Positions 1 through 64,000 of a stretch of DNA of 64,000 nucleotides are shown here, one piece after another (position 1 is the first letter of the stretch; each line of letters opens with the position of its first letter). The DNA is from Bryoerythrophyllum caledonicum (taxonomy: Eukaryota; Streptophyta; Bryopsida; Pottiales; Pottiaceae), in contig OZ020526.1 in assembly GCA_963971425.1 (NCBI GenBank), positions 4,491,976 to 4,555,975 of the forward strand, given 5' to 3'. The notes under the pieces were generated by a model. It saw only the letters and a list, made by a program, of their open reading frames with translations, made no database searches and was not told where the DNA came from. A program made the position numbers and the translations under genes.

Positions 1-640
1 ATTCAATCTCTTTAATATCATCCCACCAATATTTGTAATACTATATATTCTACCATTCTTTATAACATCACCCCTTCTCCATATGTGATACGACCCCCTC
101 CCATGTCTCATATCACCCCTCCCATGTCTCATATCACCCCTCCTCCTATGTAATACTACCTCTCCCTAGTGTCATGAAACTCATAAGAGGTAGTAAACAA
201 TGAACAATATAAAAATACTTAAACTATGATAATAGTGGAAGGGGGTTTGAGAGGAGTGGGTTTGTGTGGAGACAGATGTTGTATCTCTTTTATATCTAAA
301 TAATATTTACATTCAATGGAACTCAAAGAGTTAATGGAAGTCAAAGAATTGATGAGAGGCAAAGAGTTGGTGGAGTCCAAGAGTCGATATGAATGAGAAT
401 TGAAGCGTTCATGAAAATTGAAAAGTTATGTGAGTTATGGAAGTTGTGTAAGTTATGTAATTTGATGTTACTCAACCTTTTTATCATTAATGGCCAAGTC
501 GACCGACCTGATCACCGGCAAAGGATTGCTAAACGGACACTATTCTTTTATATATATAGAGATAAGCTTTCACCATTATAGTGAAGTAAGATTGTGCAAT
601 GACATTGGTTTCTCTAGCTATGCCACAAGATTTGATTTTC
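1..640. other. AT-rich intergenic DNA, no gene seen
   Basis: No convincing coding sequence is visible. Around 85-150 a short C-rich motif (CCCATGTCTCATATCACCCCT-like) recurs in tandem two to three times. Near 315-375 a loosely repeated GAGTTRATGGARGTCAAAGA motif occurs. Open frames are short and have no family resemblance. Confidence 0.5.
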
Positions 641-2050
641 TATAGAGGTGGCCTCAACTATGGAGAGTGTGATTTTAGGATTTGCCAAGAATTACAAAGC
701 TTGCTCCCAAATTTGTAATTGGTTCAAAGAAGTTGGCCTTCTTCATCGTCTCTTTGAACTTGTAAGACTTCTGCAATCAACATATGAGGACCACTATTTC
801 ATCCCAAATTGTTGTAACACGGGTCCAAACCTCAACAAGATTTTCTCGTAAACTTTGAAGAGAAATATGTAACAAGAGTTTCATAATGTCACAGTTTTGA
901 AATAACCAAAGTAATATGTATCACTTAGAGAGTCTTTGTATTACCCCAATCAACTTATGCCAAGGTGCAATGACCTATCCACTTCCACATTTATTTGTAC
1001 GACTTTATTTCAGATATCAATCACCATGGATGAACATGCTATTGAGTTATGATGGAGAATTTTGTTCCCATGTTTTCTCCAACTAGCTCTTACTCTGACA
1101 AACCTTAACAAGTCTTTTGAGAAGATCAATTTAAATTGTACAATCAATATTATGTCTCAACAACTAGCTCCTACTGTAACAAAGCTTAAAAAGTCTTTTG
1201 AGAAGATCAATTTAAATTGTACAATCAATATCATGTCTCAATGCATTTCTCAGAATATATATCAGATTCACATATGTGATGTCAAGTGATTCTCGCGTGG
1301 AGAAGTAGCAACTTATACCGAGCTCATTGAACACATAGCCTAGTTAATCCTTAAACGACAATTCATGACCTCTGTGGGTGGCTCAAATTGGATCACGCCT
1401 TCGTTTGTACTTCGGCATCATGTATGGTGCATTCTTTGAACTTCGGCATCATGAATGAACCAATCAATGATGAGCTTGCAACCTTTTACAAAGTTTATGT
1501 GCAATCCCAACCTACCTACCACAATCCTTCTAAAGCACAAATCTCTCATACAAACTGTGATTTGAATAATAAAATTTTCCTTAAAAATGCATCACAAGAA
1601 GGTAATTAGAATGATATCAAAAAATATGTGAAAACTTGAGTACAGGAAGAGCTACAAGGAAGATTGTGGAGAAATCAAGCCCCTCGGGCTTGCTCTGTCG
1701 TTTAACCGGTAAACGTCTGAAAGTGCCTTTGCGGCCAGTAGAATATCGTGTATTTTTTTTAATCTTTCGAATGGATTTAGACCTTTTATAGGTTAGAGTT
1801 CAATACAAAAGCTTGAAATTTACATCAATGCGGTTCTAGTGAGCTATTGAGATCCCAATTCAAAACTTCTTGTTGATAGCAAATGCCAATTATACAACTA
1901 TATATCTACTATCCCCATGAGACGTTTTGGAATTAAACTTGAAGTCGCAAATGGGCTCATAAATGATATCTACATTGTATAATACCATCCATTCAAGAGT
2001 ACATCCTCTTCGAGAAGTTACATGAATTGGGTGGAGTTGCAGATGGAGTC
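640..2050 (+). repeat. Dispersed degenerate repeat A, copy 1
   Basis: This stretch matches the one at about 31090-32720 in the same orientation over several collinear blocks, for example AGAGAAATATGTAACAA, GAATTTTGTTCCCATGTTTT and CTCATTGAACAC. The right-hand block (about 1950-2035) matches sequence on both sides of the solo LTR in copy 2, so this copy keeps the uninterrupted arrangement. No protein family is recognised; the frames are short and broken. It may be a decayed transposon body or a duplicated intergenic segment. Confidence 0.65.
1079..1243 (+). repeat. Tandem duplication of an 82-bp unit
   Basis: Two adjacent near-identical units start at about 1081 and 1163. Each runs from AACTAGCTC to ATGTCTCAA and contains AAGATCAATTTAAATTGTAC. 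The other copy of repeat A, near 31600, has only one counterpart, so the duplication is local to this copy. Confidence 0.8.
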
Positions 2051-3439
2051 TGCATTTCGGATCAGCGCTCGATAAGTGAGATGATTGCCTTGCTTCCTTC
2101 TTCTTTGAATCATAGAGCAAAGAAGGTTACATTAGTGCTCCTTGGGCCATTTCTTGATGATCTGCACTATGTACTTCACCTTCAATTCATAACAAAATTA
2201 TATCTTCTTTTGTTAATTATGTACTATTCCATGGCAAGATGGAGTAGTTGAATGGTTGAGGTTTGGTGCAGGAAGAACACAAACACTTGTAGTCTACATA
2301 ACTCCATATTTAAATAGCATATGGAATATCGCCAATGATCTTCGCTAAACTTGGTATAATCTTCAAGTGGACAAATATACATGTACAATGTTCACCAAGT
2401 GCAAAAATGCAAGAGACGTTTCAAGTACAAAAGTACAATGCAATGAAGCACAAAACAACATTTGCAACAAACACATGTAGTGCTCAAAAATCTATCCACT
2501 CAAAAATCTTCACATCTATGTACAGTTTCCGCTGCTATTCAACAATACTTTTCAAATAACATTCTATGTGCAATATTGACATTGCCAAAGAGACAAACAA
2601 TTTCTACAGTCTTCAATAGTGAAACCAACATACACTATGTAAAGAAGATGCAACTCCTTGGAGTCTTAGTTTGTCATGAGTGTGTGTGCAGATAATAACA
2701 ATTCAACATCACATGACTTCAGACAAAGATGAATATATCTTTCTATAACGAAATCTAAATTTTTAGTACGGAAACATAGCACGCATGCTCTTAGCCGAAG
2801 TCGCTGAAACCCTTTGAAAGCTCTTGTAAATATTTCAAACCACAAGTAATAAACTACAAAGGAAGCATTCACAAAACATGAATACAGTCAATCCTAAACA
2901 AGATACCTCAAAAATCCAACATAATTGCTAACTCCATACCTACCACCTACTTCCAACACACAACAGATCTACTATATGATACAAAGTACTTGACAGAGAC
3001 AGGGGTTTCTATCTATCTGATACTAGGTCTATCTTCTGAAAGTAGACAATCACATGGGAACAAACAAGTTGACAACCGACACCAATGCAGAAACTAAAAC
3101 ACAAAAGATGTTTGGAGTTGGTCCGCTTGAATTGGAGCATAACCACGCGTTAAACTCACTGCCCTGGAGACTTCGTATTCAGTTCACTCTCAATATGCAC
3201 TCTTGATGTCCATCGATTCCATTCCTCCATTGAAACGCTCCAATTCGTGGGTTCATCCATCCACCGCAAATGGATCGCAAGGCTGGTGATGTAAGCAAGC
3301 TGAAACAGGGACATCCAGGGAAATCCAGGGAGATGGACAGATATTCATTGCACCGAATACTAGTTACAGTTTTGAATGCCGGGTGCAAGTAGCGGTGGGC
3401 CTCCCCGGTGACCTGCGCGCCGGTCCCATGGCTATGCTC
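2051..3439. other. Intergenic DNA, probably including the lectin-TIR 3' UTR
   Basis: No gene is recognised. The part adjacent to 3440 would hold the 3' untranslated region of the minus-strand lectin-TIR gene. Open frames here are short and show no family signature. Confidence 0.5.
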
Positions 3440-5236
3440 TTACACAACGGATGGGAGGGGTGTGTCTTTGCCATGAGGTTTCTTAGGAGCAGGCCTTCGT
3501 CGGACTCTGGCCCTGGCTGCTTTCAAGCTTCTCGTCTCCTCCAAGATCTTCTCCATCTTCTCCCCGATGCTTTTGAGGTAATGTCTTTCGCCGTCAGGTT
3601 CATTCCGGGCAAAGTTTGGGTGGCCTCTCAACGTGGTGAGCCACCTGACTGCTTTGCGGCACTCGTCCAGATCCAACGCATGGCTCTTGAGATTCGAGAA
3701 TTCCACCCATTTACTCTCCCACACTCTGGCGTCCAGAAGTTTCTTCACTTCTTCCGGCCGAAGCTTGTAGAAGAGAGGCCAGACACTCACATCCCTTCCA
3801 CTGTCCGCATTCTTGAACGCGATCAACTCTGTCATGCACCAGCGGCTCTCGAAAAACTCCCTCGTCACCACCACCACGCCCAAATCGAATCTGTCCAGTT
3901 CTCGCAATATGACATGTGCAACCTTCTTGGTCTGTCCGATTGACTCCGAGTCGAAGAACACTTTGACACGATACAGTCGACTGGACCATCGCTTCCGGAC
4001 CAAATCGTCGTTCAGTCGAGACACGAAGTTTTTCACATTTGGTATATTACGGTGCGATAAAAAGATGCGGACCGGACGCGAGACCCACCAGAGCCAAAGT
4101 ATGCCGAAACAAACAACGACTGCTGCGATTGAGCCTACGGTAACGCCGATAATCAACCCCAGATTCTGTGGCGGCGGTGTTCCTGGTGGTTCAGCGTTGG
4201 GGACGCCAGGGGTTCGTGGCGGCGGAGGTGAAGGTTTGCGCGTGCCGGGAGGAGGTGGCGGAGTTGGACCGGACGGTGGAGCATCCTTGGCGAGTGATAT
4301 CGGAGGTGCTTCACCCTCGTTGCTGAAGCTCCAGGCGAAAATGCTATGCCGGTCCGCACCTGCACAGACGAGACGAATGAGGCCAGGAATTGATCAAAGT
4401 GAGTGGACCGCAGTTGCAGAGACAAGACACTCCAGGCTAGGAATGGAATCGAACTTAGTGGGTGTGTTGTGCACACCTGTTGTACCAATAGCGGCAGAGA
4501 AACCGACAAACGTGGGCTCGCTCAAGAGCGACAAGTCTACGGACGTCCAGGAAACGGAAGGCACAGCAGGCTTGACAGCCCAAGCTTGATACACATGGAG
4601 GTAGATATCCATGGTGGACTGAGCTTGAGAGTAATCGATCCACACCTGGTGGTAAACAGTTTTGGCACCCGTGACCAGAGGGATGGTCGGCTTAAAACTA
4701 AACGTGGAGTTCATGCTCGCGAAGTCCAGTCCAATATGATTGTCGTTCTGGTCGTTAAACTCGGGGTTTTGGTACGTATCGAATTCCACTCCGAATGTGT
4801 GCTCATCGGAGGCAACATCCTTGGTAACTGTGTCGGTGGTAGTGGTGATGAGCCCCAGGAAGTCATTGGGATCTCCGATAGTGGAGTTGTTGGGCACCAT
4901 GAGGAACGTGAAGCCGGAGCCTTTGCCGCTATACGCAGGGTGCTGGTAGATCTGGAAGATGAAGGTGGTGCTGAAGGACATCACTGCCGAGCTGCCCGGT
5001 ACCCTCATGGGAATCGCTTGCGGATAGAGAAGCCGTCCGACGGATCTGTCAGGAGGCCATACCAAAGTGTAACAACTTTCGTTTACGAGGTTGTACTCCC
5101 AATTGCTTAAAGCCACGATGTATAGTTCGGACTGTGATTTGAAGCCGTTGAACTTGAACGTGAATCCGAGGCTGCTCTGCGAGAAGGTCGTCAGCACCGC
5201 CACGGTCAGCAAACAGAAACTCCTCGCCACAGCCAT
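3440..5236 (-). CDS. L-type lectin / transmembrane / TIR-domain receptor-like protein
   Basis: Two exons, 5236-4477 and 4359-3440, with a 117-bp GT-AG intron (4476-4360), encode about 559 residues. Residues 1-24 are a hydrophobic signal peptide. Residues 25 to about 275 are a legume-lectin domain with the core VEFDT and the metal-site stretch DNHIGLD. Splicing joins GFSAAIGTTG to the canonical final strand FAWSFSNEG. A proline-rich stalk follows, then one membrane helix (about 322-347, IIGVTVGSIAAVVVCFGILW). The cytoplasmic TIR domain (about 348-500) starts RIFLSH and has the catalytic-Glu motif SRWCMTEL (Glu about 431). A basic tail ends the protein. ATG 5236 is used because the upstream in-frame codons are not ATG; a 5' UTR intron ending just before it is possible. 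Plant lectin receptors normally carry a kinase here. Inference: a surface glycan receptor signalling through TIR NADase chemistry. Confidence 0.85.
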
Positions 5237-5896
5237 TGCACCTGAACCCAATCAGACAGGTCAGCGCCTCCGCTATCAAGGCACTAAAACGTCATGAAGA
5301 AGTAAATTAATCGATGGACCTCACCTCGTCACATACTCATCCAGTCCACGAAACGAAGCGAAAACATGAGATGCCTGACAGATTATTCTTCGCAAGAGCT
5401 TCGGTTTGGACTACGAATTTGACCATGCACTGGTCTGTGATGCATCGATCAGCTTGATACTCACGTTGGGTGCAGGCCATGTAGAAACTAGGACTGTCTG
5501 GTTTAATTAAAGGCAAGCTTTGTGCGAGTAACTAGTGCATGTGCCTGTTCAAGCAGCTGTGGCACGCCAAGGTGAAGGAAAAGTATGGAATCTAGCGAAG
5601 GGGGAGCGTTAGGTGCTTACAAGGAGCCCGGAGCCGCGATTACGATGGACTGCAGTAAGCCTCATCACTGTGGGAGGTTCCTGATTGAAGACGATGCCAT
5701 CAACAGCTTGATCGGTTGTCTGCAAGATAGGTCTCCGTTTGTGTGCAGACAGACTTGGCCGGGCTTGTATGCTTAAAACAGGCGCCTCCACTTGTATGTG
5801 AAATAGTCGGTATGGGTCCCACACGCCATCACTGGCTCGAGCCTCCGGCCTCCCGTATGGGCTCGGCATGCTCTAAGTTAAGACATAGTTATTTGT
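5237..5896. other. Upstream region of the lectin-TIR gene
   Basis: Presumed promoter and 5' leader of the minus-strand lectin-TIR gene. No element can be named with confidence. Short open frames near 5585-5870 have no recognisable product. Confidence 0.4.
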
Positions 5897-6162
5897 GGCT
5901 GGGACTAAATGCAATCCAGATTCTCCCTAAGTAGGACTTATAAAAGGCTGCCTCCTAGTTTTTAAAGTATAGGCCCGTAGAATTCACTGGAGAAGCACCC
6001 TAGAATAAATTGGGGTCGAAACCCCATTTTCCAAGAAAATTAAATAAATCAAAGAATGATTTTAAGGGATCCAAAATGTAAAAGAATTAAAAATAAAAAA
6101 TAAAAAATAAAAATCTGGGGTCCCACCCCACCTCAAAAAACCGATTGACTATAGTGAGCAGC
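5897..6162 (+). mobile_element. Mutator-like MITE, copy 1 (9-bp TSD)
   Basis: A 266-bp non-coding element lies between two copies of GTTATTTGT (5888-5896 and 6163-6171). Its ends are imperfect inverted repeats: GGCTGGGACTAAATGCAATC on the left and, reversed, GCTGCTCACTATAGTCAATC on the right. A second member at 14701-14945 has matching ends and its own 9-bp duplication. Nine-bp duplications are typical of Mutator-like elements. Confidence 0.8.
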
Positions 6163-6554
6163 GTTATTTGTATGTAATTATAAAATTCAAAAAAAATAAG
6201 GTATGGCCTGATGGGTACATCCTTTGGAAAACCCGGGACCCGGATGCCACTTTTATATTCATTGGGTCAATTGCTGAAATATAATATACATCTGCACTTG
6301 TCTGTACGAGTGAATATCAACTGTTTGAACGGCGCACGATTCTCACCAATCCCATCCATGGCAATGTTCCTAAATGCCAATTTGACTTATCAAACATGTC
6401 ATTATGTCACAAGGTACCTCTTTTGGCTGCATATTTGGTTATGCTTCTTAGGGCCTTACCACACTGGAGGGGGAGGAAGTTTCACAACTTCCTCCAACAT
6501 GGCACCAGTGGCATAAAAAATATTCTTTTCCTCCTTACATTGTGGACTACCAGG

Positions 6555-8192
6555 CATTACACTAAAGATGGCATTTAGTGTAGTGGACACTAAATACGAA
6601 CCCGTACACTACTACTCAACTTGACAATTAGTGTAGTGACAAAACTATACACTAAATATCAACTACTACACTAAATGTTGATTCTAGTAAATAGTGGAAC
6701 TTAGGTTTTTTTACATGTGGACATTTAGTGTATGAAACATAGAAAATGATTACGTGCACATTTCGAGCATCAAAGTAAAGCAAGCTACGAGTGCATTGAA
6801 AAAGAAAAAAACAATTTGCTAAAGAAAGATTGGAAAAAATATAATGTGGATATCGAACCAAAAAAAATTCAAAAGTAGAAAAAAAATAGAATGTGATTAT
6901 GGAAGGAAATGAATTTGCAAATATAAGATTGGAAAAATAGGAAAATGGAATTTAGAGGAAAGTGAGAGAAGAAAGATATATTGGAAAATTTAAAAAACAT
7001 AGATATTAAATAAATAATAAATAAATAAATACTAAATAAACAAACATACAATTAATTTTCATTAAGTATAATATTGGATACTAAAATAATAAATATTAAA
7101 TAATGAAATTGGTAAAAACCAAACATTAAATAATCATGGATCATGATAAATGAATATATATAAAGATTTAATATTCACAAAATTTACATATATACAAAAG
7201 TATTATATTATATATTTTAAATATTTCAATATACATAAAAAACATGATATACAATCATCATTCATTAAATATTCACAAATATTCATTAAATATCAATTAA
7301 GTATAAATTGAATATTAACTAAATACTAAGTAATTATTTATCAAATATATATTATATACCAACTGAATATCATTTAAATATTAATTAAATTTTTAGTGAA
7401 TGTGAATCAAATATTCATTAAATATTCATTAAAATATTCAGTACATATTCATGAAATACTTATTAAATATCAATTACATGTTTATTAAATTTCAAAAATA
7501 TTCATGAATTATCATGAAACATTCATTAAATATTTATTGTATACTCAGTGAATATTCATAAATGATCATTTACATATTTAAATATTATTTACATACTAAT
7601 GAAGTATTAAATAAGCATACATTACATATCATTTAATTAAAAAATATTCATTAATTATATATTGAATATTATTTTAATATTATTTTAATATTATTTTAAT
7701 ATTGTTTTAATATTATTTTAATATTGTTTTAATATTATTTTAATATTGTTTTAATATTGTTTTAATATTGTTTTAATATTATTTTAATATTGTTTTAATA
7801 TTATTTTAATATTGTTTTAATATTATTTTAATATTGTTTTAATATTATTTTAATATTGTTTTAATATTATTTTAATATTGTTTTAATATTATTTTAATCT
7901 TATTTTAGTATTATATTAGTATTATTTTGGAAATTAGATACTATTTTAATATTATTTTAGAAATAGGATACGATTTCCCATGTGGGTAAGTAGTTCTATT
8001 TTAATATTTTAATATTATTTTAGCATTATTTTAATATTGTTTTAGAAATAGGGTACTAAGGTAGGTGGATGATTGGGGGTTATTTTAAATGACAATGGCG
8101 GCTAACACTAATTGCCAACTTGTTCACGAATAGTGTACTAGGGTAATTACACTATTCGTACCATTACACTAAATGCCATCTTTAGTGTAGTG
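6555..8192. mobile_element. Non-autonomous CACTA-like TIR element
   Basis: Both ends carry a 31-bp inverted repeat (6555-6585 and 8162-8192). Read inward from the right end it begins CACTACACTAAA and contains GATGGCATTTAGTGT; the left end reads CATTACACTAAAGATGGC. The repeat is itself nearly palindromic. The 1.64-kb interior is extremely AT-rich, non-coding, and contains an 11-bp satellite. The 3-bp flanks (AGG and GCT) do not match, so assignment to CACTA rests on the termini alone. Confidence 0.55.
7664..7905. repeat. 11-bp AT minisatellite
   Basis: About 21 tandem copies of ATTRTTTTAAT, with R alternating between A and G among units. Degenerate copies continue to about 8045. It lies inside the CACTA-like element. 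Confidence 0.9.
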
Positions 8193-9438
8193 GCTAGTAG
8201 TTTTCAACGGCAATTATTGTGCCAAGCATTGCCATGTAGATTCCAAAGCAACATCCAATGCAAATTCCAAAGCTACAAAGTTGCTCCATGTCATTCTTGC
8301 CACTCCCCCTACTTCCTCTCATGTGGCAACCACTTGCTAATTTGAACCAATGTGAGTCATCCAACTCACTGCCTTTCCTCTCGTGTGGTTTGGCCGTTAA
8401 ATAGCATCTCCAATGTCACTATAGAAAATTCATAACTTTTTCGTAATATCACTATTCTTGTAATATCAACCATATACAATGTCCACCCTCTAAGGGGTTA
8501 GTAGTCCTATACCGGTGCTGCTATGTCTAGACGGACACTATATTCATGCCAATCAATAGGGGTCTCGTTTTCATCTTCTTCTAATATGATTTTTTTTTTT
8601 TGGCAAATCTAATACTCTAAAAAAATAAAAAAATTGTTACATTGAGATAGTACCGAGCGTGAAATTAATTCTGCAGAACTATCTGATTCTCGGTGTGAGA
8701 ATCGGTATTTGTGGTTGGAGATTACTTTAGTCAATGAAGAGGTGCCACCTAGTAGGCTGGCACAAACGGGCAATTTCCCCTCATCATTCATGGTCCGACA
8801 ATGTCCTCCGTTAATAAACTGATGACAGCTAGCACGAACCGGTATATGAAAAACAAAATTTTACAAATTTTTTTTTAAAAAAAATCGTTTAGAGGGATTC
8901 TCGGTCCAAAAGTCGCATTTTATACATCAGGTCTCTTTTTCACGATATTGCTCATTAAAACTCCTAGTTTTGTGAAGTATTTGCCACTTTACTAGAATTG
9001 AGGTTCACTACACTAGGTTACTCCTTTTCTTATGAATCTAAATATTTCTTGAATCAAATTCCTTTCTTTCTGAACCTCTAAGAGTATCTCTAATGGACTA
9101 GCAATAGGACCCGTATTAGGACTAGCTACATTTAGTCACAAAACAAGACTTGTGAGATTGAGCCCTCCCTCAAGTGCACACCCTTTCCTAGCCCAACTCT
9201 GCCACACCATGACAAAAGTTTCAAAGTGTCAAAAATTTTAAATTTTGAAGTTTCTTCAAAGGGCGAGTTAAGATCTCCACCAAAATCAAGAAAACTAAAG
9301 AAGATGATGGGGTTGGGTAGGTAGCAAGGCAAGATAGTAGGGCTTGGAGAGTGGCTTCCTTTGGTGAGTGGAGGGCCCCCTTTCTACGAGGCTGTCAAAT
9401 TTAGTTAGACGGATAGCAGGTCCATTGGGGTGATATTG
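8193..9438. other. Intergenic DNA, no gene seen
   Basis: AT-rich sequence with short open frames and no recognisable domain, RNA gene or transposon end. Confidence 0.45.
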
Positions 9439-9881
9439 GAGTTTTCCTGAAAGTACTCAGGGTTTGAACCCTGACTGTCACCCCAAAACGATGATTTTGG
9501 TTCTACACCTGAAAGTCTACATGTTTTTGAGAAACATTGTGGTTTGGTTAACTTTGGGTTTATTCCATAAATTATGGTCCTTAGTCAGCCAACCAATATG
9601 CTACAGGGTTAATCATCTAGGCACAGTCACCGTCCAAACAAAGATGCAAGGTGGCATTGGTGACTCCAAATTACTAATTTGGTTACATTAGCTTGCATCA
9701 TGCGCGTGGCCCATAAAATATGTAGGGTGAGAACTTTCACCCTGCAAATATTGCCGTATTTACATCTCACCCTGCTTTGATGAATAGAGAAAGACACAAG
9801 GTCCTCAAAAGATGCTGCACCGGGTCTTTTTGCCTGACACAAGGTAGCCACCCTTTAAAACTCAGACTTTCAGGAAAACTC
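9439..9881. mobile_element. 443-bp TIR element with 5-bp TSD
   Basis: The ends read GAGTTTTCCTGAAAGT inward from both sides, a perfect 16-bp inverted repeat. Each end is bordered by TATTG (9434-9438 and 9882-9886). Just inside the left end is the palindrome CAGGGTTTGAACCCTG. No transposase is encoded. The superfamily is unclear because 5-bp duplications are not diagnostic. Confidence 0.7.
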
Positions 9882-11188
9882 TATTGACTCCTCCCCAAAA
9901 TTTATGGGGTACTACCACCCGGTAAGCTAGTTTTATGAAAATACTTCGAATGCACCAATTTTAAATTTGTTTATATGTCCTGCACCTCCAAGAATATTGG
10001 ATCAAATTGAGGGTAGTAACGCACTAATGGACCCAGGGTAATGAATGCTGCACTTGAAGGCCCCATTCAGAAATAGCCTTTCCCTTATCCAAGCATGAGT
10101 CACATAACTTTGAGGGAATATGTTGGGAACCAAGAAATATAAAATATGAAATGAGATATTACTAGAAGGTATCACAAGAAGGGACTATCGTATTTCTCCC
10201 CTACGAGCTTATTTCGGAGCCAGCCCAGCTAATGGGCTTTCTCCTTCCCAATCCTTGGATTTTTTTCTTCCCAATCCTTGGATTTTTCAATTTGGAACCC
10301 CCGAAAACCATTTTTCGTTATTTTGAATTCAAAAATGGGGCCCGCGGCCTCTAATTACAGTTGGAGCATACCCCTGGGGATTTCAATCCAATATATTAAA
10401 AATTAGGGGGCTCCTTTACTCCTGCCCCACCCCACCCCGAGAAAAGTTCGTAGGGATATTTTACAGTGATCCCACAAGAAGGACCGCAACTCAAAAAAGG
10501 AGTATGGCTTAATTTGCGGCAGTATAATGTAATTGCACAGTCATTGCACCAAGTTAGAAAAGACAAGACATTCATTATTCTTTTGTTTTTGGATTTTACC
10601 TTCCTCCATCTCTGGAAACGCAAATGCAAGTGCGGCAGGGGATTGGTGATAATGGCCATGGGCCATGAGGAGATGCTCCTAAATGCTTGAATTGGGCATC
10701 AACTTTTTACATAGTCTGTAGAAAATTCCCTGTGAAATTATTAAACAACGATGCTGAGTTGACTAGCCTGGTCAACGTGCTTATCAGTATTGAATAAAAA
10801 TATCCTCTAATGTGCTAGACTAACATAAATATTGAAAAGATAACTGCAAGCAGTGGCTACTTAAGGAGGAGGTACCCATACCCGACAAGTTAAGGCGATT
10901 GGCACAGTATCAGTAAGATTACAAGTTGGGAGAAATTTTTTGAAGGAAGGGAAATAAGGTTCATGAAGACTGAGCATTTTTTGAATTTTTTTTTAGCAAA
11001 ATTGAAATTACTACAAATTTTTAAGGTGAAAAGTTGGTCCGAATGGGTAACCAACATATAGCTTCACCAATAACCAATAACATGAAGAGCAATTCTGGAA
11101 CACAAGTCCACTAATACCCGTGATAGGAGATCATTAATTTCAGCTAAACCTACTCCCTGGAAATTGAAAAGAAGGGAACTAAAAACCT
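9882..11188. other. Intergenic DNA, no gene seen
   Basis: No coding sequence is supported. A CTTCCCAATCCTTGGATTTT motif is duplicated in tandem at about 10242-10290. The right end presumably contains the 3' UTR of the pogo-like transposase gene. Confidence 0.4.
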
Positions 11189-11401
11189 CTAAGCAGGAAC
11201 CTTCATGCGAGCAAGGAGTGGCTCACAGCCTGTGCAGAGATAAACAAAAGGCCATGACCGCATGGACCGCATGTCGTGCTGTACCACCCCAATTTTGGCT
11301 TGCATCACTCCGACTTCCAACCTGGCCGGCCTGTTCAAGGTGAGGCACCCAAGCCCGCGCTTTTCCTCCAACGGCCCTCTGACTCACTCTCGCTCTCCCG
11401 C

Positions 11402-14200
11402 TCACTGCTCTCGCGCCTGGAGCTCTGAGACTGATGGTGATCCCCATTGTGGCACACGAAATGTAGGGTGGAAATTTTGCACAGGCGTTGGCTGTAGAAT
11501 TGGTTGTGATGGGTGGGTTGGCATCGTCGATATCATTGGGCCACCAAATTGGTTGTGCAGGAGGCGTGCGTCCATGTAGAATTGTTGATGCATCTGGGGC
11601 GATGGTGGTGTAAAGGTCGCAAACTGATTGGGGATTCCACCTGGAGCGAAGGTGAAGTCCCTGCGCCACGGCTCCGACGCATGGCCGCTCTCCTCCCCAG
11701 CGCTCCCGCTTGCGTGCGCTTCCTCCGAGCTCCCGACTTGCTGGCCCTGTGCTGTCGCCGTTGCCCTCCCGCCGCGACGACGCGGGCCGACTCGCTCTGC
11801 AGCCAGCCTGACTTTCTCTGCAGCTTTCATGGCGCGCGTCGCTGCGACCTGAGCAGCGCGCTCAGTTCGCATGCGCAGCGCCAGTTCCTTCTCGGCGTTT
11901 CTCTGCTCGCGCGCTGCAGTTGTTTCCAGCGCCCTCGCCTCCTTCTCGAGCGCCTTCCTACGCTTCGCGGCCTCTTTCTCCTCACGTACCCTCTCTTTCT
12001 CTTGTGCTGCTAAATCTTTTGCCTCTTTTTGTCTTTCAACTGCCGCTGCATACTCATCCGAGGTCAATATCTTGGACTGTGTGAAATCCAGGATGGGATC
12101 GCGCCTTCGGGGATTTGCACGGGCAGCAATGGTGGGCAACGTCAGGAATCGAGTGATCGACTCGGGCTCCCCCTCATCGAGCTCCAGCCTCGCCAATTCG
12201 TTGGCGACTTCTTCGTCAGTGTGATCCGGCGCCACAAAAAAATGTGCCGCAGTTGAGTCGGGGACTTCGTCGAACTCTGCCTCCATCGACTGGGAGCTCG
12301 CAGCCTCTAACGGTACGTCGAAGTCTCCCGTCCTTTGCGGCCCTGACTGTGGTTGCTCCGTAGGACCTCCGCCCTCTGCCGTTTCCTCTCCGACTTGTGC
12401 AGTACCTGTCTCGTAGAATATTTCTGACGGTGTGAGATGTCTGTTCATGGCTGCAGGGTTGATGGGACATATACCTGTGCCGCGGAAGCCGCTCAGAATG
12501 TTGCTCGAGGTGAGAGCTTTTCGCAACCCCAGAGAAACCCACTGCGCTAGAGTAGTCTTGTTTGCTGGTTGAGACATGTTTCGAGATGTCCAATAATCTC
12601 GGTAGGCTCTGAAATGTAGCTTGAATGGCTTGAAGATACTAACGTCAAGTGGCTGCATGGCGTGCGATGTGTGCGCAGGTAGCGTGAGAATGTCCAGCCC
12701 TGCCGCACGAGCCTCTCTGACGACATCGAGGGTCACATGCGAATTATGCCCGTCAAGAATTAAGAGGTGCCTGCGTTCTTGCGAAATACCGCCCTGTCCT
12801 TGCACACTCTCAATGAAGTGGGACAACCACGCACTAAACAGGTACGTAGTCATCCAAGCCCGGGGCTGCATTGCCATTGTAGCCCCGGGCTCGCACCTTT
12901 CAATGTAGTTCTGCCTGAACCTTGTGCCCCGGAAAACGTAGAAAGATGGAATAGCTGACCCCCCTGCGTTTATGCAAACTAGGACAGACAGCCACTCTCT
13001 CTGATCCGGTACGATTGAATGAACATGCCGTGCGCCTCTGCGAGCGATGACTACACCCCCACCATTGCGCCCCGCTTGCGCCCCCGACTCATCACAGTTC
13101 CAGATTTGATCTGGACTGTAATTGTGCAAGGTACATAGACTTTCCAAATTGTCATAGAAACTTTTGACGTTAGCAGCACACAATCCCTTTGCCCGTGCGG
13201 TTTCTAGAGCCTGTGCTACTCGTAACGTGAGCTCTGGGTGGCGGCGCTTCCACCAGCGCATCCAGCCCTGGTCCGGGATACCATTGCGGAAGGGTGTCGG
13301 CCTGGACTTGGTTATGTCGTAGACTTTCAACTTTAATGCCGTGGGTGTAAGGCCTAGTCCCAATTCACACATCCGTATGCAGTAATCGACTAACTGTTGC
13401 TCCTCAGCTGGACTTAAAACTGCAGCAGGTCCTCTCTTTCTAGTCCTCCTGATGCCATAACACCACTCTCGAAATGTGGAATAAGGTATGTGATACATAT
13501 CAGATGCTTTTTTCATGCTCATACCTCCATCTACGCATGCCATTGCTTCTCTAAGTTGGCTGCTCGTCCATGGTCTCTCACGTCTTATGCTACTGCTGCT
13601 GCCACCTCTTTGCCGTCCCTCACGAGCTCCACGGGGTTGTGATGGCTGTGTACCGGGGCTTTGAAGGACAGCCCGAAATGCCAAGGGCTGTGTAGGAGAG
13701 TCGGAGTTCAGGGCGGTGATGTCCTCGATGGAGTGCCCCTGTGACTGCCGGACCGCTCCCGTCCTCGCTGCTCTCGTCGACCTCCTCAGCGGAGCCCCAC
13801 GTGAGACCACCCCGCTGGTGAAGAGGTGAACGCCTCCGACGTTCCTGTACAGCCCAGGGCCTGCTGCTGATCGGCCAGGCTCCTGAGACAGTCCCCTTGC
13901 TTGGACGCCATCGGAGCCACCCCGTGCTCTTTCACCTGCTGAGCCTCTCCGTGCTTGCAGACTTGCTGTGCCGCTGGAGTCTCCACGCTGCCTCTGCCGG
14001 CTTTGCATGACCATGTTCAGTTGGCTGTAGTCCATCATCTGGTTCCCTTCGGCCTCCCCTTCTTCACTACTACCTCCGTCACTGCCCTCCATGTTCTGAT
14101 CCTCGTCCTCTAAACCATCCCCACTCTGGTTATCCTCATCTGACCAAGTTCCCTCATAGTGATCACTAAGTGCTACGGTACCATGCAGTTGAGGTGCCAT
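11402..14200 (-). CDS. Pogo-like (Tc1/mariner, DDE_1/CENP-B type) transposase, intact
   Basis: One uninterrupted 932-residue ORF starts at ATG 14200. The first 200 residues are acidic and low-complexity. A psq-type helix-turn-helix follows at about 208-250 (KKASDMYHIPYSTFREW), then a second DNA-binding helical region (LKVYDITKSRPTPF). The DDE nuclease core has its acidic residues in NCDESG (about 368), LILDGHNSH (about 481) and QPLDVSIFK (about 517). The last two are 35 residues apart, giving DD35D. The C-terminal third holds a long Lys/Glu/Ala-rich coiled coil (about 700-800). The ORF is much more GC-rich than its flanks and has no stop or frameshift. It may be a recent transposon or a domesticated gene; no convincing terminal repeats with TA duplication were found. 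Confidence 0.88.
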   Translation of the reverse strand: MAPQLHGTVALSDHYEGTWSDEDNQSGDGLEDEDQNMEGSDGGSSEEGEAEGNQMMDYSQLNMVMQSRQRQRGDSSGTASLQARRGSAGERARGGSDGVQARGLSQEPGRSAAGPGLYRNVGGVHLFTSGVVSRGAPLRRSTRAARTGAVRQSQGHSIEDITALNSDSPTQPLAFRAVLQSPGTQPSQPRGAREGRQRGGSSSSIRRERPWTSSQLREAMACVDGGMSMKKASDMYHIPYSTFREWCYGIRRTRKRGPAAVLSPAEEQQLVDYCIRMCELGLGLTPTALKLKVYDITKSRPTPFRNGIPDQGWMRWWKRRHPELTLRVAQALETARAKGLCAANVKSFYDNLESLCTLHNYSPDQIWNCDESGAQAGRNGGGVVIARRGARHVHSIVPDQREWLSVLVCINAGGSAIPSFYVFRGTRFRQNYIERCEPGATMAMQPRAWMTTYLFSAWLSHFIESVQGQGGISQERRHLLILDGHNSHVTLDVVREARAAGLDILTLPAHTSHAMQPLDVSIFKPFKLHFRAYRDYWTSRNMSQPANKTTLAQWVSLGLRKALTSSNILSGFRGTGICPINPAAMNRHLTPSEIFYETGTAQVGEETAEGGGPTEQPQSGPQRTGDFDVPLEAASSQSMEAEFDEVPDSTAAHFFVAPDHTDEEVANELARLELDEGEPESITRFLTLPTIAARANPRRRDPILDFTQSKILTSDEYAAAVERQKEAKDLAAQEKERVREEKEAAKRRKALEKEARALETTAAREQRNAEKELALRMRTERAAQVAATRAMKAAEKVRLAAERVGPRRRGGRATATAQGQQVGSSEEAHASGSAGEESGHASEPWRRDFTFAPGGIPNQFATFTPPSPQMHQQFYMDARLLHNQFGGPMISTMPTHPSQPILQPTPVQNFHPTFRVPQWGSPSVSELQAREQ

Positions 14201-14483
14201 GATATGCTAGTGAAGGCAGCACTTGTAACTATTGAAATTGCACAATAAAACTATGAGAATGTGAGGAAGAAGTGTTTAGAATGATGTGTGGAAAGGTTGC
14301 CTCAAACCCGACTTCTTATTGCTTCTTGCTTGACGTCACAGATTTTTAATTCTGACAAAGATGGAACTAGTAGCTGCTAATTCTGCACCAATTTTCAGTT
14401 AACATTCATTACCACAACCGAGCCTTCGATTTTCTGGAAGTTGTCATTAGGTGAATGCAAACCACCACACCACCACTGCCATC

Positions 14484-14657
14484 ATGGCCACAACAACTCT
14501 TCTATTTCCATTTTCTCAGAAACTGAATGCTAATCCCGGGTGCAGCCATTTCCGCACTGTTCAATTACCCAGCGCTGTCAGTCAGTTTTCCAATATTAAA
14601 AAAAAATGTCCACATTGGGTCATGACATGTGCAACATCCGGGAAGCCTATATGCTGA
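14484..14657 (+). CDS. Small ORF resembling a plastid transit peptide (orphan first exon?)
   Basis: From ATG 14484 a 57-residue ORF begins MATTTLLFPFSQKLN, is rich in Ser/Thr, lacks acidic residues and ends near VMTCATSG, all typical of chloroplast targeting sequences. Nothing downstream looks like a mature plastid protein; a MITE starts 43 bp after the stop. It could be a truncated gene, a first exon whose partner is not visible, or chance. Confidence 0.2.
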   Translation: MATTTLLFPFSQKLNANPGCSHFRTVQLPSAVSQFSNIKKKCPHWVMTCATSGKPIC

Positions 14658-14700
14658 GCATGGGGAGCCTCTCGGGTATGGGTACCTCCACCTTAGTGAT

Positions 14701-14945
14701 GGCTCAGACTAAATGCAATCCGGTTTCTCCCTTGGAAACCTCAAATATAGAGGGGCTAACAAAAAGCTGCCCCTATTTTTTTATTGAATAAGCCTTTAAA
14801 ACTTAAGGAGAGGTTCCTAGGGTAAAATAAGGTCATAGACAAAAAAAAAATTAAAAAAAAAATGACTTTTAGATGCCCAAAATGTAAAAAAATAATCTAA
14901 GACCCCATCCCACCTTGAGAAACCGGATTGACTGTAGTGAGCGGC
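14701..14945 (+). mobile_element. Mutator-like MITE, copy 2 (9-bp TSD)
   Basis: A 245-bp element flanked by CTTAGTGAT on both sides (14692-14700 and 14946-14954). Its ends contain inverted CAATCCGGTTTCTC and GAGAAACCGGATTG. Boundaries and orientation agree with the copy at 5897-6162. It encodes nothing. Confidence 0.82.
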
Positions 14946-15117
14946 CTTAGTGATGGGTTCGTATACTATAATGCCTAAAAGCTCGGTACCATATACCTAA
15001 TTAGGGGCCCTAAGTGCAGTATGATTCTACTGTAAATTACTTGTGTGATTGTGTACAAGACGTGCTTTGTACTTGGTACTTCATGTAAGGTAGAATGATC
15101 TAAATTGGATTGCGTTT

Positions 15118-16029
15118 TTAACCCCTAAAGTCCTAGGGCCTCAAAAGTGTTAAAAATCCTCAAAACTCCCAAAAATCCTCAAAATTGCTAAAAATCCTCA
15201 AAATTGTCAAAAATCCTCAAAATTGCCCTTATCTTGTGTAAGATGAGAATTTTTAAATCTTGACGTGTTTTGAAGTACGTAACAGTAGGATCTAGTAGCA
15301 TACTTGTACATGTACGAGTATGTCAAATCTTAGATTCAAATTCCCAACGATTGTAAGATCATAATGTTCAAAGTTGATATAAAAGGTTTTTTTCCTTTGT
15401 TGTAGGATAGGAAAATACTATTTTGGAGGCCCAAAAAACAATTTTTGAATGTGAATTTGACTTGGCACTCTTCAAATTCTTTTTCCTAGGTAAGTTGGAA
15501 ATATGCCTACACAACGTTTTCCTCATAGGACCTATAAAACCTAGAGAAAAGCTTGAATTTTCACATGGGGGTGTGCTAAAATTCAAAAATATATGCCCAT
15601 TTTTTATCATGATTAAGGCAAACATTAAAATTTGGTAATGAAATACCAAACGGTCATAACGTGCCTTAGTACCTTATCTACATGTACAAAAAAAAGAAAA
15701 AAAAGATCTCATTTTTTTGGTGACTTTTTAAAGTTATTGCAATTTAATTGATTTTGGGCAGATTTTGAGAATGAATGAGCATATACCGCAGTTTTGGGTA
15801 GATTTTAGCTTGCTCTAAGAGGGTTTCTTTTAAACTTTGAGAGAGAATACCTCCTAAAATGATAAATTTTTGAAGCATAAATAGTCATGTTGGAAAGGTA
15901 TGGAAAAAAACTACAATTTGCTAAAAGTTTTAACTTCATACAATTCAAATTTAGAATCTAACGTGAAGTAGAGAGCGTGACCAAAGTAAATTCGACCAAT
16001 TTTTGGCCTCACTTGACTTTGGGGGTTAA
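15118..16029. mobile_element. TTAA-flanked (piggyBac-like) non-autonomous element, 904 bp
   Basis: TTAA lies at each edge (15118-15121 and 16026-16029). The ends read inward CCCCTAAAGTCCTAGGG and CCCCCAAAGTCAAGTGAGG. C-rich tips next to TTAA are characteristic of piggyBac-type elements. Near the left end CCTCAAAA is repeated several times. No transposase is present. Confidence 0.65.
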
Positions 16030-16369
16030 ATTGTCTGCTTTCTTCAAATGTAGAAGAAAAACTCCAAACCTATTGGGGACGCCATGAATAGAATGTTTCT
16101 TTGACCTATCCTATCACACCAATGTGTGGAGCTACTAACCCCTCTCAGAGTGAACACTATGCTAATTCCTCTTGAAATGTACCTATGTAGAATTCTTTAA
16201 AATTCCACAATGTATATTCTAGAGGTCATTGCTTTTGAGATTACATATTAATTATTTTAACATTTCGAATGAAATTTTAATTTTTTTTGCAATAACACAA
16301 TAATTGAGTTTTTTGGTTAGTTCTTTGTTCTTTTAGCCTATACATAGTAGAACTTTGTGGAATTGGGGG

Positions 16370-16720
16370 GTTGGGAGAATGAGTAGTGAATAGCTCCGCA
16401 AAACCTGGTGAGGAGGGTTGTAGGTGTTAGACGCAAAACTGAAGCATAAGGCAATGAGAGTTGCTGGATCTCATTGCAAATCCCATTATGCACCTCGCTT
16501 TGCTGCTAAAACGATGTTTCTAGGATGTGTAGTGTTGGAAGGGATTGCAAGTTCTTGATCTTGTGTTGTAAGTTGGCATGAAATGCAATGATTTAGTGAT
16601 AGTATGGGAGAGTAGATCTGAAGTGGGGACTCTGTGTTGGCCTAGATCTGGCCTAGATCTTGCACCCTTCAAGTCAAACATACGCACATAGATCTAGATC
16701 CGGATACCGTACCACAACTA
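16370..16720 (-). repeat. Dispersed repeat C, inverted relative to copy at 42735-43095
   Basis: Reversed, this segment matches 42735-43095: both contain GGTTTTGCGGAGCTA, clusters of AGATCTAGATC and GGTATCC, and an intervening CTCATTG block. It may derive from the start of a Copia-type internal region, since GGTATC near a repeat edge resembles a primer-binding site, but it is too decayed to prove this. Confidence 0.5.
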
Positions 16721-16739
16721 GAAGCACCACACCTACCTC

Positions 16740-19700
16740 CTCCTCATCTAGGGCACAAGCACATGCACAAGAAGTTTGACCCCTGCTCACAACGCGATCG
16801 AGACCAAAGCCGACACGCAAGACCAGTTTACAAGAATCAACGCCCTACAATTTCAGCTAAGTTACACATACGTATCACATATTTTGCAATGCTTCAGTTT
16901 TGTCTACACAAATATGTTAGAAACTCCCTAGGGACTAACGTGGTTCTAACAAGTATGTCTACCCCCCGTCTCAAGTGGTCACAAAATCGACACAGATCAG
17001 GAAGATCAATACCGGTATGGAGGCATAACAACACCGTGCAACACCACCCTAGAATGGGCGACTTGACTGCGCCACACCAACCACAAAAAACGGCATCGAA
17101 TCCTCCACACCTGCATCAAAATGACAAGAGCAAGACAGCCATCAGCACCACACATAACGACACATTCAACGCCTCAACATTCTCACTCACCAAGGTAAGT
17201 ATACTAAACACCTACCTAACCTTATTTCTCTCTCAAACGCAGGACACCAGCAAAGAATACGTAACCAATAGAGAGGCAACAATTTACAAAGCAGCCCGTC
17301 GGCACAAACACAAGGAGATGGTTGGATACAAAGCTACGAAACGACATACAACATCAACGCGTCAACATCAGAAACCAGCACCCTCGAGAACACAAGCATC
17401 CTCAACAACATAGGCAGCATGAGATGGGAAGAAAAAACGCAACAGGAGATGGAAAGAAAAAAACCAACGTCAATGCGCCAAGATCATCATCCCCGAGGAT
17501 ACATCATTCCCCCTCAATAAGGTAAGCATTCCCAAACCCAACCTAACCACTACTTGCATCCGAATTCAGGAAACAGAGAAAAAAAGCGGACCCAACAACA
17601 AGACGACAAGCAGCACAAAAGAACGGAGCTACAACTAGCAGCAGCTGGACAGAAGAATGACAAGAATAAAAAATCCAACATCACAAGCCCCTGGACCCTA
17701 CACTCTAAAGAATCCCACAACGCGTCCACCACAACGACATCACAAAGCACAAGATCAAGCACACCAACAAGGAGAAGAAACATCAAGACACCATGAGCAC
17801 AGCAGGTACGTACATATCCAGGTAAGCAACTCTAGCCTAACCCTATTTCCTTTATCCTTTGATAGCAAAACTCTACTAAACATTGACAGAATGCCAAGAG
17901 GGAGGAAACACACAGGGAAGCACAGCCACTCACAACCAAGCACACAAAACCCTAGCCGCCACAACAAAAATGTTGAATTCACAAAAAAGCAAGATTCAAG
18001 CTCCCATTCAAGCCATGACTACAGTCCAGCCGCAATCCAATGACTCCTAGAAGATGCAAACCCTAGACGCCCAACAATCCACAAGAGAAGACGTTCATCG
18101 ACCACAACAACATCCATTAAACTTCAACACGATACAAGGTATATATTGCACCCTCACTCCTCTCCCAAATCCTCTTACATTGCTCCTCTGCGCCGACAAC
18201 TACTCCCCACGGAGGAGGAACTTCGTGACATCTATCCAGCCCGTGAGAAGTTTACGAACCTGTGAAGAGACGAGCAGCACCTGAAGTGGAAGAAGTCGCC
18301 ATCCTCACGATCTTTTCCAACAGCCCTCGCCAGTGAAGAGCAGTCCTCTCCCCTTTCTACATGCTTGTCGATTTCTGTATGGCTTGCTTGCAAACTTATT
18401 ACCACTAACTCAAAGTTGGCATGTTTTTCACAGACAAGGAGACACCTGCAGACAACAAGAACAAGACAACCCAAGTTAGACATCGCCTCTAGACCAGAAC
18501 ACAAGAAATCGAAGACCATACACAGGAAGCAGCTCGGTGACCTACCCAAACACAGGGACTCTGCCGACCCGCCTCGCGACAGTTCGCAAACGAATGGCCC
18601 ATCACGCTGCACACACTCTCTGCCCCCTGACCTAGGGCCCTGCCCACCGACGCAACCGCCGCGAAGTCCCTGCCTGCGCAATAGTGCGCCGAGATCCAAG
18701 CCCAGACGTTGCCCTTCACACCAAGGCCCAAGAACCTGCCGATCGCCACTACCAGTGTGCAGATCCTGCCAACTCAACAACGCGACATCACATTAAAGAC
18801 ACTGGCAGCTGAGGCAGCTGAGGAGGATGCCTAGACCCTGCCAACTGCTCGCAGTAGCTTGGCGAACCTCCCCGCATGAGGCTCACGTAACGCACGCTGA
18901 CGGCACACCGGCATACACGGCGAAGAAGGCGTACCCTAACCCCCCCAGGTGCAGACGCCAGCAGACCAAGACGACCGAAGCCGCCCAAGAATCGCGCCGG
19001 AGGCCTCCCAAAACCCTGCACCCTTGCCTGTTGTTGACCTGTGAACCCCGGATTTGGGCGGCAGACAGCGCCATACTTGGCAGTCGTTCGTCGCGGTTCA
19101 ACGGAACCCTCCTGAGCCTCCTCTCAACATCGATTTTGATGCAATATTCTCGGGCACCACCATCCGGCACGAACTCGTATGCGCGACCTGCAACATCAAG
19201 AGTTGGTGGGAAGGAGAAGGCGAAGCTCCCTGTGCCACTAACGATTGGAGGAACGGGAGGGCCAGTCAAAGACGCAAGGAAACTCACCCCAGCCGCAAGT
19301 GCAGACAAGCAAACCCTAGCCGGGAGCGCAGACAAGCAGCCCCTTGCCGCGGGCACGATAGAGCAACCCCCTGCCGCAAATACGAAGGAGGAAACATACG
19401 GGCAGCCTAGAGCCACGAACGTGAGATAGACAACTGCAGGGGTTACTAGTCAAAATAAGTTTCTGCAACATAGTACACAAAGTGTAACCACATATTCAGG
19501 TTATTTCCCCTCTATATCTTTCTTACAATCTATTGTTCTAGGCCACAATTGGGATTTTATGCAATCCTATGGGCATGTAAACAACAAGTAATATCTAAGC
19601 TTGTTACTTGGAGAGGTGCCCAACATTTTGGCACCTCTCACGTGTGTGTATGTGTAAAAGTCAATGTGTATCTCTATATCATTCCCCCTCAACCCTTAGT

Positions 19701-19878
19701 TAATGGTCTAGTCATTTGTTGGTATAGCATCAGTATTTCCTTCCAGCCCTTCTTGTTAAACTCAACTTCAAAAAGCCCTCAACGTATGTTGGGGGGAGAA
19801 GTTAAGAACAAGAGGATAAGGGCAGACGATGAGATAATTCAATGTATTCTTATCATAGTTTGTGCTAAATCCTACAGA
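16740..19878 (+). other. Probable 5' untranslated region of the LINE, with spaced micro-intron-like modules
   Basis: The plus strand is A/C-rich without convincing coding. Three 44-48-nt segments look like tiny introns: 17195-17242, 17522-17569 and 17822-17865. Each starts GTAAGY, has a CCTAACC branch-point-like core and ends in YAG or TAG. They are about 300 nt apart, suggesting degenerate tandem modules. From 18540 to 19410 the sequence is GC-rich, and an open frame at 18827-19429 has no recognised domain. The true 5' end of the element is not defined. Confidence 0.4.
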
Positions 19879-21465
19879 ATGTCTAAATCCCAAGATGCGG
19901 CCACCTCCTCCAAGCGCCTGTTTGTTGAAGTTGTAGAAGACAATCCTTGTCCAGTAAGTATAAACCGCAATGCCTTGATTATTACAAACACCACCCAGAA
20001 AAAGGTGAAAGCAACAAGTTTGCCTCACCTCGAATTTTGGCTTGGTTTTCATACAATGAACACAATTGCAAAACGAAATGGGAGTGCAAAATCACCAATC
20101 ATTAGCATTGAAGAATTGGTCAAATCCGGTCTAAATGCAAAAGAGGCAAGTGAGAGCTTTGAATCTCTACCTGCCTTTCCATTTGTCCCCCAAAATGAAT
20201 GGCCATCTAGTAGGATTGATGGTAAATTGGGTAATCATTTTAACCTCACTCAACTTCCAAGTGAAGTTGAGGTGGATTGCAATGGTTATGCACTGGATTA
20301 CCAAGTTTCAATTCATTTTGCACTTGGAGACCAAATATGGACAAAGAAAATTGTGCTAGAAATGGTCAAAAGTAGGTTGAATGAAATTGAAATTCCAACA
20401 GGGTCAAGCATTGGTGAGCCTATAGCAATCTTTTGCTATCACCAAACTGACAATTGGAATGGGGTCCTCAAGTTACATTTAAAAAATCCAGAAATAGATG
20501 GGAGAGGCCTTTTGAAAGGATGGAGATCCTTCATTCTGATCTTGAATGAAGGGATTCCACACAAAGGAAAGGTATGCAAAGCATATGACTCCCTTGCCTT
20601 CTCCCATCTACTATCAGTGAAGATATCTAGTCCAAACCTTGCCAATAGGGAGTCGTTTGACTTGCACGCAGAAATTGTAAGAGAAAGTTTTGCAAGAGGT
20701 CACGACTTTGAAGTGACCAGGGTAGAAAAAAAGACTTTCTCTGATTTCGCGTGGGTCAAAACTTCCTCTCCGGATCAAGCAGCCAAAGTCAAAGACTATA
20801 AAGTCTCATTTCAAAATGAGATTTTCGTACCAATCTTTGCTACCCGGAAAATCGATGAAGATGAAATTGCCAAAAAAAACTGCCTCATACTCATTGCAAA
20901 GAATCTTAATAAAACAAAAAGTGAGAAGGAATTGACAAGCGGAATGAAATCCATGCTCGGGGAAGAGAATGTGCTCGATATATTCTTCAAACTTGAGCAT
21001 GGTCGCCACGTAGGCACATGTAACATAGAATGTTTGAATGCCGCAGTATACAAAAAGTATGTCAAACAAAGTAAAAAATTGCATGGAAAATATATCATGT
21101 TCACTCCCCACCCTAAAAGCTTGGACGGTAGCAACAAGCCAAGTGCAGAAGAACTCGCAAAATTAGGGTTTTCAGATGTGAACGCCGCAATAGCAAATGT
21201 CGTGATTGCCATGGAGAATGGGCTGAACAAGGGCAATGGGGTCACCTTGGAGCAACTCTGGAAGGAAATGAAGACAATGAAGGGAGAGATTGTACAAGAG
21301 GCAAGACAATATGCGGATATGGTACAAGCAAACACGGTGAAATCTCTCCGAGGTGAAATGTCAACCCTTCGATCCCAACTCATCCAAACCATCATGGCGG
21401 CAGAATCTCAAGCATCGGAAAGAGAGCAACGGGCTATCGAGGGCAAGATGGACATATCAAACTAG
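19879..21465 (+). CDS. LINE ORF1 protein, RRM-like with C-terminal coiled coil
   Basis: From ATG 19879 (MSKSQDAATSSKRLF) the ORF runs 528 residues without interruption. The frame is open further upstream, but that part looks like untranslated sequence. The N-terminal half has no recognised fold. Around residues 330-420 an RRM-like unit is suggested by CLILIAKNL (RNP2-like) and GRHVGTCNIECLNAAVYKKY (RNP1-like). The last 100 residues form a charged helix (LEQLWKEMKTMKGEIVQEA), probably a coiled coil for multimerisation. By analogy with other LINE ORF1 proteins it should bind element RNA. ORF2 begins about 450 bp downstream on the same strand. Confidence 0.7.
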   Translation: MSKSQDAATSSKRLFVEVVEDNPCPVSINRNALIITNTTQKKVKATSLPHLEFWLGFHTMNTIAKRNGSAKSPIISIEELVKSGLNAKEASESFESLPAFPFVPQNEWPSSRIDGKLGNHFNLTQLPSEVEVDCNGYALDYQVSIHFALGDQIWTKKIVLEMVKSRLNEIEIPTGSSIGEPIAIFCYHQTDNWNGVLKLHLKNPEIDGRGLLKGWRSFILILNEGIPHKGKVCKAYDSLAFSHLLSVKISSPNLANRESFDLHAEIVRESFARGHDFEVTRVEKKTFSDFAWVKTSSPDQAAKVKDYKVSFQNEIFVPIFATRKIDEDEIAKKNCLILIAKNLNKTKSEKELTSGMKSMLGEENVLDIFFKLEHGRHVGTCNIECLNAAVYKKYVKQSKKLHGKYIMFTPHPKSLDGSNKPSAEELAKLGFSDVNAAIANVVIAMENGLNKGNGVTLEQLWKEMKTMKGEIVQEARQYADMVQANTVKSLRGEMSTLRSQLIQTIMAAESQASEREQRAIEGKMDISN

Positions 21466-21736
21466 TAGTGCCAAACAACGCTGTAATAGAAAGAAATACA
21501 ATAGTATATATATATACTACACTATGTATTAAAATAATCGAGAATACTTATTATAATAAATTTTTAAAAAAATACATAGTATATTTATATACTACAAAAC
21601 ATAACAAAAAAAATCGAAATATGGAAATTTTTTTATAAAATAGTATATACCAAAATATATACTATACAGAAAGTCGATAAAAATATATATAATAGAAAAA
21701 ACATAGTACACCTATATAATACAAAACAATTTAAAC

Positions 21737-21888
<152 letters not shown>

Positions 21889-21918
21889 CACCACCACCAC
21901 CAAAAGATAAAGCCCCCA

Positions 21919-22749
21919 ATGACATCAAAAACAACAACAGCAACAACAACAATAACAACAACAACATCAACAATAATAAACCTCCAAAGACACCAACAAC
22001 AACAAAAACCCCAACAACTCCAACCACCCAAACAACCCCTACAAAACCTAAAACCCCAACAACAACACTATCCTACCACAATCTACCTCTGTAAAATAAT
22101 AATACTTCTCAGCGGTGACATTGAAAAAAATCCAGGCCCCATGCCAAACATAATAAAAACACACCCCGCAGCTCATAAAAAACGTGCAAAAATGTACTTC
22201 ATCCCTAGTACTATAAAACTACACCCCGAGTATCAACACCTTGCTAACACATTTTCACCACTACTAAAGAATACACATAAACTACATAACTCACATAACA
22301 TGACCTACTGGCATATAGCACACTACATTGAACAAAAAACTACACATCCCCCATCACATATCCTATATGCTTTAATTATTACAGTACACCCCTCTCTAGA
22401 AGAGTGCAACCAAATATTAGCCCTACAGAATACCAATACCACAAATTGGACCAATACTCTCCTTAACAACTTAATCACTCTACATAACCCACCCGAAAGA
22501 CATATTAATACAAAACACCCGTATACAAGTTTCCTAGCAGAAAATCAAAATATTATTCAACATAGAGACTCCATACACAAAGAAATATATGATTTCGTAC
22601 ACAGTCAAACCTCACCCCCCACACAAAACACTATCCAACTACACTTCCCATTCCTGCCACATGAACTAACTAAAGAAATACGAGATGCTTTGAGCCTATC
22701 CCAGAATACACATTCCCATCCCCACCAACCCCATATATACCACCTGTAA
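21919..22749 (+). CDS. LINE ORF2 N-terminal region with 2A-like peptide
   Basis: The ATG-started frame gives a Thr/Gln/Pro-rich leader of about 57 residues, then a short hydrophobic stretch and LLSGDIEKNPGP (residues 63-74). This matches the 2A consensus D-x-E-x-N-P-G-P, which makes ribosomes skip the final Gly-Pro bond. About 190 residues of unknown fold follow (including MTYWHIAHYIEQ and ILYALIITVHPS). The true frame seems to slip by -1 near 22700, since the -1 frame gives a proline-rich linker that runs into the APE domain. The TAA at 22747 is therefore probably mutational, and this is the N-terminal part of one polyprotein ORF. Confidence 0.7.
   Translation: MTSKTTTATTTITTTTSTIINLQRHQQQQKPQQLQPPKQPLQNLKPQQQHYPTTIYLCKIIILLSGDIEKNPGPMPNIIKTHPAAHKKRAKMYFIPSTIKLHPEYQHLANTFSPLLKNTHKLHNSHNMTYWHIAHYIEQKTTHPPSHILYALIITVHPSLEECNQILALQNTNTTNWTNTLLNNLITLHNPPERHINTKHPYTSFLAENQNIIQHRDSIHKEIYDFVHSQTSPPTQNTIQLHFPFLPHELTKEIRDALSLSQNTHSHPHQPHIYHL
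22099..22140 (+). other. 2A-like ribosome-skipping motif
   Basis: Codons encode IILLSGDIEKNPGP. The invariant Asp, Glu, Asn-Pro-Gly and Pro are all present, preceded by the hydrophobic residues usual for active 2A sequences. Skipping would release a leader of 73 residues from the APE-RT polyprotein. Confidence 0.85.
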
Positions 22750-24740
22750 ATCATAACGAAAACACCAGAGACATCAATACATACATCTTAACATGGAACG
22801 CTGCATCCCTAAACACTGCTCTCCCATGCCTCCACAATCTATCTACCCACACCAACACACCACCCGCCATAATTGCTATACAAGAAACTAAATTAACGGC
22901 TACTAAATCCACAAAATACATCCAAAAAAAATTCCCCGATTACAAACTTATATTTAATAACACTCATGCCCTTACAAGATGCATCCAACAACGAATGCCA
23001 TATACACCAACGAGAGGAGGCCTCCTCATGCTCATACACCAATCATATGCCTTCCCTGGGAATATTACTAAAATTCCTACCCCGGCTAATATATCACCAT
23101 ACCTTCAAATTATTAAAATTTCTAACCGACCCCTCCAACCATGGCTCATTCTTCACCTATACATGCCATCGCACATAGAAGACTCTAGGCTTATTCCGGA
23201 AATCCAAAATTCCATCACTTCACAAATTAATACGCACACTAACCATACAATAATACTTTGTGGAGACTTTAACCGAGATATTGCCCTTATTGGACGACAA
23301 AACGGAGAGACCTTCACCCCCCCACGTGATATAGACTATCAATGGCAAAATTACACGGATAACCTAAAATTATATCTGATTCCAACCGATACACAATACT
23401 CTCGTCAAGGAGGACTTAATTACACACACACTAGCCTAATTGATGGATTTTACATTAAAACACCTAACCATACCCAATACACATCTATCACCAATACCTC
23501 AACCAACTTAAACTCGGACCACTTCCCAATCCAACTAAATATACCTCATAACATCCTTATAAGTAGACCCCCCACCAAAACAAACTCAAACGATATCAAA
23601 ATACTAAATCCCATCCCAAAAGAAAACCTTGATAACTTTAATACAATATTCTTTGAAAAAAACTCACTACAGATAGACTCCCTTACAGAAATTCTTTCCA
23701 ACCACCAACACCTAACACACATACAATGGCAAGAAGCCTCCACCTCTCTTGACAAAATTATTAATGAAATTTCTACTACATTAGAAAAGACATGTAATGC
23801 ACCTCCGACCCCACAACTCACACCTAGAACCTCGAATCAAGGGGGGTATCTCCGGAGAAAACTAGCCAAAAAGTGGAAACAACATCTTGTTACATACCAC
23901 AATATTCGGAAAACAATTTACATCGCTAAAACTAATCAAAATTGGCGAACCCACCCCATACTCTCTGAACTACAAAACCTTCGCCATCCCCAAATCCCAC
24001 AAGTACCACCGCTCAACAACCCTCACGAAGATTGGCTAAAAGACATTGCAGTCATTGCAAAAACCGCCAATAAACAAGCTCGGAAAATTACTACAAAATA
24101 TACAAGAGAATGTATCAGAAAAGCCATTTCTAAGTATCGTCTACTATACGAATCTAGCCCAAAAAAGATTAATAGAAAAGTCTTTAAAAACAACACAAAC
24201 TTACCACTAGATTCCATTCTAGATCAAAACAATAATATTCTAACCAGCCCAAACGACATTGCAAACGAAATACATTTTCAGCAATCCATAAACAATAGAC
24301 CATCCACCCCCTCATGTCACTTCCAACGACAACATACACCAACATGCACATGCGGGGTCAGGCAATACCCGTGGCATGATCTTGACGGATTCACCATTGA
24401 TAAAAGAGAAGAACCCACGACTCCTCTCCACACATATTATAACAGAGACACATATAACATGTGCCTAAAAAATTTGGGGACCAACAAAGCTCCCGGACCG
24501 GACCATATACCTAACTCAATTCTAAAAAACATGCCTCCGAGATTCCATGACCTTCTATCATTATTTTTCCTCCATTGTTACAAACAAAAAGCAATTCCTG
24601 CATCCTGGAAAACAAGTTTAACAATCTTATTATACAAAAAAGGCGACCCATCCAAGCTACCTAATCACCGACCTATTGCCTTAGCCAACACCATTTACAA
24701 ATTGTACACTAGCACATTAACATCAATACTATTGGCCTCC
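22749..24740 (+). pseudogene. LINE ORF2: APE endonuclease and N-terminal reverse transcriptase
   Basis: This frame is open upstream of the first ATG at 22995. The apurinic-endonuclease motifs appear in order: LTWNAASL, IIAIQETKL, CGDFNRD, LIDGFYI and SDHFPI. A basic linker follows, then the start of the RT domain (TNKAPGPDHIPNSIL, WKTSLTILLYKKGD, NHRPIALANTIYK). The frame is lost near 24740 in the A-run GGGAAAAACACC, where an indel moves the rest of RT into another frame. Confidence 0.85.
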
Positions 24741-26714
24741 GGGAAAAACACCAAATACTACACGAAAGCCAAGAAGGGTTTAGAGCTGAAAGAACTACCA
24801 CACGGCAAATCCAAACTCTCATCGCCGCTCTTGAGGATGCAAAATTCACTAATAAAGACATTTACATACTCTACATTGATTTCAAAAACGCTTTCGGTTC
24901 CCTTGACCATCCTCGCTTGCTAACCATTATGAGCGATCTTGGATACCCGTGCGACGCGGTCACACTGGTTGGCAATATATACTCCCAATCTACCACTACA
25001 TACGTTGGAGAATTCTTTGGTAAAACAAGCCCTATCCCTATCCAACGAGGGACCATCCAAGGCGATACATTAAGCCCATACCTCTTCATTATTTTTCTCG
25101 AACCCCTATTGAGATGGCTTCAAAGAGGGAATAATGGCTACACCTTTGGCACCTCAAAAGTTACCATAAACTCGGCCGCATATGCTGACGATCTTGCGGC
25201 CATCTCCGGACGCCTCAAATCACTCCAAACTCAATTAGATAAAATAGACAAATTTTGTCTATGGTCTGGGATGGAACTTCGGGTCCAAAAATGTGCCATA
25301 ACCGGATGTTCAAACAAATCTAAAACAAACCCGACCGCCTTCAAAGCCCTTATTCAAGCTAACAATATCCACTATCGTAACCAACCAATTCCGGTTCTAA
25401 ACCAAAACCAACCCTACATATACCTTGGAATAAACCTAGTCCCATCTTTCAAATGGAAAATTCAAATTCATGCTACTACTACAAAACTTATTAAACAATA
25501 CAAGGAACTTACACTTTGTCCGGCCACATTGCAACAGAAAATAAAAATGATTGATACCGTCATACGACTGGGTATCTCATACAGTTTCTATGCGGTCCCT
25601 TATTCCATGCCCGCCACAAATAAACTCGATAAAAAAATCATAGCCATACAAAAGAAAGTATGCAGACTCCCTAACTGTACGCCTAATATCATAACACAAC
25701 TCCCCCACGAACTATTCGGATTAGAAGCTTTCTCCCTCAAAAATGCCTACTTACGTTGCATTGGAGAACAACTCCAAAATGCACTTAACGATAAAGGACG
25801 ACTAGGACTAATTTACACTGGGCTCCTTCGGCACATCCTTGCCATTTATGGAGGAGCACAATACCTCCAAAGACTTAAAAAATCTGATTGTCTTCGGTCC
25901 CCCATTACCCGCACACTTTTTCTACTTAAAACAGAAGGTCAAATATTTCTTAAAAGCACACTAGAAGATTTCCTACTAGACCCCGCACCACTTGAACAAA
26001 ATTGGGCAAATGAAATTCATAACCTCCCTAGACTTGACCGACAATTATCCGACAAACTCCTACAAAAACTCTTCTCTGCAAACATTACTGATCTAAAACA
26101 AATTACACTACCAAATGGAACACACCTTATGGACGACAAGAGCTACAAAACACTCTATGGTACCCCTCATAAATTAATAAAAAGTGCACTAAACATTGCC
26201 AAACAATTATTTTGTCACCCTCCATGTCTCCCTACATGCCCCAACCCTTGCACCAATCACGCTCCACCGTACACACTTAAAGACTCATATATCATCAATC
26301 ACAATGACATCCACCCCAACACCAATCCCCCACTAATTCCCCCAAACCCACCACATTCACGACCATATGCCCCTCCACCACATATATTAAAAAACCCTTC
26401 CATACACCCAATAAATAACATGACCGTGCACAGACAAAATAAACACATTGACTCCAACAAAATAAGCAAACAATATACGTCGTACCTATGCCACTGGTCC
26501 CACAATAACAACACCTACGCCAAATGGCTCCCACAAAGAAATCTTTTCCCTTGGCACAACCCAAATACTTCCTTACATAACACCGAAATCCTCACACAAT
26601 ACTACCTTAGAACTCAAAACAGTTATTACCTAAATATCATACAAATACACCACCCCCAAGCACAACCTCGAGATAGAAGATTTGTCACACCACCCCTTAT
26701 TATCCCCTTCTTAA
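24740..26714 (+). pseudogene. LINE ORF2: reverse transcriptase palm and thumb
   Basis: After the frameshift RT continues with QEGFRAERTT, ILYIDFKNAFGSLDH (first catalytic Asp), RGTIQGDTLSPYLFI and the catalytic AAYADDLAAIS. About 500 residues of thumb and linker follow. The frame ends at 26824, but the inverted copy shows that the real frame changes near 26714, where one A is missing from TTAAC relative to copy 2. All three catalytic Asp residues are intact. Confidence 0.87.
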
Positions 26715-27014
26715 CATCTTTACAACTGAATGCAACCCAGAAACGGACATCCGAGCACAAACAAATACAATCAAAATACAACAAGACAATGCCCACGTAT
26801 ACGAAGGTAATGGTAGACATCTAATAACCATACCACTTGCTAGGCTACAATGGCTGTGGAACCAATATCACAACGCACTACTAACCCCCATTAACATCAA
26901 ACCAATACCCCAAACATTCGAAACCGAAATTGTTTGGCTATACCAAAGATATAACACCGAATACCCAAAAATGACCCCCTCAAAAATGCACACTACACAT
27001 TACCCGATCCTATC
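26715..27014 (+). pseudogene. LINE ORF2: conserved linker ending at a TAG
   Basis: This stretch encodes RLQWLWNQYHN and FETEIVWLYQRYN, both conserved in the inverted copy. The frame ends at TAG 27016-27018. The downstream domain continues in the -1 frame, exactly as it does in the inverted copy near 63061. Confidence 0.7.
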
Positions 27015-27494
27015 TTAGACTACCTTACTACATTCCTGAATATCACACATTCATACTTCTCATCCCCCATTACATGCTCCACAAAAATCTCAAAACGTTA
27101 CTCTCCATTCGAACGCGATAAGATTTTTGGGTCTCTTGGAAAAGCCTTTGATTATAAGTGGAGTGGAATAGGCCTCGCACACCCTCACAATGAAGAAGAA
27201 ACACAACAAGCAATACATTGGGCAAGCCTAGCGGCAAATAATGACCCCAACGACAATATCACCATTATTATCACTCCCGACACTCATTGGTACCACAACC
27301 CTAACCCACACTTAGGCCCATTCCCGGACTCCCACATCATAGTACTATTTGAAGCTGACTCCATGACTTACAAAGAACCCACTATACCATCGCAAATACA
27401 AACACCCCGCCTTGAACCAGCAACCCTACGTATCCTATGAATACATCAACAAACTCGTGAAATAGGTAATCTAGAAAACCTCACTCATCTCACT
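27015..27494 (+). pseudogene. LINE ORF2: middle domain with PCIF1-like methyltransferase resemblance
   Basis: The segment reads YFSSPITC, YSPFERDKIFGSLGKAFDY, then AHPHNEEETQQAIHWASLAA and ITIIITPDTHWY. Order and spacing resemble the core of PCIF1/CAPAM-type adenine methyltransferases: a SPLNC-like strand, an FGS loop, the NPPF catalytic position, a helix, then an IFIPEW-like strand. Where NPPF would lie there is AHPHN, in both copies of the LINE, so a catalytic role is doubtful. The similarity is recalled by eye and needs a profile comparison. One TGA interrupts the frame near 27438. Confidence 0.4.
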
Positions 27495-28524
27495 TTGATA
27501 GCAAAAAATCTAAACATTAACAAGGTATACACCGCAATTGCCCTCCCCACACCCATCTCAACCTGTGTAAACCGCAACAAAAAATGGTCTAAAACCCCCC
27601 ACACAAACATCTCCACATCACCAATGACCGAACTAAGCCTCCCCCTCTCTTACTACCAAATTAATATAGACCTTAAATTTGACCCCAACTTTAGCTACTA
27701 CACTGACGGCTCTTTCAAAGAACCAAACGAAGTAAGCCCGGGACATTGGCACCGAGAGAAAGCCGGTTATGGGATATACAATTCTACCAAACAAATTAAA
27801 TTAGGTAAAAGACTACATGGACTCCAGAATATTCTAAGAGCCAAAATGATGGCTATACACAAAACCCTTAAAATAATCACCACTCATTACCCAAACGAAC
27901 CGGCTCACATTTTTACAGATTGCATAAATGTATTATACCTCCTTAATACACATATTAAACACCCTACTTTACACAATAGTCACCCGGATAAAACTATCCT
28001 TACATCTATGGTTGAAATGCTCCAAAATTGTACACAGATTACTACACTCCATAAAGTTTGTGCTCATGCTAATATCGACGGCAATGAACAAGCCGACAAA
28101 CTAGCAAAGGAAGGACGAGAAAAAACCCACAAGAGTGCCGAACACCCATACGAACACGCCCATGCCACCCCATATTACTTCCATAGATATGAATGGCCCT
28201 CTATGAGTGAAACTCCTGATAAAGGCCCTGTACGATTCTTGGACAAATACCTCAAAAAACATGATCTTGTAAATAACCTAGAAAAACTTACAGAAAACTT
28301 TCCCAATATTGATAAATGGATTGGCAACCCAAACATTCATAATGTACTATCCAGTAATTTCTGGAAAAACCCCACTATAATGGATCCACAAATCACATGC
28401 CTAATCAAATTCCGCACCGGGCAATACATGGGCAATGCCCGCAAACAACTCTTCTTTGGAATAGAAAGATTCCCTACAATTACATGTCCAATTTGCAACA
28501 CCACGGACCCAGACACATGGCTAC
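27495..28524 (+). pseudogene. LINE ORF2: RNase H domain
   Basis: A type-I RNase H fold is clear: YYTDGSFKE (first Asp), HIFTDCINVLYLL (third acidic residue) and GNEQADKLAKEG (fourth). The second acidic position reads RAKMMAIHKTL here, Lys instead of Glu, while the inverted copy keeps RAELMAIHKTL. Copy 1 therefore lost a catalytic residue through a GAA-to-AAA change. The C-terminal part (CLIKFRTGQYMGNARKQLFF) leads into the CCHC finger. Confidence 0.85.
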
Positions 28525-29163
28525 ATGTCTTACTCCAGTACCCTAAACTCCCATATACACTCACTAATTGTTAAAAGACATAACAAAGCCGTATGGGCTA
28601 TTCGTAAACTATTTATATCATCAACCAAATCCCGGTGTTTCATTCTCATGAATGCCGGAACCTTTAATGACAACCCACAAGAAAACACGGTCCCTCCTTG
28701 GCTATTACCCTGCATATGTCATACTCAAAGATGCCACTGTAATGCAAGATTCAAACCGGACCTATTATGTGTTAGAGGACTATCATACAAAGACCCCCCA
28801 CCAAACCACATAGACCCTAGTCTCACCATCCAATTTATTGAATTCACATATTGCAATGATAGATTCTCTCCGGACACTATTGCAAGCAAAACAAATAAAT
28901 ACCAACCACTACTTGACGATATTCAAGCACTAGGATGGAAAGTAGACCCCCTCATTGTCATCACTGCGGGTGCTAGAGCCACCACCTTCATCCCCTCAAT
29001 GACAACCCTTGAAGAAACATTTAAAATCCCCATCACTTCAATCAAAACCACCTTTTCAAATATTAACACTAGTGCAATTCAACATGCTATGTCGATATTC
29101 CTACATAAATGTAAACTTGAAAACAACCAACCCCTACCCGACGCTTCAAACCCCCCTTTATAG
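28485..29163 (+). pseudogene. LINE ORF2: CCHC finger and REL-like endonuclease domain
   Basis: The finger begins CPICNTTDPDTWLHVLL; the intact inverted copy shows CX2CX9HX4C. An indel near 28525 shifts the frame. RHNKAVW follows, then KPDLLCVRG, IQFIEFTYCND, and KYQPLLDDI with LGWKVDPLIVITAGARA. The order CCHC, RHN, KPD and a downstream acidic residue with a KY motif is that of the restriction-like endonuclease of R2-type and Dualen LINEs. The domain ends at the stop 29161-29163. Confidence 0.65.
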
Positions 29164-29403
29164 ATCTACAACCGCATTTGCATTTCACCGCACTTGCCCT
29201 CCCTCTTTTAGGACTTTTTGGGACCTAGGGCCCTTTTTATTCTGGTTACTGGGTATATAGTGCCTACCCTCGAAAGGGGGAAGTAGTTCCATACTACTAA
29301 CCCATGCCCGGTGGGCATGGACTTAGTGGTGGAATGAACAGGCACTTCACTCACGCCGGCGCCCTACGGGGACCAGCGTTCTTCTTCTTCTTCTTCTTCT
29401 TTT
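29164..29403 (+). other. LINE 3' UTR with stem-loops and (TTC)n tail
   Basis: Two hairpin-capable segments are shared with the inverted copy: CTACCCTCGAAAGGGGG, and a GCCGGC...GACCAGCG hairpin next to the end. The terminus is eight TTC units (29379-29402). A conserved 3' hairpin followed by a simple repeat is how many LINEs are recognised by their own reverse transcriptase. Confidence 0.7.
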
Positions 29404-29553
29404 AGCCTTATAAGTGGTCACTTTTAGAGCAAGCGTAAGCTTACACAATGGTGAAGGGGGCTTTTTGAAGCTTCCAAAGAATCTATACGTTCCTAACAAC
29501 ACATGAATCATGGAAGCATTCCTTTGGAGGAAATCAATACTTGTTGTCTTTGT

Positions 29554-30643
29554 TTAACCCCTAAAAGCCCAGGCATTTTTCCTCATGAAACACTCCAAAA
29601 CTACCATCATCAACAAGAGGTAACGAAATCTAACATTAAAGTCTAATTTTAGACTTTTAACCGTACAATCTTAAAATAGACACGTATATGAACTTACAAT
29701 AAATTTTTTGTTGCAATCCACCGCACGGATGTGAAGATTATAGCGTTTGAAGTGCAAAGAAAAGTTATTTTCCCCCCTTGCCCGGCAAGGTCAGCCTACT
29801 TTGACTAGGTATATCTTCTAGTTTTTACATTGAAATGTGATCAAATCTTTTACCAATATGACTTATATGTTGTTAGCTATTTGTGTGCAAAATTTGAGGT
29901 CAATTCGAGGGGTAATAGATGTAGAAATATACACTTTAGTGAAAGGGGGTACAAAATGTTGACAATTACTACGTAAGTGGTATGAAATTGTTTGTTTCAT
30001 ACAAGTTGTTGCTTTTGAGAATCCCAACGGTGGAAACTTTCAATTTATTTTTTCACTAATTTTAGAAAAAAAAACGAGTAAAAATAGTAAAATCCATAAT
30101 TTTCATGAATATATGGAATAAATAAAGCATTATGTCCCGTTGTTGACCGCCCTCGCAGTTGGACGGGGGAAGGGGAAAAAAAAAAAAAAAAAAAGTTTTT
30201 TTTTTTTGGTTTTTTGGCGGGCCCGCTTCTGACGCGGGGTGCTGGCAGGCCAGTTGATGGCTGATTGATTGCTGTTTTTTTAAAAATTATTTTAACAACT
30301 CTTTTAATAATTTTCAATGCTTTTTCTACTTGGACTTCGTGCATAGAAGATTGGATTCCTTTCCTTGCCCTTTTGTCCCAAAATTCTGCCCCTTTTTTCT
30401 CCTCAAATTGCATTGGTTGACATGGCTGCCCCAATAGTCTAGACTCCCCATTTTGACCTTTGAAGGCTAATAACTTTTGAACCAAAAGTCCAAAATCATT
30501 TTTGAAAAATTCCCCATATAGATTTTTTAAAGGACAATGTAGTGTAAAATTTTCATAAGGATCGGAGTATTTTTTCAACTCAAAGGTACATGCCCAAAAT
30601 CCAAAACGTACTTCCCAAGTACACTTGGGCTCTTAGGGATTAA
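29554..30643. mobile_element. TTAA-flanked (piggyBac-like) non-autonomous element, 1082 bp
   Basis: TTAA at 29554-29557 and 30640-30643. The ends read inward CCCCTAAAAGCCCAGGC and TCCCTAAGAGCCCAAGT. The interior is non-coding, with a poly-A/poly-T block near 30177-30209. The tips match the elements at 15118 and 31898. Confidence 0.65.
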
Positions 30644-31089
30644 GAAGGGTAGTGAATGTGCTCAATAATTATATCCTAGTCTTTTGAGCTTCCTGTAATT
30701 TGTTGCAATATTTAAGCCTCGATGGTCTCTTATCTTTTTGATTGTAAATAAATATTCTTGATTCTTGTGATAACCAATAGTGCTATGTGACAATGTGTTG
30801 TGATACTTTATTGCACTTGCATGTCATGACCATCCACATTTATGCACTATCGTCTCAAGGGTCCAAATATTCTGAATTCGACTAACACTAATGAAACAAG
30901 TAATGGCAAGTTCTTTCTTAAAAACACTATGATACAACCTTAACATATTGTGCAAGTAGCTTCAAACAAACTTCAAAATGGTTTTGCTATTCATTCAAAT
31001 AATCTCACTACTATAGTATAAAAAGATTTAATAAGACTGTACAATAAGATCAAATTTGATTCACCAAGAAGATTAGAAAAGTTCATGGA
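30644..31089. other. Intergenic DNA, no gene seen
   Basis: Nothing recognisable in either strand. Confidence 0.4.
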
Positions 31090-31829
31090 AGAACATCAAT
31101 TGTTTTCACTATACCTCAAAAATTGATTAGGGAGGTATGGAGATTATGGAGGCCTCAATCAAGAAATACAGAGCTTGCTTTCAAATCTATAATTGTTCAA
31201 GATAGTAGGATTTTCCTATATTCTTTAAAATGTTTTACAATGTTTGAGTCAACTCCCGCATTGTCATGAATAATTATAATATTTGGTCCCAACATGTTAC
31301 AACAAACCTTAACAAGATTTCATAATCAAACTTTTAAGAGAAATATGTAACAAAATTTTCATAATATCACTAGAAGACTTTAGTGTTGACATACTCAAAG
31401 TAACATTTATCACTTTAAGGGTCTTTGTAACGGATACCCAATCAAGTAATGCCAAGCTCCAATGACCTCTCCACTTCAACATCTTTTGTACCCACCTCAT
31501 TCCAAGTATCAATCACAATGAACAAACATACTATTGAGTTCACAATCAATAAACATACTATTCAGATTTGGATATAGAATTTTGTTCCCATGTTTTTTTC
31601 CGGTTAGCTCTTAGTGTGATAGGCCTCAAATAAGTCTTGTCTTCTTGTCCTCTTTTGGGTAGATCAATTTGGAAGCAATATAACGCTAAATATCCCAAAC
31701 AATATATTGAAATTACATGCGTGAAAACAAGTAGGTCACTAATTCTTCTATTGTGGAGCAGTAGCAACTCATAACCGGCTCATTGAACACCTAGTAAAAC
31801 ATGAAGTGGCACATGGACTCATGAATGAT

Positions 31830-32604
31830 TGTTAGAAATAGATGGTTCTACTAGTGAGTTAGTTAAATCATATTGTTTAGAGTTAATTTTTGGATACTTA
31901 ACCCTTAAAGGTCCTTGAGGGTGAATAAGGGCAGCCCGGAGATGATGCAAGAAAAAATGAGGCCCTGGGGTAGCTAGAGTGAGGTCAAAGAACTGGGAGG
32001 CTGATCGACGTAAGACTGAGAGTGGGACTGTGCAAGGGAGGGGAACACGGTGGATTTGCAGCAGGTGACGTCATCAGAGGCGAGGGTTTGGGGGATGGAC
32101 ACTGGTGCGAGCCACCTCGAATGTTGAGACACCCTAATAATACCACCTCCTCAATGAGAGGTGATCAAAAGCAACCCACACCCTCTTTCAAAAACCAAAT
32201 GGCGAATCGAGATTACAACGAAGTTGTGAGTGTTTGGGCAGCAGGAAAAGATTGAAGTTGGCTCTCCGAAGTACTTGCAAATCAAATTACTGAATCCACA
32301 CAGCTCCATTGCACAATCCATTGATTAAAACAGGGAGAGGGCATCCGTACGACCAGTTTGATACCACCCTCCACAGCTCTTGCTTAATATTTCAGAATAT
32401 TCGCTGCTTCAAAAAGTGGAAACGAGCCCCTGGGGCTCATGAGGACCTTTAAGGGTTAAAGTAATTTGGTTCGAGGATTATTTCTTTATGTTTCTCCAAT
32501 CACTTTGCAAGTGATTGACAATCATATGTGTATCTATTCACAAGTTGTTGTGATTCTGATTGTTGCAAGTAAAACGTTGTTAAAAAGTCTCACACTTTCC
32601 AACA
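31830..32604. mobile_element. Solo LTR with 5-bp target duplication
   Basis: The segment starts TGTTAGAAATAG and ends CTTTCCAACA, the TG...CA form of an LTR. It is flanked by ATGAT (31825-31829 and 32605-32609). Without the nested TTAA element the LTR is about 217 bp. The related sequence at 1950-2035 has a single ATGAT and no insertion, which is the empty site. Such solo LTRs arise by recombination between the two LTRs of a full element. Confidence 0.85.
31898..32459. mobile_element. TTAA-flanked (piggyBac-like) element nested in the solo LTR
   Basis: TTAA at 31898-31901 and 32456-32459. The ends share CCCTTAAAGGTCCT perfectly inverted. The 554-bp body is non-coding; a frame at 32022-32255 has no recognisable product. 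Confidence 0.8.
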
Positions 32605-32720
32605 ATGATATCAACATTGTGCCATACCATCCATACCAAGAGTAGTTGTTCTTCGAGAAGTTAAATGAATTGGACGCAGTTGCTGGAGGAAGTTTCCAGG
32701 ACATTGTGCAAAAGTAAGGT

Positions 32721-33407
32721 ACTACAATTAGTTCATGCTACTAATGTACTTTGCATTTGAGATAGGAGAATGTGGATTGGTTGTGGGTACGTTTAGTATT
32801 TTTTTTATTAATATTGTACAATATTGTGGATTTTTTTCCATTAAACAATTCTCTAAGCCAATGTACCTTAGCTCACATGATGCAAACGCATGTAAGTAAA
32901 ATTGCTCACTTCTTTTTCTTGAAGTACAAATTAAATACTAAAAAACCCCATGCACTTGCTCAAGGAGCCTTTTCCAAGGCTCATTATTTCTCTAATGTTT
33001 CCGCATCCTCCCCATCAACCACCTTTTGCCATCATAAAATTGGAAAGCCACTATTCAATTTTGAGAGTGGCAATTAAAGGTTGAGGATGTAGAGGGCATA
33101 GGCAACCACCTTATGTGTGACGTTCATATGCTATGACTTATGATCCGAAGGCAACTACGGAAGGTTACATGGCTATGTGCATGGGTCTCCATTTTGGCTA
33201 GTCGTGTGTGTCTCGCATTTTGGCCATGGGCTTGGCACATGGCAAAGCCCATCTTGGTCATGTACTTGAGTTTATTGGAACCTTCAACATTTATTGTCAA
33301 AATACTTTGACAAGTGAGAAAGATCGTAACAAAGTGTATATTTGTTTGATCATGAACAATATGCATCTTGATCAACAAATAGAAAGTTCTTATAGTCGAT
33401 ATAAAGT
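32721..33407. other. Intergenic DNA, no gene seen
   Basis: Short frames only; no domain, RNA gene or transposon end was recognised. Confidence 0.4.
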
Positions 33408-33735
33408 TTGTTCATTGACAATAGAAACTCGGTGCCGTGGCACGGCACGTCGCCGATGTGGATGAGCACTCGCATCTTGGAGACCCATGTCAGCGTCGCT
33501 GTGCGCTCCTGCCCTGAAAACACGTCCTCGGCCGTAGCACCACCCCCCAGCCGCTTCCACTTTCTCCACCGCCGTCACGAATGTGCTTCTCGGACCTTCG
33601 AAATTATCCGTGAAGTCGCACTTCTCTTTGTCGTCGCGCTCATGCTCTGCGTAGTCTCGGTATGGTACGAAGGCCACCCTGAGCTTCAATTTGGGAAATG
33701 CTGCTTTCACTCGACTTGCAATTTGTGGTACCAAC
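33408..33735 (-). pseudogene. VWA-domain gene, C-terminal fragment
   Basis: The minus strand encodes LVPQIASRVKAAFP, RVAFVPYRDYAE and CDFTDNFEG, the middle of a von Willebrand A domain as found in alpha-kinase-associated VwkA proteins. After a frameshift at a G-run near 33550 it continues ATAEDVFSGQE and RVLIHIGDVPCHGTEF, the standard continuation of that domain. The fragment abuts the Copia target duplication (GTCTT, 33736-33740), and its missing N-terminal part lies at 39287-39692. Confidence 0.75.
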
Positions 33736-33740
33736 GTCTT

Positions 33741-33924
33741 TAATGAAATCAGGCAATGCTGACTGAGATAATGAAAGAGGTATTTACAAGGAATAAGTAC
33801 ACAGAACGAGATAAGGTTCGGAATGAGGCGTTTAGCCGAAATCCTACTTCCGTTAATCTAATTGGTCCTGTTGAATCTATGCTAATTTAGGACGGATGAA
33901 CATATTGGTTTCTGTTCTTCAACA
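33741..33924 (-). repeat. Copia 3' LTR (in element orientation)
   Basis: On the minus strand it runs from TGTTGAAGAACAG to GATTTCATTA. The end is TA rather than CA in both LTRs. Confidence 0.9.
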
Positions 33925-33934
33925 CTCTCCCTTA
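33925..33934 (-). other. Copia polypurine tract
   Basis: Minus strand AAGGGAGAG lies directly before the TGTTGAAG start of the 3' LTR, the expected site for plus-strand DNA priming. Confidence 0.8.
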
Positions 33935-33990
33935 GACCATAATGTTCAGGAGTTCGAGGGTATTCCCTCTCGTAAGTTCGCAAGGCGAGG

Positions 33991-34143
33991 ATGTCGCAAC
34001 CAAGGCGAAATATTGGTGAGGTGACTTGGAGCGTTTGGAGGTTACTGTTGATTTTGGTTTGGACCATTGTTGCATTGATTCGAGGAGTTGCAGATCGTGT
34101 GTTGTTGCTAATCAGTCGTAGACTTGAGGAAGAGGAGAATTAG
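33991..34143 (+). CDS. Antisense small ORF with one hydrophobic segment, inside the Copia
   Basis: A 50-residue ORF from ATG (MSQPRRNIGEV) contains one strongly hydrophobic stretch (RLLLILVWTIVALI) followed by an amphipathic, acidic tail ending EEEEN. It runs antisense to the retrotransposon between pol and the PPT, upstream of the RHBD ORF. Chance cannot be excluded at this length. Confidence 0.3.
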   Translation: MSQPRRNIGEVTWSVWRLLLILVWTIVALIRGVADRVLLLISRRLEEEEN

Positions 34144-34221
34144 GACAAGCCGGATGAAGGTGAAAAGGGCGCCGTCCTTGAGCGAATTATATCGTAGGAG
34201 ACTTGTGATTCTAAGAGAACA

Positions 34222-34458
34222 ATGTCATCGGGTGACTGCAGTAAGAAGATGGCAAGATCTGCAACAGTAACGTCGGAGTATATTTGTCCAGGAGTGAAGC
34301 AGAAATATTATGCTATGAGAAGAGGTTATAATCCGGGAATCTACTTGACATGGGAGGACTGTAAGCGACAAGTAGATGGGTCCAGCAAGAGTCGATACAA
34401 GGCGTTCCGGAGCTTAGTTGAAGCACAAAGGTTTATGCATGAGGATATAGGTCTTTAG
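34222..34458 (+). CDS. Antisense ORF encoding an RNase H1-type hybrid-binding (viroplasmin/Cauli_VI-like) domain
   Basis: From ATG 34222 the 78-residue ORF contains YYAMRRGYNPGIYLTW, DCKRQVDGSSKSRYKAF and EAQRFM. This is the full signature of the small domain that starts eukaryotic RNase H1 and occurs in caulimovirus P6: YxxxRG, PGIY, W-x2-C, V-G, Y/FKxF and EAxxF. It runs antisense to the Copia and overlaps only the last codons of pol. The domain binds RNA/DNA hybrids or double-stranded RNA in known proteins. It is uninterrupted although the sense-strand genes around it are broken. Confidence 0.75.
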   Translation: MSSGDCSKKMARSATVTSEYICPGVKQKYYAMRRGYNPGIYLTWEDCKRQVDGSSKSRYKAFRSLVEAQRFMHEDIGL

Positions 34459-35973
34459 GGTTTGCTGTGGTAAGGTTTAATAACCTTCTGCATTCTTCGA
34501 ATTTTGTTTTTCCAAGTGCCTTGGTCATCATGTCAGCCAGCTGCTTGTTCGTGGGAATATATAAGACCTCTACTTGTTTCTGTTTCACCATGTCTCTGAT
34601 TTAGTGTAGATGAATTTCAAAATGCTTCGTTTTTGAATGATAAATTGGATTTCTTGCTATCTTGATAGCACTCTAGTTGTCGCAGTGAATCTGAATAGGA
34701 TTAGGTTTATGAAACCCTAATTCTCTGTAAAGTCCTTGAAGCCAGATTGCTTCTTTTGAAGCCTCTACTAATGCTCTATATTCAGATTCTGTGGACGAGA
34801 GGGCCACGCATGTTTGTTTTTTGGAGCTCCAAGTAATCCGAGTGGAGCCTGCAGTGAATAGGAAGGCGCCTGTTGACTTGCGCTCATCTATGTCGCCTCC
34901 CCATTCAGCGTGAGAGTATCCTCTAAGAACTAAGTCATTGCCTCGTTTGTAGTGTAGCCATAGAGTTGCTGTTCCTTTCAGGTATCTGAGGATGGTTTTG
35001 ACTGCCTTGATATGTGTGTGTTGAGGTTGCTGCATGAATCGGGAAACTAAATTTACTGCGAAGGCTATGTCAGGACGCGTATTTGTCAGAAATATTAGTT
35101 TTCCAACAATGCGGCGATATAAGGCAGCATCAGCCGGTGCAGTTCCGGTATCGCGGTGTAGTTTCAAGCTTGGTTGAAGTGGGGTGGAGCAAGGGTTGCA
35201 GTCTTGAAGGCCAAACTCGGTGAGTATACTGAGTATATAATCGGTCTGGTGTAGTAGTAGGCCTGTCGGTAATGGAGGAAACTGTAGTCCTAGAAAGCGT
35301 TGAACGAGTCCAAGATAGGTCATGCGGAAACGTTGCATAAGTGTGATTTTCAAAGAATAGATTCTTGTAACATAGTCTCCAGTGATAATAACGTCATCCA
35401 CATATAAAATAATGAGTATGATTTTGTCATCAACGCGTTGATAGTAGAGATTACAATCTGAGAAAGATTGTTTCAAGAATAATTTGGCAAGATACTTGTC
35501 AATCTTGTGAAACCATTCGTTTGGAGATTGTTTCAGTCCGTAGAGTGCTCTGCGCAGAAGGCAGACAAGGTTTTCTTGTCCAAGTTTGGTGAATCCTTTA
35601 GATTGGTGCATAAATACTTGATGGTGTAGTTTGTTGTTGAGGAACGATGTATGAAAGTCCAGATGATGCATGTCCCAGTTCTTGGATGCCGCAAGCGTTG
35701 TTATAGCTTTGATAGTATTATATTTTGCAACTGGAGCAAAAATCTCTCCATAATCGATTCCTTCCCTTTGGTCAAAACCCCGGGCGACTAATCGAGCTTT
35801 GTAACGATCTGATTGTCCAGGGAGGCCGGGTTTGATCTTGTAGATCCATTTACATGATATGGCTCGTACGCCTGCAGGAAGTTGTAATAACTCCTAGGTA
35901 CGGTTTTGACTAATACTATGCATTTCCTGTTGCATAGCAGTTTGCTAGAGAGGATCATGAGCGACATCATCAT
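34434..35973 (-). pseudogene. Copia reverse transcriptase and RNase H
   Basis: The minus strand shows HHLDFHTSFLNNKLHHQVF, LVCLLRRALYGLKQSPNEWF, catalytic ILYVDDVIITG and YRRIVGKLIFLTNTRPDIAF. RNase H has KSTGAFLFTAGSTRITWSSKKQ and STESEYRAL. The usual SDADW start of RNase H reads SHAEW, so its first Asp is lost. The C-terminal LADMMTKALGKTKF runs to about 34434. Stops and frameshifts upstream of 35671 separate it from integrase. Confidence 0.9.
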
Positions 35974-36163
35974 AAGTTTGGTCTGAAATCTGTGATTCGA
36001 GTGTTCCTACAAAGTGGTCAAGGAGTTTTTGGCTGGGTTGCCTGGAGCGATCTGACCGTCAAAGTGGTACCAGTAATGGTTGTGTTTGGGTTAGCACCGG
36101 GTAGGGTGCTCTGCGCAAAAGGCTGACCTGTGGGGACGTGGTAAATGTCGGGGACTATACCTG

Positions 36164-37519
36164 TTAAGTACTGTACCTGTTGGGTACTGTGTGGGACTGT
36201 ACTTGTCGGGGACTGGATTTTCTTACGTCGGGTTCACCATGTTTTCGCTGCATAATCAGGTTGCCGTCGGGTTCACCATGTTTCCGCTGCGCAATCGGGT
36301 TCACGTCGAGTTCACCATGTTGGTGAGTTACTGTCTGCACAATAGTCCGTAGAGGGGAGTTTTCGGTGGGAGGCTCGTAAGCTAGGCTGTGGCTATCACG
36401 AGAGCCTGGATGTTGCAAAGTAGGATAGGTAGGGTGAGATGTACTTGGTATAGCTGGTAGATGAATATGATAGTCTGCATGTGTTGTTGGTGGCTCGGAA
36501 CTTGTGTCGTCAGGGATGATAGCTGCCTGGGACTCATCGACTGTGACATCGCGCAATAGTATAATTTTGTTGGTGAGCGGATTGAAGCACCGAAATCCTT
36601 TGGTGTGGTCGTCAATTCCAACAAATATAGCAGGTATAGATTTTGAATCCATCTTGTCACGCTTTTGTTTAGGTATATGGACGTATACTTTTGTCCCGAA
36701 TATTTTGAGGTTAGAAATACTCTCGCGTTTGCTGGAATAGACCTACTCTGGAGTTGTTGATATTCTGGAATTAGAGGCGCGACGATTTAGAAGATAGCAT
36801 GCATGGCGGATCGCTTCAGCCCAAAATGCTCCTGGTAAAGAATAGTGGTGTACTAAACACCTGGCTGTCTCCACTAATGAACGATTTTTTCGTTCAGCCA
36901 CGCCGTTGCTTTGTGGGGTGAATGCTTGACTATATTGTCGCTTGATGCCCTCAGTATCACAAAACTTGTTAAACTGATCTGAAGTGTATTCCCCTCCATT
37001 GTCGCTACATAGTGTCAATAGCTTGTGACCTGAAGCTTTCTCCTCTCTGATCTTGAATTTCTGAAATTCTTGAAGTACCTGATCCTTTGTATGTAGGAAT
37101 GCCACCCAGGTTTTTCTAGAGTAATTGTCAATGAAGGTGACGAAGTAACGAGCTCATGAGTATGATCGTTTTCTAAAAGGACCACAAACATCGATGTGAA
37201 CAATCTACAAGGGTTTGAAGGTCTCTGTAGTACTCCTGGAAAATTTCTTGCGTGCCATTTTCCCCCTGTGACAGGTTTCACAAACGAAGTCAACTCCGGA
37301 GAGTTTCGGTAAGCCCTCTATAGCCTTATGTATTGACATTTGATACAATGTCTCAAAGTTCAAGTGACCTAGTCTACAATGCCAGAGAAGTGCCTTTCTA
37401 GTTTCCCGATCTTCTTCTAATGAGTGAGTTTCGAATGAGTGAACACATGCATTGTCCAGTCTATAGAGTCCTCGGCCCTGTATCCGCGAGCCTTCAATGA
37501 GAATCTGACGTGTAGTCAT
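36164..37519 (-). pseudogene. Copia pre-integrase and integrase
   Basis: The pre-integrase HHCC zinc region reads WHCRLGHLNFETLYQM and CETCHRGKMARKKF. The integrase core has its acidic residues in VHIDVCGPF, LCSDNGGEY and NGVAERKNRSL, followed by AFWAEAIRHACYLLNR and the C-terminal FVGIDDHTKGFRCFNP. Several frameshifts interrupt the frame. Confidence 0.88.
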
Positions 37520-37540
37520 ATCTCTGATAAGGCACGTATT

Positions 37541-38235
37541 TCAAAAAAATTCAATGGAACAATTGTCATCGGAGAAATAGCCAACTGAGAGTAAGTTAGG
37601 TTTGATACCAAGTACGTAGAGAATATTGTTGATGCTCTTTACTGATCCATCTAGAAGTTTAATCAAAGCTGCACCCTTGCCTTTGACACTATAGGACTGG
37701 CCGCCAGCAGTCAACATGGATGAAGGTGTTTCTAGTGGAGTAAAGTTGGTGATAGCTTCTCTGCTACCTACAACATGTTGAGTGGTGCCTGAGTCTAGGA
37801 TCCAAACAGGGTGATGTGCTAGCATGTTATCAGACTCAAGGGAGTTGGCTTCAAGTTCCAGAAGATGGGATTCCAGTACCTCACCGGCAGATCCACTGGA
37901 CTCTATGTCGTCATCTTGGTTTGGCGAATTGACTTCTTCTATGGCATGAGCTTGTTGGTGTCGACTACTGCGACTCTTAATGCTCTGCATCTTCAGATCG
38001 AGGTCCTTGATTTGAGCAACAATTCGCTTGAGTTCGCAGTCACGTTCGAAATGCCCTTTCTCGCCACAGAGATTGCAACGACCTTGATGCTGGTCTTGGC
38101 TTCGCTTGTGCTAACCAAAATGCTTTGGTTTGGTATCTCCATGTTGGCGATCGCTGGAGCGCTCCTTCTGTTCTCCAAAGTCGTGGTCGTTGCGGTGTTT
38201 GTTGACCTGTTGAGATCGTCATGTCTGCTGATCAT
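37541..38235 (-). pseudogene. Copia nucleocapsid finger and aspartic protease
   Basis: A zinc knuckle CNLCGEKGHFERDCEL (CX2CX4HX4C) precedes the protease, whose active site is WILDSGTTQHV, followed by LLSVGYF. An in-frame break lies between the protease and integrase. Confidence 0.87.
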
Positions 38236-38860
38236 ACCTGCGCGGCTTTGGTTTGGCGCTCGTATGTTTGCCTTTCTTCAGGTAGAGTGCTTTGCTAGCC
38301 ATCTCTTTCTCTGCATCTAATTTAACTTGCATCTCTTCATCTAATAACTTTGTTTCAAGTTGATCAAAAGATGGAAGATTATCTTTACCTGTGTGCATTC
38401 TGACGAAGTAGTGATATTCTCTGGGAAGAGAATGTAACATCAAGAGGACGATAAGATCTTGTGGAATAACGACGTCCATAGTGTCGAGTTCATCGACTGT
38501 CTCCTTCATGCTCTTGAGGTAGGCCTCCATCGTCGCTCCTTCCTCTTTCTTGGTGGTGACAAACTTTCGAAGTAATATGAGACGTCTTGACCCCGAACGA
38601 GGATTGTATTTATTTTTCAGGTATTCCCAACAAAGGTGAGGGTCCCTAAATCTGCAGACTATAGTGACTAGTGAATCTTTCACAGATTCCACTATGGCCT
38701 ACAAAGCTATCACGCGACCTTCTATCTCTTCATCTGAAATACTACGAGATGGAAACGCTGAGTTGATACAATAAACGTACAACCTATACCTAGTCAAGAT
38801 GCTCGTCATGCGGAGAGACCATACTTGGTAGTTGGTGAGTCCTTCGAGCCGACTACTTTC
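38219..38860 (-). pseudogene. Copia gag (UBN2-type)
   Basis: The frame reads LEGLTNYQVWSLRM upstream of a stop, then CWEYLKNKYN, MEAYLKSMKETVDELDTMD and LLMLHSLPREYHYFV, the normal pattern of Copia gag. Confidence 0.85.
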
Positions 38861-39085
38861 TGGAAGTGAGATTTCTACTCCCTTGCTAAGTGTTGCTCTC
38901 AGAACTAATCTGTCTACTTCTGTGGTGGTAGTACCTAGTGTACCAGCAGATTGGCCTTGACCTCTAGGAGGTATTACGGCAGTGGAGCTAGCTCCTTCGA
39001 CATCTCACATGGTGGGGACTCTTAAGCTACTCACACAACTAGATCTAGTTCAAGTGCTAACCACAGGTTATGGAAGAGCGTTAAT

Positions 39086-39097
39086 GCTCTGATACCA
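39086..39097 (-). other. Copia primer-binding site
   Basis: Minus strand TGGTATCAGAGC follows the 5' LTR directly and is the perfect complement of the 3' end of plant initiator methionine tRNA. Confidence 0.92.
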
Positions 39098-39281
39098 TAA
39101 TGAAATCAGACAATGTTGACTGAGATAATGAAAGAGGTATTCACAAGGAATAAGTACACAAAACCAGATAAGGTTCGGGATGAGGCGTTTAGCCAAAATC
39201 CTACTTATGTTAATCTAATTGGTCATGTTGAATCTATGCTAATTCAGGACGGATGAACAGATTGGTTTCTGTTCTTCAACA
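39098..39281 (-). repeat. Copia 5' LTR (in element orientation)
   Basis: A 184-bp LTR aligned end to end with 33741-33924, with about 12 substitutions and no indels. GTCTT (39282-39286) follows. Confidence 0.9.
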
Positions 39282-39286
39282 GTCTT

Positions 39287-39692
39287 CACCTCCACAATCG
39301 CTGACTGCAAACACCCACACATTGATCAGTCGATGAAGCCCCTATAGCATGCATCAGGGAAGTCTTCGATTTCGAACAGATGGGTACCGCCATGCTGCCT
39401 GTCGCGTCCACCAGGAATGCAAGGTCGAGCTCTTGTGCTTGTTGTAGCAATTTCCGGAGCTCGGCATTGCGCTTCGCGTCCTCTCTCCGCTTGATAGCAC
39501 TCAGAGACATAAAATCTCTCGAATTTAGGGTGTCTGACTTCGAGATCTTCCGGTTCGCTGCTGTAGCTCTTTCTAGTTCCGCGACTCTGTGCTAAAGCGC
39601 CAGCTGCTTTTGCTCGTAGACTGCATGTGACGCAAAGCTTACCGAGCCTTCTGATCGATAGCCTGACGACGGCTCTTCGACTTGGCTCCCAT
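39287..39692 (-). pseudogene. VWA-domain gene, N-terminal coiled coil and MIDAS
   Basis: The minus strand encodes a charged helix (RREDAKRNAELRKLLQQAQE) and then LDLAFLVDATGSM, the first strand and metal-binding loop of a VWA domain. A probable 83-nt GT-AG intron (39387-39305) follows, and a short exon reads SAIVEVKT. The next residues, LVPQIASRV, lie 5.5 kb away beyond the Copia. A TAG occurs upstream of the helix unless it is removed by splicing. Confidence 0.7.
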
Positions 39693-41032
39693 CACTATAA
39701 AAAACCCGTGTTTTTTGTGACAGGGCAACTAATGTGCAATTACGTTTTGTGCAGCATCCGGCACGTCAACGTTGACGTCCAAAAAAATCCGTTATAATTG
39801 ACATGCGAAAAACATGCCAAAATCTCAAAAAACACGCCCACGTTTTTTAAAACGTCACAAAAACTTGGGGGTTGAGGGTGTTAAAAATCTGCCATGTGGC
39901 TGCCACGTCGCGTCCACGTCATCGCCACATGGACGGGCAGTGTCACATCCCCAACTTTTTCATCCGGGCCCTTGGTAATGTGGCCCATGATATGGCGCAT
40001 GACGTGGCATACGATTGTGACTAGGCTTGCATACGTGGACCCGCCATTTTATGACGTGGCACCTTTAAAATATGACGTGTCACTTTTTAAAATATGACGT
40101 GGCATGTCCAATCAGCATAGTTTAATGCATAATTAATTGTGGACAGTGTAAATTGGGACGTCATTTCTAACACGGTATGTTTTCTATGACGTTCGTTATG
40201 ACGTTTTCTGTGACGTTCGTTGAGATGGAGGTCACCAAAAGCAAGCACCAAGTCAGCAAAAGCAAGTGCCATGTCACCAAAAAGAAGCACCATGTCATCA
40301 AAAAGTACCGTATCACTTTAAGTTTCAAGGGTAATTCAAATTCATCCAAATAGATGGATGAAAGTGAATCACTCTTGATTCAAGTGTGATGAGATAGGAG
40401 AGAAGGCCTTACATATATATACGATGGGATGCACAAGTGGTGATAATCCATATGGGATTATTGGATTTGTCATGGTGTTAGCCTCGTGCTAGCATAAACA
40501 TTAAAATGTCATAGTAGACGTCCATCCAGACGTCTGTTCCAACATCCTCTTTGCCTACATGGCAGCTGATTTCAACCTTGCCTACGTGGCACAAACATTT
40601 TAAAAAGAATCCAATTTCTACCTTGCCTACGTGGCTCAAACACGTTTTTTGTGACGTCAGTAACGACATCCACATTTTTATTTTTGTAGGGGTGAGCCCA
40701 TCTCCATTGTGTTTTAACCGTTGGGCAGTGTTTTACGGGAGGTTGCAGTAACAATCTCGAAGTTACTCACAGTGAATCTGAAACCCCCCTGCCGATGTGG
40801 CATTGTCACCTTTCTGAGGACATTGTCTAAAACATGACTATGTTCACTAGGACGTCCCGCAAAACAAATACGTTTATGCTAACATCTTTGCGTTTTTCCG
40901 CCAATTTTTCATGTTTGGTGCAACATCCACCAGAATCCGAAAGCCCAAGGCACGGTCCGTTCGCAAAAACATGTTTTGAAAAACACACTAGATCACAGCT
41001 ACCGTCACAAAAATCACGGGTTTCTTATAGTG
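39693..41032. mobile_element. Non-autonomous CACTA-like element, 1340 bp
   Basis: Both ends begin CACTATAA inward (CACTATAAAAAACCCGTG and CACTATAAGAAACCCGTG). The target duplication is CAT on both sides (39690-39692 and 41033-41035). The subterminal regions are crowded with TGACGTGGC and CCTACGTGGC motifs in both orientations, and 40230-40300 holds an approximately 20-bp tandem repeat. No transposase is encoded. It lies inside the VWA gene near its predicted start codon. Confidence 0.9.
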
Positions 41033-41063
41033 CATGCCGCTTGAGGAAATCAAGCTCCAGCAT
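41033..41063 (-). pseudogene. VWA-domain gene, predicted first codons
   Basis: An ATG at 41063 opens MLELDFLKRH. With the CACTA-like element and one CAT copy removed, the frame continues GAKSKSRRQAIDQKAR before a GTAAGC donor. This suggests the element landed in the first exon. The start is inferred, not proven. Confidence 0.45.
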
Positions 41064-41155
41064 GATTGTGAGCCTGACCCACACGAACTTGCTAGATAGG
41101 TTGCGGACTTGTGCAAGGATAGTACGACCGCTTGATATATAGTCTGATCGATCGA

Positions 41156-42465
41156 TCAATCACACTGCACTCGCTGCATCGAGTGAGCGGAAGATGAACT
41201 AAATATTGTTGTGTGAGTTCGACGAGTAGTTGAGCCTAGTGAATGCAAATTGTGGAGCAGGTCGGATGGTGAGCTGGAATGGATTTTGCAGACATGAAGA
41301 TCTTCAAGATGTCGGCAGCCGACTGTCACACTCTTCGATTTCAAAGATTCCGGGATTCTCTCTCTTAAATGTGGCATCACCACCAGCCCCAGCTTGGTCG
41401 CTTCTCTTGATACCTCAGCTTTGGACATCCTCTCAGTCACTCTTCCAGGAAGTCTCGCTTTGATTCCTATTTTGCTGGAGGAAATTTTTTGATCATGCTT
41501 TAGCTCTCCACCATTTATTTGTAATCCTCCATTGGTCACTTCTGGACCATCAAGCTTTGGGACGGCTCTCTCCCACCGACCAAGCTTCTCCAGACTTGTG
41601 CGGTTTTTTAGACTCGGAATGTCGGAGTCGCAGCTAACGAGGCAGAATCCCCATGGACCGAGAACCTGCTCGATCAGGAGCCATTCCCAATGTCAAAAGC
41701 TGCTGATGTCCTGGAATGCAGAAACGATTTGAAGATCAAAAATGAGATTACTAATTAACTCGAGCGCTAGCTGACCTTTTCGTAAGCATCCATGGAGACT
41801 ACAAATGGGGGGCCTCGTTCATATTCGTCGAGGGGGAACATGAGAGTGATGAGCTCGCCATCCACGACAAGCAGGTCGGCCATCTTGTGAGCCCAGCGGG
41901 GGCGCAAGCTGGGGTCGATGGCACAGAAGAAGGTGTAGTCGAAGACGAGGTCGAATTTGAAGGGCGGAGAGAAGGAGAAGAAGTCCGCATTATGAAACTC
42001 CACGAACTGAGCGGCGTGGCCGGGGGAGTTGAGAGCAAGCAGCTGGTGCGCTTGGTGGAGGGCGGTGGGGGAGATGTCGAGGCCGATGACGCGGCGCGTG
42101 GGGCTGCCCATGGCCACCACGTCGTACCCGGAGCCGCAACCAGGTACCAGAGCTTTGCCGTCACGCAGCTGGTTGGCTCGCAGCAGCTGAGCCACTGCTG
42201 GTGTCACCCCCTGCACGTCCCACGGCATCATCCCCTCCTGCCAACACTGCTCCCACGCCGTCTCCATGGGTTGCGTCCCTATTAGCTCCCGCATTCGTGA
42301 CAGTTCCACTGACTTCAGTCGCATGTGGAATGGTAGCTCCATCGAAGCCTCCATCCCATGCTCACTCGCGTCCTTGTACTCGACGGTTACAGCGAAATTC
42401 TTGGAACTTGGTAGCCACATCGGAGCGCCGGTCCCATGAGTTGCATCCTCTCTTGTGGAATTCAT
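41156..42465 (-). CDS. Thiol/halide S-adenosylmethionine methyltransferase (HOL/TMT-like)
   Basis: Two exons, 42465-41776 and 41665-41156, are joined by a 110-bp GT-AG intron, giving about 399 residues. The protein fits the plant HARMLESS TO OZONE LAYER family, which methylates halide, thiocyanate or thiol substrates in the cytosol. Visible motifs are WEQCWQEGMMPWDVQG, LVPGCGSGYDVV (SAM motif I, about 106-117), VIGLDIS, FDLVFDYTFFCAIDP and GELITLMFP. Exon 2 supplies VLGPWGF and EKLGRWERA, where family members normally end. Here the frame runs on for about 125 residues without recognised homology, so a further intron or a stop lost from the annotation frame is possible. ATG 42465 is the first in-frame ATG; upstream sequence could be another exon. 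Confidence 0.82.
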
Positions 42466-42734
42466 AGTCGTATTGAATGCGTTGTTTCCCCTGCACACAT
42501 CAATGTCTCCGCATCATTCAGTTTCTCTGAAGAGTCTGACTTGCATTCTCTAACATAAAACATTGTAAGTTGCGTTTTGCAAGAAGAGAACTTAGCTGAT
42601 GTTGCAGAATTTCGTCCTTGGTAAAATGATCTTGTGTCTTGGCAGCTAATTCGAGTCTTGTGTAAGCAATAGTTTGTCTTTATGATAGTGCTAGAGTCCT
42701 AGTTGAGGAGGGGTTTGGTGTGTGGAATTTCTAT

Positions 42735-43095
42735 GGTGTCATGGTATCCTAGATCTAGATCTAATTGATTGAGAAATGATATGGGGGCTGCAACCTCTAG
42801 ATCTAGATCTGAGCCAACACAGAGCCCCGCCATAGATCTACTCTTCCAAACTAGTACTAGATTGTTGCACCCTCATACATACTTTGTATCAATAGATCTA
42901 AGATTTGCAATCCCTCTCAACACTCTACACACCATCAGCATACTGTTCAACAACAAAGAAGTGCACACATGGATTAACAATGAGCCCAACAACTCTCATT
43001 GTTGCGTGCATTTCATTTGCGCCTAACACCAAGGAAACCCCTCCTCACCAGGTTTTGCGGAGCTACTCTTCTCTCATCTCCACCTCCCCCTAAAC
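42735..43095 (+). repeat. Dispersed repeat C, inverted partner of 16370-16720
   Basis: Contains GGTATCC, clustered AGATCTAGATC and CAGGTTTTGCGGAGCTACTC, all shared in inverse orientation with 16370-16720. Confidence 0.5.
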
Positions 43096-43959
43096 CAAAC
43101 TATTTATGTGCTGTAGAAATATGGTGGGTTGTTTTTGTGCTAATGATACAAAATTACTGCGGATATGTGTAAAGAAAATTTGCGCGGACGATGAGCGGAT
43201 AATGGCAATTTTAGAATCTAAACAAATCCACTTAGACGTGGGTGGAGAGGTAGTGGTTAGAGGCGTACGCATTTTAGGTGTCATTATGAAATGAAAATGA
43301 AAAACTATTATATAATATCATTTTGATACAAAAATTATCCAAAGAATGCAAAGCTTGTCGAATCCATTGAGTGGAGTGAGAAGGGTTCAACTAAAGACTA
43401 TTGGTGTGGTAGGACTGTAAGTAGTCCTTTGATATCTAGGGTTCATTCAAAGTAACAATAGCAAGTGGTAACAAAAGTTGGTCTTCTTCACATTTGGATT
43501 TTATAGCATTATTCAGCATTATCAACATTATTCCAAATAAAATGAAAATCAAACAAAACTCAAACCTAAAAATAAGTCACTATGTAAAAATCCATTTGTA
43601 GAATGATTCACTTGGCCTAATTTAACTAATAGATTTTTTTGTGTTCAAGGATTTATTTTTATTAAACAAAAGACTTAGTTTCAAGGATTTGGCTCCATGT
43701 TTTCATTCTTAGCTCATCCATTGTTGCTTGAAGGGTAGTCTATTTTTCTACGTGCATAGGCTACTCTTTACCCTTGTCAACTTATGTGCATGAATAAGTT
43801 GTAGTTTTCTTATTATCCAAAAAAGGTTTATTCATTAAGGATTCATAGATTTTAATGATTCAGCTTTTCATGCAGGGTTCATGGTTTTTACTTCATGAAT
43901 TGTATAATGAATCAATCGTGAGGGGTTCATAAATTTTACCTCATGATTCATGAATTACT
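43096..43959. other. Intergenic DNA, no gene seen
   Basis: AT-rich sequence without recognisable coding or repeat structure, apart from several short TTCATGATT-like motifs at 43830-43950. Confidence 0.4.
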
Positions 43960-44360
43960 TTGACACTCTACAATAAGGCTAGGCCGGTTTTGGTCTCAAA
44001 ATAAATACTTTATTATAAATATTTCCGTGTCGAAAGCGCTCTTACAATTTGTGGTTGTTGACTTTTGCAAGTAGGCCATCCACATGCGGTGTGTATGGAC
44101 AAGTTTTCGCGTTTCATTGGAGGGATTCCACATTGGACGTTCCACACTTGCAGCAAAAGGTGTACCCTAAGTATTGGTCGTTCTCCTACATAATTAATTC
44201 ACAATGGAGAATGTCTAGAAATTTTGGAAAGTTCAAGGGATTAATCCAAGGTGATACCCAAGTAACACCAAGATGATACCCATGTAATATCTAGGCAATA
44301 CTAATGTAATACCTAGGTGATATCCATTGTGTCCAAACCACTCTGAGTTGGAAAAAATAA
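43960..44360 (+). repeat. Dispersed repeat B, copy 1
   Basis: Shares ACATAATTAATTCACAAT, AATTTTGGAAA, ACCTAGGTGAT and CATTGTGTCC with 53730-53910 in the same order and orientation. A GATRCCCATGTAATRYCTAGG motif is reiterated inside both. Confidence 0.6.
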
Positions 44361-44756
44361 AAACTTCGGATGGGAGTGTTCAAAACTGACCGATGTGTAC
44401 GGTATAGGCCGCCCACAGGCCGGAGACCATTATGCCGTCATCCTTAACCCTTAACCGACAATCAAGAACCATGTGGACAAGCACATATTTCACTCTCTAG
44501 AATATAAAAAAATGTATCAAAATTTAGCAAGACTCACACCTTTGGATTGAAGATTCTTCATCTCACATCTTTCATGAATGAGAGACGTTGGTAAAGGTTT
44601 ACACTATTTGAGAACTGAAATCTCTATCGATAGAGTGGCGGTTTCGGAGAAGTGACGCGTCCGTTGGGCTTGTCGCGCGGTACACCGCCCTGGAAAGAGG
44701 GACACGACCACAAATAACAACAGAAAGGACAAGAACAAAAAACAGAAGAGCCTTCG

Positions 44757-44970
44757 CTAATCGAGGATTAAGGATTTAAACCTGATTAACCGTGGCGTCC
44801 GGTGGCCGTAGAACAAGAACAAAACACAAAAGGGCCTCCGCCTGATCAAGATTAACGAGTTAAACACGATTAACCGCGGCGTCCGGCAGCCCTTGAACAA
44901 TGATAGCCTTTGCCTAATCAAGGGTTAAGGAGTTAAACATGATTAACCGTGGCGGCCGGTGACCGTAATC
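44757..44970 (+). repeat. Three degenerate tandem repeats upstream of SPY
   Basis: The core GATTAACCGYGGCGTCCGG appears at 44784, 44868 and 44941, each preceded by an AAGGRTTTAAAC or GAGTTAAACA block. The units are about 73-84 bp long. They end just before the presumed SPY leader, so they could be regulatory or simply a local satellite. Confidence 0.75.
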
Positions 44971-46150
44971 CGAAATCAAGGCCTCGGTTAGGGTTTGAAG
45001 CTCACGCAGGAGACTGCTGCTGATTGTTGTTATTTTTGCTGCACCGCCATTTGCTCCCCCGCGCCATCGCCTCCGCTCCCCGCGCTCCGGCCCTCCCTGC
45101 CGCCCCGCACATTCCCTCTCGTCCCGTACTCTCTCTCACCTCCTCTTTACGGCGCGCGATTTGGCGCAGTATCGCGCATTTTGAAGGTGTTGCTGCGGCG
45201 GGGATGGCGACGGTGTTCCCGTATCATCCGTTGCGAGGCGCCGGACGCGCTTCTTTCGTGTGCTGAAGCTATTCAGTGTAGGTTTTCCTTTTGGCGGGAT
45301 CGAGATTGGAAGAGTGATTGGGGTGAGATCAGGGAAACGGAAAATTGCGTGGAGGCGGTTTTTTTGGTGTAGTGCGGTCGACTTTAGAGTTTTGTTCGGT
45401 CGACTTTAGAGTTTAGAGTTTTGTCGACTTTAGAGTTTACACTTTCTGATCGCCATGACGTGAGGTTCGGCCGTGGCGTGATTGGTGTCAGTGGCGCTTC
45501 TTCGAGCCCATGCAGGTCGGTTGTTATTTCTTTGGTTATGTAATTTGTGTGAGTCGTGAATTGTTGAGGTGGTGGAGATGTTGATATTTGTTTTGTGCTC
45601 TGGGACATTACTGTCTTTGATTCCTTAAGGAGGAGTGAAATTTTATGCAACGAGCCTTAAGGTTGATTGCGAGATTCTTAAGTTCGGGGACTTAATCCGA
45701 GGACACGTTGTAGAGATGTCAGGCTAACAGTTGCAGGGCGGCGGCTCTGAGTCCTGGTCCTTGAGACTCAGTAATAGTAAAGTTTTTGTGAAAGTGCGAC
45801 TTCTCTTGCTCTCTGTTAAGTTCGTAAGTCTGTGGTCAATCACGTGATGGATGCTAGTGGAAGCCTTATTGCTGCTCAGATGTTAGGGCTCGGCTTTAGT
45901 GACTGCTAATCGTTTTCTTAATGGACGATGATTGAGCTGTGGTTTGCGTCTACAGATGGATATGTCTGAGAAATTGTGATACTGAGGGCTGACTGGTCAG
46001 CTTTTTGGCTGAATTTTGTCTTGAATTTGGTGATGTGCAGCTTGTTGAGACGTGCCTCATGATTTTAGGATGGTGTTGAGTTTTTTTGGACTAAACGGTA
46101 GTGGTGTTGTGATTAGGGTTCAGAGGCTGGGAGATGAGACTCGGAATGCA
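44971..46150 (+). promoter_or_regulatory. Probable SPY promoter and 5' leader
   Basis: A CT-rich, GC-rich leader lies at about 45040-45260, followed by sequence with several possible 5' UTR splice sites (for example an acceptor GTGATGTGCAG near 46041). GTCGACTTTAGAGTTT recurs three times at 45376-45440. No coding function is assigned to the frames here. An in-frame ATG at 46070 could add 27 residues to SPY. Confidence 0.45.
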
Positions 46151-49100
46151 ATGAAACCTAATGGCATGGGGCCTGGAATGGCTTGGCCAGAGTCTCAAGT
46201 TGCGCAACCTCAGCAAACGAATGGGGTGCGGGAAAGAGAAGCAGCCACTGACACTCAACGGTTGAAAAGACGGCCTTCTTCAGATGATGGAATCATGGGA
46301 TTACCTGTGGTCCAGAATTCATCTGTATCCGCTGGTTTGGGAGGTCTGAAAGTTCCAGGGAAGGATGCGATTTCCTTTGCAGCCGTTCTTAGATCTCGCA
46401 ACAAGATTTCCGGTATGAATGAGGCAGCCCTTTTACTTCTCCTATCTTGTGATGTGCTTTACTTAACTTTCAGAGAAGTAGAGATTTGTAATTTATATTA
46501 TCAACAGTTCTGATTTTGTAGCTTGTTTGAGGCGTTTTAGTTTTTAGTATCGGCTTTGAACTGCACTATGTTGTAGTTTTGTTCTTGACTCCTGATTTTT
46601 ATGCTCAAACTTCAGATGCATTGGCGCTATATGACAGTATTTTGGAGGTTGAACCTCAAAATGTGGAAGCTCATGTTGGAAAAGGGATGTGTCTTCAAAG
46701 CCAAAACCTTCCTCGGCAAGCATTTGAAAGCTTTGCAAATGCTTTGCGGCTTGATGCACAGAACGCCTGTGCTTTGACGCATTGCGGGATTTTGTACAAA
46801 GAGGAGGGCCACTTGCTTGAAGCAGCGGAGGTATCTGACATATTCACTTGATGTACTTGCCCATCTTCTGTGATGATATTTGTTATTAGTCAATGTATCA
46901 GAGAAAAAAACTGCGGGGGAAAAAAATCATGTGGTTCAAGCAGCAGTATTTTCATTTTCAAACTTAATCTGTAATTTCTAGTCTTTTTTCTGCTGAAGTC
47001 AGATGGTGAAGAGGGTCTTAGTTTGGCTCTTCATGTAAGAACTGTAGGATGCGTAACATTGTAGGGCTTGTACTAATCAGGTTGTCACTGGAATCAACCA
47101 GGCGTACCGCAAGGCTTTAATGGCTGATCCTACGTACAAGTCAGCTTCAGAGAATCTCGCAATTGTGCTTACTGATCTGGGCACGAGTTTGAAGCTGTCG
47201 GGACATGTTCAAGAAGGTCTGGCGAAGTACTATGATGCTCTGAAGGCAGACAGTCGGTATGCTGTAAGTCGATCTTATTTCATTCCAGGCTTCGCTGGGC
47301 GTTTTCTTTTCTCGTCAGATGTAGCACTTCCATCGAACTTAATTCGTTTCCTGGATCAAAGTTTTAGAGAGGAATGATTAGAATTGTGATGGTGTTACTG
47401 GTTGGGATAAATCTTGATTTGTTATGAAGAGTTTGTATCGTGACATGTTCGTTCAATATTGTCAGCCAGCGTATTACAACTTGGGAGTTGTCTACTCGGA
47501 GATGATGCAATATGATATGGCCTTAAATTGCTATGAGAAGGCAGCCGTGCATAGACCAATGTATGCAGAAGCCTACTGCAACATGGGAGTTATCTATAAG
47601 AACCGAGGTGATCTGGATGCTGCCATTGCCTGTTATGAAAGGTACGAAGGAGTTTTTTCATAGAAGACTATCACTATACGTTCTTTGTCTTCGTTACACA
47701 TATCAAATAATATTTGAATTCTGAGTTATAGTATTACCACTTGGCTATCAAGTTGAAACATTGTGGAACTTGGGGATTGAACTTCACCTAAACTTTTTTT
47801 CTTGCAAACAGGTGCTTGGCAGTGTCTCCCAATTTTGAAATTGCGAAGAACAATATGGCCATTGCCTTGACTGATCTGGGCACGAAGGTGAGAACTACTA
47901 TTCTTATGAATTAGGTGTTTGTTTTCAGCATCACTTACAATTCAACATAGAATGAATGAGTGATTCTTCAACTTTCCTGTGGTTACAACTTTTCAATGGC
48001 TTACAGTATTTCTCTGACTTAAACTGAACAGGCAGCATGTAGCGAAATGTTAAATGGATCATAATGATGCAGGTCAAGATAGAGGGAGATATTCACCAAG
48101 GAGTTGCATACTACAAAAAAGCCCTTCTTTATAACTGGCACTATGCGGATGCTATGTATAACTTGGGGGTTGCATACGGTGAACTGCTCAAATTTGACAT
48201 GGTATATTCTCCCTCCGTATTTGTGTTATTGCTTTTATTAACGTCAGATATTCATTCCATTGTACACCTATTATTAACTAGACTAGATACTAGCGCTGGT
48301 AATGCATGACTTGTGGTAAGGCAGAGTAGTATTCCCATTAACAAGGATTTGTCCACAGGCTGTGGTGATGTACGAGCTTGCGCTGCATTTCAATCCTCAC
48401 TGCGCAGAAGCTTGCAACAACCTGGGTGTCATTTACAAGGACCGTGATAATCTTGATAAAGCTGTCGAATGTTATCAGGTGGGATTGGTTATTAAATTGA
48501 GATATTATTAGTGTTTTAATTTGGATGGAAGGACTGGTATATTTTGATAACCCAATTTCTGGATACCTTCAACACTCTGGTATTTTGGCGCCCTGACTGG
48601 GTCTCACCAATTTTATACGTTCTTGTGTAAATGTGCTTATTTGCGTAAGTGCTCAGCTGTTTGCTGGCATCTATTGACTGTCAACGTTGAAAAAGGGGTT
48701 GTATTCGTCTGTAACCCTGAGATGTTGCTCTCTGAGTTCTACACTTTGTTTGCTTTTTTTTGGAACTATTTTACTGCACAACCACTCACTTGGCTGTCAT
48801 TTTCCATTACTATGACAGATGGCGTTGCAAATAAAACCCAACTTTTCTCAATCACTGAACAATCTTGGAGTAGTCTACACTGTCCAGGTATGTCATACCA
48901 TGTTGGAAACATCATGAAACTCGTTGTTGCACCTTACAGAATTTAAACCGTTTTCTTAGTAAGATTCGGTGCCATAGTTTATCAATACTGATCTTTCGTG
49001 TTGCCTCTGTTCTATTGCTGAAAGTCAACGAAGTTTGGGCATTGAGTTTGTAAGAGAAATGTGCTTATGTATTAATTTTGCTATTGTTTTTAACCAGGGG

Positions 49101-52100
49101 AAGATGGACTCTGCTGCCAGTATGATTGAGAAGGCAATTCTTGCTAACCCTTCATATGCTGAAGCCTACAACAATCTGGGTATGTTACTTGAAACACTTA
49201 AGCAGTTACTCATATTTTGCTCATACCATACTCGAAACTGTGTTTTGTTTCTCTACTTTCTCTGCAGACTTCTGCTGAAACCTTCCTAGAATATTTTCAA
49301 ATTTCTTCTCTAAATTGCAAATACTACTTCTTGATGGTTAGTCTAAATCTAGTGTCGTTTTTTTTTAGATTTCGAGAATCAATATTTGCTCCGAATTGAA
49401 TTGGTAGATCCTGCCAGCTTATGTGCAAACGTCTTGCAGGTGTGTTGCATCGGGATGCGGGTAACATTCCTCTTGCTATCGACGCATATGAGCGCTGCTT
49501 GCTAATTGACCCAGATTCTCGAAATGCGGGCCAGGTATGACTATGTACATCTAGTATTCACTTGCCATCTTACATATATCCTTTTGTAATCGACTTTTGT
49601 CTTTGAGTGACGTATTTTGATGCTTGTCACCTTTGGAATTCAGAATCGACTTCTGGCTATGAATTACATTTACGAGGGTGATGATGACAAACTCTACAAC
49701 GCTCACAGGTATTGTCAATATTGAATTCAAACCGTTGGTATTCAAATAGATTGATTATAGCTTGGTTAGGAAGAGGTTTCATGTGTAACCTTGCTTCGAG
49801 GACGCAATTGTATTGAATGCGTTCAATTATGGACAGTTTATTTACTCGTAGGCTAAGTTTCCGTGGTCGTGTGTTGAGGTACATTTGAAAGGAGGTGAAC
49901 TGGCACGAAATCTTGAAAATGATTCTATCATGCTCATGAGTTTGTAGGCTACTTTCTTTTTTGGGGGAAGGGCCTGGCTGGTATATTTGGATCGTCTATT
50001 TTACCCTAAGTCAAATTTCATGTCCCTTCAGGGAATGGGGAAAGCGCTTCAATCGACTTTATCCTGAGTTTACGACTTGGAGCAATCTAAAAGAGCGGGA
50101 TCGTCCACTTACTATTGGCTACGTATCCCCTGACTACTTCACTCATTCCGTCTCTTATTTTATTGAAGCCCCTTTGGTGCACCACGACTATACTAATTAT
50201 CACATAGTGGTATATTCTGCAGTTGTTAAGGTGAGCCCCCGTCCTTCATGTTCTGATCTGTTTGCGTTCAAGTTCGCACTAATTGTTCATAATGATTTTA
50301 ATATCCTTAACATTTTAGATTCCTTAGTAACCACGTGTAGTAGCACATGTATTGATTGGCAATACATTATGAATTATGTTCTACATGATTTGTTCTTGTA
50401 GGAACTTGTATCCTTAGCTCTTGACGTTGGATTGTCTCAGACGGATGCAAAAACACAGCGATTCAAAGATACTGTGCTAAAGAAAGGTGGTACCTGGAGA
50501 GAAGCCTATGGTATTGATGAAAAGAAAGTGGCTGGTATGGTTATTGAGGACAAGGTTGATATTCTTGTGGAGCTTACTGGGCATACAGCTAACAATCGCC
50601 TTGGGGTCATGGCATGCCGACCTGCTCCAGTTCAGGTGTTTACTATTTCCAACTCCACATCTTAGATGTCGGAAAGATTACGTTCTAATACAGATTAATA
50701 TCTGGATTCTTGTGACATCGCCTTGCTAATATGCCTTTTAAGGACTAAGAATATGCTGATACTCGCAACTTTTCATTCATTGAGATACCATGTTGCTATG
50801 TTCTGGCCGGATTTTCTGATCGTCTTGTGTTTCTCTTGTGAACTTAGGCAACTTGGATCGGATATCCCAATACTACTGGTTTATCAACTATTGATTACCG
50901 TTTTACAGATGCATTGGCAGATCCTCCGAACACCACGCAAAAGTAAGCTGTTTTTTTATGTGTAGTTTTGATGCAATCGTTAGGGGGCTGTACTTCTCTT
51001 TGAAAATCGTTTTTTTTCATCTTATCTTACACATGAAGTGGGTCTTGCAGGCACGCTGAGGAGCTTATTAGGTTACCAGGCTGTTTCTTGTGCTACACCC
51101 CATCTCCAGAGACTGGACCCGTTGTTCCAACACCTGCTCTTAGTAATGGGTTTGTTACATTCGGCAGCTTCAACAATCTTGCAAAGGTGACATAAATATT
51201 TCACCAACGCTATAGATCTGTGATTCTACCCGGTATGCTTGTTAAGTTCGGTCTCAGCATTACCCTTTGAAAAACGTAAAACTGGCCTTCGTCCTTCTGT
51301 TTACACGATATCCTTATTTCTTACAGTGATGCTCAATGAGAGTTATGCCATGCAGATTACGCCACGAGTAATGCGAGTGTGGGCAAAGATATTGTGTAAG
51401 ATGCCCAGCTCCCGACTTGTGGTGAAGTGCAAGCCCTTTTGCTGCGACAGTGTCAGAGAGGGTTTCCTGGCAAAGCTCGAAGAACTCGGTGTGGAATCAC
51501 TTCGAGTAGATTTATTACCGTTGATCCTTCTGAACCATGATCACATGCAAGCGTATTCTCTCATGGATATAAGGTAATAATCTTTCCTGGTCTTGTTCGT
51601 TCTTAATATTATCAGCTCTAGTTGGTTCGTTGTATCGCCGAGGCAAACCTAAATGTTGTATCGTCTCCAGTAATTTTCAATTGTGGCTAAAATGGTCAAT
51701 TATTGGAGGTGATGTTAATAGAATTTCTGATCTTTCGTTTATCTCTTGTGCAGCTTGGACACATTTCCATACGCGGGCACAACCACCACATGTGAATCGC
51801 TCTACATGGGCGTACCTTGTATAACAATGGGTGGGAAGGTGCACGCACACAACGTGGGTGTCACACTCCTGCATCAAGTTGGTGAGTATCCTAACACGAC
51901 ATCCCCTGATTGCAATGAACACAACAATTTTAGAATGTGTACCTCTCCACGAGGTCATTTTTTTTCTGAGTCGTTTATTCTCCGCTCTGCAGGTCTGGAA
52001 ACTCTTGTCGTGAAGACCGAGGACGACTACGTAGACAAGGCAGTAGAACTGGCATCCAACGTCCCCTGCCTCGCAGCTCTCCGCCTCGGGCTCCGTGAGA

Positions 52101-52462
52101 AGATGCTAAAATCATATCTCTGTGACGGTCCCAAATTCGTGAAGGGGCTTGAGAACAAGTACCGGCAGTTGTGGCACCGCTACTGCGACGGTGGGGGCGG
52201 CATTCCAGTCGAGGCGGCAACAACAACCACGAACAAGGCAGAAGCAGCAGCAGCAGCCCTCGTGAGCCACTCAGCCAGCACCACAGGGGACATGCCAATG
52301 AGGGAGGCTACTATTCCTGCTGCTCCAACCACAGCTGCTGCTGCTGCTGTTGTGACCCCCACTCCTTCGCCCACCTCCACATTGTCCACCACCGAGGGCA
52401 ACAGCTTGAGCGAGACGCGCACCAAGTGCCAAAAACGAAGCTCTGACCAACAACCCAACTGA
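46151..52462 (+). CDS. SPY: SPINDLY protein O-fucosyltransferase
   Basis: Eighteen coding exons join in frame to 963 residues: 46151-46412, 46616-46830, 47102-47263, 47466-47641, 47812-47887, 48073-48201, 48359-48478, 48819-48887, 49098-49179, 49440-49534, 49644-49708, 50032-50230, 50441-50635, 50848-50942, 51051-51186, 51356-51573, 51754-51881 and 51993-52462. All introns are GT-AG. Residues of about 88-460 form about ten tetratricopeptide repeats (AYYNLGVVYSEMMQYDMA, NMGVIYKNRGDLDAAIACYE). The GT41 catalytic region follows (IGYVSPDYFTHSVSYFIEAP, LVELTGHTANN, VVKCKPFCCDS, AGTTTTCESLYMGVP, HAHNVGV). SPY fucosylates nuclear and cytosolic proteins such as DELLA repressors in flowering plants. 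The last 90 residues are an Ala/Thr/Ser-rich tail. The family is certain; the start codon is less so. Confidence 0.95.
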
Positions 52463-53291
52463 CTGTGCATGTGTGTGCCGGTCCAGTTTTTTTGGACTCT
52501 AAATACTTCCTGCTCGCCCATTCTCACCTGTGGGCTTCTACATTCTAATACTAAATTATTCAAAGAATTTATCTCCATGCATATTTTCCGTACTTTTTTC
52601 AGGGGTTGAGATGGTGAGAGAGGTTGCAGACCGTGAGACGAGGAGTGAAGAGCGTGATGAAGCGATGGACATGAGACTAGGAGTCAGATGAAGGGATGAA
52701 CGCTTCAAGGATGACCTATCTGCCAGGTTTTTTCTAGATGGAGCGTTATCGTTCTGATGATGGGGCTTCTGTATCAGAGGAAACATAAGTCTGGTTGTTT
52801 GGCACTTGGTAACAAACAGATCATTTGACAGGGTTTGGTGGTAGCTGTTTAATTGCCCAATGACAGGGTTTTTGGTAGCTAGTATACCGTAGGCGAAGTG
52901 TCATAGTTGCCTCTCTCTTTCCTGAATCACCGCAACGGGAGATTGAGATTTGTGGCTGTTTGGGAGAGTGAGTGGGACACGGTTGAATCCGTGGATGCCG
53001 TAATCTGCTCTGGTTACGCAATCATAGTGATCTGAAGCAGCCCTGATCGGGGAGTGTTGCTAACAAAGCTGAACGCGGACTTTCAACGCAGACCCTGGAG
53101 TTACGGAAGGTGATGAGGAGTGACTCGTGGGGATGCAGAGAGGTGGGGATTGGTTTCTAACCCCCAACCTTATGGTCACGTTGGATGCCTTCTAACCAAC
53201 TTAAGGAAAGCCACGGAATCTTCAGCACAATTCAATCTTGAAGAGAAATGTGCTTCCGATGACATGTGATTTTTGGGGAATTTGATTCTTA
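52463..53291. other. SPY 3' UTR and intergenic DNA
   Basis: No gene is recognised. The first few hundred bases should hold the SPY 3' UTR. A TGACAGGGTTT motif is repeated at about 52827 and 52862. Confidence 0.45.
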
Positions 53292-53429
53292 TTAACCCCT
53301 AAAGGACCAAGGTTTTTTTTTTTGTTGAGGGATTTCTACTCTATTTCGACTGTACGGATTGAATGATAATTGCAGTCAAATGAAAACTTTAACCCTAAAG
53401 GAACGCTTTAGGGGTCCTTCAGCGGTTAA
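53292..53429. mobile_element. Short TTAA-flanked element remnant
   Basis: TTAA at 53292 and 53426. The ends read inward CCCCTAAAGGACC and CCGCTGAAGGACCCC, like the other TTAA elements in the window. An internal hairpin (TTAACCCTAAAGGAACGCT followed by TTTAGGGG) suggests a rearranged end. Confidence 0.45.
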
Positions 53430-53733
53430 TATTGGAATGTGGAAAGCTACTCTCTTTTCAGGGGTTAATATTGGAATGTGGAAAGCTACTCTCTTTTCAG
53501 GGGTTAATATTGGAATGTGGAAAGCTACTCTCTTTTCACGGGTTAATATTGGAATGTGGAAAGCTACTCTCTTTTCAGGGGTTAATGTTAGAATGTGGAA
53601 AGCTACTCTCTTTTCAGGGGTTAATATTGGAATGTGGAAAGCTACTCTCTTTTCAGGGGTTAATGTTAGAATGTGGAAAGATACTCTCTTTTCAGGGGTT
53701 AATATTGGAATGTGGAAAGCTACTCTCTTTTTG
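53422..53733 (+). repeat. 39-bp minisatellite, eight units
   Basis: Eight uninterrupted 39-bp units begin GGGGTTAATATTGGAATG and end CTACTCTCTTTTCA. Units 5 and 7 share the variant GTTAGAATG. Because 39 is divisible by three, all frames stay open and give spurious repetitive ORFs. Each unit starts with the GGGGTTAA tip of the adjacent TTAA element. Confidence 0.95.
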
Positions 53734-53910
53734 AGAACAACAATAGGACTAAAGTATGTACCTGCTGTGGTTCACTTTTGTACATAATTAATTCACAATT
53801 AAGATTGTCCAAAATTTTGGAAAATTCAAGAAATTCGTCTAGGTGATGCCCATGTAATGCCTAGGTGATGCCCATTCATACCCATTGTGTCCGAACCACT
53901 GCAATTTGGA
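53734..53910 (+). repeat. Dispersed repeat B, copy 2
   Basis: Matches 44150-44360 in the same orientation (ACATAATTAATTCACAAT and GGTGATGCCCAT reiterations). It begins where the minisatellite ends. Confidence 0.6.
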
Positions 53911-54679
53911 AAAAAGAAAGAGACCATTGCGTACTGTCCCTTGAAATAACGCATTCTAGGTGGCAAGCACTTAGAAGCACTCCAAGTTGACTGTTCTAAA
54001 TTGATGTTAACTTAGGGTCACATTGAGGCTATTATATTGGATTAGGAGAAAACATTTTGCAAGGGGCATTGAAAATCCTTAGTTGTGGCCCTTTTTCCAT
54101 TAGAAGGTTGTGGATTCTCCTAACCCTTTAAGGCTTAACATCCATGTTTGGGTTGTTTGGCCATATTAACCTGTGTAGCAAGCGCTACTCGCCACCTTTG
54201 AGTGAAATTTAGAGATGGAACAAGATGAGCATCAACCAAGACTCGTCACAACAAAATCAATGTAGGCATTGGCAAACTATAGTAATTTTTGTGAAGTGGG
54301 GTCGTGGTGAATTGTACCCACTATATAAGGTGTACCCCCTCTCCCGATCAACAGTTGAAGCAATGTACATATAAGAAGAACCCAAATAAAATCACATGTA
54401 TTTTTCAGTCACAGCCAATAGAATTAGAATCTCAATCGAGTTGATTTCATATTTTTCCGATCAGATGTGAATTAGTTATGAATCTTCAAAGTGGTCAGCC
54501 ATGTACAACATGTTTCTGCCACTAGGTACCTTCATTAGCGCCGACCAAAAGTTACCGGTCTTGACCAATAGTAAGCCTTAATTTGGAGTTGACAAAGAGT
54601 GAATGGGTGGAAATGGGGCGGATATGAGGTGGAATTAGGACCAAGTCTAAAGTAGTAGTATAAGAAGGTGGCGGTCATG
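53911..54679. other. Intergenic DNA, no gene seen
   Basis: No coding or repeat structure is recognised. Confidence 0.4.
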
Positions 54680-54699
54680 GAGGGGTATAAGAAAAAGAA

Positions 54700-54840
54700 T
54701 AACGCCGGCCTCCGAAGGAGGCCGGTGTGAATAAAGTGTCTATTCGTTCCACTTACTAAGACCATGCCCACAGGACAAGGAAAAGTAAGCTCGAACTACT
54801 GCCCTCTCTCGAGGGTAGACACTATGTAACAAGTAGCCAA
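54700..54840 (-). other. LINE copy 2 3' UTR hairpins
   Basis: Minus strand CCGGCCTCC-TTCG-GAGGCCGG forms a perfect stem with a TTCG loop, followed by ATTCTTTTTCTT. Upstream, CTACCCTCGAGAGAGGG corresponds to the first hairpin of copy 1. Confidence 0.75.
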
Positions 54841-54936
54841 AGAGCCACAAACCAACCAACCAATCTCTAACAAAGAAACTAGCCAACTAACCAACCATCG
54901 ACCACGCAAGCAATCTCAAACCATAAGACCAACCAA

Positions 54937-55770
54937 TCAAGATAAATCCAGGTGGGGGAAGAATTCAAGGGGGGTCTTGTGTATCGGGGAGGGTTTGGTT
55001 GTTTTCGATTTTGCGTTTATGCAGAAGAATGGACATGGCATGCTGATTAGCAATGGTGTTAATGTTTTAAAGGTGGTTTTAATTGTTTCAGTGGGAATTT
55101 TGAAGACATCTTCGAGAATATTCATAGAGGGAATAAAGGAGGTGGCACGAGCGCCAGATGTTATTACAATAAGGGGGTCCACATTCCACCCGAGAGCAAT
55201 GATGTCGTCCATAAGGGGTTGGTATTTATCAATTTTATTTTGGATTGTCTCCGGGGAAAATCTATCGTTGCAGTATGTGAATTCAATGAATTGAATGGTG
55301 TAATCTTGGTTGATGTTATCGGGTGGTGGGTCATTATATGGTAATCCTTTAACACAAAGAATGTCTGATTTGAGCCGAGCGTTACAATGACATCTTTGGG
55401 TCATACATGAGTATGGGAGTAGCCTAGGGGGGACCGTATTTTCTTGTGGGTTGTTATTAAAAGTGCCTGCGTTCATTAGTATAAAACATCTCGATTTATT
55501 GTAGGAGGTGATTAGTTTTCGGACTTCCCATACTGCTTTATTATGTCTTCTAACAATTAGAGAGTGTATGTGGTGGTTTTGGCATTTGAGTAGAACATGA
55601 AGCCATGTGTTGGGGTCCGTTGAGGGGCAAATGGGGCATGTTATGGATGGGAATCTTTCTATTCCAAAGAAGAGTTGTTTGCGAGCGTTTCCCATATACT
55701 GACCAGTACGGAATTTGATGAAGCATGTTATTTGCAAGTCTGAGATGCTGGGGTTTTTCCAAAAGTTTGT
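54937..55770 (-). pseudogene. LINE copy 2: CCHC finger and REL-like domain
   Basis: One open frame carries CPICPSTDPNTWLHVLLKC (CX2CX9HX4C intact), RHNKAVW, KSDILCVKG (KPD in copy 1), IQFIEFTYCND and KYQPLMDDIIALGWNVDPLI. The frame is continuous here, unlike in copy 1. That shows finger and nuclease region belong to one protein. Confidence 0.7.
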
Positions 55771-56388
55771 GGAGAGTTCATTGTCTATGTTGTTATTGTT
55801 AGTCCATTTTTCTATGTTAGGAATACTTTCTCAGATTGTATCAAGGTTGTTGTAGAGGTCTTGTTTTTTGAGATATTTGCCCAAAAATCTAATTGGGCCT
55901 TTGTCAGAGGTATCTTCTTTGGAAGGCCATTCTTCTTTTTGAAAGTAGTATGGGATAGCATGGGCATGCTCGTGTGGGTCTTTGGCATTTTTGTGTGTTT
56001 TTTCTCGGCCTTCTTTTGCTAATTTGTCTGCTTGTTCGTTGCCAACATTGAAAGGTAGGGTGTGTTATTTGAGTGTTTATTAGGTAAAGTGCATTTATAC
56101 AGTCCGTGAATATATGTGCGGGTTCATTATTGTATTTTGTTGTGATGATTTGTAGTGTTTTGTGAATGGCCATGAGTTCTGCTCTGAGGATATTTTGTAG
56201 TCCATGTAGTCTTTTGGCTAGTTTGATTTCCTTGGAAGAATTATATATGCCATATCCAGCTTTTTCTCTGCGCCAAGATCTCGGGCTAATTTGTTCCGGT
56301 GGTTTAAAGGAGCCGTCGGTGTAGTAACTGTGTGCGGGGTTGAATTTTGGTGTGATATGAGTTGGGTAGTTTGGGAGAGGGGGAGGTG
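55771..56388 (-). pseudogene. LINE copy 2: RNase H, truncated by insertion
   Basis: RAELMAIHKTLQIITT and HIFTDCINALYLI are preserved, including the catalytic Glu missing from copy 1. Small deletions disturb the C-terminal part. The N-terminal strand lies next to the hAT-like element boundary. Confidence 0.75.
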
Positions 56389-56880
56389 CAGGGTTGTTAG
56401 GACGCTCGACGTCGCTGACATCCGGACGTCAGGACGAAGGACGTCCTCGGGCCTATCAGGACGTCTCGTGACATAACGAGTTTTGTCAATTTACCCGGGG
56501 TAAGTAGCCGTCCGCAGCCTCGGCCGACCGCTCGGCCGTCAGATACGACCACCCTTCGTCCGCCCGTCGCGACCGCCCGATGGTTGGTCAGTGGCGTCCG
56601 CCCCGCCGTCCGCCCGCCACGACAGCTCGGTGGTCGGTTGGTGCCGACAACTAGGCCGTCCGAATTGCGGTCGGCGCTCGGCCGTCCGAATGGCGGTCGA
56701 CAGTTGGCCGTCCGCCCGACTGTCCAAATGGCAATCAGGGGTTGGCTGTCCGGCAGCTGTCCGCCCGGCCGTCCGAATGGCGGTCGGCGTTGAGACCCTC
56801 CGATTGGCCGTCCGAATGGCGGATGGCCGTCAGCCGTCCGCCTGGTTGTCCGAATGGCGCTCGGCGCTCGGCCGTCCGCT

Positions 56881-57375
56881 GCGCGCTATATACCGTTGAA
56901 AGCGCATTTTCAAGACGCTTTGAATGGTATATTACGCGTTCAAAAACTCCCAAAACTGAGGGAGTTATGGCCAAAAAACCCGTGCGGACGGCTAGGGAGT
57001 CAGTCGCGCGGACGGGTGAGGGCCGACCGCCGTGCGGACGGCCCTTGGGCGTCCGCTGCGCGCTATATACCGTTGAAAGCGCATTTTTAAGACGCTTTGA
57101 ATGGTATATTGCGCGTTCAAAAACTCCCAAAAATGAGGGAGTTATGGCCAAAAAACCCGTGCGGACGGCTAGGGAGTCAACCGCGCGGACGGATGAGGGC
57201 CGACCGCCGTGCGGACGGCCCTTGGGCGTATGCTGCGCGCTATTTACTGTTGGAAGCGCATTTTTAAGACGCTTTGAATGGTATATTACACGTTCAAAAA
57301 CTCCCAAAAATGAGGGAGTTATGGCCAAAAAACCCGTGCAGACGGCTAGGGAGTTAGCCGCTCCGGCGGATGCCT
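56881..57375 (+). repeat. 177-bp tandem repeats near the left end of the hAT-like element
   Basis: Units start at 56881, 57058 and 57235 with GCGCGCTATA or GCGCGCTATT. The exact spacing is 177 bp; each has an AT-richer half (CAAAAACTCCCAAAA, GAGGGAGTTATGGCC) and a GC-rich half with GCGGACGGC motifs. The third copy is cut short. Large open frames across this array are by-products of a period divisible by three. Confidence 0.92.
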
Positions 57376-57499
57376 AAGGCCAACCGCCGGGCGGACGGCC
57401 AGGCAATCGGTGGGTCGGACGGCCAAGAGTCGACCGAGCGGCGGTCGGCTATAGAGTCCGGAGGGCGAACCCTCGTGTAGTGACAAGTGGCAGTTGGAG

Positions 57500-60400
57500 A
57501 GGCGGACAACGGAGGAGAGCATCTAAATGCGAGAGACGGACGGCGGGGCGGACGGCCATTCTAATAGGCTTGTGGTTAGTAAAGGAGAAAAATGAATCTA
57601 GATTTCTTGTGTAGTCTATTTTAAGTGAAACTACTATTCACAAGTTCTATTCTTCATATGTTTCCAAGTGCATAGGATATTTGAAATGGAATATTCATAT
57701 ATATTCGCATAATATCTTTGAGACATTCTTCTGACTAATAATGCACGTGACTCTTTCTCCTAATTTAGTGTACATATGCAATGTCTATCTATCCAAAAAA
57801 ATAATGTTCCAAACCGCTTCCGTGTTGCCAAAGAGTGGAGAGAAGTGGAGGAGAGGGAAGGAAGTTGCTGAAATTTGAGGCTTGGTGGCTTGGTGGCCGT
57901 CCGCCAAGCTCTAGGAGTGGACGGCATGGCGGTCGACCACCAAGTGCCGACCGACTGGCCTTGAGCCGATTGATCAAGGTCATTTTTTAAGATCTCCTAG
58001 TGGATGTTTTTTTCCACATTGCGGCCATGTCAATGTAAACAAAAAGTATACATTTTATGTTACTTGTTTCTAAATAAACTTGATTGCTTATTTTTAAGTA
58101 TAAGTGGATGTGTGGAATGAGAATTTTTTTTACATTCCAACGTTTTCAACATAGAATTGGAAAGGAGTTATTATTTTGGTAAGGATGTATGTAGTAAATT
58201 TGGAACTTGGAGAGAGGTGCAAGTGTTAAATGATACTTTCCAAAATCATAATGTCCATAATGTTCTACAAACAATGTAATTACATTAGCAATGTCTTAAA
58301 ATATTCCCAAACTCTACACAATTTTGAGGTGGCAATATTTGTGTTCCAAATAGAATTGGAAGTTGGGGGTTTGAACCAAGGTTGAATTTTCTAAACACAC
58401 TTGGAATAAAAAAAAATGAGCGTAGAAGTTAAAAGATGAAGTGTTCGACCGGTAGAATCTGACTTCTTTCTTCATATGAAAGTCCATATTTCTAATACAC
58501 AATGCTCTTGACATTATAATTTATATTGCCAATTTCGGAATGGTATGGCATCTGAGAATCCGACAAAGAACCAATGACTTCTAAATGGATGAAGTACTCC
58601 ATTGAAAGAGTTCATCCGCATTTAACGCATCCATTAGTTATCCAATGGACTGTTGCCATACCATCTTGGAATGAACATGTCAAAAATAAGAGCGTGAAAG
58701 CCCTCAAAAGCACTTGTGGTAGAGATCTCAAAACTTAGAAATAGACTACAAGGTTGAGCTCATAAGCTTAAATCATTGCATGTGGACCACTTTTTTATTC
58801 TTAGAATGCCATAATAGAATTAATAGTCCCGCATTTTATTAAAAGGTACGGGTATGGTCGTAGTGGCAAAAGGTAATGGCTAGATCTTCCATAGTTAGGT
58901 ATGGCAGTGGCATGTATTCCAAAATTTACATATTAAGCAAGATATATTTCGAGAATCAACCACCATCAAAACTTGTATATATTCATGCTTGAATTGCATA
59001 TCGATAAACATGTAGTATGGAATATCACTCTTGTACCTATTATGCTAGTAGTATTGATTTAAATAGATGATGCGTTCAAGGAAAAAACAATGATTATTTA
59101 GAATAATTATTTTTATTGTTTTCCTCAGAAAGACCACAATAATAGTTATTGTTGGAAAAGCTATTGGCAACATCTGTAACAAGAATCTAAACTCATCTTA
59201 CTCTTGCATCATATAAGTTTAACCACTGCAAGCCTAAGTGTACTTTACAAGGTTTATTATGTTTACCTTCACTGCGATCATCTTTCAATTGAAGTGGTTA
59301 AATTTCACGAAATTTTGACCACATCATCTCATATAAGTTGGAAAAACTTTCCTATCAATACGTTATCATTAAGTTTTTTTTGCATGGTGAACCCCTAAAA
59401 TTCTGAGTATTTGTCATTAAAATGCACTTTTACTTTAGAATGTACATTTACTTTGTGCAAAAAGAAATGAGGGGAAAAAAAAGCTTGAAGCTCTACTTTA
59501 ACCCTCACATTTAGAATAATATGCTTTCAAAATTTCATGAAAGTTGATGGTATGGATTGAGAGATTATATATTTTGAAGCAAAAAACAAGGTTTTTTTTC
59601 ACTTCCATGTATTTTAAGGATCATCTCCTTTTGAATTCTTGTGATGTAAATTTCATGCTTTAGATTAGAATCAAATTTTGTGCAAAAAATTGATATACAA
59701 TGTTAGGTCCTTGCAAGAAAAATCAAAGTGAAATATGAAGGGTGCAAAATATTCAAAAACATTGTGGAAGGGATTGGGGTTCAAATACTATTATGATATA
59801 TATATTTATTTATTTTTGTGGTGTACCTAATTTGCCATAAACTGAGAATCCCAACAGTAAAAAGGATGACATATAACGCATCATATAGTAAAATAAAACC
59901 GTAGAGTCGAACCATTAAAAATAGCTCTTTTCAAATTTTAAGTGTAGTAAGGGTTGTGTATATATTCAAAAATTAGTAATTAGTGTTAAAAGTTCATATG
60001 AATTGGTTAAAATAGCTAATATACATATTAAGCCAAGAGTTCATTAAAAGTTAGTTAAGATTTGAAGAGGTGCATCCATTTAATGAACGGTTGTAGAAGT
60101 TAAAGTACTTATAATACACATCTTTTTTCAAGAGGTGTCTTCCCTAAAATTTAGATTATACATAGCATTGGAAAGACAATAATTCCACCACTACCATGTT
60201 AAAGATTGGAGTGTGTCCTACCTTTCGAAGCTAGTTTTTTTTGTGAAACTCTTGAGTTTGTAAGAGTAATTGTTGCTATATGTATTGGATTTATGATTGA
60301 TATATGTGATTATTCATTGTGTAATTATTGTCTTGATTTTGTGAATTGAGTCATTTGTAATACATTGAATATTAGTACTTCATTATAAATTAGAGAAATA

Positions 60401-61846
60401 CTCTAATTTGTCTAACTAATACAATTTTGTGTGTATGAAGATTAATTATAAACATTGTGATGAGATGTGAGTCTGATTGAATTAAATTAATGTAAAGCTT
60501 GAGTGCAAGTAAGAGTATGATTTGATTGAAGCTTTAAGTGGCATTGTAGATGTTTGAGGAGTAATTTCATGAATGAGATATTCATGTGTGTGTGATAATG
60601 TGTAATCAGTGACCTAATGCAATACTTCCAGGAATGCATGGGCACTTGCCACTTTATAAAGATTTAAGTTTGAGTGTTGAAAATTAAAAATACATAAGAG
60701 TAAGAGTAATTTTTAATACTAATGATAAAAAATTTATCAAGAGAGATGCATTCCTTGATGCATAGCATGGTAAGAGTGTTATGTGCATGTAATAAGTTGA
60801 ATTAAGTCTAACCTAGAAAGGAGAGACTCCTTAAGGTAGATTAATCGCATTTGTGTTTTATGACAAGTGTAAAGACAAATGAATTTACAATTTTCATTAC
60901 ACTCAATTCCTCAAGGTGGATTAATCGCATTTCGTTTTGATTTCTAAGAAGAACATAATTAATGATTTGTATTGAAATTCAATGGAATCTTCCATCGGTC
61001 TATCTAGGCATGGATTAAGAGTCTTCACAATTGGCCACATGCACAATTGATAAAGGAATAATGTTCCTTCTAGGCACTTAGTCCTTGGGTTTAATGAATA
61101 CCTTGTTCCTTTAGAGGGATGCATAACAACCTTAAATTCTTAAGAGTTTGGGTTAAACTTAAGTTTTGTTGATGGAAGAGAGTTTTTGTATAGAAATTAG
61201 AGTTAAATTAAAATACAATAGACGCTAGACCATCCGAGAAATGAGTTTAGAATCAAAAGGAGAATATGTGTGAATCTTGGTGTTTTGTGAGTTGACCCGT
61301 TTTAAACCTTACAAAAATCTAAATCCAAAGATGTAAAAATGTCCAAAATTATTAGTGGTTCTCGTTATACCACCCAGAAATGTGTGAACATTTTTTACTT
61401 TGCTTGAAAATTAGATCTTTCATTGAAGGCATGAAATATTTATTGACGTTTTTAAGAAACCTAGGTACGATCTAGTAATACAAAGACTCTTAAAATCGAT
61501 GGAAGCTTCTAGCAAAATGTTTGGAGTTGCGCGGAGTCAAAGTATGTGTGATTAGAAGAGCATTGCTCTTTCTTTAGGAATCCAAGTGGGACAAAATTAA
61601 TGTTTCCACTAGGCTTGCATTATGGAAATCTCTGTTTAACATTCCGCAATATTCCAATTAAAATCACAATCATAGGAACGTGCACCAAGTGAAAAGTTTC
61701 TCCCCGGGGGTGATTTGTTCCTTCAAGGATTAGACCAAGGTCTTGCATGATCAATACATCTCAATAAAAGAAAGATCCATTAGTCGAAGGAATTTTTTTG
61801 AACCATTACAAATTTGTCTTCGCCATTCACATGGGATTCCATAATT
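57500..61846. other. AT-rich interior of the hAT-like element, no gene seen
   Basis: More than 4 kb without a supportable ORF. A second small GC-rich cluster (57895-57965) contains GGCCGTCCGCC and GTGGACGGC motifs like those at the ends. AAGGTRGATTAATCGCATTT is repeated at 60833 and 60913. Confidence 0.5.
58515..58690 (+). repeat. Direct repeat D, copy 1, inside the hAT-like element
   Basis: Shares GGATGAAGTA, GTTCATCCGC and the general layout with 61868-62040 over about 170 bp, in the same orientation. Confidence 0.65.
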
Positions 61847-61867
61847 TTAATGCTTTACGCTCCGGAC

Positions 61868-62040
61868 ATTATGCTGCCAACTGCAGAATGGTGTGGCAAC
61901 TGACAATCCGTCAAAGGACAAAGCACTTATGAACGGATGAAGTATTCCGCCGGAAATGTTCATCCGCTCATAACTCATGCAATTTTCATCCGATGAGCAA
62001 TTGTCACACCAACTTAGAATCAGCAGGTCATAGAAAAGAG
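61868..62040 (+). repeat. Direct repeat D, copy 2, inside the hAT-like element
   Basis: Second copy of the repeat at 58515-58690, adjacent to the GC-rich right end. It also has GGATGAAGTA and GTTCATCCGC at equivalent positions. Confidence 0.65.
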
Positions 62041-62448
62041 TGTGATGTGCAAAAAACGGCGGGCCGTCCGCCGATCGGATGGCCACTCCGACGGCCGGTG
62101 AGCCGTCCGCCGATCGGACGGCCACTCCGACGCCCGGGCGGCCGTCGACCTGATCAGACGGCCATAGTGCGCTCGCGCAATCAAATCGCGGCCGACCGAT
62201 CAGGCGGACGGCCGAGGTGCCGTCCGATAGCCCCGACGGCAACGACCGATCCGACGGCCTAGCTCAATTTGACAGCTGCGATCTGGCCGCGTGGCACTTC
62301 GTTGAATCCGACGGTCTAGAAAACTTACCAGAGCCTTCCGTAAATGCATTTTACCCCCCCCCCGGACGCTGCGTCCGACGTGACGTCAAGACGTCCTAGG
62401 ATGCTCTCAGACCCCCAAGGACGTCGGATTGGTAACCCTGGGGAGGTG

Positions 62449-63061
62449 TGACGGAGTAGTTTAGTGTGTTGTTGACATAGTTTAGTTTTGACCATTTTTT
62501 ACTTCTGTTTACGGGGGTTTGTATAGGTGTTGGTGGGGCCAGTTTTGTGTATAGTCGGTGTATGTTTAAATTGTCTATTAAGGAGGTAAGTTCAGCAAGT
62601 TGTTCTAGGGAGCCAAGGATTTGATTTTGATGATGTACGCATAGTATTTGTAGTGTAGATGGTTCGATTCGGGGTTTTTTTAACTCGGGTGGAATAGTAG
62701 GTTCTTCGTATGGTATTGTGTCTGCCTCGAATATTGCAATGATATGGGAATCTGGAAATGGGTTTGAATGTTGGTTGTTGTTTTGGTATTAATTGTTGTT
62801 CGGTATGATGATGATTGTATTTGTATTATTTGGGTCGTGTTTGGCGGCAAGTCTAGCCCAATGTATGGTTTGTTCCATGTCCTCCTCGTTGTGGGGGTGA
62901 GCTATACCGTTACCAATCCATTTATAGTCAAAGGCCTTGCCTAGGGATCCGAATATTTTGTCCCTTTCATAAGGTGAGTAGAATTTTTTTAGTTTGGTAG
63001 AACATGTGACCGGGGAGGAAAAGTATGATTGTTCGATGTTAAAGGATGAGATTAGTGAGTC
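62449..63061 (-). pseudogene. LINE copy 2: middle domain (PCIF1-like resemblance)
   Basis: The minus strand reads YFSSPVTCSTK, YSPYERDKIFGSLGKAFDY and GIAHPHNEE, collinear with copy 1. The AHPHN motif is identical. The next part ends at the hAT-like insertion after KKWSKLN. Confidence 0.45.
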
Positions 63062-64000
63062 TAAAATGGTAGTGGGTATTGTGTATTGCGCATTTTCTGG
63101 GGGTCAGTTTTTGGTATTCCGTATTTATATCTTTGGTATAGCCATATTAGTTCGGTTTCAAAAGGTTGGATCATTGGTTCAATGTTTGTAGGGGTTTGTA
63201 ATTTTGTATTATATTGATTCCATAACCATTGGAGTCGATTAACAGGGATGGTGTGTAGATGTCGGCCATTTTCTTCATATAGATGTGCTTGATTATTATT
63301 TATTTGAATTGTGTTTGAGGATGTAAGGATATCCTTTTCAGGATTACATTTTGTTGTGTGGATGTTTAAGAGTGGGATAATTATGGGTGGTGTTACGGAT
63401 CTTGAGTCTAAGAATTGTTCTTGGGGATGGTGGGCTAGGATGATATCCGAGTATGTTTTGTTTTGAATTTTTTGGTAATATTGTTTTAATTTTTCGGTGT
63501 TATGTGTGGAGGAATTGGTATCATGTCGTGGAAAAAGGTCTCTTTGGGGAATCCATTTATTGTATGTATTATCATTGTGTTGCCATTGGCATAAATATTT
63601 TGTGTAGGTACTTTGTATGTTATTTGTGTCTCTGTGTTGGATATGTTTATGGCGTATGATGTTATCAATCGGATATGTGGTAGGGTTTTTGGTGATGTAT
63701 GATGGGGGACGGGGATGGTATGTATGTGGGGGGTTAGGGGAGTTGATTAGTGTGGGGGTATTTCTTGGGATGATGTTATTGTTGGGGGTGATGAATGAGT
63801 CTTTAAGTATGTGAGAATATGGGTGTATGTTACAAGGAGTGTGACATGTAATGGAGCAAGTAGGGTGGCAAAATAATTGTTTAGCAATATTTAAGGCACT
63901 TTTTAATAGTTTGGATGGGGTGAAATGGTAGGTTTTGAAGTCCTCATTGTTCATGATGTATGTGCCGTTGGATAAAGTAATTAAGGTTAGTTCAAAAATA
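63061..64000 (-). pseudogene. LINE copy 2: C-terminal RT region and linker
   Basis: An intact frame from the window edge contains LLKSALNIAKQLFCHP, then NRLQWLWNQYNTK and FETELIWLYQRYK, and ends at TAG 63061-63063. The same frame in copy 1 is broken near 26714. The upstream RT core lies outside the window. Confidence 0.8.

Follow-up and report, generated by a model that had tools for sequence, protein, structure and literature searches.

In the usual picture of plant immunity, receptors at the cell surface signal through kinases, and the intracellular layer consists of NLRs, some of which signal through TIR enzymes. A minus-strand locus from Bryoerythrophyllum caledonicum raises the question of whether a lectin ectodomain can be joined directly to a TIR domain in one membrane protein. 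The locus lies in a 64-kb window, which is the whole stretch of DNA analyzed here (contig C15, 4491976-4555975; assembly of 437 Mb in 894 contigs). The original prediction placed a lectin, a membrane helix, and a TIR domain at this position, and all of these parts were found there by Pfam profiles and hydropathy. When minus-strand 5236-4477 is joined to 4359-3440, the translation is a 559-residue protein. We favor the reading, at a probability of roughly 55%, that this protein is a single-pass type I membrane receptor whose ectodomain would control a TIR signaling enzyme.

Exon 1 (4477-5236, within an open frame at 4394-5251) encodes residues 1-253 and the first base of codon 254, comprising a signal-peptide-like start and most of a legume lectin. 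The signal-like segment spans residues 1-24 (5165-5236), with its end judged by eye and a hydropathy of 1.64 over residues 1-19. The lectin domain (residues 26-276, 4292-5161) is split by a predicted 117-nt GT..AG intron at 4360-4476. Exon 2 (3440-4359, within a single open frame at 3440-4393) contributes the last lectin strand, a stalk, the transmembrane helix, the TIR domain, and the stop codon. The stalk (residues 277-319, 4163-4291) is as proline-rich as had been proposed, with Pro at 20 of its 43 residues. Residues 320-342 (4094-4162) form the predicted helix, which peaks at residues 322-340 with a hydropathy of 2.58, is followed by SRPVR, and aligns at the helix position of the genome's own lectin receptor kinases. 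Both the signal-like start and the helix are predictions from a 19-residue hydropathy scan, in which one strong helix precedes the TIR domain. The signal-like start and the Arg residues after the helix suggest that the lectin would face outward and the TIR domain inward.

What the ectodomain might bind is constrained by its sequence. It matched Lectin_legB (PF00139) at residues 26-276 with 156.3 bits against a cut-off of 26.3 (E = 1.4e-45), and its best relative of solved structure was the legume lectin 4m3c (E = 1.7e-15). Glu151, Asp153, Asn157, Asp162, and His167, which we take to be the legume-lectin metal residues, are all present, as expected from the original prediction. The claim of a complete legume-lectin fold holds for the profile match and the metal residues but not for loop A, where Ser107 stands in place of Asp (GKGSGF versus ADGLAF in 4m3c). 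This Asp is presumably part of the legume-lectin monosaccharide site, and its replacement makes sugar binding by the window lectin doubtful. Loss of the loop-A Asp is common in this genome, since 12 of 27 aligned lectins lack it, including the receptor-kinase frame L016, and the other 15 retain it. The lectin of a second lectin-helix-TIR gene, described below, keeps the Asp but carries Thr at the usual metal-site Asn. A plain glycan sensor is therefore an unsafe reading for either protein, and that part of the original prediction is unsupported.

These substitutions lend weight to a different ligand, such as an extracellular nucleotide, a peptide, or a wall polymer, or to a role as a wall anchor through which the TIR domain would report the state of the wall. 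Passages of PMC9897758 offer a precedent, as they describe the L-type lectin receptor kinase P2K2 binding extracellular ATP via its lectin domain. We place such a non-sugar ligand somewhat short of even odds, and it can be compatible with the receptor explanation. The metal-site residues argue against it; because they are kept, binding at this edge may persist with its specificity altered.

The putative cytoplasmic part of the proposed receptor is a TIR domain of plant type (residues about 350-530, 3530-4072). PF01582 matched residues 352-461 with 39 bits against a cut-off of 21.3 (E = 9.7e-10), and TIR_2 scored 35.8 bits against 28. Among structures in the Protein Data Bank, the closest relative was Arabidopsis 3jrn (E = 6.1e-8), followed by L6, RPV1, Roq1, RPS4, and RUN1. 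The predicted WCxxEL glutamate is Glu431 (codon at 3827-3829), located in WCMTEL and aligned with the Glu of WCLDEL in 3jrn; this catalytic-type residue is invariant across seven aligned TIRs. An SH motif and the Glu are common to the TIR domains of both fusion genes (WCMTEL and KWPMIEL), and the Glu also aligns with six other TIRs of the genome. Weak matches to bacterial defense proteins were obtained for the TIR part with NCBIfam (best 28.3 bits against a cut-off of 220) and PADLOC (best PDC-S66, E = 5.6e-8; TIR-TM, E = 0.0009). A structure model of the TIR domain alone, built with no alignment, had a mean pLDDT of 45.5 and was too poor for use. As for enzymatic output, portions of PMC11218826 report that 11 of 20 TIRs from non-flowering plants, moss TIRs included, gave cell death in Nicotiana benthamiana, and that in two cases, one fern and one ginkgo TIR, the Glu was required.

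The TIR domains of animal Toll-like receptors recruit TIR adaptors, and the TIR domain here could likewise act as a scaffold rather than an enzyme, recruiting the TNLs or soluble TIRs of the genome or its lectin receptor kinases. Partners would be plentiful, with 150 scored TIR matches (the best 150 of 284 candidates). NB-ARC-like sequence followed the TIR in all six loci that were read by eye (L001, L004, L022, L029, L034, and L036), and LRR-like sequence also followed in L022, L029, L034, and L036, so these loci look like TNLs; the last four belong to the nearest TIR kin in the tree. The layout shared with animal Toll-like receptors (as depicted in parts of PMC7075850) points in the same direction. 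Against this stands the catalytic-type Glu, kept in both fusion proteins despite an overall identity of 30%, and we consider a pure scaffold unlikely.

The second gene was found by searching the whole genome with the window protein. Beside the query itself, one further match spanned both domains (query residues 20-529, 34% identity). It lies at G000:C10:3705119-3706576 (locus L011, minus strand 1468-3012) as one uninterrupted 529-codon frame, which needs no intron and thereby answers the main doubt about the window gene. Its Pfam scores were 147.1 bits for Lectin_legB (cut-off 26.3), 35.5 for TIR_2 (28), and 29 for TIR (21.3), and its helix reached a hydropathy of 2.56. The profile checks suggested at the outset thus came out above the cut-off, at 39 and 29 bits for the TIR of the two genes and 156.3 bits for the window lectin. 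BLASTP joined the two proteins in a single collinear alignment across the domain borders (493 columns, 30% identity, E = 2e-47). The G+C content at codon positions 1/2/3 is coding-like in both, at 0.52/0.46/0.64 for the window gene and 0.51/0.43/0.67 for the second. An independent frame free of introns therefore bears out the prediction that lectin, single membrane helix, and TIR domain belong to one protein, and the architecture is more than a one-off.

The member survey compared, by eye, 57 lectin matches (from 60 candidates) with the best 150 of 284 TIR candidates as same-strand neighbors. Such genome searches score the best candidates exon by exon, and the count of lectin-TIR genes is accordingly at least two. 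When the window lectin part alone served as query, the best match was a kinase-less lectin, L012 (38%), and the second gene reached 33%. Each profile matched 1 of 14 control genomes over the cut-off, namely Bacteroides ihuae for TIR and Methanocaldococcus jannaschii for Lectin_legB. Hydropathy ahead of the TIR domain could be measured for 33 of the 44 other rows of the TIR tree, those with at least 19 residues ahead of the TIR in the same frame; the maximum there was 1.69, versus 2.58 and 2.56 in the fusions. One further candidate, a lectin and a TIR about 7.5 kb apart on C8 (G000:C8:28984699-28996400; L028 and L029), was rejected as a fusion. Its upstream lectin match is a pseudogene with three stops, and its TIR frame, almost identical to a copy on C1, groups with TNL-like frames.

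The two lectin-TIR genes appear to have obtained their ectodomains separately. Residues 11-319 of the second protein, covering ectodomain and helix, are 50% identical to a 788-aa lectin receptor kinase frame of the same genome, and residues 12-279 are 54% identical to a 772-aa one. In all six long lectin frames that were read (L013-L018), a kinase start (GxGGFGxVxxG) comes shortly after the helix, where the second gene has its TIR domain. In a tree of 27 lectins, the window lectin instead pairs with L012 (support 98/92), a 329-aa lectin frame without a kinase (G000:C15:17646623-17647417) whose hydrophobic C-terminal tail looks GPI-anchor-like by eye. A single clade of both lectin-TIR ectodomains was rejected (p-AU = 0.026) in this 27-lectin set, a result of modest support given with a long window branch.

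In a tree of 46 TIRs, from which pieces below 110 aa were left out, both fusion TIRs are long branches beside a large KWPMLEL group, apart from 16 rows with WCLREL or WCLDEL (split 100/98). A joint clade of the two was not rejected (p-AU = 0.365), although the branches concerned are long, with end branches of 1.53 and 1.7. Separate lectin ancestry of the two receptors is suggested with modest support. Lectins of different descent would imply either that fusion happened twice or that a single old lectin-TIR gene later exchanged its ectodomain, and these are the simplest histories for the pair.

Could the two genes be non-functional domain accidents, in which two lectin genes of a retroelement-rich genome landed upstream of a helix-TIR piece? 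Low copy fits this account, with two fusions found in the one genome covered, as does the presence of retroelements within the window. Each fusion gene is single copy; the window gene is long-branched in both trees and the second gene in the TIR tree, a pattern that neither shows nor excludes relaxed selection. Against this account, both frames are intact, over 513 and 559 codons; each still has its signal-like start, its stalk, and its helix, and residues of the TIR and of the metal site are conserved. These features persist despite the far divergence recorded by the end branches in the TIR tree, and the same layout occurs under two separate ectodomain types. We regard an accidental origin of this kind as improbable.

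The gene model itself was examined by scoring 57 versions of the locus, namely intron retention and the 56 GT/GC..AG splices that keep the frame open to the TIR stop, against a profile built from 26 lectins of the same genome that did not include the window lectin. The 117-nt intron ranked first at 142.3 bits, ahead of 140.5 and 138.8 for the next models and 134.5 for retention, in agreement with the predicted two-exon structure. Since frame-breaking splices were removed before scoring, this ranking fixes the place of the intron and does not by itself establish the fusion. The 117 nt of the intron are divisible by three and include an in-frame stop, so retention would yield a 280-residue lectin without a membrane helix. 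Exon 2 by itself is one open frame that carries GADRHSIFAWSFSNEG, which fits the W-S/T-F strand closing the lectin domain in 10 aligned rows, followed by the stalk, helix, and TIR domain. Because this frame spans the end of the lectin through the TIR, the fusion is visible at the DNA level, independent of splicing. The reading of the locus as two adjoining genes, to which the need to remove one intron lends some weight, is thus rejected as very nearly negligible: the exon 2 frame contains both the closing strand of the lectin and the TIR, the splice with the best lectin score also joins the TIR frame (among frame-keeping splices and retention), and the coding frame of the second gene has no intron. 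Chance similarity was likewise rejected on the Pfam scores and E-values.

Elsewhere in the window, several other elements were recognized. A non-LTR retroelement occupies 19474-29163 on the plus strand, with RVT_1 and RNase_H over the cut-off and endonuclease matches just below it; the region is very C-rich on that strand (GC skew to -0.54) and includes an ACA-repeat stretch at 21737-22018. A 933-residue open frame on the minus strand (11402-14203) matched DDE_1, HTH_psq, and HTH_Tnp_Tc5 over the cut-off and is a pogo/Tc5-type transposase or a domesticated version of one. A Copia-type LTR retroelement covers 34673-38698 on the minus strand in several frames, with RVT_2 at 220 bits in 34676-35893. 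Across the whole genome, among the best 150 of 1380 candidates for the Copia profile Pol_BBD, many lie in one tight cluster per contig on about 12 long contigs (e.g., C12:1.51-1.62 Mb, C4:25.82-25.89 Mb, C3:5.51-5.59 Mb, C9:1.50-1.55 Mb, C10:23.37-23.43 Mb, and C11:21.88-21.93 Mb), the distribution that a centromere-specific Copia element would show; a similar element is known from Physcomitrium. Further features are a thiol/thiopurine methyltransferase-like frame (41767-42513, minus strand; TPMT, 138 bits), possible O-GlcNAc-transferase-like exons (49940-52462, plus strand), and a 39-bp tandem repeat at 53418-53731 (8.1 copies, 95% matches) that is in frame as a repeat of about 13 residues. 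Within the possible transferase exons, Glyco_transf_41 matched 51731-52459 with 19.9 bits, below its cut-off of 25, and 49940-50398 had no Pfam match. No tRNA and no Rfam match was detected in the 64-kb window.

Under the favored receptor reading, the legume-lectin ectodomain on its proline-rich stalk would bind a ligand at the wall or membrane surface, and binding would cluster the receptor and bring the cytoplasmic TIR domains together. The clustered TIR, as an NADase or related nucleotide enzyme acting via Glu431, would then make a small-molecule or cell-death signal; clustering may instead switch on the recruitment of other TIRs. The protein would occupy the place of a lectin receptor kinase, with a TNL-related TIR rather than a kinase as its output. 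From the predicted protein we infer its surface location and topology, the binding of a ligand and ligand-driven clustering, its enzyme activity, and its role in immunity.

According to portions of PMC11218826, EDS1 is absent from seed-free plants, and mosses show an expansion of TIR-NLRs. A search for the EDS1_EP family gave no match in this genome or in the control genomes; since the controls were silent too, the result is weak and only consistent with the absence of EDS1. This genome may lack the receptor known to act downstream of TIR products in plants. The RPW8 profile gave 40 matches in the genome, 35 of them over the cut-off, and matched 1 of 14 control genomes, with none over the cut-off. 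Together with the L-lectin receptor kinases and the many TIR frames, these RPW8-type matches are the marks of a land plant, and the size of the TIR set points to a moss.

More tentatively, and a little below an even chance in our estimation, the two genes may represent a 'LecTIR' lineage. Surface TIR receptors would then have been built at least twice with different ectodomains, a TNL-related TIR having replaced a receptor kinase in one case and been placed behind a kinase-less lectin in the other. Extracellular recognition would feed directly into TIR enzyme signaling in a plant without EDS1, as an independent counterpart of the Toll-like receptor. The second gene and its separate lectin ancestry add to the interest of the finding in the window. 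If true, a surface ectodomain with a TIR tail would join both plant immune layers in one molecule, and a Toll-like layout would be reachable in plants too. With its TIR beside the membrane and a lectin as the switch, such a receptor would also offer a simple way to ask if clustering is enough by itself to activate a plant TIR, and which component takes up TIR products where EDS1 is missing.

The closest known relatives of this architecture are the L-type lectin receptor kinases, which combine Lectin_legB, a transmembrane helix, and a kinase. They share with the window protein a signal-like start, a legume lectin ectodomain, a stalk, and a single helix, and the ectodomain and helix of the second gene belong to their family, at 50-54% identity to lectin frames of the same genome. 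The window protein differs in having a TIR domain in the kinase position and no Pfam kinase match; no frame of at least 150 codons was present in window positions 1-3289. Published descriptions make L-lectin receptor kinases embryophyte-only (PMC10834447) or assign the combination to Zygnematophyceae and embryophytes (PMC9915684). The window protein also fits the definition of an L-lectin-RLP given in passages of PMC10834447, a lectin ectodomain with one or two helices and no kinase, its helix being assigned by hydropathy. That definition, as worded there, names no cytoplasmic signaling domain, whereas the window protein carries a TIR. Because kinase-less surface receptors are defined as 'RLPs', lectin-TIR proteins would be hidden as a class.

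Full-text literature searches, with supplementary tables outside their scope, returned no plant lectin-helix-TIR receptor. The nearest published plant architectures in the texts covered were the PP2-A5-type TIR-Nictaba proteins and a TIR-NBS-Lectin_legB-Pkinase class. The former likewise unite a TIR and a lectin in one plant protein (excerpts of PMC12355970 and PMC5485960). There, however, the TIR is N-terminal, the lectin is Nictaba/PP2, and the excerpts mention no helix, in contrast to the Lectin_legB domain of the window protein, which has no PP2 match. In the genome comparison tabulated in PMC5485960, that architecture is confined to Arabidopsis, with four genes. The latter class, named in part of PMC11126693, pairs a legume lectin with a TIR, but it is described there as species-specific and includes an NBS and a kinase, unlike a lectin-helix-TIR receptor. 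The main text of a 39-species TIR inventory (PMC9806590) contains neither 'lectin' nor 'transmembrane', and that of PMC6362431 contains neither 'Toll' nor the whole word 'TIR', although a legume lectin/TIR architecture could be listed in its Supplementary Table 3. We therefore describe the lectin-TIR proteins as a variant of known receptor kinds that is absent from the literature searched, which is not proof of absence.

Relative to TNL, TIR-only, and TNP proteins, the window TIR lies on the tree side of the large TNL-like KWPMLEL group of its own genome. It departs from TNLs and TNPs in that no NB-ARC match occurs in its 559 residues (Pfam) and in its possession of an ectodomain and helix. 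The proposed analogy with animal Toll and Toll-like receptors holds for the layout of ectodomain, one predicted helix, and putatively cytoplasmic TIR (PMC7075850). That TIR survey describes single-span TIR receptors for the animal Toll/Toll-like and IL-1R groups, and the word 'lectin' is absent from its main text. The analogy does not extend to the ectodomain, which is a lectin instead of LRRs, as Pfam found lectin and TIR models only. The TIR domain, for its part, is related to those of plant TNLs and has kept the catalytic-type Glu. Lectin-TIR receptors and animal Toll-like receptors would be separate in origin.
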